Assembly (NCBI GenBank): GCA_903925685.1
Contig: CAIYGI010000092.1
Coordinates: 1 to 43,257 of the forward strand
From: an uncultured bacterium
Lineage (GTDB): Bacteria > Verrucomicrobiota > Kiritimatiellia > CAIKKV01 > CAIYGI01
Length of the DNA stretch: 43,257 bases
Direction: 5' to 3'
Each line of letters begins with the position of its first letter. Within the stretch, counting starts at the first letter, position 1. Shown here piece after piece: positions 1 through 43,257 of this stretch. The notes under the pieces are model-generated. The model ran no database searches and was not told the DNA's origin. It worked only from the letters and a program-made list of their open reading frames with translations. The position numbers and the translations under genes were made by a program.

Positions 1-100
1 CCCGTAACCGATCCGTGATCGGGAAACATCCCGTTCAGATCGAAGATCGCGCCCGGTCGGCAACTTTGTAGTGCCGCGAAAATTTGGGCGTTGATTTTCA

Positions 101-3100
101 ATGATTTATGACGCAAAGCGCGAAACTTGGGCTAGCGCCGCCCATAAACACCTGGACGCGCTGACTCCATTGATGTCCGCCAAAATGGCGGAAATGTCGC
201 GCGTCATCGAATTGCGCCGTAATCAAGACATGACCAACGTATTGGCGGCAGTAGCGAATGGGCTGGGCAAGCGCTTGATGGATTCTATTCGATCCGAAAT
301 GCGCGGGTTCATCCGGATAGAGGCGGGCGAGTTGGCAGAGCATGACGCGGCCTTACAGTCAAACATGCGCCGCATGTTTATAATCATCGTCGGCGCCAGC
401 CTGTTTACATTGCTGCTTGCGCTTGCGTTCGCCTATTTTATCAATCGCGAAGCGCAGCAGCGTCTCAAGAACCTAGTTCATCTCGAAACGCAGCATTTGC
501 TTGAAATTCAGGAGGAACTGAACAGACGGCTTCAGCAGACCAACAGCACCCTGCAGGTCAGCGAGGAAAAGCTGGCGGTTACGCTCACCTCCATTGGCGA
601 CGCCGTGATAGCCGCCGATGCCCAAGGGTGTGTTACATTCCTGAACCCTCTGGCCGAAAAACTCACCGGTTGGACACAGGCGGACGCCGCCGGTCGTCCG
701 GTGGACGATATTTTTCACATCATCAACGCGGAAACCCGTCAACCGTCCCCCATCCCGGTAAAGGCCGCCCTGGCACATGGCACGGTACAGGGACTGGCCA
801 ACCATACCGTACTGATCGCACGCGATGGCAGCGAATGCGCCATCGCCGATAGTTGCGCGCCGATACGAGACCGCGACAGCCGGGTGGTCGGTGTCGTGCT
901 GGTATTCCGCGATGTCACCGAGCGCGAGCGCGCGGGGGGAGAACTGCGCCGGTTGAATCGGGAACTGCGAGCCATCACCAACTGCAACCAGATACTGATG
1001 CGGGCCGAGGACGAGCAAACTCTGCTCAACGACATCTGCCATATCGTTTGCGACGAGGCGGGCTACAGGATGGTTTGGGCGGGATACGCCGAAAACGATG
1101 AGGGCAAGACCATACGCCCTGTCGCTTGGGCCGGACCGGTCAATGGCTATCTCGAACAGACCGGACTCACCTGGGCCGACACAGAACAGGGACAGGGCCC
1201 CTGCGGAACCGCTATCAGGAACGGCGACAGCGTTTGCATCCAGGATTTTACTCTTGACCCCCTGGCCGCCCCCTGGCGGAAAGCAGCCGCGCAACAAGGC
1301 TATCGTTCCAGCATCGCCCTCCCCCTCAAGGATGAAAGCGCAAACACCTTCGGCATCCTCAGCATCTATTCCACAACGCCTAACGCCTTCACTCCGGAAG
1401 AAATACGTCTGTTGAAAGAACTGTCAGGCGATGTTTCGCTCGGCATCAGGGTGTTGCGCGCCCGCGCCGCGCGCAAGTCGGCAGAGAAGGCTCTACTAAA
1501 GGGTGGCGCCTTACAGACAGCGATTTTCAACAGCGCGAATTTTTCGAGCATCGCCACCGACGCCAATGGCGTGATCCAAATATTCAACGTCGGCGCCGAA
1601 CGCATGCTGGGCTACACGGCCGGCGAAGTCATGAACAGAATTACGCCGGCCGACATTTCCGACCCTCAGGAAGTGATCGCGCGCGCCAAGGCGTTGAGCA
1701 TCGAGCTCGGAACCCAAATTGCGCCAGGCTTCGAGGCCCTGGTCTTCAAGGCGTCGCGCGGCATCGAGGACGTCTACGAATTGACCTATATCCGCAAGGA
1801 CGGCAGCCGCTTCCCGGCCGTCGTGTCGGTCACGGCTCTGCGCGACGCTCAAAACACGATCATCGGCTACCTGTTGATCGGGACCGAGATCAAGGCCGGA
1901 GCGCTGCAAAGCGCGATTTTCAACAGCGCCAACTTCTCCAGCATCGCCACCGACGCAAAAGGCGTGATCCAGATCTTCAACGTCGGCGCCGAACGCATGC
2001 TTGGTTACACGGCCGCCGAGGTCATGAACAAAATCACGCCGGCCGACATTTCCGATCCGCAGGAAGTAATCGCGCGCGCCAAGGCGTTGAGCGTCGAGCT
2101 CGGAACCCAGATTACGCCGGGCTTCGAGGCTCTGGTCTTCAAGGCCTCGCGCGGCATCGAGGACATTTACGAATTGACCTACATCCGCAAGGACGGCAGT
2201 CGCTTCCCGGCTGTCGTATCGGTCACGGCCCTGCGCGACGCTCAAAACGCCATTATCGGCTACCTGCTGATCGGCACGGATAATACCGCGCGCAAGCAGA
2301 TCGAAGCTGAGCAGAAGAAACTCGATCAGCGGCTGCGCGATCAGCAGTTTTATACGCGATCGCTCATAGAATCCAACATTGACGCGATCATGACGACCGA
2401 TCCGTCCGGCATCATCACCGATGCTAACAAGCAGATGGAGACGCTCACCGGTTGCACACGCGACGAATTGATCGGCGCGCCGTTCAAAAATAATTTCAAC
2501 GATCCGGAGCGGGCCGAGGCCGCCATCAAACTGGTTCTGAACGAAAAAAAGGTCTCCGACTACGAACTCACCGCGCGCGCCAGGGACGGCAAGGAAACCG
2601 TGGTTTCCTGCAATGCGACCACCTTCTACGATCGGGACAGGAAGTTACAGGGCGTGTTCGCGGCGGCGCGCGACGTCACGGAGCGCAAACGGCTGGATCA
2701 GGTGCTGCAGGAAAAGAACATCGAACTGGAAAACGCCAAGTCTGTAGCGGAAAAAGCCAAGGAATCGGCGGAAATCGCGAACAAGGCGAAAAGCGTATTT
2801 CTGGCCAACATGTCGCATGAAATACGTACACCGATGAACGCCATCATGGGTTTTTCGCAGTTGATGATGCGCGACGCCGGATTATCGCCGATACAGACGA
2901 AGAACCTTCAGACCATCAATCGCAGCGGAGAGCATCTGCTTGCGCTGATCAACGATATTCTTGAACTCTCCAAGATCGAGTCGGGCCGTGCAACCCTGAA
3001 CCAGGCGCCGTTCGACCTGAATGGCATGCTCGATGAAATTACAGCGATGTTCCGGATGCGTACCGACGAAAAGCATCTGCGCGTGATCATGGAACGAGTA

Positions 3101-4174
3101 GGCGAGTTGCCCGCTTGTGTGATCGGCGACGAGAATAAGTTGCGCCAGGTATTGGTCAATTTGATCGGCAATGCCGTAAAGTTTACCAGCAAAGGCGGCG
3201 TTTCCGTCCGGGTCGGCATCAAGTCCAGGTCCGGTCCGGCATTGCGACTGATGGTGGAAGTTGAAGATACGGGCGTGGGTATTGTCGAAGAGGACATTAA
3301 GAAGTTGTTTCGCCCGTTCGAACAAGCCGCAAGCGGTAAGAAGATGCAAACGGGTACAGGCCTGGGCCTTGCCATCAGCCGGGAATTCGTTCGTTTAATG
3401 GGCGGAGACATCGGCGTCAGCAGTCAACTCGACAAAGGCAGCATTTTCCGATTTGAAGTAAATATGACTGAAGGCCAGGAAGAAGCGATGGCGCAACAAC
3501 CCGAGCCGCGCGTCGTTACCGGGCTGCAACCAGGTCAAAAAACGCAACGCGTGTTGATTGCCGACGACAAGGAAGATAACCGCGTTTTGCTGGTCCAGAT
3601 GCTTGGTCGAATCGGCTTCGATGTCCGGGCGGTGGTAAATGGCGAACAGGCGGTCGCGGAATTCGAAAAATGGCGTCCGCAACTGATTCTCATGGATATG
3701 CGCATGCCGGTCTTGAACGGCTACGAGGCAATCAAACGCATTCGGTCAAGCGGCGCCGGGAAGAACGTCAAGATCGTCAGCCTGACAGCCAGCGCCTTCG
3801 ATACGGACCGCAAGGAGGCTTTGGAAATAGGCGCGGATGAGTTTCTCGGAAAGCCCTTCCGGGAGGAGGTGCTGCTCGAGAATATCAAGGGACTGTTGAA
3901 GGTCGAATATGTTTATGCCGATGCACCCGACGAACTTAAGACGGAAAAAAACGGCTCCTTCGAATCGTTGAATGAATTCATGGCGGTATTGCCTGGCGCG
4001 CTTATTGACCAGTTGCACGACGCCACGCTTTCCGCTGACCAGGACCGGATGTTGGAATTGATTCGTCAGCTTGAGAATCACGATGCCAACGTTGCCGTGA
4101 GGTTGAGAAAGTTAACTGAAGATTTCAATTATCAGAAGCTGCTGGAAATGACGGCCAAACAAACGGGGGGCTGA
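101..4174 (+). CDS. Hybrid sensor histidine kinase with CHASE3 remnant, PAS x4, GAF, HisKA, HATPase and receiver
   Basis: Membrane-bound sensor kinase predicted to autophosphorylate on His and pass phosphate to its own receiver. Order seen: about 90 residues resembling the C-terminal half of a CHASE3 sensor; one membrane helix near 92-113; a coiled coil; a PAS domain (about 155-275); a GAF domain (about 290-455); two near-identical PAS domains (469-595 and 600-726); a fourth PAS domain (about 755-880); HisKA with the phospho-acceptor in MSHEIRTP (His906); HATPase with N box NLIGNAVKFT and G box DTGVGI; a receiver with phospho-acceptor Asp1199 in LILMDMRMP; and a helical tail. An in-frame stop at 92-94 sits just before the ATG. 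The first membrane helix and the front half of the CHASE3 domain are therefore absent, so the gene is either 5'-truncated or naturally short. The next gene starts one base after the stop, so these genes form an operon. The ligand is unknown. Confidence 0.9.
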   Translation: MIYDAKRETWASAAHKHLDALTPLMSAKMAEMSRVIELRRNQDMTNVLAAVANGLGKRLMDSIRSEMRGFIRIEAGELAEHDAALQSNMRRMFIIIVGASLFTLLLALAFAYFINREAQQRLKNLVHLETQHLLEIQEELNRRLQQTNSTLQVSEEKLAVTLTSIGDAVIAADAQGCVTFLNPLAEKLTGWTQADAAGRPVDDIFHIINAETRQPSPIPVKAALAHGTVQGLANHTVLIARDGSECAIADSCAPIRDRDSRVVGVVLVFRDVTERERAGGELRRLNRELRAITNCNQILMRAEDEQTLLNDICHIVCDEAGYRMVWAGYAENDEGKTIRPVAWAGPVNGYLEQTGLTWADTEQGQGPCGTAIRNGDSVCIQDFTLDPLAAPWRKAAAQQGYRSSIALPLKDESANTFGILSIYSTTPNAFTPEEIRLLKELSGDVSLGIRVLRARAARKSAEKALLKGGALQTAIFNSANFSSIATDANGVIQIFNVGAERMLGYTAGEVMNRITPADISDPQEVIARAKALSIELGTQIAPGFEALVFKASRGIEDVYELTYIRKDGSRFPAVVSVTALRDAQNTIIGYLLIGTEIKAGALQSAIFNSANFSSIATDAKGVIQIFNVGAERMLGYTAAEVMNKITPADISDPQEVIARAKALSVELGTQITPGFEALVFKASRGIEDIYELTYIRKDGSRFPAVVSVTALRDAQNAIIGYLLIGTDNTARKQIEAEQKKLDQRLRDQQFYTRSLIESNIDAIMTTDPSGIITDANKQMETLTGCTRDELIGAPFKNNFNDPERAEAAIKLVLNEKKVSDYELTARARDGKETVVSCNATTFYDRDRKLQGVFAAARDVTERKRLDQVLQEKNIELENAKSVAEKAKESAEIANKAKSVFLANMSHEIRTPMNAIMGFSQLMMRDAGLSPIQTKNLQTINRSGEHLLALINDILELSKIESGRATLNQAPFDLNGMLDEITAMFRMRTDEKHLRVIMERVGELPACVIGDENKLRQVLVNLIGNAVKFTSKGGVSVRVGIKSRSGPALRLMVEVEDTGVGIVEEDIKKLFRPFEQAASGKKMQTGTGLGLAISREFVRLMGGDIGVSSQLDKGSIFRFEVNMTEGQEEAMAQQPEPRVVTGLQPGQKTQRVLIADDKEDNRVLLVQMLGRIGFDVRAVVNGEQAVAEFEKWRPQLILMDMRMPVLNGYEAIKRIRSSGAGKNVKIVSLTASAFDTDRKEALEIGADEFLGKPFREEVLLENIKGLLKVEYVYADAPDELKTEKNGSFESLNEFMAVLPGALIDQLHDATLSADQDRMLELIRQLENHDANVAVRLRKLTEDFNYQKLLEMTAKQTGG
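1505..2278 (+). repeat. Tandem duplication of a PAS domain inside the kinase gene
   Basis: Two in-frame copies lie at 1505-1885 and 1898-2278, with a period of 393 bp (131 codons). By hand count the 127-residue copies differ at only 8 positions, for example T/S, N/K, G/A and R/K. The linker after the second copy differs from the first. The closeness points to a recent internal duplication, or to gene conversion that keeps the copies alike. Confidence 0.95.
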
Positions 4175-4175
4175 A

Positions 4176-5363
4176 ATGGAACAAGTTGCGGCTGACGTTC
4201 AGCAAAAAAAACCGGATATCCTTGTTGTGGACGATACTCCGGCCAATCTTCAGTTGCTCTCAGGGATGCTGAAGGAACGCGGGTACAGGGTACGGCCCGT
4301 TCCCAGCGGAAAGCTGGCTATCCAGGCGGTGCAGAAGGAGAAACCCGATCTGATCCTGCTTGACATCAGCATGCCGGAGATGAACGGCTATGAGGTGTGC
4401 GAACGTCTCAAGGCGGATGAGGCGTCCAAAGAAATCCCCGTTATATTCATCAGCGCTCTGGACGAGACGCTGGACAAGATCATGGCCTTCGCCACTGGCG
4501 GGGTTGATTATATTACGAAGCCCTTCCAGTTCGAAGAAGTGGAAGCAAGGGTGCGAACGCATTTAAATCTTCGCCGGCTTCAGATCAACCTGGAGAGCCA
4601 GAACCGTCAGTTGCAGGAATACAACGACCGGCTCAAGAAGCTGGAGGATTTGCGGGATAATCTGACCGACATGGTTGTTCACGATATGCGCTCGCCTTTA
4701 ATGGGCATTACGGGGAACCTGGAACTTCTGGAAATGGATGCCGGGAAAAAACTGAACGGCGACGAACGCCTGGCGATCGTCAAAGACGCCCGAAGCAGCG
4801 GGTTGGCGCTTGTGGGCATGGTTAATTCCCTGCTGGATGTAAGCCGCCTGGAACAGGGCCAGATGCCGCTCAACGCGACAGAATCGGATATCGATGTCCT
4901 GATCAAGAATGCGCTCGATTCCCTCGGTTCCCTGACGAAACAGGTCTCGATCCTCCACCGCAAACAAGTCCCGCCGCTAACGGTCAACTGCGACGCGGAG
5001 CTGGTTACACGCGTCATCGCCAATCTCGTGGGAAATGCCGTAAAATTCACTCCGAAAGCCGGAACGGTCGCCATTTCCACGGCGGAAGATGGAAACGGAA
5101 CGACGCTTCGCGTGGCCGATACAGGAAGCGGTATTCCACGAGAGTATCACGAGATAATATTCGAGAAATTCGGGCAGGTTGAAGCTCGTAAACAGAGAAA
5201 GATGTATTCGACCGGCCTTGGACTGACGTTTTGCAAGCTGACTGTCGAAGCGCACGGCGGAACGATCGGCGTTGAAAGCGAAGTCGGCAAAGGCAGCACC
5301 TTCTGGTTTACACTGCCCAGGCCAACGGCGGCCGCGGCGCTTCTTAAGAAAGGAACGCAATAA
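4176..5363 (+). CDS. Response regulator receiver fused to histidine kinase
   Basis: A soluble 395-residue protein. An N-terminal receiver domain (about 14-130) carries the acidic pair in VVDD, phospho-acceptor Asp63 in LILLDISMP, and the conserved Lys in ITKPF. A coiled-coil linker (about 130-165) leads to a HisKA-type domain with His169 in VVHDMRSP. A HATPase domain follows, with LVGNAVKFT and DTGSGI, and GLGLTF near the end. This receiver-kinase order suggests a relay partner that takes phosphate from the upstream hybrid kinase or another kinase and modulates its own kinase activity. The start is clear: the ATG follows a G-rich stretch and lies one base after the preceding stop. Its stop TAA overlaps the next ATG by one base, so the three genes are probably translated from one mRNA. 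No DNA-binding output domain is present. Confidence 0.9.
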   Translation: MEQVAADVQQKKPDILVVDDTPANLQLLSGMLKERGYRVRPVPSGKLAIQAVQKEKPDLILLDISMPEMNGYEVCERLKADEASKEIPVIFISALDETLDKIMAFATGGVDYITKPFQFEEVEARVRTHLNLRRLQINLESQNRQLQEYNDRLKKLEDLRDNLTDMVVHDMRSPLMGITGNLELLEMDAGKKLNGDERLAIVKDARSSGLALVGMVNSLLDVSRLEQGQMPLNATESDIDVLIKNALDSLGSLTKQVSILHRKQVPPLTVNCDAELVTRVIANLVGNAVKFTPKAGTVAISTAEDGNGTTLRVADTGSGIPREYHEIIFEKFGQVEARKQRKMYSTGLGLTFCKLTVEAHGGTIGVESEVGKGSTFWFTLPRPTAAAALLKKGTQ

Positions 5364-5743
5364 TGACGGAGCGGAACATGAAAATCCTGATCGTGGACGA
5401 CGAAGAGACGATCGGCCGGGCCTTGAAAACCGGCCTGGAAATGAACGGTTTCACCGTCCGATATGAATCCTGCTCAACCGGCGTGATCGCGGTCTGCCTG
5501 GAATTTCATCCGGACCTGGTACTCCTCGATATTGGCATGCCCGTCAAAGATGGCGGGTTGGTGGCATCGGAGTTGCGAAACCATCAGGCACTGCGGAACA
5601 CCCCCGTGATTTTCCTCTCCTCGCTTGTGAACAAGGAAGAAGCGCAGCAAAACACCTCCGGCGATATACTCCTGTCCAAACCGATACCCATTGCGGAGTT
5701 GGTCTTGAAGATTCGCGCCGTATTGCATAACAAAGCGGTCTGA
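5363..5743 (+). CDS. Stand-alone response regulator receiver protein
   Basis: A 126-residue single receiver domain. The acidic pair is in ILIVDDEE, the predicted phospho-acceptor Asp is in LVLLDIGMP, a conserved Ser/Thr is in IFLSS, and the conserved Lys is in LLSKPIP. No output domain follows, so it is a CheY/Spo0F-like relay or diffusible effector rather than a transcription factor. The ATG overlaps the previous TAA by one base. A second ATG five codons later, just before KILIVDD, is an equally good start. As the third gene of the signalling operon it probably carries phosphate away from the two kinases to a target outside the window. Confidence 0.88.
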   Translation: MTERNMKILIVDDEETIGRALKTGLEMNGFTVRYESCSTGVIAVCLEFHPDLVLLDIGMPVKDGGLVASELRNHQALRNTPVIFLSSLVNKEEAQQNTSGDILLSKPIPIAELVLKIRAVLHNKAV

Positions 5744-5794
5744 ATCTGTCCGGAGTCGCCGCAGTCTGGATCGTGAACCGAGAGGTCTGCACGA

Positions 5795-5838
5795 TAGGGT
5801 TATACCCCATAGGAGAAACTGTGCCCCCGGGGTATCAT
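5795..5838 (+). promoter_or_regulatory. Palindromic activator site plus -10 box upstream of the radical SAM/transaldolase operon
   Basis: The palindrome TAGGGT-TAT-ACCCCA lies at 5795-5809, with one mismatch between the arms. A -10-like TATCAT lies at 5833-5838, 38 bp from motif start to hexamer start. The same arrangement occurs before the ceramide operon and before phosphoketolase. Placed this way, the palindrome would be centred near -42 of a start site around 5845. That fits a dimeric activator covering a missing -35 box, and it favours the ATG at 5863 over the upstream GTG at 5773. Confidence 0.6.
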
Positions 5839-5862
5839 TATCTGGTGAAAACGAACGGCGAG

Positions 5863-7341
5863 ATGAATGTCCTGCTGATCTATCCGGAGTTCCCGGATAC
5901 GTTTTGGAGTTTCAAGCACGCGCTTGAATTTGTCGGCAAACGATCGGCCTTGCCGCCGCTGGGCTTGCTGACCGTCGGCGCCATGCTGCCGCGGGAATGG
6001 TCGCTGCGGCTGGTGGACGTAAATGTGCGGGGGCTGACCGAAAAGGATCTGGCATGGGCCGATTGCGCATTCATCAGCGCCATGGTCGTGCAGCGCGAGT
6101 CGGCGCATCGGATCGTGGCCCGCTGCCGGAAGGCCGGGCTGCGGATCGTCGCGGGCGGTCCGCTGTTCAACAGCGAACACGGGCAGTTCGAGGAAGTGGA
6201 CCATTTTATCCTGAACGAGGGCGAACTGACGCTTCCGCCTTTTTTGGGCGATCTGGCACGGGGATGCCCGAAGCGAATCTATTCATGCGCCGGGTTTGCG
6301 GAACTGCGGCAAACGCCTCCGCCCCGATGGGAACTGCTGGGTCTCAGGCGCTATGCCAGCATGAGCATCCAGTTTTCGCGCGGCTGCCCGTTCAACTGCG
6401 ATTTCTGCAATGTCACCGCCCTGCTGGGCCACCGCGTGCGCATCAAGACCTCGTCGCAGATCATCGCGGAACTCGACAGCCTGCACGCCCAGGGCTGGCG
6501 CGGCGACGTGTTCTTCGTGGACGATAATTTCATCGGCAACAAACAGTTTCTGAAAAGCGATCTGCTGCCGGCCTTGATCGCATGGCGGAAGAACAAGCCC
6601 GGGAACTTGTTTTTCACCGAGGCATCGATCAATCTGGCCGATGACGAGACCTTGATGAAACTGCTGGTCGAGGCCGGGTTCAACAAGGTTTTCATCGGCA
6701 TCGAAACCCCGGATGAAAGTTGCCTGGCCGAATGCAGCAAGGTTCAGAATGGGAACCGCAATCTCGTTGAAGACGTGAAGCGCATCCAGCGCGCGGGTCT
6801 TCAGGTGCAGGGCGGATTCATCGTCGGCTTCGACCACGACCAGCCCTCCATCTTCCAGCGGCAGATAGATTTCATCCAGCGGAGCGGGATCGTGACGGCC
6901 ATGGTCGGCTTGCTTCAGGCCCCCGCTGGAACACGCCTCTACGAGCGCATGAAAAAAGAGGGCCGTCTACGCTCGGAATCGTCTGGAGACAATGTGGACG
7001 GCACCACCAATATCATCCCGTCGATGAGCATGGATCTGCTGAAGGAGGGGTACCGGAGCATTCTGGATCACATTTACGCTCCGGCGCCGTACTATCAGCG
7101 CGTCAGGACATTCCTGCGGGAGTACAAGGCGCCAAGCGTGCGCGGAAAACTGAAATTCTCGCACATCCTCGCGCTGCTGCGCTCTGTCTACTGGATCGGG
7201 CTCGTGGGCCGGGAGCGGCTGCAATATTGGAAGCTGCTGCTTTGGACCCAGTTCCTGCATCCCCGGCTGCTCCCCGATGCGATCGTCTTAGCAATCTATG
7301 GCTATCACTTTCGCAAGATATGTCAAAGGCATGTGGCGTAG
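5863..7341 (+). CDS. B12-binding radical SAM enzyme, DUF4070 (HpnP-like) family
   Basis: About 492 residues. The N-terminal half is a cobalamin-binding-type Rossmann domain (about 1-140) starting MNVLLIYPEFPDTFWSF. The radical SAM core follows, with the cluster motif CPFNCDFC (Cys175, Cys179, Cys182). The C-terminal part resembles the DUF4070 region. The family includes class B radical SAM methylases such as the hopanoid C-2 methylase HpnP, but no hopanoid genes are present here, so the substrate cannot be assigned. An open frame continues upstream to a GTG at 5773. The ATG at 5863 is preferred because the predicted promoter would start transcription near 5845 and because the B12 domain begins right there. 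Transaldolase follows after 8 bases. Since the same promoter motif drives a ceramide operon, a lipid substrate is a possibility (inference). Confidence 0.85.
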   Translation: MNVLLIYPEFPDTFWSFKHALEFVGKRSALPPLGLLTVGAMLPREWSLRLVDVNVRGLTEKDLAWADCAFISAMVVQRESAHRIVARCRKAGLRIVAGGPLFNSEHGQFEEVDHFILNEGELTLPPFLGDLARGCPKRIYSCAGFAELRQTPPPRWELLGLRRYASMSIQFSRGCPFNCDFCNVTALLGHRVRIKTSSQIIAELDSLHAQGWRGDVFFVDDNFIGNKQFLKSDLLPALIAWRKNKPGNLFFTEASINLADDETLMKLLVEAGFNKVFIGIETPDESCLAECSKVQNGNRNLVEDVKRIQRAGLQVQGGFIVGFDHDQPSIFQRQIDFIQRSGIVTAMVGLLQAPAGTRLYERMKKEGRLRSESSGDNVDGTTNIIPSMSMDLLKEGYRSILDHIYAPAPYYQRVRTFLREYKAPSVRGKLKFSHILALLRSVYWIGLVGRERLQYWKLLLWTQFLHPRLLPDAIVLAIYGYHFRKICQRHVA

Positions 7342-7349
7342 CGAGAATC

Positions 7350-8507
7350 ATGAATTATAATCCTTTGAGACAGTTGGAAACGCTCGGGCAGTCCATCTGG
7401 CTGGACTACATCCGGCGCGATCTGATCGCCGGCGGCGGACTGAGGCGTTTGATGCTGGAGGATGGATTACGTGGAATGACTTCCAATCCGGCAATTTTCG
7501 AGAAGGCGATTGTGGAGAGCCGTGATTATGACGCCGAGATTAAGGCCATGGCGCTTGCCGGGATCGCCCCCGCTGGAATCTATGAACAACTCAGCCAGTG
7601 CGATGTGCAAAACGCCGCGGATATTTTTCGCCCGCTCTACGACAGCACCGACGGCAAGGATGGATATGTCAGCCTGGAGGTCAATCCCCACCTGGCGCAC
7701 GACACCCGCGGCACAATGCGGGAAGCCCGCCGCTTATGGTCGGCGCTAAACCGGCCCAATGTTTTCATAAAAGTGCCCGCCACGGCCGAAGGGCTGCCTG
7801 CCATCAGGCAACTCATCGGCGAGGGAATCAACGTCAACGTCACATTGCTCTTCGGATTGCCGCGTTACCGGCAGGTGGCGGAAGCCTACATCGCGGGCAT
7901 CGAAGCACGCGCGGCCCAGGGGAAAGCCATTACGCATGTGGCCTCGGTGGCCAGTTTTTTTGTGAGCCGTATCGATACGCTGGCTGATCCCTTGCTGGAA
8001 AAAATAATCGCCCAAGGCGGAACGAAAGCGGCTTTGGCAGAAAAAGCGCATGGTCAGGTGGCGGTCGCCAGCGCCAAGCTGGCCTATCTCATCTACAAGG
8101 ACATCTTCGGCGGCGACCGGTTCAGGAAGCTGTCCACCCAGGGCGCGCGCGTCCAGCGGCTGCTTTGGGCCAGCACCGGCGTCAAAAACCCGGAGTACCG
8201 CGATGTGAAATACATCGAGGCTCTGATCGGACCGGACACGGTCAATACGGTTCCGGTCGAAACCCTTACCGCCTACCGCGACCACGGAGAGCCGGCATCC
8301 AGGCTCGAACAGGATGTCGCGGAAGCCCGCCAGATATTGGAGTGTCTGCCGGAACTGCGCATTGACCTCGACAACCTGACACGACAACTCGAGGACGAAG
8401 GCGTTGATAAATTCAACAAGCCTTTCGACAAGCTGATGGAGAGCCTGGCGAAAAGAATACCCGCGGCAGCTGTACACCCCATATCCATGCCCCACCCCAC
8501 CGTGTAG
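7350..8507 (+). CDS. tal: Transaldolase
   Basis: Cytoplasmic enzyme of the non-oxidative pentose phosphate pathway. It transfers a dihydroxyacetone unit from sedoheptulose-7-P to glyceraldehyde-3-P. The 385-residue product begins MNYNPLRQLETLGQSIWLDY, as in the longer actinobacterial/proteobacterial transaldolases. It shows GMTSNPAIFEKA (about 42-53), the Schiff-base Lys141 in VFIKVPAT, and downstream NVTLLF and FFVSRID. The frame is open upstream to 7227 inside the radical SAM gene, but similarity begins at the ATG at 7350, eight bases after that gene's stop, so co-transcription is likely. Together with the phosphoketolase at 17715 it implies active rearrangement of pentose and heptose phosphates. 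Confidence 0.93.
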   Translation: MNYNPLRQLETLGQSIWLDYIRRDLIAGGGLRRLMLEDGLRGMTSNPAIFEKAIVESRDYDAEIKAMALAGIAPAGIYEQLSQCDVQNAADIFRPLYDSTDGKDGYVSLEVNPHLAHDTRGTMREARRLWSALNRPNVFIKVPATAEGLPAIRQLIGEGINVNVTLLFGLPRYRQVAEAYIAGIEARAAQGKAITHVASVASFFVSRIDTLADPLLEKIIAQGGTKAALAEKAHGQVAVASAKLAYLIYKDIFGGDRFRKLSTQGARVQRLLWASTGVKNPEYRDVKYIEALIGPDTVNTVPVETLTAYRDHGEPASRLEQDVAEARQILECLPELRIDLDNLTRQLEDEGVDKFNKPFDKLMESLAKRIPAAAVHPISMPHPTV

Positions 8508-8535
8508 CATACCAGCCTTTCCGAAAAGGAGCAGA

Positions 8536-9918
8536 ATGGCGGCACGCACCCTTTTCTCGAAGTCGAAAGACGGCCATGGAGGTGGCAAGCCGTTGCCGCC
8601 GGAGTTGCGCCATACCCCCTGGCGGGATGTTGCCGCTAGCTACGCGTGGCCGCTGCTGGCGACCATGCTGGGGGCGGGCTGCGCCACGCCATCGCTAATG
8701 CCCACGCCCAACCTTTATGGGCACACATCCGACAATCCTTTCGCAAACGTGCCGCCGGCTTTCCGAACCAATACCGCCGATGTCATCTACCTGACCGATC
8801 GTGCTCCAGATGGCGACCGCGCCAAAGATCCCAAATACGGATTCAAGCGTTCGTTGTCGCTGGCCTTCGGGATGACCACGGTTGGCATCGGCAATACAAT
8901 GTCCTGGGACGATCTCGTGACTGTCAGCCGGTCTGCTGAACGGCAGCGACAGGCGCCGATGCGTATTATCGAGACGCGCGAGATGGGATTGTTTCCGCCG
9001 GTGCCAACGAGGGAGGTCGAACATGATGGCCAATGGGTGGAGTCGCCGGAGAGCGTCATTGCCCGCCGGGCTGCCGAAGCGCAATTCAAGGCGCTGGTGG
9101 CGGAACGCCTGGCCCTCACGCCCAAGAAGGAGGTCTATGTATTCATCCACGGCACTGGCAGCGACTTCGCGAGTCCCATGTATGTAATGGCGGGACTCTG
9201 GCACTTCATGGGACGTTGCGGCGTACCGGTCGTTTACACATGGCCGTCCAGCGGCAGCGGCGAATCTCTTGGCGGTTACGATTACGATCGCGAATCGAGC
9301 GAGTTCACGGTCTATCATCTCAAACAATTCCTGCGTTTACTGGCGACATGCCCAGGGCTTGAGAAAGTTCATATCATCGCCCACAGTCGCGGGACCGACA
9401 CCGCCCTGGCGGCGATTCGGGAACTTAACATCGAAATTAGCGCTGCGGGCGGCAATACGCGAAAGGCGCTGAAACTAGGCTGCTTCGTGCTGGCGGCCGC
9501 GGATATGGACCTGGAGGTGAGCATGCAGCGGGTTAGCGCGGAGCGGCTCATGCAAGTACCGGAGCAAATGGTGCTGTACGTCTCTCCCACGGACATGCGG
9601 CTTCGCCTGGCGAGCTTTTTCTTCGGCAGCAAGGACCGCTTGGGCCAGTCCCATGTTGGAGACAGGACTCCCCGGCGCGCCGAACTGCTGAGCCACCTGC
9701 CGGGCATTCAGTTCATCGACGCCCGCGTGGCCGGTTCAGGACGCGGCAGTCATTTCTACTTTTACGGTCACCCCGCTGTCAGTTCCGACCTGATCCTCCT
9801 GATGCGTGACAATCGTGGCCCCGGGGCGGCAAACGGAAGACCTCTCTTCAGAGAGGCAGACGGCCTCTGGCGGATTGACGAGGACTACCCCGCGCCAGAA
9901 CAGGGAGCACACCGATGA
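8536..9918 (+). CDS. Alpha/beta-hydrolase lipoprotein, DUF900-like
   Basis: A 460-residue protein with an unusually long polar N-terminus, then a hydrophobic stretch ending in a lipobox-like LGAGC (Cys49). It may be an outer-membrane lipoprotein, although the signal is atypically far from the start. The hydrolase core shows VYVFIHGTGSDF (oxyanion region), VYTWPSSGSG, and the nucleophile elbow in IIAHSRGTD. The run of motifs fits the DUF900 family of alpha/beta hydrolases; the natural substrate is unknown. AAGGAG sits five bases before the ATG, supporting this start. A possible alternative is a shorter protein starting nearer the signal segment. Its stop overlaps the next gene's start (ATGA), so the two are translationally coupled. 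Confidence 0.8.
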   Translation: MAARTLFSKSKDGHGGGKPLPPELRHTPWRDVAASYAWPLLATMLGAGCATPSLMPTPNLYGHTSDNPFANVPPAFRTNTADVIYLTDRAPDGDRAKDPKYGFKRSLSLAFGMTTVGIGNTMSWDDLVTVSRSAERQRQAPMRIIETREMGLFPPVPTREVEHDGQWVESPESVIARRAAEAQFKALVAERLALTPKKEVYVFIHGTGSDFASPMYVMAGLWHFMGRCGVPVVYTWPSSGSGESLGGYDYDRESSEFTVYHLKQFLRLLATCPGLEKVHIIAHSRGTDTALAAIRELNIEISAAGGNTRKALKLGCFVLAAADMDLEVSMQRVSAERLMQVPEQMVLYVSPTDMRLRLASFFFGSKDRLGQSHVGDRTPRRAELLSHLPGIQFIDARVAGSGRGSHFYFYGHPAVSSDLILLMRDNRGPGAANGRPLFREADGLWRIDEDYPAPEQGAHR

Positions 9919-10484
9919 ATCTCATGCGGATCGTCCAAATCGCTACCATTGTCTGGGCACTCTCGGAAGTCATGCTGATCGTGATGACCCGTCGCAACCG
10001 CCATGGCGCATCACCCCGTGACCGTGGGTCAAGAACCCTTCTCTGGTGCGTCATAGGCGCCGGCATCGCCGCAGGCACCGCGCTTCAGTCCGTCACCGCC
10101 GCCAGGATTCGGCTGCCCGAGGTGTGGGTGCTTGATGTCAGTCTGCTGCTGCTCGTGGCGGGGTTTGCCGTCCGCTGGACCGCGATTTTCACCCTCGGCC
10201 GCTTTTTCAGCACCAGCGTGGCCATTCATCAGGATCACCGGCTCGTCCGAACTGGTTTGTACTGCCTGGTCCGGCACCCATCCTACAGTGGGCTCCTGTT
10301 GTTGTTTCTCGGCATGGGGCTTTCGTTTGGTAACTGGCTTAGCTTGGCCGTTATTGTAGCCCCGTTTCTTGCGGCGCTGCTCTACCGCATTCAGGTTGAG
10401 GAATCCTCACTGATGGAGGCGCTTGGGGACGATTATGTCGATTATTGCAAGACGACGAAACGTCTGCTGCCCGGTCTGTTCTAG
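9915..10484 (+). CDS. Isoprenylcysteine carboxyl methyltransferase (ICMT)-like membrane protein
   Basis: A 189-residue polytopic membrane protein with about five hydrophobic segments. The C-terminal signature includes LVRTGLYCLVRHPSYSG, followed by a hydrophobic hairpin and a RIQVEESSL segment with late acidic residues. This is the pattern of the ICMT/phospholipid methyltransferase superfamily, which uses S-adenosylmethionine at the membrane. In bacteria such proteins methylate lipids or small hydrophobic carboxylates, and the actual substrate cannot be read from the sequence. GGGAG precedes the start, and the ATG overlaps the hydrolase stop by four bases (ATGA). It ends the operon, and its stop overlaps the stop of the convergent gene in a shared CTAG. 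Confidence 0.82.
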   Translation: MNLMRIVQIATIVWALSEVMLIVMTRRNRHGASPRDRGSRTLLWCVIGAGIAAGTALQSVTAARIRLPEVWVLDVSLLLLVAGFAVRWTAIFTLGRFFSTSVAIHQDHRLVRTGLYCLVRHPSYSGLLLLFLGMGLSFGNWLSLAVIVAPFLAALLYRIQVEESSLMEALGDDYVDYCKTTKRLLPGLF

Positions 10485-11419
10485 GGTTGCCTGCCGGCTT
10501 CATCCCTCTCGCCGCTTTTGCCGCCCGTCATCGCGCCGTCCTTCGACTTTGGCACAGCCAGGGGCGAAGCCAGGTACCATTCGGTGCGATCGCTACCGAT
10601 CCCGAAGCGGGCCAGTTGGCGCAAGTCCGCCTCCAGCATATCGGGCGTGCTGTACTCCAGGATGCGATATTCGGAATCCGTCCAGATCCGCAACTTCGTC
10701 CACAGAATCTTCGTCTCCGGTGGAAAAGCGATGCGAATCCGGTGAATGAAATTGATGCCTGCCCGCCCCGCTGCTTCCGTCACCATATCGACACAGTTGC
10801 TGGTCCTGACATCGATCTGTTCGTTATTCCTCTGCGTCAAATATCCATCGATCAGATCATGCCGTCGTTTGGTGATCGGCATTCTCCAGACAAACGTGGG
10901 GGTGCGATTGCCATTGCCGAGCTCGATTTTGCCGTCGGTCATCGTCACCCACAAATAGGAGATCGGATTGGGATCTCCAGCCCGAAGCTTCTTGATCAGG
11001 GCATCGCCGTACTTCGGCCGCTCCCGCCCGAAGTTGCCGTTGACGCCGCATTCCAGGCGCTTTTCGGGACTTTCCAGAATCAGCCAGCAATGCCCCCACT
11101 GTTGTCGTAAATGCGACAGGAAATATGACCCTATATCGCGGTAATCCCAAGCGGCGGACCTGGTCAGGATATAGAGGTAATACCCCTCGTCCCCCACCGG
11201 TGTATGGGTGGCAGGATCCAGGTCGGCGTCTGGTGCAAACCGGCACTCGATGCCGACGGGCTGGGCACTCCAGCCATTGGCTTGCAGCGGAGCGTAGAGT
11301 CTGGGCTCCAGACGGCAGCAACCCGCGGTTCCTAGCGCCACCAGCAGCACCAGTCCGGCGAGGCTCCTCATCGATATGGGCATGGCGATTTCTGAACGTT
11401 CTGATCGCGAACGGATCAC
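10481..11419 (-). CDS. Lipoprotein with possible permuted papain-like fold (paralogue B)
   Basis: 312 residues with a hydrophobic signal ending in LGTAGCC (lipobox Cys34), so probably a lipoprotein. The first 16 residues precede the signal, and Met13 or Met17 could be the true start, but the first ATG overlaps the upstream stop (ATGA). Conserved with its neighbour are WGHCWLILESP (His110), a GNFGRE.PKYGD block, NPISYLW, TPTFVWRMPIT and SNCVDMV (Cys209). The His-before-Cys order and the long gap are what a circularly permuted NlpC/P60-type cysteine hydrolase would show; this is an inference. The C-terminal tail is charged and Lys/Gly-rich. I recognise no named family. Confidence 0.72.
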   Translation of the reverse strand: MIRSRSERSEIAMPISMRSLAGLVLLVALGTAGCCRLEPRLYAPLQANGWSAQPVGIECRFAPDADLDPATHTPVGDEGYYLYILTRSAAWDYRDIGSYFLSHLRQQWGHCWLILESPEKRLECGVNGNFGRERPKYGDALIKKLRAGDPNPISYLWVTMTDGKIELGNGNRTPTFVWRMPITKRRHDLIDGYLTQRNNEQIDVRTSNCVDMVTEAAGRAGINFIHRIRIAFPPETKILWTKLRIWTDSEYRILEYSTPDMLEADLRQLARFGIGSDRTEWYLASPLAVPKSKDGAMTGGKSGERDEAGRQP

Positions 11420-12333
11420 CTGACGTCCTCGGCCCTCTCGCTGCTTCTGTCACCCGCCGACCCGCTGTCCTTCAACTTTGGCGCGGCCAGCTTCGAAGCC
11501 AGATACCAAGCGGTGACATCGCGCCCGATTCCGAATCGTGCAAGATGGCGCAGATCTGTCTCCAGCAGATCGGCCGTGCTGTACTCGATGATACGGTATT
11601 GGGGGTCCGTCCACATATGCCATGTCTTCCCCAGTATCTTGATATCCGACGGAATGGTGAGGCGGACCCGGTGGATCAGGCTGAGTCCTGCCGCCGCCGC
11701 CGCATCAGCAACGAAATCGATGCAGTTGTTGGTCGTCACGCCGATCCGGTCATACGGCCAATGCATCACTTGTGCATAAATCAATTGGTGCTGTCGCATG
11801 GTTATCGGCATTCGCCAGACAAACGTGGGCGTGCGCCTGCCGTTGCCGATCTCGATTTCGCCGTCGGACATCGTTTCCCACAAATATGAGATTGGATTGG
11901 GGTCTCCATCCCGAAGCTTCCTGCTCACGCCATCGCCGTACTTCGGCTTTTCCCGTCCAAAGTTTCCGTTCAGTCCGCATTCCAGACGATTTGTGGGACT
12001 TTCCAAAATCAGCCAACTATGTCCCCACGGTTGCCGCGCATGCGACACGAGATACGATCTCGTATTACGGTAGTCCCAGGCAGCGGCCTTGGTCAGGAGA
12101 TAGAGGTTGTACCCGTCGTTTCCGACCGGCGTCCGGGTGGCGGGATCCAGCGCGGCATCGCTGGCGAAGCGGCAGGCGATCGCGACAGGTTGGGCGCGCC
12201 AGCCATCGGGTTGCATCGGAGCGAAGAGCCTGGGATCCACATGGGCGCAACCGGCGCTTCCGAGGGCGGTCGCCAGCAACAGTTTATGGAACATTCGCAT
12301 TGGCGGCGGCATGAGGTTTCCGGACGATTTCAT
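11416..12333 (-). CDS. Lipoprotein with possible permuted papain-like fold (paralogue A)
   Basis: 305 residues, a close tandem paralogue of the next gene downstream. The signal peptide ends LGSAGCA (Cys29). Shared blocks include DPRLFAPMQ.DGW, WGHSWLILESP (His105), ECGLNGNFGRE, NPISYLW, TPTFVWRMPIT and NNCIDFVADAA (Cys204). The His-to-Cys spacing of 99 residues is the same in both copies, which supports a shared active or binding site. The start ATG overlaps the stop of the upstream radical SAM gene by one base, and the stop overlaps the next start, so all three minus-strand genes form an operon. The function is unknown; a periplasmic cysteine hydrolase or acyltransferase is one reading. Confidence 0.74.
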   Translation of the reverse strand: MKSSGNLMPPPMRMFHKLLLATALGSAGCAHVDPRLFAPMQPDGWRAQPVAIACRFASDAALDPATRTPVGNDGYNLYLLTKAAAWDYRNTRSYLVSHARQPWGHSWLILESPTNRLECGLNGNFGREKPKYGDGVSRKLRDGDPNPISYLWETMSDGEIEIGNGRRTPTFVWRMPITMRQHQLIYAQVMHWPYDRIGVTTNNCIDFVADAAAAAGLSLIHRVRLTIPSDIKILGKTWHMWTDPQYRIIEYSTADLLETDLRHLARFGIGRDVTAWYLASKLAAPKLKDSGSAGDRSSERAEDVR

Positions 12334-13328
12334 TACGGCCGGCCGGCGATCCCATCCATGAGCGTTTCACTGTTGTGCCTGATGTTCTCGAAAAATGACT
12401 GGACCAGAAACTTTCCGTCCACCAGTTTGCCGCGCTTGAAACACCCAGCCGCCCGCGGCGTGGCAAACTCGATCAGGGATATCTGCAACCTGGGAGTGGG
12501 CCGGAAGCGGTAACAGGCTCCGCAACCTTGTCCGGGATCGCAATTGGGCTCCCACAGGGCTTGCGGCTGGAACTGCTCCCGGGTGAAGTAAGGCCGCACG
12601 ATCTCCGTCAGTTCCTCCAGCGTGTAGGGCGCCGTCTCGCCCCACCGTCCGGCTTTGGCCGCCGTCCGAAAATGGATGTATCGGACGATGTTGCGATAGC
12701 GCTCGGCAAGCGCCAGGAGTTCGGGAACGACGTCTTCATTCAGTCCGCGCACAATGATGGCCGAGATTTCCACCCGCCCAGAGAAATGACGGCCGAGTGT
12801 TTCCAAGGCTTTAATCTTCCAGGTCAGGCAGTGATCGTTGTTGATCCTGTAATAGACATCGTCCCGGCTGGACCCGCCATCCATGGAAAGACCGAGAATG
12901 AACCGGGCATCCAGATCCGAGAGCGTTTTAACGAAATCTGGATCGGTAAAACGCCGCCCATTGGAGAGGACAGTGACTTCATGTTTGCGACGCCTGGCGG
13001 CGCGGATAAACCCCGTAAAATCCGGATGCAACGTCGGTTCCCCGCCGAGAAACTTGAACTGAACACATTTTGGCAGTCGGCGGCAGACTTCCTCGAAATA
13101 GGCCAGATCCATGTCGGCCAGGGCGCGAATGGGGTTGTAGCAGAAGGTGCAATTCATATTGCAGCGGTACGTCAGATCCACGCCCAAGGACTCAAAAGGG
13201 TTCTCCTCGACGGGATATTCCATCAGGCACGGCACATGCGGCATATGCGCGACCTTTTCACGGCGCGCGGCGCCAGCCGCTGCCGTCCGTCCAACATCGC
13301 GTTCCATCACAGTCTCGCAAGAGATCAT
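12333..13328 (-). CDS. Radical SAM protein with C-terminal cysteine (SPASM-like) region
   Basis: About 331 residues. The cluster motif CNMNCTFC (Cys56, Cys60, Cys63) follows SLGVDLTYR, then FKFLGGEPTLHPDF, the typical GGEP SAM-binding motif. The C-terminal third has further cysteines (EPNCDPGQGCGACYRF and AAGCFKRG), which probably bind an auxiliary Fe-S cluster. Such proteins modify peptides, proteins or small molecules; the substrate is unknown. The open frame extends upstream to 13529 over the divergent gene's promoter. The ATG at 13328, preceded by a GGGGG stretch, is the reasonable start. It leads a three-gene operon with two lipoproteins overlapping end to start, so one of them, or a product they handle, may be its target. 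Confidence 0.82.
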   Translation of the reverse strand: MISCETVMERDVGRTAAAGAARREKVAHMPHVPCLMEYPVEENPFESLGVDLTYRCNMNCTFCYNPIRALADMDLAYFEEVCRRLPKCVQFKFLGGEPTLHPDFTGFIRAARRRKHEVTVLSNGRRFTDPDFVKTLSDLDARFILGLSMDGGSSRDDVYYRINNDHCLTWKIKALETLGRHFSGRVEISAIIVRGLNEDVVPELLALAERYRNIVRYIHFRTAAKAGRWGETAPYTLEELTEIVRPYFTREQFQPQALWEPNCDPGQGCGACYRFRPTPRLQISLIEFATPRAAGCFKRGKLVDGKFLVQSFFENIRHNSETLMDGIAGRP

Positions 13329-13412
13329 GTCAAAGCCCCCGGAAAAATATTGCCCATTAGGTAAAACAACCGAATACCCGAAGCAAACTGCCTCCGGTTG
13401 GCACCTGCTTGC

Positions 13413-13456
13413 AGTATGAATCGCCCGCCGGTCCTGTTCCATAGGGTGAAACCCTA
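13413..13456 (-). promoter_or_regulatory. Possible minus-strand promoter sharing the central palindrome
   Basis: Read on the minus strand, the palindrome 13456-13442 is followed at 38 bp by CATACT (13418-13413), a 4/6 match to a -10 box. This would serve the radical SAM/lipoprotein operon starting at 13328. Because the palindrome is perfectly symmetric it could activate both directions. Support rests only on spacing and a weak hexamer. Confidence 0.35.
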
Positions 13457-13486
13457 CCTTGCCAGGGCCGCTTCCTGTGTTAGGAT
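13442..13486 (+). promoter_or_regulatory. Perfect palindrome plus -10 box upstream of the ceramide operon
   Basis: TAGGGT-GAA-ACCCTA (13442-13456) is a perfect 6-3-6 inverted repeat. A -10-like TAGGAT lies at 13481-13486, 39 bp from motif start to hexamer start. The predicted start site near 13493 leaves a short leader before the GTG at 13519. The leader contains a four-codon mini-ORF (ATG at 13508) whose stop overlaps that GTG. This is the best copy of the motif repeated at 5795 and 17662. Confidence 0.62.
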
Positions 13487-13518
13487 GGATATGCGAGCAA
13501 TCCCGCCATGGTGAAACA

Positions 13519-14709
13519 GTGAAGAGCAAAATAGGTCAAAAGATTCTGGCTTACAAAGGTCCGGACCGTATCATGGCTGCTGGACTGTATCCGTACTTCA
13601 GACCCATCTCTTCGGCACAAGGCACGGAAGTCATGCTCGACGGCAAGCGGGTGCTGATGTTCGGCTCGAACAGTTACATGGGCCTCACCGATCATCCAAA
13701 GGTCAAGGAAGTCGCCATGGCTGCGATCGCGAAATACGGAACCGGCTGCGCCGGATCGCGCTTCCTGAATGGAACGCTCGATATCCATCTGGCCTGCGAG
13801 GAAAAACTGGCCTGCTTTGTGAAGAAAGAAGCGGCCCTGCTCTATTCCACCGGCTACCAGGTCAATCAGGGCGTGATTTCGTGTCTGGTGGATCATGACG
13901 ATTGCGTCATATTGGACAAATTGGACCATGCCAGCATTGTGGAAGGCGCGCGGCTGAGCGCGGGAAAACTTGTCCGCTTCAAACATAACGACATCGCCAG
14001 CCTGGCGCATGCCTTGGAAGGCTGCACGGCGACGGGCGGCAAATTGATCGTCGTGGACGGCGTCTTCAGCATGGACGGCGATCTGGCGAATCTGCCCGGG
14101 ATAGTCAGCCTTGCGGACAAACACGACGCGCTGGTCATGGTTGACGACGCCCATGGAATTGGCGTAATCGGTGAACACGGCAGCGGCACGGCGTCGCATT
14201 TCGGACTGACCGACAGCGTGGACTTCATCATGGGAACTTTCAGCAAGTCGCTGGCTTCGCTGGGCGGCTTCGTGGCGGCCGATGCGGCAACGATCAAATA
14301 TCTCAAGCACAATTCCCGCGCGCTGATCTTCAGCGCAAGCATGCCGCCTTCGAACGTGGCGGCGGTCATGGCGGCCCTAGAGATCATTCAAGCGGAACCG
14401 GAAAGAATCCGCGCCCTCTGGGCTAACACGCACCGCATGGCGGATGGACTGCGTGGCATGGGGTTCTCGCTGGGAAACTCGGTTACGCCGATCCTGCCGG
14501 TTGGCATCGGAGACAACCTGGTGTGTTTCAAGGCCTGCCGGCTGCTCCAGGAGGAGGGCGTGTTCGTCAACCCCGTCGTCGCTCCGGCCGTGGAACCGGG
14601 CCACGCGCTGCTGCGCGTCAGCCTTATGGCAACCCACACTTTCGCCCAAATTGACGTGGCGCTCGAAAAATTCGAGAAGGTCGGCAGGGCTCTAAATTTA
14701 TCAGGTTAA
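13519..14709 (+). CDS. spt: Serine palmitoyltransferase (alpha-oxoamine synthase family)
   Basis: PLP enzyme condensing L-serine with a fatty acyl thioester to give 3-ketosphinganine, the first step of sphingolipid synthesis. The 396-residue product shows [47 protein letters not shown] and VDDAHGIG, with the PLP-binding Lys243 in [12 protein letters not shown]. The run GLYPYFRPI followed by [17 protein letters not shown] is characteristic of bacterial serine palmitoyltransferases rather than BioF or glycine C-acetyltransferase. The start is uncertain. The frame opens at a TTG (13459) next to the palindrome; the GTG at 13519 is preferred because predicted transcription begins near 13493, and an ATG at 13573 is a shorter option. 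Putative ceramide synthase and reductase genes follow directly, which strongly supports the assignment. Confidence 0.88.
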
Positions 14710-14711
14710 AC

Positions 14712-15827
14712 ATGATTATCAGCGAGGTCGTCACAGGCGGAGACATGGCCCGGTTTATCCGATTCCCATGGAAGATCTATCGCCACAACCAGAACTGGGT
14801 TCCGCCGCTGATTTCGGAGTATCGCTCTTTCCTCGACCGGCGAAAAAATCCATTTTTTGAGCATGCCGAAGTGAAGTTTATGCTGGCCTCGGACAGGTCC
14901 GGCAGGATTTGCGGAAGAATCGCCGCCATCGTGAACCGCAGGCACGTCGAATTGCACGGCGAGAAGGCCGGCTTTTTCGGCCTTTTCGAGTGCGAGAACG
15001 ATCGCCAGGCGGCAGACGCCCTTTTTGGCGCCGCGGCCGATTTCCTCAGGTCGCGCGGCATGACGATCATGCGCGGCCCCGAAAACATGTCGGTCAACGA
15101 CGATATCGGCCTCCTGATCGAGGGCTTCGACTCGCCGCCGGCGATCATGATGCCGTTCAATCCCGCCTACTACCCTGAACTTGTCGAAGCCCGCGGCTTT
15201 CGAAAAACGATGGATCTCTATGCCTATTACGGCGACACACGCGAACAACGGCTGCCGGAGCGAGTCGCGCGCGGCATCGAACTGTGCCGGCGGCGCTACA
15301 AGTTCCAAGTGCGTCCGATCGACCTGCGCCGGTTCGACGAGGAAATCGACGCGGTTTACCGGGTCTATACGCAGGCCTGGGAGGATAATTGGGGGGCGGT
15401 CGCCATGACCAGGAAGGAGTTCGACTACTTGGTCGCCCAGTTCAAAGGCGCGGTCGATCCCGACCTTTTTCTGATCGCGACGGTCGGCGGCGAAGTGGCG
15501 GGGTTTTCGCTGGCACTGCCCGATTTCAACCAGGTGCTGATTAAACTCAATGGGCGGCTCTTCCCCTTCGGAATCCTGAAGCTTTTGTGGTACCGGCGCA
15601 AAATCGACATGATCCGCGTCGTCACGACCGGCATACTCAAGCAGTTCCGCCACCGCGGGATTGACAGCAGCTTCTATTACGAAACCTGGAAACGCTCGAC
15701 TGCCAAAGGCATGCCGCGGGGCGAAATGTCGTGGATTCTCGAAGACAATGCCGCCATGAACAATGCGCTGCGGAATCTTGGGTTAAGGCTTTACAAACGC
15801 TACAGACTCTATGGTCTCGGTCTATGA
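14712..15827 (+). CDS. bcerS: Putative bacterial ceramide synthase (GNAT-fold N-acyltransferase)
   Basis: 371 residues without signal peptide or membrane helix. The N-terminal region reads FPWKIYRHNQNWVPPL and NPFFEHAEVKFMLA, followed by GRIAAIVN and GFFGLFECENDRQAA. The middle has RGPENMSVNDDIGLLIEGFD. The C-terminal half has an acyl-CoA N-acyltransferase-like segment, FRHRGIDSSFYYETWKR, and ends SWILEDNAAMNNALRNLGLRLYKRYRLY. This pattern fits the GNAT-like family that in Caulobacter acylates the sphingoid base (bCerS). The identification rests on recognised sequence character plus its place between spt and an SDR gene. It starts two bases after the spt stop, and its own stop overlaps the next start (ATGA). 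A generic GNAT acyltransferase with another amine substrate is the alternative. Confidence 0.78.
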   Translation: MIISEVVTGGDMARFIRFPWKIYRHNQNWVPPLISEYRSFLDRRKNPFFEHAEVKFMLASDRSGRICGRIAAIVNRRHVELHGEKAGFFGLFECENDRQAADALFGAAADFLRSRGMTIMRGPENMSVNDDIGLLIEGFDSPPAIMMPFNPAYYPELVEARGFRKTMDLYAYYGDTREQRLPERVARGIELCRRRYKFQVRPIDLRRFDEEIDAVYRVYTQAWEDNWGAVAMTRKEFDYLVAQFKGAVDPDLFLIATVGGEVAGFSLALPDFNQVLIKLNGRLFPFGILKLLWYRRKIDMIRVVTTGILKQFRHRGIDSSFYYETWKRSTAKGMPRGEMSWILEDNAAMNNALRNLGLRLYKRYRLYGLGL

Positions 15828-16807
15828 AAACGGTTCTCGTCACGGGCGCGTCCGGATTCGTGGGTGGGCACGTCGTCGAAGCCCTCGCGCGAAACGGTAT
15901 CCGGCCACGGTGTCTGGTTCGCCAGAGCAGTCGGTTGGACTTCATCAGGGAATGGTCGCCGGAATTCGTGTCGGGGGATATAACCTCGCCGGCGTCCTTG
16001 GAAAGCGCCGTGGAGGGAATGGACGGCGTCGTACACTGCGCAGGCGTCACCAGGGCTTTATCCGTTAAGGACTACTGGCGCTTCAATGTGGACGGTTGCA
16101 GCAACCTCTACCGCGCCTGTTTGGCGAAGAATCCGGCCGTACGACGGATCGTGCATATCGGCAGTCTGGCCGCTTTGGGACCGTCTGCCGCAGGCATACC
16201 TGTGCAGGAAGGGCAGGAACGGCATCCCGTCAGCAACTACGGCAGCAGCAAGTTGGCAGGGCAGCGTATCGCCGAAGCCCACATGGACAGACTCCCCGTA
16301 GTCATACTCATTCCGCCGGCCGTGTATGGGCCGTTCGACAGGGCTTTCTTAGGGCTTTTTACCTGCGCGAAACGGGGGCTCGCACCGGCGATCGGTCGGG
16401 AAGAGCGCTGGGTTTCCCTGATCTACGCAAAAGATCTGGCGCGCGCGGTTCTCGCTTGTCTGGAAAGCGAGAAGGCTGCAGGCAAAGAGTACCTATTGGA
16501 AGACGGTCACCCTCACGCGTGGCGGGAAGTCACGGCCGCCATCGGCCAATCCATGCATACGTCGCCCGTGCGCGTCCGAATACCGCTCATGCTGGCCAAG
16601 CTGGCAGCCACCGTTATTGGATGTGCCGCAAGATGCAAGGGGAAACCGACGTTTTTCGACCGCGACAGGCTTAAGGATTTCTTACAACCTTCCTGGACCT
16701 GCTCGTCGGCCAGGCTCCGCACGGAACTTGGCTTCGCCCCAAAGTACAACCTGGCGCAAGGCATTGCGGAAACCTGCCGCTGGTACACGGAGCACAACTG
16801 GCTATGA
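15824..16807 (+). CDS. cerR: NAD-dependent epimerase/SDR, putative ceramide reductase
   Basis: 327 residues. It has an N-terminal Rossmann fold with TGASGFVGGHVVEAL (residues 8-22), an HCAGVTRA segment, HIGSLAALGP, and the catalytic Tyr139 and Lys143 in NYGSSK. PPAVYGP follows, as in extended SDRs. In Caulobacter an SDR of this type reduces the 3-keto group of oxidised ceramide, and the gene neighbourhood here is the same set. The frame opens upstream at 15731, but the Rossmann motif begins right after the ATG at 15824, which overlaps the preceding stop (ATGA). The stop in turn overlaps the next ATG, so spt to PAP2 is one coupled operon. A sugar-epimerase role cannot be excluded from sequence alone. 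Confidence 0.82.
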   Translation: MKTVLVTGASGFVGGHVVEALARNGIRPRCLVRQSSRLDFIREWSPEFVSGDITSPASLESAVEGMDGVVHCAGVTRALSVKDYWRFNVDGCSNLYRACLAKNPAVRRIVHIGSLAALGPSAAGIPVQEGQERHPVSNYGSSKLAGQRIAEAHMDRLPVVILIPPAVYGPFDRAFLGLFTCAKRGLAPAIGREERWVSLIYAKDLARAVLACLESEKAAGKEYLLEDGHPHAWREVTAAIGQSMHTSPVRVRIPLMLAKLAATVIGCAARCKGKPTFFDRDRLKDFLQPSWTCSSARLRTELGFAPKYNLAQGIAETCRWYTEHNWL

Positions 16808-17664
16808 AGGACCGGTCGCTCAACATCGTTGACCATTGCACGTTCGCCTACAATGGTGTGGTCCTGGCGTTCGTGCTACTGTTTCACTCGCGTATTCCCC
16901 AATGGCATCTGCTAATACTGCCGAACATCATCGCGATTGCCGTCGTTCTTCTGCTCGCACTTGTCGTCGGGGATCGTGCCGCTCTCGTCCCCAGACTGGT
17001 CCGGAACCTGGCCCCGCTGGGTTTCTTCCTACCCATGTATATACAGATCGGAAGCATCAATCATATCGTGTTTCCGGACTTCCTCGACCCGTTGTTTATC
17101 CGGATCGAAGAAAATATCTTTGGATTTCAACCTGCGGTTGTTTTCGCCCAGAGGTTTTCGCAGAACTGGATTGCGGAATACATGCACTTCGCCTATGCGA
17201 CGTACTACCTGCTGTTCCCGGGACTTGGCGCCTTCCTTTACCTCCGCCGGGAGAAGCCGGCGTTTCTCGATTACATGTTTTCGCTCTGCGCCACGATGTA
17301 TGTCTGTCTCCTGACGTATATCATCCTGCCGGTCAGGGGCGCGGTCAGCTTCGGACTTGGCGACGCTCCGGAAAGCGCCTCGCTGCCGTTCACGGCGGCC
17401 ATGGCCTGGATTTACCGGCATCTTGAAACCGAGGGCGCCGCGTTTCCAAGTTCTCACGTGGCCATCGCCTCGCTCGTTCTATACTACACCGTGCGCTACG
17501 CGCGTTCCGCTGCCTGGGTCGTGGGGCCACTCGTGATCAGCCTGATCACGGCGACCGTCTACTGCCGCTACCACTACGCGATCGACGTTCTGGCGGGATT
17601 GGCGACGACGGCGATCCTCCTGCCCCTGTGGCGCCGGATCAATCCGGCGCTGCACCCGCAGTAG
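16804..17664 (+). CDS. PAP2-family membrane protein, inositol-phosphorylceramide-synthase-like
   Basis: 286 residues with about six transmembrane helices. The phosphatase/transferase signature is in two parts: [14 protein letters not shown] near residues 217-230 and [13 protein letters not shown] near 258-270. The PSSH and RYHYxxDxxAG spacing is that of the PAP2_3 group, which includes Aur1-type enzymes that place a phospho-head group on ceramide. Given three ceramide genes directly upstream, a ceramide head-group transferase or a lipid phosphate phosphatase of the sphingolipid pathway is the best reading (inference). The ATG overlaps the cerR stop (ATGA). The stop TAG at 17662-17664 forms the first bases of the promoter palindrome of the phosphoketolase gene. 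Confidence 0.8.
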
Positions 17665-17706
17665 GGTTATACCCCATGGCCGCGGCGCGGCCCATGCGCT
17701 TATCTT
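17662..17706 (+). promoter_or_regulatory. Palindromic activator site plus -10 box upstream of phosphoketolase
   Basis: TAGGGT-TAT-ACCCCA (17662-17676) is identical over 15 bp to the copy at 5795. TATCTT at 17701-17706 is a -10-like box 39 bp from motif start. Transcription would begin near 17713, only two bases before an in-frame ATG at 17715. The palindrome uses the stop codon of the preceding gene, so the phosphoketolase can be transcribed separately from the ceramide operon. Confidence 0.58.
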
Positions 17707-17714
17707 TTGAGGAG

Positions 17715-20087
17715 ATGAAACCCACCGCGCTCACCCCGGAACTGCTCGGCAGGATGGACGCCTACTGGCGCGCCGCCAACTATCTGGCGGTCGGCCAGAT
17801 TTATCTCTACGACAATCCGCTGCTGAAGCGGCCGCTGACGCTCGCGGATGTGAAGCATATGCTGCTGGGGCACTGGGGCACGACCCCCGGACAGAACTTC
17901 ATCTACATGCACTTGAACCGCGTCATCAAGAAATACGACCTGGACATGATTTACGTCTCCGGCCCCGGGCACGGCGGCCCGGCCGTCGTGGGCAACACGT
18001 ACCTTGAGGGCACTTACAGCGAGATCTATCCCAACATCGGCCGGAATGAGGCCGGGTTGAGGAAACTATTTCTTCAGTTTTCGTTTCCCGGGGGAATTCC
18101 CAGCCATGCATCGCCGGAGTGCCCGGGCTCGATCCACGAAGGCGGCGAACTGGGCTATTCGCTCAGCCATTCGTTCGGGGCGGTTTTCGACAATCCCAGT
18201 CTTATCGTCGCCTGTGTCGTCGGCGATGGCGAGGCGGAAACGGGTCCGCTGGCCACGGCGTGGCATTCCAACAAGTTTCTCAATCCGGCCACCGACGGCG
18301 CGGTGCTGCCGATCCTGCATCTCAACGGCTATAAGATCTCCAATCCGACCATCCTGGCCCGTATCGAGCATGAGGAGTTGGAACAGTTGCTCCGCGGCTA
18401 CGGGTGGACGCCGTACTTCGTGGAGGGTCATGAGCCCGAACCGATGCATGAGGCCATGGCCGCGACGCTCGACAAGGCGGTGGAGCAGATCAAACAAATC
18501 CAGGAGAACGCTCGCGCGCATGGCGATCTCATGCGTCCGCGCTGGCCGATGATCGTCCTGAAATCACCCAAGGGCTGGACGGGGCCGAAGATGGTGGACG
18601 GGTTGCAGGTTGAAGGCACGTTCCGTGCGCATCAGGTTCCACTCTCCGATCCGGCCACCCATCCCGAACACCTCAAGCTGTTGGAAGACTGGCTGAGGAG
18701 CTACCGGCCGGAGGAACTCTTCGATGAGCAGGGCCGCCTGAAACCGAAACTGGCCGAACTGGCGCCCAAGGGCGAACGCCGTATGGGCGCAAATCCCCAC
18801 GCCAACGGCGGCATTCTGCTCCGCGACCTGCGGATGCCGGATTTCCGCGACTACGCAGCGGACGTGCCCGAGCCAGGGGCGCACGGCATCGGCGACACAC
18901 GTGTGCTCGGACCCTTTTTGCGCGACGTTGCGAAGTTGAACCAGGAACAGCGGAATTTCCGGGTTTTCGGCCCGGACGAGACGCTCTCCAACGGTTTGGC
19001 CGCTCTCTTCGAAACAACTCAACGCCAGTGGGACGCCGCGACCGTGCCGGACGACGAGTTTCTCGCACCCACGGGACGCGTGGTGGACTCGATGCTCAGC
19101 GAACACCAATGTGAAGGCTGGCTCGAAGGCTACCTGCTCACCGGACGGCATGGACTCTTCAACTGCTACGAGGCGTTCATCCACATCGTCGATTCGATGT
19201 TCAACCAGCACGCCAAGTGGCTGAAGGTCACTTCGCATCTGCCGTGGCGGCGAAAGATCGCCTCGCTGAACTACCTGTTGGCCTCGCATGTCTGGCGCCA
19301 GGATCACAACGGCTTTACGCATCAGGATCCCGGTTTCATAGACCATGTCGTGAACAAGAAGTCCGAGGTTGTGCGGGTTTACCTTCCGCCAGACGCCAAC
19401 TGCCTGCTATCCGTCATGGACCACTGCCTGCGCAGCCGCCATTACGTCAATGTCGTGATCGCCGGTAAACACCCGGCGCCGCAGTGGCTGACGATGGACG
19501 CCGCCGTCAAGCACTGCGCCGATGGCCTCGGCATCTGGCAGTGGGCAAGCAACGACCAAGGCGTTGCGCCCGACGTGGTCATGGCCTGCTGCGGTGACGT
19601 ACCCACGCTGGAGACGCTCGCCGCCGTCTCCATTATGCGCGAACATCTGCCCGACCTGAAAATCCGGGTGGTCAACGTCGTGGACCTCATGAAGCTGCAG
19701 CCGCAAACCGAGCACCCGCACGGATTGAGCGACATGGATTTCGACGAGATCTTCACCAAGGACAAACCGGTCATTTTTGCCTTCCATGCCTACCCATGGT
19801 TGATCCACCGGCTGACCTACCGCCGCGCCAACCACGGCAACATCCACGTCCGCGGCTACAAGGAAGAGGGCACCATCACCACGCCCTTCGACATGACGGT
19901 GCTGAACGATTTGGACCGCTTCCACCTGGTTATCGACACCCTCGACCGCCTGCCGCAGACCGGCGCCCAGGGCCTCCGCCTGAAACAGCAACTCCGGGAC
20001 AAGCTGATCGAGCACAAGCAGTACATCGCCAAATACGGCCAGGACATGCCGGAAATTCGAAACTGGAAGTGGGGCAACACCAAATGA
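17715..20087 (+). CDS. xfp: Phosphoketolase (xylulose-5-P/fructose-6-P)
   Basis: Thiamine diphosphate enzyme splitting xylulose-5-P (and often fructose-6-P) with phosphate to acetyl-P plus an aldose phosphate. About 790 residues, the normal family length. Motifs include [66 protein letters not shown] and the ThDP/Mg motif starting GDGEAETGP (residue 170). [27 protein letters not shown] and the C-terminal CCGDVPT and [11 protein letters not shown] are also present. The frame is open to 17628 inside the PAP2 gene. The ATGs at 17676 and 17694 are possible starts, but the ATG at 17715 matches where family similarity begins and the predicted transcription start, which would make the mRNA almost leaderless. 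It should channel pentose phosphates to acetyl-P. Confidence 0.93.
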
Positions 20088-20112
20088 ACCATCGCCCAAG
20101 CAGGGCTCAATA

Positions 20113-21045
20113 ATGGTCGCCGGCGCGGTATGCCTGCGGCCCGTAGGGTTCCTAAGCAAGCCCGGCCGGTTTGGTCACGGGACGCGCCAGGGCTGGGCGA
20201 TTTTTTGCCTCGCCGTCAAAAAGTTCTTGCAGATTGACGGGACACAGTGGGCGGGAGCCTTCGCCTTCAATGCGTTCTTCTCGCTGTTTCCTTTGATGAT
20301 TCTGCTAGTCACGATTACCTCGTCCTTTGTTGACCGGAACCGGGCTGGAAAAGAGATCATTGCCTACATGGAAAGCTATTTTCCGATCAGCGGCGAAATG
20401 CAGAGCTACATTTTTGACACCATCGCCGGGGTGGTCAAATCGCGCGGGCAGGCGGGTGCGGTCGCGTTTTTAATCCTGGCCTGGGTCGCCCTGCAATGTT
20501 TCACCACTCTCATTTGTGCGACCAACCGCGCCTGGGGCACCGAGGTGCATAATTGGTGGCGGCTGCCGCTGCATAGTCTGGTGCTGCTCGAGATCACGAC
20601 GGGTGCGATTCTCCTGGGCATGATGGTGCCGGTGCTGATGGGAATGGCGAAGGGCTCGCTGTTTACAGTGCATAAGTTCGGTCCCTGGATGTACAGCCTG
20701 GGAAGCTTTGTAATCCCGTTGGTGGTGGTGTTCTTAGGTCTGAGCCTGTTTTACAGACTCGCTCCACGCCGGCCCACGAGTTTTTCCGAAGTCTGGGTCG
20801 CCGCCCTGTGCGTCACGGTTCTTTTGCGAGCTGGCGAAAGTCTGTTCGTAATCTACCTGAAGGACTTCGCCACGTTGAACGCGGTCTACGGGGCGTTTGG
20901 CGGGATCATGGCGTTGCTGCTGTGGATTTATGTTTCCGGGTGCATTTTCATTTTCGGAGCCTGCCTGTGCGCCGGCCAGTCCGAAATGCGCTCACTGCCG
21001 GGAATAACGATCATGGCACGAGCGGACAAAAGGGTTGAAGCGTGA
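20113..21045 (+). CDS. YihY/BrkB-family integral membrane protein
   Basis: 310 residues with about six hydrophobic helices. The N-terminal AFAFNAFFSLFPLMILLVT is typical of the YihY/BrkB (formerly RNase BN) family. LYRLAP-like FYRLAPRRP and the C-terminal YGAFGGIMALLLWIYVSGCIFIFGA also fit. The family is membrane-embedded and of unsettled function; the old tRNA-processing role is not supported. It follows phosphoketolase after 25 bases without an obvious terminator and may be read from the same transcript. It is the last gene that looks like chromosomal backbone before the defence island. Confidence 0.88.
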   Translation: MVAGAVCLRPVGFLSKPGRFGHGTRQGWAIFCLAVKKFLQIDGTQWAGAFAFNAFFSLFPLMILLVTITSSFVDRNRAGKEIIAYMESYFPISGEMQSYIFDTIAGVVKSRGQAGAVAFLILAWVALQCFTTLICATNRAWGTEVHNWWRLPLHSLVLLEITTGAILLGMMVPVLMGMAKGSLFTVHKFGPWMYSLGSFVIPLVVVFLGLSLFYRLAPRRPTSFSEVWVAALCVTVLLRAGESLFVIYLKDFATLNAVYGAFGGIMALLLWIYVSGCIFIFGACLCAGQSEMRSLPGITIMARADKRVEA

Positions 21046-21246
21046 AAACAAAATCGAAGACGCTCGCCCCAAAACCGTTGCACAAGATCAATGCCTTTCG
21101 ACAAAAACGCCACCGTATTCACCCGCATGCTCTGGATCAACCCCTCCGACAATCAGGGCGCGCGCTTCAATCTAAACGAGGTCCGCGCCGGCAGGCCATG
21201 GGAAGACCGCGCTGAGAAGTTAGGGCGATCGACGCTAAACAAGCAC

Positions 21247-21274
21247 TTGCAGATCATATCGCATTTGTTATATT
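21247..21274 (+). promoter_or_regulatory. Possible promoter of the defence island
   Basis: The 270 bases between the YihY stop and the helicase ATG contain a locally AT-rich stretch with TTGCAG (21247-21252), a 16-bp spacer and TATATT (21269-21274), a 5/6 -10 match. The leader to the ATG at 21316 has no clear ribosome-binding site. The rest of this interval shows no recognisable gene. Confidence 0.35.
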
Positions 21275-21315
21275 CCTGTTTGGACGTGGTGATTATTTTT
21301 GCCATCCCGAAACAG

Positions 21316-24300
21316 ATGACAAGAACGCGCGAATATCCTGGCAAGATCAAGGCGATCAGGGCGAAGTTGGGCCTTACTCAAGTCCAACTTGCCCAGCGGC
21401 TTGGTGTTTCGTTCGCTACTGTGAACCGCTGGGAGAACGAGCAGTCCAAGCCGTCCAAACTGTCCTGGGCACAGATCGAACGGCTCCAAGATGACGGTTT
21501 AGCCCCCGCCTCAGCGGCGAGTAAAGTCCTGGAATCCCCCGCGGCTTACGGTGCCAGCACGCCGCCCCCGCTCGACTTCACTGGCGCGGCGGAGGTCGTA
21601 ACGGCGCTCGTCGAGGGCGAACGCCTTTCCTACGGTCACCTCTACAATCCGTCCTTCGCCACCGAGATTTCCCGCATCGACCCGCTGCCCCACCAACGGA
21701 TCGCTGTCTACGATTGCATGCTGAAACAGCCGCGCCTCCGCTTCCTGCTGGCCGACGATGCCGGCGCCGGGAAAACAATCATGTCCGGTCTATACATGCG
21801 GGAGATGCTGTCCCGCCGGCTCATCCGTCGCATCCTCATTGTTCCCCCCGCAGGTCTGGTCGGGAACTGGGAACGCGAACTCCGCGTCCTGTTCGGGCTC
21901 TCCTTCCGCATCTTGTCAGGGCCGGACGTCAAGGCCGGCAACCCGTTCACCGGGGCCGGCAGCGACCGGGTGATCGTGAGCGTCGATACCCTTTGCGGGG
22001 AGCGGATGCTCGCCTGCCTGCGCTCGCCTGAAGTTCCAGCCTACGATCTGGTGATCTTCGACGAGGCGCACAAGCTCTCGGCGTCCCGTGCTCAGGATCT
22101 GCGCGTCAAGAAGACCGACCGTTACCGGCTGGCCGAAGCGCTCGCCGGGGTGCCGACGCACGACCGCATCTGGCGTTTGCCGTGGTCCGTGCGCCATCTG
22201 CTGCTGCTTACGGCGACACCCCACATGGGCAAGGACTACCCGTACTACGCGCTGTGGCGGCTTTTGGAGCCCACAATCCTGTCCACTCCCGAAGCGTTCA
22301 AGGCGTTCCCTGCCGATGCCCGCGCCCGGCATTTCGTTCGCCGGACCAAGGAGGAGATGCTGACGCTGGCCGGAACGCCGCTCTATCCCAAGCGCGAATC
22401 GGCCACGCTCTCGTACCAACTCACGCAGGGCGAGCTGAGCGAACAGCGGCTGTACGACGAGACCACCGACTACCTCCGCAATCTCTACAATAAGACGAAG
22501 TTGCTCAACCAGTCCGCCGCCCGCCTCGCCATGGGTGTGTTCCAGAGGCGCTTGGCCAGTTCGACCTACGCCCTGCTGACATCGCTCAAGCGCCGATTGA
22601 CCAAGCTCGACGACCTCATTACGGCCGTCAACACCGGCCGCCTCACCCTTGAGCAGTTGCTGGCCATGCAGCGACAGATCGGCACCCGTGAGGACGTGCT
22701 CGATTCCAAGACCGCCGACGAGGAATCGGAAGCTGACGGCAAGGAGGAAAACGAACGCGACGAGGACGAACTCCTCCAGGGCGTCATTGTCACGTCACTT
22801 GCCGACCTCCAACTTGAACGCGACCGGGTGAACGAACTCAAGAACTTGGCGGAGCGGCTCTACATCACGCGCACGGAGTCCAAGTTCGACCGGCTGAAGG
22901 AGATCATCACCGACCCGACTTACGCGAAAGAGAAGCTGCTCGTATTCACCGAGCACCGCGACACGCTTGTCTTCCTCGTGCAGCGGCTGGAAAACCTCGG
23001 CTACACCGGCCAGGTCGCTCAGATTCACGGCGGGATGCACTACAAGGAGCGCGAACGCCAGGTGGAGCACTTCCGGGCTCCCATCGAGGATGGCGGCGCC
23101 CGCATCCTCGTGGCAACCGACGCCGCCGGCGAAGGCATCAATCTCCAGTTCTGCTGGATCATGGTCAACTGGGACGTGCCCTGGAATCCGGCGCGGCTGG
23201 AACAGCGCATGGGCCGCATCCATCGGTACGGCCAGAAAGCGTCCACGGTCATCATCCTGAACCTGCTGGCCACGGGCACCCGCGAAGGAAAGGTGCTGGA
23301 AACGCTGCTGAAAAAGCTGGAAATCATTCGCAAGGAACTGAAGTCGGACAAGGTTTTCGATGTGATTGGCATGCTGTTCCAGGACGTGTCCATCAAGGAC
23401 TACATGCAGATGACGCTGGAGAAGTCGGCCGATGATGTGGCCCAAGAACTGGCCGGTCGTCTTACCGTCGAGCAGGTCAAGGCCATCGCCGCGCAGGAGA
23501 AGCAGATCTACGGCGCAGGCGGTGACGTGAAGAAGGAACTTCCCCGCATTCGGGAAGACATGGAACGTGCCGCGTTGATCCGCCTCATGCCCGGCTATGT
23601 ACGCCGCTACATGGGGCGGGTACTGCCGCTGGTCGGCATCGGTATTGACGGCAGCTTCGACGCCACATTCGAACTCAAACCACTCCAGCCCCACGCCCTC
23701 GACCCCATGCTCAGCGCCTTGGAGGACACCTCTGGCGATGGTGGGTCCGTATGCTCAGTGCTTCGGCCGCCGTCGCAGGATGGCGTCCATTGGGTGCATC
23801 CTGGCGAGCCCGTGTTCGAGGCCCTCCGAGCGCTGGCAGCCGACAAACTCGGCAGCGTCGCACTCCGTGGCACCGTCCTCCTCGATCCATCGGCATCGGC
23901 CCCGTACTTGTTCCATGTTGCCCGCGTTGAGGTGCAGCGGGCGGCCGATCCCGTTTTCTCCGAACTGGCAGCGCCCGATACGCTCGAAACCAAGTTGATC
24001 GGCTTGCGGCAGTCGGCCACGGGCGAGATGGAAGTGGTATCTGTCGAACACATGCTTCTGCTCCAGAAGGCCCACGGCCTGCCGCCCGAGGCCCAGACCC
24101 TGGCCATGGCCGCCGTGGAACGTAAGCGCCATGCCGAACAGTACCTGCAGGATCACGTCCTTGCCGATCTGGCCGCCCAGCACAGGAAGGCGATTCTGAG
24201 CGATCTGCCCCAGCGGGAAGAGTTCGTCCGACGTGGCTTCGCGTTCGAGGAAGCGGAACTTGCCGAGGCCCGCGCCGCATGGGCAAAGAAAGCCCGCGAC

Positions 24301-24897
24301 GGCGATGCGGCGGCAACCCGAGAAGTCGAGCGGATCAAGGGCCGACAGAAGGAGCTTGCCGAGCATCGGACGCAGGCGATCGCCATGCAGAAGCGCCTGC
24401 CCGAACTCATCGTCGGCGGCGACGTGCGGTTCCTCGCCCACGCGCTGGTGGTCCCTTCCGCCGATCCAGAGGCCAAGAAGAAGCAGGACGCCGACACCGA
24501 GCGTATCGCCATGGAAATCGTCAGGGCGTGGGAGGAAACGGCCGACGCCAAGGTGACGTTTGTTCACACCCCGGACCGCGCCTTGGCGGCCGACCTCACT
24601 GCGTATCCAGGGTTCGACATCCTGTCCGCCCGGTCGGATGGCCAGCGCCGGGCCATCGAGGTCAAGGGTTTGGCCACGACCGGCGAAATTGAGGTGAAGG
24701 ACAACGAGTGGGCCAAGGCCGCGAATCTGAGACAGGAATACTGGTTGTACGTCGTGTACCATTGCGCCACCGCCAACCCTGAACTCGTGCGGGTACCCGA
24801 TCCCTTCGGGCGCCTGCTGGCCAAGGCGACGGGGACGATGCGGATCAGCAGGCGGGAGATTGTCGGCGCGGCCGAACGGTCGGAGGTGTCCATATGA
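21316..24897 (+). CDS. XRE-HTH / SNF2-type helicase with C-terminal DUF3883 domain
   Basis: 1193 residues from the ATG at 21316; the frame is open further upstream to 21091, but similarity starts here. An N-terminal XRE-like helix-turn-helix (about 10-58) contains LGLTQVQLAQRLGVSFATVNRWE. The SNF2 ATPase has Walker A DDAGAGKT (Lys153), DEAH at 249-252, LLLTATPH, and a helicase C domain with VFTEHRDTL, VATDAAGEGINLQ and QRMGRIHRYGQ. A long charged middle region leads to a DUF3883 domain with FDILSAR (Asp1101) and IEVKG (Glu1115, Lys1117). Such helicases are the translocase parts of DISARM-like and helicase-methylase-ATPase defence systems. The HTH may allow autoregulation. The stop overlaps the next ATG (ATGA). 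Confidence 0.88.
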   Translation: MTRTREYPGKIKAIRAKLGLTQVQLAQRLGVSFATVNRWENEQSKPSKLSWAQIERLQDDGLAPASAASKVLESPAAYGASTPPPLDFTGAAEVVTALVEGERLSYGHLYNPSFATEISRIDPLPHQRIAVYDCMLKQPRLRFLLADDAGAGKTIMSGLYMREMLSRRLIRRILIVPPAGLVGNWERELRVLFGLSFRILSGPDVKAGNPFTGAGSDRVIVSVDTLCGERMLACLRSPEVPAYDLVIFDEAHKLSASRAQDLRVKKTDRYRLAEALAGVPTHDRIWRLPWSVRHLLLLTATPHMGKDYPYYALWRLLEPTILSTPEAFKAFPADARARHFVRRTKEEMLTLAGTPLYPKRESATLSYQLTQGELSEQRLYDETTDYLRNLYNKTKLLNQSAARLAMGVFQRRLASSTYALLTSLKRRLTKLDDLITAVNTGRLTLEQLLAMQRQIGTREDVLDSKTADEESEADGKEENERDEDELLQGVIVTSLADLQLERDRVNELKNLAERLYITRTESKFDRLKEIITDPTYAKEKLLVFTEHRDTLVFLVQRLENLGYTGQVAQIHGGMHYKERERQVEHFRAPIEDGGARILVATDAAGEGINLQFCWIMVNWDVPWNPARLEQRMGRIHRYGQKASTVIILNLLATGTREGKVLETLLKKLEIIRKELKSDKVFDVIGMLFQDVSIKDYMQMTLEKSADDVAQELAGRLTVEQVKAIAAQEKQIYGAGGDVKKELPRIREDMERAALIRLMPGYVRRYMGRVLPLVGIGIDGSFDATFELKPLQPHALDPMLSALEDTSGDGGSVCSVLRPPSQDGVHWVHPGEPVFEALRALAADKLGSVALRGTVLLDPSASAPYLFHVARVEVQRAADPVFSELAAPDTLETKLIGLRQSATGEMEVVSVEHMLLLQKAHGLPPEAQTLAMAAVERKRHAEQYLQDHVLADLAAQHRKAILSDLPQREEFVRRGFAFEEAELAEARAAWAKKARDGDAAATREVERIKGRQKELAEHRTQAIAMQKRLPELIVGGDVRFLAHALVVPSADPEAKKKQDADTERIAMEIVRAWEETADAKVTFVHTPDRALAADLTAYPGFDILSARSDGQRRAIEVKGLATTGEIEVKDNEWAKAANLRQEYWLYVVYHCATANPELVRVPDPFGRLLAKATGTMRISRREIVGAAERSEVSI

Positions 24898-26489
24898 AAC
24901 AGGTGGAACTGAACGCATTGCTCAAGGCAGGCGAATGGATCGACGTCGAATTCAAGGAAGCTCGCACGGACGTTCCAAAGTCCGCCTTTGAGACTGTTTC
25001 CGCCTTCGCCAACACCCACGGCGGACGCTTGGTGTTTGGCGTTGCCCATCACGGTGACGCCTTCCAGATCGTCGGCGTCGAAAGACCGGACAAAGTTCAG
25101 AACGATTTTCTCTCGGTCCTGCACGCTGACGCCAAGATCAATCATGATGTGCTGGTAAACGAACAGAAACTGGACGTTGACGGCAAGACGATCTTAGTTT
25201 TTCAAGTCGCCGAGAACCAGCGTACGCGCAAGCCGGTCTATCTCGACGGCGACATCCGACGGACCTTCCTGCGGAAGGGCGGCGGCGACTACAAGGCCCA
25301 AATGCAGGATATCGAGCGAATGCTGCGGGACGCGACCGCCGACCGGTGGGACAGCCAGCCTTTCGAGAAAGTTCCGATCAAGGATGTGTTAGATCCGAGC
25401 AGTCTGCGCTGGTATCGGGACCGCTTTCATCAAGCCAACACCGGCTTTGATCCGCAACAGTCGGACCGGGATTTCCTTTACCACTGGGGATTCCTGTTGA
25501 AGGATGGCAGGCGGTTCCTCCCCACCCGGGCGACTGTCATGCTTTTCGGCTCGGGCCTGGCAGTTCATCAACTCATTCCCCGTCCGACACTGGATGTCCA
25601 ATTCCTCGGTTATTCCACTGGGGATGCTTTACCGGAGACGCGTTGGATTGATCGAATCGTCTGCGAGGACAACATCATCCAGGCGTGGGAGCAATTGGTC
25701 AGCAAGTACCGGTTCTTTATGCCCAAACCGTTCCGGGACATTGACCCCGTGACGTTTGGCCGGCGCGACGATCCGCCCGGCTTCCGGGTCTTCCGTGAGG
25801 CGGCGGTCAACCTGCTGATCCACCAGGACTACGGCGACCACTCCCGCAAGGCCGTCATCAAGTTCTTTCGCAATGGCATCCATCTCTGGAATCCGGGCGA
25901 CGTATTCGGCGACGACTCCCGCCTCTGGGAACCCGGCGAGAAGGAAGTCCGCAACCCCTCCATCGCCATGGCTATGCGGCGGATTGCCATGTGCGAGCAG
26001 GCGGGCACGGGCTTGCGCATGATGCGCGAGGCATGGCGGAAATTGGGCCATCCATCGCCCACGTACAAGAACGACAGATCGTGGAAAGCCTTTGAGTTCT
26101 TCATCCCGGGCTTGGACAAGGAAGTGGACATGGCATCCGATTTGGTCAAGGCCATGTTCGGCGGGGCGGCGGAAGCCAAGGCCCATGACGAGGCCCATGG
26201 CGAGGCCCATGACGAGGCCCATGACGAGGCCCATGATCGCCTCAACGAGATTGAGCGGAAGATTCTTTCTGCCTGCGCGGAGCGACAACAAAGCGGTCCA
26301 TCCTTGTTGACGTTGCTCGGATATGGCAATCGCACCGGCAACCTCAAGAAAGCGCTCGCCAGAATGCGAGCCGTCGGGTTCCTGGAGTTAACCATTCCCG
26401 ACAAACCAAGAAGCAAGAACCAACGGTATCGCATCACCGCCACAGGGCGGCAAACGCTGGCTCGATCAACCGAGAGCGGGATGACATGA
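24894..26489 (+). CDS. AlbA_2 (schlafen-like) / COG2865 protein with C-terminal winged helix
   Basis: 531 residues. The N-terminal AlbA_2 domain (about 10-130) shows EWIDVEFKEARTDVP, ANTHGGRLVFGVA and RKGGGDYKA. A middle region and a GHKL-like part (VNLLIHQDYGDHSRKAVIKFF, GIHLWNPGDVFG, QAGTGLRMMREAW) follow. A linker of five 4-residue repeats (AHDE type, about 430-449) precedes a winged-helix-like C-terminus. COG2865 proteins are annotated as transcriptional regulators, and AlbA_2 domains also occur in many phage-defence loci. The ATG overlaps the helicase stop (ATGA) with GGAGGTG upstream, so it is tightly coupled to the helicase and likely part of the same system, as effector or regulator. 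Confidence 0.82.
   Translation: MKQVELNALLKAGEWIDVEFKEARTDVPKSAFETVSAFANTHGGRLVFGVAHHGDAFQIVGVERPDKVQNDFLSVLHADAKINHDVLVNEQKLDVDGKTILVFQVAENQRTRKPVYLDGDIRRTFLRKGGGDYKAQMQDIERMLRDATADRWDSQPFEKVPIKDVLDPSSLRWYRDRFHQANTGFDPQQSDRDFLYHWGFLLKDGRRFLPTRATVMLFGSGLAVHQLIPRPTLDVQFLGYSTGDALPETRWIDRIVCEDNIIQAWEQLVSKYRFFMPKPFRDIDPVTFGRRDDPPGFRVFREAAVNLLIHQDYGDHSRKAVIKFFRNGIHLWNPGDVFGDDSRLWEPGEKEVRNPSIAMAMRRIAMCEQAGTGLRMMREAWRKLGHPSPTYKNDRSWKAFEFFIPGLDKEVDMASDLVKAMFGGAAEAKAHDEAHGEAHDEAHDEAHDRLNEIERKILSACAERQQSGPSLLTLLGYGNRTGNLKKALARMRAVGFLELTIPDKPRSKNQRYRITATGRQTLARSTESGMT
26181..26240 (+). repeat. 12-bp tandem repeat in the COG2865 linker
   Basis: Five head-to-tail units of the type GCCCATGACGAG (the second has one change, the last is diverged) encode AHDE/AHGE/AHDE/AHDE/AHDR. 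The unit length is a multiple of three, so slippage would alter linker length without breaking the frame. Confidence 0.9.
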
Positions 26490-26742
26490 CGTGTCGACAC
26501 CCCATAGTCGGAAACACGGCCAAATTCGGCGGGGTTTTGAATGCGGCGCCTGCCCAGAAAACTGGGGTGGACACTGGGGTGAAAACTAAGATGGAAACTG
26601 GCAAGAAAACTAGGGTGAAAATTGGGATGAAGAGTGTCGAGTTGATCCGGTCGAATCCCATGGCGCCCGCGAAGAACTGGCACGCGTACTCGGGCTTGCA
26701 ATCAAATCATCGAAAGGATCTGCGGTTGACAATCAAGTCTGA
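26486..26742 (+). pseudogene. Decayed tail of a second COG2865-type gene (repeat linker plus frameshifted winged helix)
   Basis: The frame starting at 26486 (ATGA overlap with the previous stop) encodes a run of 4-residue repeats of KTGV/KTRV type, then KSVELIRSNP. This is the usual linker and first helix before the winged helix of COG2865 proteins. From about 26653 the similarity moves to another frame, which reads HGAREELARVLGLAIKSS and stops at 26742. That resembles the recognition-helix region, so a frameshift seems to split it. No AlbA_2 domain is attached. The original frame stays open to 26836 but its later part looks meaningless. A real small gene of 116 codons is the alternative. Confidence 0.4.
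26557..26628 (+). repeat. Degenerate 12-bp tandem repeat
   Basis: Six diverged units of the type GAAAACTGGGGT follow one another. In the 26486 frame they encode KTGV/DTGV/KTKM/ETGK/KTRV/KIGM. The sequence differs from the GCCCATGACGAG repeat 370 bp upstream but has the same 12-bp period and the same linker position relative to a winged helix. Confidence 0.75.
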
Positions 26743-26823
26743 AGCGGCCTATCAGAGGGCCATTGTTTCAATCATAGAGGGCGGTTACGAGGTCTTCGCA
26801 CGCCGAGAGGAGATATACGAGCT

Positions 26824-27999
26824 ATGGAAGCAATAGAACTTATCGAAATCATTGCGCGAGGCGAAGACAGTCGGACGCAGTTCAAGCGGAACTTGACGAA
26901 CGCCGAGTCGGTTGCCGGCGACATCGTCGCCTTCTCCAACAGCAAGGGCGGGCAGATTCTTGTTGGGGTCGGCGACCGAGGCGAGATTGTTGGACTTTCC
27001 CCGGATGACATTCGTCGTGTTAACCAACTCGTCTCGAATGCAGCGACCAATCTCGTGCGTCCAGCGGTGAATCCGTACAGCGAGAATATGGCCACCGCAG
27101 ACGGCCAAGTGGTCATGGTCGTCACGGTGTCGGAAGGCATATCCAAACCGTATGCCGACAACAATGGGGTCTTCTGGGTGAAATCCAGCTCCGACAAGCG
27201 CCGGGTAACGTCGCGCGAAGAAATCCAGCGGATGTTCCAAGGGGCAGGTCTGGTTCTTGCCGACGAGGTTCCTGTCGAGGGTGCCACAACTACCACTTTG
27301 AACATGGATCACCTCGGCGAGTTCTTTGCGAAGCAATATGGAGAGACACTAGACGTGGCCCTCGACAGGGACGGGATTTCGGTCGGTCAGTTGCTGAACA
27401 ATCTCGGTCTTGCGCGGGAGGCGAATCTCAATCTTGCCGGTTTGCTTCTGTTCGGACGCAACCCGCAACGGTCTCGCCCGGCTTTCCTTGTCAAAGCCGT
27501 TTCCTTTGTCGGCAACGATCCGGCAGGAGACAAGTATCGCGACAGCGAAGATATCGGCGGATGCTTGCGGGACATGCACAAGGGCACGATGTCCTTCTTG
27601 ACCCGCAATCTTCGCCGCTTGCAGGGCGGGAAGGGGTTCAACACCGAGGGGGACCTGGAACTTCCCGTTCCCGCCTTGGAGGAACTCGTCGTCAATATGC
27701 TCCTGCACCGCGACTACTTCATCTCCGCGCCCTGGCGAGTGATGATTTTCGACAACCGGGTCGAGCTGATCAGCCCCGGGGCGTTGCCGAACAACCTGAC
27801 CATCGAGAACATCCGCAACGGCGTTTCGGTCATACGGAACCCCTTGGTCGCTTCATTCGCGACCAAAGGAGGCGAACTGCCCTACCGCGGCATCGGCACG
27901 GGTATTCTCCGTGCACTCGCCTTAACGCCGGACATCGAGTTTGAATCAGACCATGACCGCAACCTCTTTACGGCACGCATTCCAAGGAAGACCGTATGA
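26824..27999 (+). CDS. AlbA_2 (schlafen-like) / COG2865 protein without winged helix
   Basis: 391 residues. The AlbA_2 domain is N-terminal (about 8-125), with EDSRTQFKRNL, SNSKGGQILVGVGDRGEIVGL and VKSSSDKRRVTS. The GHKL-like C-terminal part has LEELVVNMLLHRDYF, VMIFDNRVELISPGALPNNLT and GIGTGILRAL. The protein ends shortly after the GHKL-like part, without the repeat linker and winged helix found in its neighbour. GAGGAG precedes the ATG. It is the second schlafen-type gene of the island and only loosely similar to the first. It could be a nucleic-acid-binding effector, or a paralogue that swapped its tail with the remnant at 26486-26742. No transmembrane segment is seen. Confidence 0.8.
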   Translation: MEAIELIEIIARGEDSRTQFKRNLTNAESVAGDIVAFSNSKGGQILVGVGDRGEIVGLSPDDIRRVNQLVSNAATNLVRPAVNPYSENMATADGQVVMVVTVSEGISKPYADNNGVFWVKSSSDKRRVTSREEIQRMFQGAGLVLADEVPVEGATTTTLNMDHLGEFFAKQYGETLDVALDRDGISVGQLLNNLGLAREANLNLAGLLLFGRNPQRSRPAFLVKAVSFVGNDPAGDKYRDSEDIGGCLRDMHKGTMSFLTRNLRRLQGGKGFNTEGDLELPVPALEELVVNMLLHRDYFISAPWRVMIFDNRVELISPGALPNNLTIENIRNGVSVIRNPLVASFATKGGELPYRGIGTGILRALALTPDIEFESDHDRNLFTARIPRKTV

Positions 28000-28034
28000 C
28001 CGTGAGGAGTCCGGAGAAGAAAGACGCGGAGTGT

Positions 28035-28211
28035 AACCACGGAATACACGGAAGGACACGGAAATGGGAAATCTGTTGTACGAAGAGGAGAACCACCTGA
28101 AGGCAACCGGGATGCGTGTCGGCCTTCTGGTCAACTTCGGCCATCACCCAAAACTTGAATACGAGAGGTTCGCCCTGTGACTTTCCGTGCTTTTCCGTGT
28201 ATTCCGTGGTT
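28035..28211. repeat. Inverted-repeat element enclosing a GxxExxY remnant
   Basis: Two 30-bp arms, 28035-28064 and 28182-28211, are inverted repeats matching at 27 of 30 positions by hand alignment. Each arm contains three diverged copies of CACGGAA. The 117 bases between them are exactly one short reading frame. Arms of this CACGGAA type are often seen around GxxExxY genes in environmental genomes (from memory, not checked). The right arm ends 15 bases before the methylase ATG, so the element sits in that gene's leader. Confidence 0.8.
28064..28180 (+). pseudogene. C-terminal fragment of a GxxExxY-family protein
   Basis: A 38-codon frame from ATG 28064 to TGA 28180. It contains ENHLKATGMRVGLLVNFG and then PKLEYERFAL, which is how GxxExxY proteins usually end (KATG.RVGLL.NFG..KLE.KR). 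Full-length members are roughly 120 residues, and the N-terminal part with the GxxExxY motif is missing. The fragment fills the space between the inverted-repeat arms, starting on the last base of the left arm and ending one base before the right arm. Confidence 0.65.
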
Positions 28212-28226
28212 CAACTTCCTAATCCC

Positions 28227-31200
28227 ATGACCGACCAACCCAGACTCATTGAACGTGCCTTTCCGCTGAAACAGACGTCCATGGACAGTGTCCATGAGAA
28301 GAACGTCCGGCATGGGCACATCTCGACGCTGCATATCTGGCCGGCACGGCGGCCGTTGGCGGCTTGCCGGGCGGCGTTGATCGCGACGCTGCTGCCCGAT
28401 CCCGGCACGCCGGAAAAGCGGAAGGAATTGTGCGAGAAGTTCGCGGGCAAGGTGGTCGAGAAGCGGGAGAAGAAGAAACTGCCGAATGGCCAGATCGTCG
28501 AGCGCGTTACCGAGGAGACCGAGGGTGGTATCCTGCACTGGAAGCGGGAAACGGAGAATAAGGACACGCTGGAGTGGTTTCGGCAGGAGATCCGCAAGGC
28601 ATACGGCGGCCGGGCTCCGAAGGTGCTGGACCCCTTCGCCGGCGGCGGCGCGATCCCGCTGGAGGCCATGCGGCTCGGGTGCGAGGTGACTGCTTCCGAC
28701 ATCAACCCAGTCGCCTGGTTTCTTCTCAAGTGTACGCTGGAATACCCGCAGAAGTTCGCTGGCCAAACCCGACCCCTGCCGGACTTCATCCTCAAGAACC
28801 GGGAGTTCATGGCAGCGTTCTTCGAGTCCAAGGGCCTGTCGAAGAAGGACATTGCCAAGGAGTTGGAGACACTGGGCCATGAGAAGACCACCGACCAGCA
28901 TCTACCCGGCATGGCCCGTACCGATGTAACGATCGAAGCGGACCTTGCTTGGCACGTCCGGGCGTGGGGACAGTGGGTGTTCGATCAGGCACGGCGCGAA
29001 CTGGCACCGCACTACCCCACTTACGCCGACTTCCAGCCGTTGAAAGAGGGCATGCGGTCTTACGAGAAGCAGACCATGCGCTTGGTGCCGGTCAAGGACG
29101 ATGGCACGCTAGACATGGATAAGCTGAACGGCAGTTTCACGGACGACTACTTGCGCGACAAGACCAAACCTCGCTGGGTGGCCAAACCGACCGTCGCCTA
29201 CCTGTGGGCCCGCACGGTGAAGTGCAAGAACTGCCGCGCCACGATCCCGTTGCTTAAGACACGCTGGCTCTGTAAGAAGGACAAGAAACGCGTCCTGCTG
29301 ACGATGGAGCCAGACACAGATCATACGGGGGTGCTGTTTGGTATCGAGGAGAACCCGAGATCGGTCGGCAAGGATACTGGCGCGGGCACAATGTCGCGGG
29401 CCGGGGCTAAGTGTCCGTGCTGTCCTTCAATCGTCACGATGGAAGACATTCGCCTGGAGGGAAGAGCGGGATTGCTGGGACAGGCCATCACGGCAGTTGT
29501 GGCTGATGGACTGAATGGCAAAGAGTACCGGAGGCCGACCGAGTTGGAGAATCGGCTCACGCAGGAAGCAGCAAAGCAGCTTGAGATCGTCTTTCGTCAT
29601 GTTCCCTTTGGCTTGCCCAAAGAGCGCATAGTCGAGGATGCAAAGCGCAACACGTGGTGCGTGCAATACGGCGCAACTGAGTTCATGCACCTATACACAC
29701 CACGGGCACTGGTTGCCTTGGGAACGCTCCTCAACGCAAGCAAGTCTGCCTCCACACACGAGAGTATCTTGCCAGAGGTGCTCCCGTACCTTGCGCTTAC
29801 TCTTGATCGTCTCGCCGACTCGATCAGTAGCGTCTGCTCTTGGCGTAATGGTGTGGAGGCAACGCGAAGTACATTTACACGGTTTGCCCTGCCGTTCGTC
29901 TGGGACTTCGCGGAAGTTAACCCCTGCTCATCCACTTGTGGGAACTACCTTGCGAACGTCGATTGGATAGCCCGCTTCCTTGATGCCGAGTTGTCAACAT
30001 TTGACAAGGCTATGCCGCCAAGTGTCCGAAAGCGCAGTGCCCTGGTCTCGTCGGGAGAGCAGTTTGACCTCATCATGACTGACCCTCCCTACTACGATGC
30101 CATAGGATACGCGGTACTGATGGATTTCTTCTTTACTTGGCTGCGACGGTCATCCGCCGCATTCCTGCCGGATTGCGTCGGCAATCTCGAAGGAACAGAG
30201 ACGCCGAAGTGGAACTCCGACACCGCGGATGGCGAGATCGTGGACGATGCAACTCGATTCGGAGGGGACAAAGCAAGTTCGCGACAGAACTATGAAGATT
30301 CGATGGCCAAGGTGTTCGCGATCTGTGCTCAGTCACTGCGCCCGGAGGGTCGCTTTGTAGTTGTCTTTGCCCATAAGGATCCCAAAGCGTGGGAGACCCT
30401 GCTGGCTGCGATCATCCGGGCGGGTTTTGTTGTCGATGGATCGTGGCCTATCTTTACTGAAAGGGCCGCCAGGACTCGCTCGCTTTCATCTGCGGCGCTT
30501 TCCTCTTCTGTCTGGATGGTCTGCCGAAAACGCCCACCTTCCCGACCGGGCTGGCGTAATGAGGTCCTCAAGGAAATGCAGGCGAACATCGGGCAGCGGC
30601 TGACTGAGTTCTGGGATGCGGGGATTCGCGGGCCGGACTTTGTGTGGGCCGCACTCGGGCCGGCGCTGGAGGCGTACAGCAAGTATCCGGTGGTGAAGAC
30701 CGATAAGCCGGAGAACCCTACGATGACGGTGTCGGAGTTCCTGTCCCATGTGCGCCGCATTGTAATCGATTTTGTGGTAGGCCGCGTGCTTTCGCGCGGC
30801 GAGAAGTCCGACATGCAGTTGGCCGACAAGCTGGACGGCGTGACGGCCTACTACCTCCTGCATCGGAACGATTTCAAGATGGACCCCGCGCCGGCGGGGG
30901 CGTGCATTCTGTATGCGCTGTCCTGCGGTGTGTCGGATCACGATCTGGCGCAGATGTGGGGACTGACGATGAGCGCAGCGGAGAAGAAAGATACGGAAGC
31001 TGCCGAAAGGGTGGACGACAATGAGGGCGAAGGGGAAGAATCGGCAGGGTCTGGTAGCGAAGTCCGGCTGCGGACATGGACCCAGCGTAAGGCCAAGAAC
31101 CTCGGCATCGAGGCGCCGGGCGGTCGGGAGGTCCCCATCATTGATCGCATCCACCGGCTGATGCACCTATGGACCGAAGGTGACGTGCAGAAGGTGGATG

Positions 31201-31376
31201 CCTACCTGGACGACAATGCCCTGCGTGGCAACGAACTCTTCCGTCGCGTTCTCCAGGCGATTATCGAACTGGCTGAGGAAGGCACCGAGGAACGCTCGCT
31301 GCTGGAGAGCATCAGCAATCAGATCCAGGGCAAGGGCGCGGTGGTGGAAGATAGGCAAGAGAAACTGTTCAAGTAA
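28227..31376 (+). CDS. DUF1156-type DNA adenine methylase (COG1743)
   Basis: 1049 residues. An N-terminal DUF1156 region (RLIERAFPLKQTSMDSVHEKNVRHGHISTLHIWPARRPL) is followed by the SAM-binding motif DPFAGGGAIPLEAM (Asp135). A long insert has zinc-ribbon-like cysteines (Cys333/Cys336; CPCC at 396-399). The catalytic motif DPPYYD (Asp619) marks an amino-methyltransferase, probably N6-adenine. The C-terminal part is helical and acidic. In defence islands this family modifies host DNA so that the associated helicase/ATPase machinery spares it. The frame opens at 28116 within the GxxExxY element, but similarity begins at the ATG at 28227. That ATG lacks a clear ribosome-binding site, perhaps because the inverted-repeat element landed in the leader. 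Confidence 0.9.
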   Translation: MTDQPRLIERAFPLKQTSMDSVHEKNVRHGHISTLHIWPARRPLAACRAALIATLLPDPGTPEKRKELCEKFAGKVVEKREKKKLPNGQIVERVTEETEGGILHWKRETENKDTLEWFRQEIRKAYGGRAPKVLDPFAGGGAIPLEAMRLGCEVTASDINPVAWFLLKCTLEYPQKFAGQTRPLPDFILKNREFMAAFFESKGLSKKDIAKELETLGHEKTTDQHLPGMARTDVTIEADLAWHVRAWGQWVFDQARRELAPHYPTYADFQPLKEGMRSYEKQTMRLVPVKDDGTLDMDKLNGSFTDDYLRDKTKPRWVAKPTVAYLWARTVKCKNCRATIPLLKTRWLCKKDKKRVLLTMEPDTDHTGVLFGIEENPRSVGKDTGAGTMSRAGAKCPCCPSIVTMEDIRLEGRAGLLGQAITAVVADGLNGKEYRRPTELENRLTQEAAKQLEIVFRHVPFGLPKERIVEDAKRNTWCVQYGATEFMHLYTPRALVALGTLLNASKSASTHESILPEVLPYLALTLDRLADSISSVCSWRNGVEATRSTFTRFALPFVWDFAEVNPCSSTCGNYLANVDWIARFLDAELSTFDKAMPPSVRKRSALVSSGEQFDLIMTDPPYYDAIGYAVLMDFFFTWLRRSSAAFLPDCVGNLEGTETPKWNSDTADGEIVDDATRFGGDKASSRQNYEDSMAKVFAICAQSLRPEGRFVVVFAHKDPKAWETLLAAIIRAGFVVDGSWPIFTERAARTRSLSSAALSSSVWMVCRKRPPSRPGWRNEVLKEMQANIGQRLTEFWDAGIRGPDFVWAALGPALEAYSKYPVVKTDKPENPTMTVSEFLSHVRRIVIDFVVGRVLSRGEKSDMQLADKLDGVTAYYLLHRNDFKMDPAPAGACILYALSCGVSDHDLAQMWGLTMSAAEKKDTEAAERVDDNEGEGEESAGSGSEVRLRTWTQRKAKNLGIEAPGGREVPIIDRIHRLMHLWTEGDVQKVDAYLDDNALRGNELFRRVLQAIIELAEEGTEERSLLESISNQIQGKGAVVEDRQEKLFK

Positions 31377-31389
31377 CGGAGGTTACACC

Positions 31390-32175
31390 ATGATCTACAA
31401 GTACACAGGACACGGCATGCAGACGCTTGGATGTCGCCGTTTGAAGGTCAACCACCCAACCAAGTACAACGACCCGTTTGAATTCCTTCCGCGCATCTCG
31501 CCTTCTGTGACTGACGCGCAGATTGATCAGAAGCTAAACGACCCTCAAACGCAACATCATTTCTATGACATGTGGCACATGTCGAATACCGGAGCTTTCA
31601 ATGACTTCCTCCTTTGGCTTCAGCAGAACCAGGTCGCCGCACGTCAGGCATATCGTTCAGCCTTCTCGCCAGAACACTTCAGGGAGATTGCTGGACGGCA
31701 TTTCGCGGTTTGTTGTTTCTCGGATCGACGGGATTCGATGCTAATGTGGTCGCACTACGCTCATTCGCACGCAGGGATGGTCATCGGTTTTGACGAGCAG
31801 TTGCTTGCACCGCCCAGTTGCTTCTTTCCGGTGTCCTACGACCATGACCGTCAGGAGTACCATCCGGTGATGAACATGGCGAACACCGACCCCGTCATTC
31901 CGGTTCTCACTCGCAAGTCCACAGATTGGTCATACGAGCATGAAATCCGTATGCTCGTGGCGTGGAGTGTTTGTGTTAAGGATGGTGAGCACACTTTCTA
32001 CCCCTTTGATGCTGAGGATGTGAGAGAAGTGGTGCTCGGATGCGCCTTCCCATCCGATTCTGTAGCGGGGGTGTGTTCCGTCGTCGCCAATCTGTATCCA
32101 CATGCGGTTGTCACACAGATGCGGACGCATCCAACAGCGTATGAACTCGTGGAACAACCAGTGGTGTATCCATGA
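31390..32175 (+). CDS. DUF2971 domain protein
   Basis: 261 residues, cytoplasmic. It begins MIYKYTGHGMQTL, followed by LKVNHPTKYNDPFEF, then FAVCCFSDRRDSMLMWSHYAHSHAGMVIGFD and a later STDWSYEHEIRMLV. These are the standard conserved blocks of DUF2971, a family of unknown activity found often in defence islands and beside toxin-like genes. GGAGG lies about eight bases upstream of the ATG and 13 bases separate it from the methylase stop, so it is co-transcribed. An open frame reaching back to 31180 overlaps the methylase and is not the real start. The stop overlaps the next mini-ORF start (ATGA). Confidence 0.83.
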   Translation: MIYKYTGHGMQTLGCRRLKVNHPTKYNDPFEFLPRISPSVTDAQIDQKLNDPQTQHHFYDMWHMSNTGAFNDFLLWLQQNQVAARQAYRSAFSPEHFREIAGRHFAVCCFSDRRDSMLMWSHYAHSHAGMVIGFDEQLLAPPSCFFPVSYDHDRQEYHPVMNMANTDPVIPVLTRKSTDWSYEHEIRMLVAWSVCVKDGEHTFYPFDAEDVREVVLGCAFPSDSVAGVCSVVANLYPHAVVTQMRTHPTAYELVEQPVVYP

Positions 32176-32285
32176 GTCTACCGATCATCATTGAGCCCTT
32201 GTTGACCGGAACGGAAGGCGAAGAACCGCTGATGACGTACTCCGTCGTGAATGGTGCAATTAAGGTGGAAAGGAAGCATTTATGA
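32172..32285 (+). CDS. 37-residue mini-ORF linking DUF2971 and DUF499 genes
   Basis: Runs from ATG 32172, overlapping the DUF2971 stop (ATGA), to TGA 32285, which overlaps the DUF499 start (ATGA). The product begins MSLPIIIEPLLTGTEGEEPL and ends in a basic VERKHL. The ribosome-binding site of the DUF499 gene (AGGAAG) lies inside its last codons. It has no recognised family. It could be a real small protein, or simply a device that keeps ribosomes moving from one gene to the next. The double four-base overlap is what argues that it is translated. Confidence 0.5.
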   Translation: MSLPIIIEPLLTGTEGEEPLMTYSVVNGAIKVERKHL

Positions 32286-35200
32286 GCAAGACACCATGGA
32301 AGCCGTGGCATCAGGTAGTGAAGCTGCGGGACGATCTGAAGACCGGCCAATTGGCCATGCACATGTTCGCCGCCGACCTTTACGAGGTGGCAATGCAGAG
32401 CGGCAAGCGGCCTGTGTATGAGCGCCCCGACCAGTTCTTCGCGCTCACGTACCCGACCTACAACCTCCGCAAGTTGGCCAAAGACGTTGTACTGCGGCTG
32501 GCCGGCGAGAACGACAAGGCGGTCCGACAACTCGAACTGACCTACGGCGGCGGCAAGACGCACGCGCTGATCACCCTCTACCACCTGACGAATGACCCAG
32601 CCAAGCTGCCCGACCTGGCCGCTGTGCGAGAGTTCAAAGAGACGATCGACCACAAGTTGCCGAGGTCCCGCGTGGTAGCCATGTGCTTCGACAAGATGGA
32701 TGTCGAAAAGGGCATCGAGGTCTGTGCTCCTGACGGGAAGACGCGCTGGCTCAAGTATCCGTGGAGCTGGCTTGCCTATCAGGCGGATGGCGACCGGGGC
32801 CTAAAGGCGCTTTCGGCCAGCGGCAAGGTCGAAGAACGCACGTCCCCACCGGCCGAACCGCTGCTCGTGGAGGTGCTGTCCGCGCCGGCCAAGGACAAGC
32901 TCGCTACGTTGATCCTGATTGATGAAGTGCTCATGTACGCTCGGCAGATGGTGGCGCTCGACGGCGCTTGGCATGACCGGCTGGTGGATTTCTTCCAGTA
33001 CCTGACCCAGGCTGCGGCTAAAGTGGATCGGTGCTGCGTCGTGGCCTCCCTTCTGGCCAGCGATCCCGAGAAGAGCGACACGGTGGGCCGTAAGATTCAG
33101 AGCAGCCTCTACGACATCTTCCAGCGGGAGCGGGAAGAGACGGTCGAGCCGGTCCAGAAAGAGGACGTGGCCGAGATTCTGCGTCGTCGCTTCTTCACCC
33201 CGGATTCCATCATGGACAAGGACGCCTTCAAGCCGCACGTCGTGGCCGCGCTCAAGGGTGTTATCGCCCTGGACGAACAAACGGCCAAGTCAGGCGTGAC
33301 CGCCGAGCAGCGGTTCCTGACCAGCTATCCGTTCCATCCGGACTTGACCGACGTGTTCTATGCCAAATGGACGAGCCTGGATCGGTTCCAGAAGACCCGC
33401 GGTATCCTGCGTACCTTCGCCATGGCCCTGCGCGAAGCGGAGAAGTGGGACGACAGTCCGCTCGTCGGGGCTAATGTCTTCATGAGCGCACCGGGCAAGG
33501 CGGGGCTGTCGGAAGCTGCCAGGGAATTGGTGACGGTTGCCGAAACTGAGGAATACGAAGGCAAGAAGCCGAACTGGGCGCCTATCATCGAGAGCGAGAT
33601 GGAACGTGCCGCGCAGATTCAGACCGATTCCGTGGGACTCAAATACCGGGAAGTGGAACAGGCCGTGTTCGCGACGTTCCTGCACTCTCAGCCCATCGGG
33701 AAGAGCGCCCAGTTGCGCGATCTCATGCTGCTGGTCAGTCCCACCCGGCCCGACCGGATCGAACTGGGCAAGGGTTTGCTGCGGTGGGCACAGACGAGCC
33801 ATTGGCTGGATGATCGCTACACCGCGATCGAGGGAAACGAACTGCCGAAGACATGGCGGCTGGGCAACCGGCCGAATCTGACGCAGATGCACGCGGAATC
33901 GGCCCGGAACATCCCCGACGAGATGGTGGATGCCACGCTGCTCGATGAAATACAGAAGGTCAAACAGCTTACGAAGGAGGCATCCGCCCTGGGCGTGCGC
34001 GTACACAACCTACCGGCACACCCCAGCGATGTGGAAGACGACGGCGACTTCCACTACGCCGTGCTGGGACCGCAGGCGGCATGCGAATCCGGCAAGCCGA
34101 GCAGTGTTGCCGTGCGTTACCTGGACGAGACAACGGGATCGAATAAGCCCCGCGTGTTCCGTAATGCCGTTGTGCTGGCGTGTCCCTCGAAAGACGGAAT
34201 GGAGATCGCCCGCCGGCGAATCAGGGAGCACCTGGCATGGCTGGACGTCCAGGACAAGCTCGGCAAGAAGGAAGACGGCAAGGAGGTCAAGATCGACCCC
34301 GTGCGAGCGACCGCCCTGATGATGAACGTGGACCAGGCCAAGAAGCGTGTCCCGGAAGCCATCCTGCAGGCGTATTGCATCGTGGTAACCATTTCCGACA
34401 AGAACGAGCCCCAGGCTTTCAAACTGACGCTGAAGGACGACCCGCTGTTCATCACGATCAAAGAGGACGACCGGTCACGTATCCGGGACACCGCCATCAC
34501 AGCCGATGCCCTAATACCTGGAGGACCGTACGACCTGTGGAAGGAAGGCGAGGACTGCCGGCGGATCAAGGATCTCGTGGGTGCATTCGCACAGATGCCG
34601 CACTTGCCGAAGATGCTAAACGTGCGGGCGATTCACGAGACGCTCGTACGCGGATGCGAGGAAGGGGCCTTCGTGCTTAGGCTCCCGCGGCCAAACCGGA
34701 CCTTTAGGACTTGGTGGCGAGCACGGCCAGATGACGTATCGCTCAAAGACGCGGCCATGGAGGTTGTGCTGCCCGAGAAGGCGGAATTGTCCGACATGCC
34801 GTCCGATATGCTGGCCAAGGACAAGCTACCCGGCCTGTGGAAGGCGGACAAAATACAGGTGAAGGACGCGTACCAGTACTTCTCCGGCCAGACGGTGATA
34901 CAGGTTGAGCGTGGCGGGTACCAGGAACCAATGACGGTACCGAAGGCACCCCCGGCTGTCGTTGATGTGGCGATAACCGATGCCGTTGGCAAGGGGCTGA
35001 TCTGGCTGCTCTCAGGGCCGTCAAGCATTCTGCAGGAGACTGTGCCCGCAGGCATCATCACGGGCGATGCGGAATTGCGTGGTCCGCCCGTGTCAGTGCT
35101 CGCAACACAGATCCTGCCCCAAGCCTTGACCGAGGCGTGGAAGGACAACAAGACCACGGCCCTGTCCATAGCCACGGTGCTATCGCAGAAAGCGAGTCTG

Positions 35201-35602
35201 AACCTGCCATGGGTGACAGTGCGCGAAGCCATTGCTGGCGCACTTCAGGCCCGGTTCATTGACCTTGATTCCGGCAGCGGTACCTGGCCCTGCGATTTCA
35301 GCGGCGCCAAGGCCGTCAAACTGGCCATGGCCAAGGCCGGTTCTAGCCCCGGCCCGGACAAACCTGGCATGCACGAAGCGCCAGGCGTGTACGTCGCCGA
35401 AGCCGATCTCGAACCCAGCGAAGTCCAGGACCTCGGTGAATCCATCCCCAAGTTGCTCGGGATCACCGCCGGGACTGACACCACCCTCCGGTTCCACGTG
35501 CGAATCGAGGTGGGGTCGGATAAGAAACCGGCGGATAAGGCTGTGGTTGGGAAGGTCAACGCGGAGTTGAAGAAGGTGAAGAACGGTTTGACCCTGGGGT
35601 AA
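32282..35602 (+). CDS. DUF499 AAA+-like ATPase (COG1483)
   Basis: 1106 residues. The N-terminal region WKPWHQVVKLRDDLKTG.L leads to a P-loop, LTYGGGKTHALITLYHL (GGGKTH at 89-94), and Walker B LILIDEVLMYARQM (about 210-223). A further conserved block is KTRGILRTFAMAL. The rest is a long helical and beta-rich C-terminal half ending in a Lys-rich tail. DUF499 ATPases are consistently found with DUF1156 methylases and SNF2/DUF3883 helicases. The three together form a helicase-methylase-ATPase type defence system related to DISARM and BREX in style. The start is well defined by AGGAAG plus the ATGA overlap with the mini-ORF. Confidence 0.9.
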   Translation: MSKTPWKPWHQVVKLRDDLKTGQLAMHMFAADLYEVAMQSGKRPVYERPDQFFALTYPTYNLRKLAKDVVLRLAGENDKAVRQLELTYGGGKTHALITLYHLTNDPAKLPDLAAVREFKETIDHKLPRSRVVAMCFDKMDVEKGIEVCAPDGKTRWLKYPWSWLAYQADGDRGLKALSASGKVEERTSPPAEPLLVEVLSAPAKDKLATLILIDEVLMYARQMVALDGAWHDRLVDFFQYLTQAAAKVDRCCVVASLLASDPEKSDTVGRKIQSSLYDIFQREREETVEPVQKEDVAEILRRRFFTPDSIMDKDAFKPHVVAALKGVIALDEQTAKSGVTAEQRFLTSYPFHPDLTDVFYAKWTSLDRFQKTRGILRTFAMALREAEKWDDSPLVGANVFMSAPGKAGLSEAARELVTVAETEEYEGKKPNWAPIIESEMERAAQIQTDSVGLKYREVEQAVFATFLHSQPIGKSAQLRDLMLLVSPTRPDRIELGKGLLRWAQTSHWLDDRYTAIEGNELPKTWRLGNRPNLTQMHAESARNIPDEMVDATLLDEIQKVKQLTKEASALGVRVHNLPAHPSDVEDDGDFHYAVLGPQAACESGKPSSVAVRYLDETTGSNKPRVFRNAVVLACPSKDGMEIARRRIREHLAWLDVQDKLGKKEDGKEVKIDPVRATALMMNVDQAKKRVPEAILQAYCIVVTISDKNEPQAFKLTLKDDPLFITIKEDDRSRIRDTAITADALIPGGPYDLWKEGEDCRRIKDLVGAFAQMPHLPKMLNVRAIHETLVRGCEEGAFVLRLPRPNRTFRTWWRARPDDVSLKDAAMEVVLPEKAELSDMPSDMLAKDKLPGLWKADKIQVKDAYQYFSGQTVIQVERGGYQEPMTVPKAPPAVVDVAITDAVGKGLIWLLSGPSSILQETVPAGIITGDAELRGPPVSVLATQILPQALTEAWKDNKTTALSIATVLSQKASLNLPWVTVREAIAGALQARFIDLDSGSGTWPCDFSGAKAVKLAMAKAGSSPGPDKPGMHEAPGVYVAEADLEPSEVQDLGESIPKLLGITAGTDTTLRFHVRIEVGSDKKPADKAVVGKVNAELKKVKNGLTLG

Positions 35603-35682
35603 AAGCCTGACTGTTGCGAACGAACCGTGCAGAGGTCGAGAAGGTTGGTGTTGCTCTGAAACCGAGAACAGGGGCGTGAACA

Positions 35683-35829
35683 ATGTGGCATGACGTAGAA
35701 ACTACCAAGGACTTGCTCTGTTTTACCGTTGTCGCTGAGACAGCCGCGCAACTGGTGCGCGAATCCTCCGGCCAGCCACTTTCGATAGACGTCTCCGGAA
35801 ACTGGGGCACAGGTTCGACACCAGGGTGA
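35683..35829 (+). pseudogene. N-terminal fragment of a KAP-type P-loop NTPase, cut at Walker A
   Basis: A 48-codon frame reads MWHDVETTKDLLCFTVVAET and then LSIDVSGNWGTG before diverging to STPG and a stop. KAP-family NTPases begin this way (a D.ET..DLL.F segment, then I.G.WG.GK[ST]), so the gene is cut exactly where the Walker A Lys would be (after about 35814). The ndvB-like gene on the other strand ends at 35836, so this is the island/backbone junction. The assignment rests on a short match and is moderate. Confidence 0.5.
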
Positions 35830-35835
35830 GCGTGT

Positions 35836-38800
35836 TCACACGGCAGTTGGATGATCGCTTCCGTTTTCGGGGGGGAGAACCTGGCCCCAGATTTTCAACT
35901 CAACGAAATGCTCCTGCCGGTCGTCCACTAACGGGAAGGTTGTCGAGTCAAGTTGCCTTCCGTCGATAATCAGCCGGTTCGCGTCCGGCGCATCGGCTTC
36001 CAGGCGGTTGATGACGATGTGATAAACGGTTTGCCGGTAGCGGTAGTGTATTTTGCAGGTGTTCCACGTTTTCGGCAGACGGGGGGCCAGTCGCAGGCGA
36101 TCGCCCTCGCGGTGTACGCCCAGCAGCGCTTCGATGAGCAGCCGGTACATCCAGCCGGCGGAGCCGGTGTACCAGGTCCATCCGCCCCGGCCAGTGTGCG
36201 GCGCCACTGCATAGACGTCCGCGGCAATCACGTAAGGCTCCACCTTGTAGGTGGCAATCTGTTCAGGGGTGCAGCCGTGATTAACGGGATTGAGCAGCGT
36301 AAAGAGTTCCCAGGCACGCTCGTTGTCTCCCATGGCGGCAAAGGCCATGGCGGTCCAAATCGCGCCCTGGGTGTATTGACCGCCGTTTTCGCGCACGCCG
36401 GGAATGTAGCCTTTGACGTAACCTGGATTGAGCGGCGATTTGTCGAAGGGCGGATCGAACAACTGAATCAGTCCCGCGTCGCGGCGAACCAGGCGCCGAT
36501 CAACGGCCTGCATCGCCTGAAGGGAACGTCGCGGATCGCCGGCGCCGCTGATCACCGACCAGCTTTGCGGCAGGGAATCGAGCTGGCATTCCGGATTGAG
36601 CCTTGAGCCAAGCGGAGTTCCGTCGTCGAAAAAGGCGCGCAGATACCATTCGCCGTCCCAGGCGTTCCGCTCGATGTTCTCCTGTAGCTGCCGCGCCTGC
36701 GTGACGCAGCGCTCGGCAAAGACGATGTCCTTGCGCGAGCGCGCCAATCCGGCAAACTGGATCAGCACATCGTAAAGGAAGAAAGCCAGCCAGACGCTTT
36801 CGCCGCGTCCGGCTTTTCCGATCATGTTCATGCCGTCATTCCAGTCGCCGCAACCGATCAGCGGCAAACCATGCGCTCCAAACGTCAGTCCGCGCTCGAT
36901 GGCGCGCACGCAATGTTGATAAAGCGTGGCCGACTCTTCGGAGCGATTCGGCAGATCGTAGTAGGCTTCCTCCTCAGGCTTAACCGGCCGGGCCTCCAGG
37001 AATGGAATCTTTTCGTCGAGCACGCCGGTATCCGCGACCGCCGAAACGTAGCGGCAGGTCACGTAAGGCAACCATAGATAATCGTCGGAAAAATGCGTCC
37101 GCACGCCCCGTCCGGTCGGCGGATGCCACCAATGCTGCACGTCCCCTTCCCTGAATTGATGCGCGGCGGCGCGCAGCAGATGCTCGCGGGTCAGCGCCGG
37201 AGCGGCATGCACCAGCGCCATTCCGTCCTGCAACTGGTCGCGGAATCCGTAGGCGCCGCCGGATTGATAAAATCCCGTCCGGCCCCAAAGCCTGCAGCTG
37301 AGGGTCTGGTACAGCAACCAGCCGTTCGCCATCACATTCACGGCGGGGTCCGGGGTATCGACATTCACCGCGCCGAGGGTCCGGTTCCAGTAATCCCAGA
37401 CGCCTTCGAGCGCCGCCTGGCTGGCGTCTGCCAGGCGAAAGCGCCGGATCAGATTCTGTACTTCGGACGCGCTTCGTCCAACCCCCAGACGAAAACTCGT
37501 CTCGCGCTCCTGTCCTTCCGGAAGATTGAAAACGACCTGCAACGCGCCGCAGGGATCCAGGCCCGCGCCGACTTTGCCGGAAAGGCGCGCCCGCTTCAGC
37601 GCCGCCGGCTGCGACAGGCTTCCGTTGCGCCCTATGAACTCCTTGCGATCGCCGGTCAGCGTGCGCGAGGCATCGTTCACGTCGAGGAAGACGATACGCT
37701 CCGGGAAGGCCGTGTTGTCGTAATTGCGCGCCAGCAGCGCGCCGGTCTTGATGTCCACCTCCGTTTGCACATGCAGGAGACTTTTCTGCCGCAAGTCTCC
37801 CAGGACCCATTCGCAATAGCCCGTGATGGAGAGGCGGCGCGCGCGCCCGGAGAGATTACGCAATTTCAAGACCGTGAACTTGACCGGGGCGTCCATCGCC
37901 ACATAGACCCACAATTCCGAGGCGATGCCATGTTCGGTATGCTCGAACACGCTGTAGCCGAAGCCATGTCGTATGACATAGGGCGCGGCGCCGCGCGCGG
38001 GCAGCGGCGTTGGCGACCAAAACTCTCCGCTTTGCTCATCGCGGATGTAGAAGGCCTCGCCCGTGGTATCCTGGACGGGATCGTTGTTCCAGGGCGTCAG
38101 CCGGAATTCATGGGAGTTCTCGACCCAGGTGTAGGCGGAGCCGCTTTCGGAAACAACCGTCCCGAAATAGGGATTTGCCAGCACATTGACCCAGGGCATC
38201 GGCGTCATCCGTCCATCGCGCAGCGTGATGACATATTCGTGGCCGTCGCGGGTAAACCCGCCAAAGCCGTTCGGAAAAATCAACTCGCGTTCGGCAAGCG
38301 GCGCGGGCGGATCGCGGGATACCGAACGGGCGATGGGCAGGAGCGGCACCATGGGCTCCAAAACACCGCGATGTTCCAATTGCTGCGCCAGACTGCCCTT
38401 TTCGTCGTCCATCACGATTCGCGCCGCCGCTTGCAGCAGCAGACGGTCTTCGCTGGAAATTTGATCGAGGCGCCGCACAAAGATGCCGCCCGGCTTGTCC
38501 AGCATCTGCGCCTCGATCCCGGAGGAAATCAGGCTTGTGATCTGCTCCTGCAGGGACTGGTGGTAACCGGAAATATCTTCATGCAGAATGACGAGATCGA
38601 CGGTCAATCCCTTCATGCGCCAGTAGGAGTGCGCCCTGATCAGTTGCCGGACGATTTCGATCTTTTCCGTATCGCTGATGCGGAGCAGGACGATCGGAGC
38701 GTCGCCCGAAATGCCGTAACTCCAAAGAGCGTTTTGTCCGCGCCGGTTGCCGAGCAACACGCCGGCGTTGGCCCGGCGGGCGGGGTCGGCATAAATCAAC

Positions 38801-41800
38801 GCGCCGGCCAGACGCCCGTAGAGCTGGGCTTCGGCCTCCGTGGCGTTGAGCTGGTGCAGGGTTACCTGGCTGTGGGTCCACGCCAGATCGAAGGCGCGGT
38901 CGGCCATGCGGGAATTTTGATATTTTTCCAGATGCGCCAGCGCGGTTTCGCGTCTTTCGGTTGCGCCCAGAACCAGGTCAACGACGACTGTTCCATGAGG
39001 CGGCAAAGAGACCGTGCGCCGCAGGGAGACGATCGGATCGAGCACGGAACCGACGGTGTTGGACAACGCCCCGCTGCCTTGCATCGCGGCCGGATTGGAG
39101 AGACTGCCGCCGCGCCCGATAAATCTGGCGCGATCCGTTTCGCAGCTTATTTCCCCGCCTGCGTTCCCCTGCTCCAACATCATATGCAGCAGCCACGGCG
39201 GATTTTCCTCCTGGGACCGGGCCCGGCGTGTGCAGAGAATGGCGGAAGAGGCCGGCGCGAATTCGGTTTGCACGAAGAGATTGCTGAAAGCGGGATGCGT
39301 CGCGTCGGCGGCCGGCAGCGCGAGCGCTACTTCCGCGTAACTGGTCAACTCGATGAGGCGCGCCAGGGGTGTGCGATTGGCGATCGTGATGCGGCGCAAC
39401 TCCACGTCGTCCTCCGGCGACACGCTGATCTCGGTATGGATGTCCAGGCCGGCATGACGTTGCCGGAACTCCGCGCGCGCCTGCGTAAAAATGGCTTCGT
39501 AGTGTTTCGTCGCGCGCAAGGCGGGTTGATACGCGGTGGACCAGAAATCGCCCGTGGCCATGTCGCGCAGATAGACGAAAGCGCCCCAGCAATCGCGCGT
39601 GGCGTCTTCGCGCCAGCGGGTGACCGCCAGCTCGCGCCAGCGGCTGTAACCGCCGCCGGCGCTGCTGATGACCACGTGATAGCGGCCGTTGGACAGCAGA
39701 TGAACTTCCGGCGCCGGCGGCGTGGGATTCGTGAAAATGCGCATGACAGCCTCGCCATTGCCCGAGAAAGCCCGCGATTCCTCCAATTGCAGATCTTCGG
39801 TGAGCACGTTCGCGGCTGTCTTTGGCACCCGCTCCTGCAGCAGCAGGTCCGCCGCTTTGAGCAAAGGACAGGCCATAAAACGCCGCTGCATGGGGTAGTC
39901 CCGCAACAGATTGACCAGCGCCAGCAGGCTCATTCCCTGATGATGCGCCATGAAGTTTTGGATCGCCGCACTCGTCTTATTCGGCGGCAGACGCGTTGGC
40001 GTATAATCCACCGCTTCATAGAAACCGTAAGCGCCCGCGCGACCCTCGCCCGCCAGACGTTGCAGGTTTTTACAGGCTTCCACCGGCGCCACCATCAGCG
40101 CCAGCGCGCTGGCGTATGGAGCGATCACCAGGTCTTCGGCCAATCCGCGCTTCAAGCCCAGGCCGGGAACGCCGAAGGCGCGATATTGGTAGTTCAGATG
40201 AACGTCGGTCCGGTTGTAGCAGGATTCGGAAATACCCCACGGCACACCGCGCATTTCCCCGTACTTGATCTGCTGTTGCACCGCCGATTTACAGGTGCGA
40301 TCGAGCAAGGTGTTCTCATAGTTGGGCATGACCAGCAGCGGCATCAGGTATTCGAACATCGAGCCGCTCCATGAAACCAGCATCGGCGCGCCGCGCGCCG
40401 CGACGAGTAAACGCCCCATCGAAAACCAGTGCTTTTCCGGAACTTGTCCCAGCGCGATGGCGACATAGCCGCACAGGCGCGCTTCGGATGCCAGCAGGTC
40501 GTAGAAACTGGCGTCACAGCGGCGTTCGGCAACGTTGAAACCGGTGCTGAACAGATCCCTCGATGTATCGAAAAGCAGGGTAAAATCCATTGCGGCCAGC
40601 TCTTCGCACTGCAGGGCCAGGGCTTCCAATGCGAGCAGACGCTCTCGGGCATGTTCGCCGGCTGTACGCAGGCAGCGGGAAAGTTCGGCCAGTTGCGATT
40701 GCTCCGCTTCCCGGGACCCTGCGGACGCCGCTGCGATGTCCTGCCATGCCGCGTCAACCGCTGGACAGAGCGATTGATCGAACTTCGATACCTCAAGCAA
40801 GGTTGGCGCATTGTCGAACTGGGAGAACTTCTCCGTAAAATGCGAGACCGGTAAAGCCAGCCATGGCGCGATGAACAGGATCTCCTCCAATTGCTCATCG
40901 CAATTCCGCTTCAAAGTCTGCGCCCAGTTTTTGAGTTCTGCGTCAGCGCCGTCCAGCGCGGCCGCGATCGTGTTCGCCCGCTCCGCCGCCATTTTCAACA
41001 AGGCGAACAGCGCGGGCAGGCTGGCAGGTGTTTGCGCCAATTCCGCGTCGAGCCTGGCCAACTCGGGATTGTCCCGGGCCAACTCTCCGAGAATTCTCAC
41101 CGTATCGCGCAGACCGGCGACGATTCGCAGGCTGATCGTTTTTTCGGCATTTTGCTCCCTCAGACCGGAGGCAAGCGTCAACAAATGTCCGGCCAGGTTA
41201 CCGCTGTCCACGCTGGAAACATAAAGCGGAAGCAAAGGCCGCAGCGTGCGCGTTTCGTACCAATTGTAGAAATGGCCGCGATGCCGTTCGAGCCGTTGCA
41301 TGGCGGCAAGGGTGTCCTTGGTGCGCCGCATCAATCCGCCCGTCGAAAGATACCCGAAATCCCAGGCGGCCAGATTGGCAAGCAACGCCAACCCCATGTT
41401 CGTTGGCGAGGTCCGCGTCGCGATGGCCGGAACGGGAACTTCCTGGAAATTGTCCGGCGGCAGCCAGTTCTCCTGCGCGGTGACAAAGGTCTCGAAAAAA
41501 TGCCAGGTCTTGCGGGCAGTGCGTCCGAGAAAGTCCAATTGCCCGGAGGTCAAAGCCGGCGCCAGCACCTCGATTGGCTGGCTGATCCACCAGGCGATCC
41601 AAGGGGCGGCAAACCAGAGTCCAAGCAGCGGCAACGCCAGGGACAGCGGAGCGTGATGCGTGCGGAACAGAAAAATTTCCGTCGCCACCGCGACAACCGG
41701 CGCAATCCACATCGCGGCATAAAAGCCTCTGAGATCCGCGCGTGTAGTCCGTTCCGAATCGCCGGCTGTCTGCCATTCGAGCAGCCTTTTGTGCGTTACC

Positions 41801-43119
41801 AGCAGCCGCAGCAGCGTCCTGCCGATCGCGTCCAGACTGATGTAGGCGTCATAGGGCAGAAACGCCAGGGTCAGGAGTATCCGTCCGAGTTGCCTGCCGC
41901 ACGACCCGGTCAACCCTCGCAAATGCATCATCCACGGCAAATCGGCGGATTTGCGGAACAGCTCGACCAGTGTCGCCAATAATCCGGGGAGCGCGACGAT
42001 CGAAATCACAAGCAGCAGGCCAAGGCCGCCGAGTTCGGGAAGCAGCAGCCAATTGCCAAGTATCAGAAGCAGCAGGGCCACGGGGACCAGACTGCGCCTC
42101 AGGTTATCGAAGATCTTCCACTGGGATAAAACCGAAAGCGGGTTGGCAATGCGCCGGGCGTCGGAACCTGGAACCCGCGGCAGCAGCCACTGCGCGATCT
42201 GCCAGTCGCCGCGAATCCAGCGGTGGCGCCGGTCGACGTCCACGTTGTAACGGGAAGGATATTCTTCATACAGTTCAACGTCGCTCACGAGGGCGGAGCG
42301 GGCATGACACGCTTCCAGCAAGTCGTGACTGAGCACGCTATTCTCCGGAAAACGGCCATGCATGGCCCGTTGGAAAGCATCCACCTCGTAAATACCCTTG
42401 CCGATGAACGAGCCTTCCCGGAAAACATCCTGATACACGTCGGACACTTCCCGCGTATATGGATCGATGCCAACGTCGCCGGAGAACAACCGGACGAACC
42501 ACGAGCGCCGGGCGCCGGGCAGACTCACCCCCAGGCGCGGTTGCAGGATGCCATAGCCCTCGGAAACAATCCCGCGCGCCTCGTCGAACCGCGCCCGGTT
42601 CAACGGATGGGCGAGCGTGCCGACCAGTTGACGGGCGGCATCGCGCGGCAGTTGGGTGTCGGTGTCGAGCGTGATTACATACTTGATGGCCGACAGGATG
42701 CCGGTGTCTCCCACGACCGAGGAAAAGCATGCGCCCGAACCGCCGCGCAGCAGGGCGTTAAACTCCATGAGTTTCCCCCGTTTGCGTTCATAACCCATCC
42801 ACTGAGCTTCTCCGGCGTTCCAACGGCGCGGACGGTGAAACAGAAAAAAAACGTCCTGCCCTGCGGATGGATACTTGCGGTTCAGCATTCCGACTCCATC
42901 CCGAGCGCGCTGCAGCAATGACTGATCTCCGGGGAGAGTCTCCACGGGAGCGTCGCGGAAATCCGTCAGCAGGGCAAAATGCAGACATTGATCCCGGTTG
43001 GCGAGATGATGAATCTCCAGCGTCTCAATGAGACGGTCGACGCCTTCCAGATTCGTCAGCATCGTCGGAACCACCACCATCGTGCGGCACTCCGGCGGGA
43101 TGCCCGTGGAATAATCCAA
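35836..43119 (-). CDS. ndvB: Cyclic beta-glucan synthase-like protein (GT84 + GH94), N-terminally short
   Basis: 2427 residues on the minus strand. It begins directly in the glycosyltransferase domain (TMVVVPTMLTNLEGVDRLIE; DTD at 152-154; RHRWIRGDWQIAQW near 305-320). Several membrane helices follow (about 345-395 and 465-525), then a glucoamylase-like region (FYNWYETRTLRPLLP; MFEYLMPLLVMPNYE). Two GH94-type halves come last, with CGDWNDGMNMIGKAGRGESV near residue 2090. NdvB/ChvB-type enzymes make, cyclise and trim beta-1,2-glucan for the periplasm and usually have around 2,800 residues. Here the N-terminal region of some 400 residues with the first membrane helices is missing. The first usable start is a TTG, and an in-frame TAG lies 30 bases upstream. 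The gene may be 5'-disrupted and inactive. It converges with the defence island. Confidence 0.82.
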   Translation of the reverse strand: MDYSTGIPPECRTMVVVPTMLTNLEGVDRLIETLEIHHLANRDQCLHFALLTDFRDAPVETLPGDQSLLQRARDGVGMLNRKYPSAGQDVFFLFHRPRRWNAGEAQWMGYERKRGKLMEFNALLRGGSGACFSSVVGDTGILSAIKYVITLDTDTQLPRDAARQLVGTLAHPLNRARFDEARGIVSEGYGILQPRLGVSLPGARRSWFVRLFSGDVGIDPYTREVSDVYQDVFREGSFIGKGIYEVDAFQRAMHGRFPENSVLSHDLLEACHARSALVSDVELYEEYPSRYNVDVDRRHRWIRGDWQIAQWLLPRVPGSDARRIANPLSVLSQWKIFDNLRRSLVPVALLLLILGNWLLLPELGGLGLLLVISIVALPGLLATLVELFRKSADLPWMMHLRGLTGSCGRQLGRILLTLAFLPYDAYISLDAIGRTLLRLLVTHKRLLEWQTAGDSERTTRADLRGFYAAMWIAPVVAVATEIFLFRTHHAPLSLALPLLGLWFAAPWIAWWISQPIEVLAPALTSGQLDFLGRTARKTWHFFETFVTAQENWLPPDNFQEVPVPAIATRTSPTNMGLALLANLAAWDFGYLSTGGLMRRTKDTLAAMQRLERHRGHFYNWYETRTLRPLLPLYVSSVDSGNLAGHLLTLASGLREQNAEKTISLRIVAGLRDTVRILGELARDNPELARLDAELAQTPASLPALFALLKMAAERANTIAAALDGADAELKNWAQTLKRNCDEQLEEILFIAPWLALPVSHFTEKFSQFDNAPTLLEVSKFDQSLCPAVDAAWQDIAAASAGSREAEQSQLAELSRCLRTAGEHARERLLALEALALQCEELAAMDFTLLFDTSRDLFSTGFNVAERRCDASFYDLLASEARLCGYVAIALGQVPEKHWFSMGRLLVAARGAPMLVSWSGSMFEYLMPLLVMPNYENTLLDRTCKSAVQQQIKYGEMRGVPWGISESCYNRTDVHLNYQYRAFGVPGLGLKRGLAEDLVIAPYASALALMVAPVEACKNLQRLAGEGRAGAYGFYEAVDYTPTRLPPNKTSAAIQNFMAHHQGMSLLALVNLLRDYPMQRRFMACPLLKAADLLLQERVPKTAANVLTEDLQLEESRAFSGNGEAVMRIFTNPTPPAPEVHLLSNGRYHVVISSAGGGYSRWRELAVTRWREDATRDCWGAFVYLRDMATGDFWSTAYQPALRATKHYEAIFTQARAEFRQRHAGLDIHTEISVSPEDDVELRRITIANRTPLARLIELTSYAEVALALPAADATHPAFSNLFVQTEFAPASSAILCTRRARSQEENPPWLLHMMLEQGNAGGEISCETDRARFIGRGGSLSNPAAMQGSGALSNTVGSVLDPIVSLRRTVSLPPHGTVVVDLVLGATERRETALAHLEKYQNSRMADRAFDLAWTHSQVTLHQLNATEAEAQLYGRLAGALIYADPARRANAGVLLGNRRGQNALWSYGISGDAPIVLLRISDTEKIEIVRQLIRAHSYWRMKGLTVDLVILHEDISGYHQSLQEQITSLISSGIEAQMLDKPGGIFVRRLDQISSEDRLLLQAAARIVMDDEKGSLAQQLEHRGVLEPMVPLLPIARSVSRDPPAPLAERELIFPNGFGGFTRDGHEYVITLRDGRMTPMPWVNVLANPYFGTVVSESGSAYTWVENSHEFRLTPWNNDPVQDTTGEAFYIRDEQSGEFWSPTPLPARGAAPYVIRHGFGYSVFEHTEHGIASELWVYVAMDAPVKFTVLKLRNLSGRARRLSITGYCEWVLGDLRQKSLLHVQTEVDIKTGALLARNYDNTAFPERIVFLDVNDASRTLTGDRKEFIGRNGSLSQPAALKRARLSGKVGAGLDPCGALQVVFNLPEGQERETSFRLGVGRSASEVQNLIRRFRLADASQAALEGVWDYWNRTLGAVNVDTPDPAVNVMANGWLLYQTLSCRLWGRTGFYQSGGAYGFRDQLQDGMALVHAAPALTREHLLRAAAHQFREGDVQHWWHPPTGRGVRTHFSDDYLWLPYVTCRYVSAVADTGVLDEKIPFLEARPVKPEEEAYYDLPNRSEESATLYQHCVRAIERGLTFGAHGLPLIGCGDWNDGMNMIGKAGRGESVWLAFFLYDVLIQFAGLARSRKDIVFAERCVTQARQLQENIERNAWDGEWYLRAFFDDGTPLGSRLNPECQLDSLPQSWSVISGAGDPRRSLQAMQAVDRRLVRRDAGLIQLFDPPFDKSPLNPGYVKGYIPGVRENGGQYTQGAIWTAMAFAAMGDNERAWELFTLLNPVNHGCTPEQIATYKVEPYVIAADVYAVAPHTGRGGWTWYTGSAGWMYRLLIEALLGVHREGDRLRLAPRLPKTWNTCKIHYRYRQTVYHIVINRLEADAPDANRLIIDGRQLDSTTFPLVDDRQEHFVELKIWGQVLPPENGSDHPTAV

Positions 43120-43149
43120 AAGGGGGTATCCATGTAACGCAAACGCCCC

Positions 43150-43257
43150 CTACAGGTTGTGTTTTCTTTCGACGATCTGTCGGTAGGGCAATGGGGCGGT
43201 CTGCACGGCTTGCTCTACGAGACGATAAAACAGCAAGCCTCGTGATTGAGATGTGCG
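43150..43257 (-). other. C-terminal end of an unidentified ORF, cut by the window edge
   Basis: Open on the minus strand from the window edge to TAG at 43152-43150, encoding 35 residues including GLLFYRLVEQAVQTAPLPY. It is in the same frame as the ndvB-like gene but does not look like the missing NdvB N-terminus. It may be the end of an inserted gene, possibly a transposase, because a G-run/C-run inverted pair (GGGGGC ... ACCCCC on the minus strand) follows at once. I cannot identify it firmly. Confidence 0.3.

Follow-up and report, generated by a model that had tools for sequence, protein, structure and literature searches.

Overlapping genes of a radical SAM protein and two paralogous lipoproteins beside a sphingolipid operon in an uncultured Kiritimatiellia bacterium

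We could identify a unit of three overlapping genes, coding for a radical SAM protein and two paralogous lipoproteins, on the minus strand at 10481-13328 of the window, i.e. the whole stretch of 43,257 nucleotides that was analyzed (contig CAIYGI010000092.1). The unit is divergent from a sphingolipid operon. In both lipoproteins, the order of motifs recalls that of lipid enzymes with a permuted NlpC/P60 fold, and we tentatively favor the reading that the trio may be an envelope-lipid-modifying module with the lipoproteins as thiol acyl-transfer enzymes.

Gene arrangement and the neighboring sphingolipid operon

The radical SAM gene (12333..13328, minus strand, 331 aa) is followed by those of lipoprotein 1 (P0002; 11416..12333, minus strand, 305 aa) and lipoprotein 2 (P0001; 10481..11419, minus strand, 312 aa). 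Counted from the first start codons, neighboring genes of the trio overlap by 1 and by 4 bases. The start codons of both lipoproteins are uncertain, and the twins align from Met8 in lipoprotein 1 and Met13 in lipoprotein 2 onward. The three-gene unit described in the first-pass annotation was recovered from coordinates and translations. GC3 was 0.70-0.71 in the trio as compared to 0.70-0.80 in neighboring genes, and base composition gave no sign of a recent foreign origin.

A gap of 187 bases (13329..13515) separates the radical SAM gene from the divergent gene for serine palmitoyltransferase (Spt; 13516..14709, plus strand; NF047600, 601.5 bits, just below the cut-off of 640). One promoter-like site toward Spt was detected in this gap (13459-13486), where about one is expected by chance. 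Downstream on the plus strand lie the genes of a bacterial ceramide synthase (bCerS)-like acyltransferase (14712..15827; plasmid homologues 35-43% identical among the 10 of 44 records listed), of a ceramide reductase (CerR)-like NAD-dependent epimerase/dehydratase (15821..16807; PF01370 and operon position) and, as last of the operon, of a PAP2-family membrane enzyme (16804..17664; PF14378, 69.6 bits). The nearby sphingolipid genes noticed earlier form a real operon. Its first three genes follow the order of bacterial Spt-bCerS-CerR operons, which also recurs on a Rubrobacter plasmid, where the neighbors of a bCerS homologue code for a PLP transferase and for an NAD(P) oxidoreductase. The Rubrobacter locus, unlike the present one, has neither radical SAM nor lipoprotein genes. 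Linkage of trio and operon was observed in one genome; one genome of the same genus yielded no match to the trio proteins and none to Spt at E <= 1e-80.

The lipoprotein twins and their His-Cys motif

Both lipoproteins carry a putative signal peptide and a lipobox-like site, judged by eye, SAGC at Cys29 in lipoprotein 1 and TAGC at Cys34 in lipoprotein 2, each after a hydrophobic stretch. A scripted regular expression for lipoboxes matched TAGC and missed SAGC. The two proteins align without gap at 62% identity (184/298) and, judging from their dS of about 0.64-0.79 (NG86: dN 0.24, dS 0.64), the pair is a fairly recent duplication. Common to both are His98, 105, 182 and 221 and, in addition to the lipid Cys, Cys54, 119 and 204 (lipoprotein 1 numbering). 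Translation and alignment confirmed that the His of WGH.W and the Cys of NC[VI]D are 99 residues apart in either protein, as noticed at first pass: His105 (WGHSW, 12019..12021) and Cys204 (NNCID, 11722..11724) in lipoprotein 1, His110 (WGHCW, 11090..11092) and Cys209 (SNCVD, 10793..10795) in lipoprotein 2, all on the minus strand. In a gapless alignment the distance within any conserved pair is bound to be retained, and the four His combine with the three mature Cys into twelve matching pairs. After a fairly recent duplication, the matched pairs alone therefore weigh little. Identity between the twins was lowest just before the Cys (30% at 188-207); the strongly conserved blocks include LECGxNGNFGRE.

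The motif itself is rare. [FWY]GH...NC at a distance of 86-116 residues occurred in none of 236 unrelated open frames of at least 200 aa, taken from loci that include the weak profile matches described below, and in 8 and 13 per 20,000 shuffles of the two lipoproteins. At about 100 residues, it was present in both lipoproteins and in 7 of 30 proteins of the phylum belonging to the family of Lnb (DUF4105, PF13387), the Bacteroides lipoprotein N-acyltransferase. Lnb has the same succession of aromatic-Gly-His, Trp strand and Asn-Cys, and among permuted NlpC/P60 lipid enzymes it is the one that the lipoproteins most resemble in motif order. The distance from His to Cys, 99 residues in the lipoproteins and 101 or 104 in the seven Lnb cores, falls within the range of roughly 90-110 expected of permuted NlpC/P60 proteins. 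A W-x-x-x-[LIV] strand follows the His after 68 residues (66 in five of the seven Lnb cores) and precedes the Cys by 31 residues (35 in Lnb). Both lipoproteins have a Glu at +13 from the His (Glu118/123) and further polar residues nearby. In BcPPNE, the triad consists of His49, Glu64 and Cys154, with 105 residues from His to Cys and the Glu at +15 (PMC3142127), and in Tox-Act1, His43 and Cys151 are 108 residues apart (PMC12994826). Permuted NlpC/P60 enzymes use lipids as substrates (PMC3142127; PMC12994826). YiiX/BcPPNE, LRAT/HRASLS and Tox-Act1 are membrane-associated and likewise present a His, a polar residue and then a Cys, but the lipoproteins show no sequence match to them and the signature Tyr was not found. 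Indeed, neither the active-site Tyr at −7 from the Cys, present in all seven Lnb cores, nor the one at −27 in BcPPNE was found in the twins. A two-part system with a secreted, permuted-type member of the NlpC/P60 superfamily of very weak sequence similarity is described for Staphylococcus aureus, namely LnsA/LnsB (PMC7387801); there, the partner is a CAAX-protease-like membrane protein and not a radical SAM enzyme, and the two genes are not adjacent.

Anchored alignments of the lipoproteins with the seven Lnb cores all scored above the shuffle mean (14/14, z 0.83-2.28), on a scale where three alignments between two Lnb subgroups gave z 2.02-2.48. No family was matched in Pfam (at E <= 5), NCBIfam, PHROGs or PADLOC. 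For Lnb (PF13387), hhalign returned a probability of 0.1, the unfiltered profile found neither lipoprotein, and the best E value of the reverse search was 0.91. An AlphaFold2 model from the lipoprotein and its paralogue only reached a pLDDT of 39.9 and gave a best Foldseek E value of 0.41, with no match at E <= 0.001; in this low-quality model a strand directly follows the His and a helix surrounds the Cys. For the radical SAM protein, the core family of which is beyond doubt, prediction together with two viral relatives was likewise poor (pLDDT 42.6), and the lipoprotein model is therefore uninformative about the fold. The earlier idea of a cysteine hydrolase or acyltransferase is in line with the His-before-Cys order, the spacing and the surrounding elements; a profile match and the family Tyr, on the other hand, were absent, and nothing observed pointed to a modification of this Cys by the radical SAM enzyme.

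Relatives of the lipoproteins were searched for in partly overlapping genome sets. The own genome held none beyond the twins, and 117 close genomes as well as, for the lipoprotein profile, 345 genomes of the class gave matches in the own genome only. Among 387 genomes of the phylum none was accepted besides the own; a weak match at E 0.008, which covered 51 residues in the N-terminal region, signal peptide included, was rejected on reading its locus (G252). The profile further gave partial matches at E 0.035-0.4 in 13 additional genomes out of 145 of the phylum, and two of these 13 loci were inspected. Plasmids, phages and viral contigs yielded no match. In contigs of 84,980 species, back-translated lipoprotein peptides hit 35 stretches, none of them a relative. 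The hand-written IUPAC pattern WGHxW...NCxD, which detects only relatives with WGHxW at this spacing, hit 21 stretches in the same species and again no relative: 14 were out of frame, 6 had an internal stop and the only open one (L049) was rejected by eye, as was one stretch (L015) from a similar pattern search of viral contigs.

The radical SAM protein

This protein scored 71.8 bits against PF04055 (cut-off 29.5; core at residues 52-207) and carries the CX3CX2C motif as Cys56, 60 and 63 (13140..13163, minus strand). Only Cys4 and Cys34 precede the core. Past it, Cys263, 269, 272 and 296 (12441..12542, minus strand) might bind a single auxiliary Fe-S cluster. SPASM domains have seven Cys. The designation as SPASM-like in the first-pass annotation holds as far as extra Cys after the core are concerned; there are, however, four of them and not seven, and no SPASM domain was found in the Pfam scan. 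The highest NCBIfam match was the radical SAM (seleno)protein TrsS with 72.6 bits over residues 50-264, as compared to a cut-off of 490, and the protein was far under the cut-off of every maturase family among the 25 of 57 matching families listed.

The best solved relative was GDGT-MAS, a lipid-tail enzyme, at E 2.7e-12 over the core only. Membership in the GDGT-MAS/Tes tetraether lipid synthases was rejected (55.2 bits, cut-off 450): their N-terminal rubredoxin and cluster domains are absent from the present protein (P0003), including the rubredoxin-like motif. A match of 59 bits to prokaryotic viperin over part of the core was set aside as shared core. Relatives were scarce. Apart from the protein itself, matches came from two of 117 close genomes (E <= 1e-10; partial, at 30% and 40% identity), from two of the phylum's 387 genomes (E <= 1e-12; 25% and 31%) and from five viral loci (25-32%), which include the three found first. 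Plasmids gave none at 1e-8 and, at 0.01, 100 records, none of which covered 80%.

A possible envelope-lipid module and its alternatives

In the reading that we tentatively favor, the three genes would be one co-translated unit that remodels a cell-envelope lipid. The lipoproteins would be held on the periplasmic side by their lipidated N-terminal Cys. Their thiol site, made up of His105/110 and Cys204/209 with Glu118/123 as a possible third residue, would be NlpC/P60-like, with a circular permutation and strong divergence. This site would form an acyl-thioester and then move or remove the acyl chain. The radical SAM protein would act on the same lipid from the cytoplasm or the inner leaflet, and this lipid might be a sphingolipid from the divergent operon next door. 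We infer fold, chemistry, substrate and the sharing of this substrate from the tight gene overlap, the adjoining sphingolipid operon, GDGT-MAS as best solved radical SAM relative, and the rare motif with its Trp strand, Glu at +13, anchored Lnb alignments and lipid-acting permuted relatives; strand and helix positions in the model, poor as it is, point the same way. Arguing against it are the missing profile match and Tyr, the unusable structure models, the low identity before the Cys, the restriction of the GDGT-MAS likeness to the core and the single genome behind the sphingolipid linkage.

Alternatively, the radical SAM protein might be a maturase that modifies the lipoprotein precursors in the cytoplasm prior to export, the lipoproteins being active only afterwards. 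Anaerobic sulfatase maturases do modify sulfatases that are exported, and auxiliary clusters, such as the four-Cys set could hold, occur in many peptide-modifying radical SAM enzymes. The radical SAM gene leads the unit and, given the overlap, is probably translationally coupled to the lipoproteins, whose highly conserved blocks, such as the one quoted above, could be target sites. The four Cys in place of seven without a SPASM domain, the scores far below the listed maturase cut-offs and the lack of relatives that would demonstrate co-inheritance, however, make us regard this role as somewhat unlikely. It is also somewhat unlikely that the lipoproteins are no thiol enzymes at all, with Cys204 structural or in a disulphide, a binding or structural role in the envelope, and a radical SAM protein that merely shares the transcript and has an unrelated job. 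The choice of one His/Cys pair out of twelve in fairly recent duplicates and the absence of family Tyr and profile support speak for such a role, whereas the complete absence of the motif from the unrelated frames, as opposed to its presence in Lnb proteins, speaks against it. Furthermore, the count of mature Cys conserved between the twins is odd (three), which makes it likely that one or more of them is free. If the twins were diverged, Lnb-like lipoprotein N-acyltransferases, this would fit their motif order and distances, to which the Lnb cores from this phylum come closest, and a genome without PF13387 match at E <= 1. We consider this function very unlikely, mainly because the genome encodes a standard Lnt (296.8 bits, cut-off 132.9) and the job is taken; the twins also differ from Lnb in the missing Tyr at −7 and profile match, in being putative lipoproteins and in being paired with a radical SAM gene.

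A more specific version of the envelope-lipid reading, which we consider improbable, would be a hitherto undescribed, two-sided tailoring of sphingolipids: acting from inside, the radical SAM enzyme would form a bond, C-C or other, on a lipid of the ceramide type, and the duplicated lipoprotein pair with its Tyr-less permuted thiol site would exchange acyl chains on this lipid from outside, giving a new bacterial sphingolipid.

At present, the trio stands as one unit in one genome. If it does combine thiol acyl lipoproteins with a radical SAM enzyme beside sphingolipid genes, it would represent an arrangement for lipid tailoring of which the literature searched gives no description, and permuted NlpC/P60 chemistry would gain a form that lacks the family Tyr.

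Gene structure and duplication of the trio

The first-pass annotation had described three overlapping genes, for a radical SAM enzyme and two paralogous lipoproteins, with a His and a Cys 99 residues apart in each of the latter, and our analysis bore this observation out. Translation of the minus strand gave a radical SAM protein of 331 residues (12333-13328), lipoprotein 1 of 305 residues (11416-12333) and lipoprotein 2 of 312 residues (10481-11419). The stop codon of the radical SAM gene shares one base with the start of lipoprotein 1, and the two lipoprotein genes overlap by four bases. The twin lipoproteins align over 298 residues at 62% identity and without gaps; therefore, the spacing seen for His105/Cys204 in lipoprotein 1 and His110/Cys209 in lipoprotein 2 would be kept for every His-Cys pair conserved between them. 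Judged from sequence divergence (dN 0.24 and dS 0.64 by NG86, dN 0.23 and dS 0.79 by YN00), the duplication is moderately recent. Since, in addition, the twins share four His and three mature Cys, the pairing as such is weak evidence.

Less ordinary than the pairing is its context: an aromatic-Gly-His motif leading into a hydrophobic strand, with Asn-Cys roughly 100 residues further on. Of 236 distinct open frames from unrelated loci, each 200 residues or longer, 0 had this combination; it was present in 7 of the 153 frames from loci of Lnb (DUF4105), the lipoprotein N-acyltransferase of Bacteroides, and in 8 and 13 per 20,000 shuffles of the twins. Two of 157 further frames also carried it; their loci had been fetched by the same kind of pattern, and these two do not count as independent.

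Comparison with permuted NlpC/P60 enzymes

The proposal of an NlpC/P60-like permuted core was examined against Lnb. PF13387 (Lnb_N) proteins were present in 33 of 96 phylum genomes searched, and a search of the present genome found none. Among 30 Lnb proteins extracted from phylum loci, seven matched the strict motif; the other 23 lacked it as written. The phylum Lnb_N proteins (loci L052-L056 and L077-L078) fall into two or more groups, the His-Cys distance being 101 in one and 104 in another. In the seven matching cores the distance was 101 (five) or 104 (two), as compared to 99 in the twins, and a W-x-x-x-[LIV] strand lay at His +66 and Cys −35 in five of the seven, at His +68 and Cys −31 in the twins. 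Anchored global alignment of the twins with the seven cores gave z from 0.83 to 2.28 in 14 comparisons that are not independent, and from 2.02 to 2.48 between two Lnb subgroups (three comparisons); the 14 twin-Lnb scores prove little. Neither hhalign nor unfiltered hmmsearch gave anything significant between twins and Lnb.

A tyrosine at −7 from the Cys was present in all seven Lnb cores but in neither twin. Likewise, BcPPNE has a tyrosine at −27 (PMC3142127), which both twins lack. Because this defining feature was looked for and is missing, we did not assign the twins to the permuted NlpC/P60 family, although they may work like such enzymes. PMC12994826 and PMC7387801 show lipids or lipoproteins to be targets of permuted members.

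AlphaFold2 modelled the twin pair at a pLDDT of only 39.9, and Foldseek with this model returned no match. The radical SAM protein, an unplanned control, also scored low (42.6, from a three-sequence alignment) despite its certain core.

The radical SAM protein and the distribution of the trio

The radical SAM core was recognized by Pfam at 71.8 bits, with Cys56/60/63 forming the CX3CX2C motif and four more Cys at 263, 269, 272 and 296; Pfam detected no SPASM domain. Among the NCBIfam matches listed, the top one was TrsS (72.6 bits, cut-off 490), followed by MoaA (57.6 bits) and Tes (55.2 bits, cut-off 450). The best solved relative was GDGT-MAS (E 2.7e-12, core only), whose N-terminal rubredoxin and cluster domains (PMC9433317) are missing here. 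The trio enzyme is an outlier among radical SAM proteins, with space for one putative auxiliary cluster.

In close and phylum genomes the protein had only 25-40% matches. Lipoprotein relatives were found neither in 117 close genomes, besides the twins' own, nor in 387 phylum genomes, where one weak match was rejected. A lipoprotein profile recovered none from 145 phylum genomes (13 weak partial matches, two of the 13 loci read) and none elsewhere in 345 genomes of the class, these four sets overlapping. No relative came up in either of two scans of 84,980 species genomes.

Neighbouring genes and possible role

A divergent sphingolipid operon (13516-17664, plus strand) starts 187 bases from the trio and encodes Spt, a bCerS-like acyltransferase, a CerR-like dehydrogenase and a PAP2 enzyme. 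The Spt gene matched NF047600 at 601.5 bits, slightly below cut-off. Spt, bCerS and CerR make up the known bacterial ceramide backbone pathway and are often clustered (PMC11334938). A Rubrobacter plasmid has Spt, bCerS-like and CerR-like genes in the order seen here. A Diaphorobacter plasmid locus carries an acyltransferase homologue without adjoining Spt, so members of this homologue family do not always go with Spt. Spt-family matches (E <= 1e-80) occurred in 3 of 58 close genomes besides this one, at 42-45% identity; in a same-genus genome, Spt (E <= 1e-80) and the trio were both absent at the thresholds used. The operon is complete-looking and apparently sporadic in the class.

On the plus strand, genes for a DUF900 alpha/beta hydrolase and an isoprenylcysteine methyltransferase-family protein (8536-10484) follow one another, the latter converging with its end on lipoprotein 2. 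A B12-binding radical SAM protein with DUF4070 (5773-7341, plus strand) has low-scoring kin among HpnJ/PhpK-type enzymes. Farther along, an Hma defence system (21091-35602, plus strand) comprises the helicase HmaA (21091-24897, 501 bits), the methylase HmaB (28116-31376, 401 bits) and the ATPase HmaC (32282-35602, 243 bits); two AlbA_2/Schlafen genes and one PDC-S31/DUF2971 gene lie between them. The minus strand at 35836-43119 encodes a protein of 2427 residues that has a glycosyltransferase match besides GH94 and glucoamylase-like domains and presumably resembles cyclic glucan synthase.

In literature searches that combined radical SAM with lipoprotein, NlpC/P60, LRAT, DUF4105 or sphingolipid, none of the listings described such a unit. 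Readings in which the radical SAM protein acts as a maturase, or in which the lipoproteins are non-enzymatic, come close behind the one we tentatively prefer, a lipid-modifying module, to which we give a weight of about one third. Lipids are the common direction of three weak pointers: the order of the motifs, the closest solved relative of the radical SAM protein and the sphingolipid genes next door.
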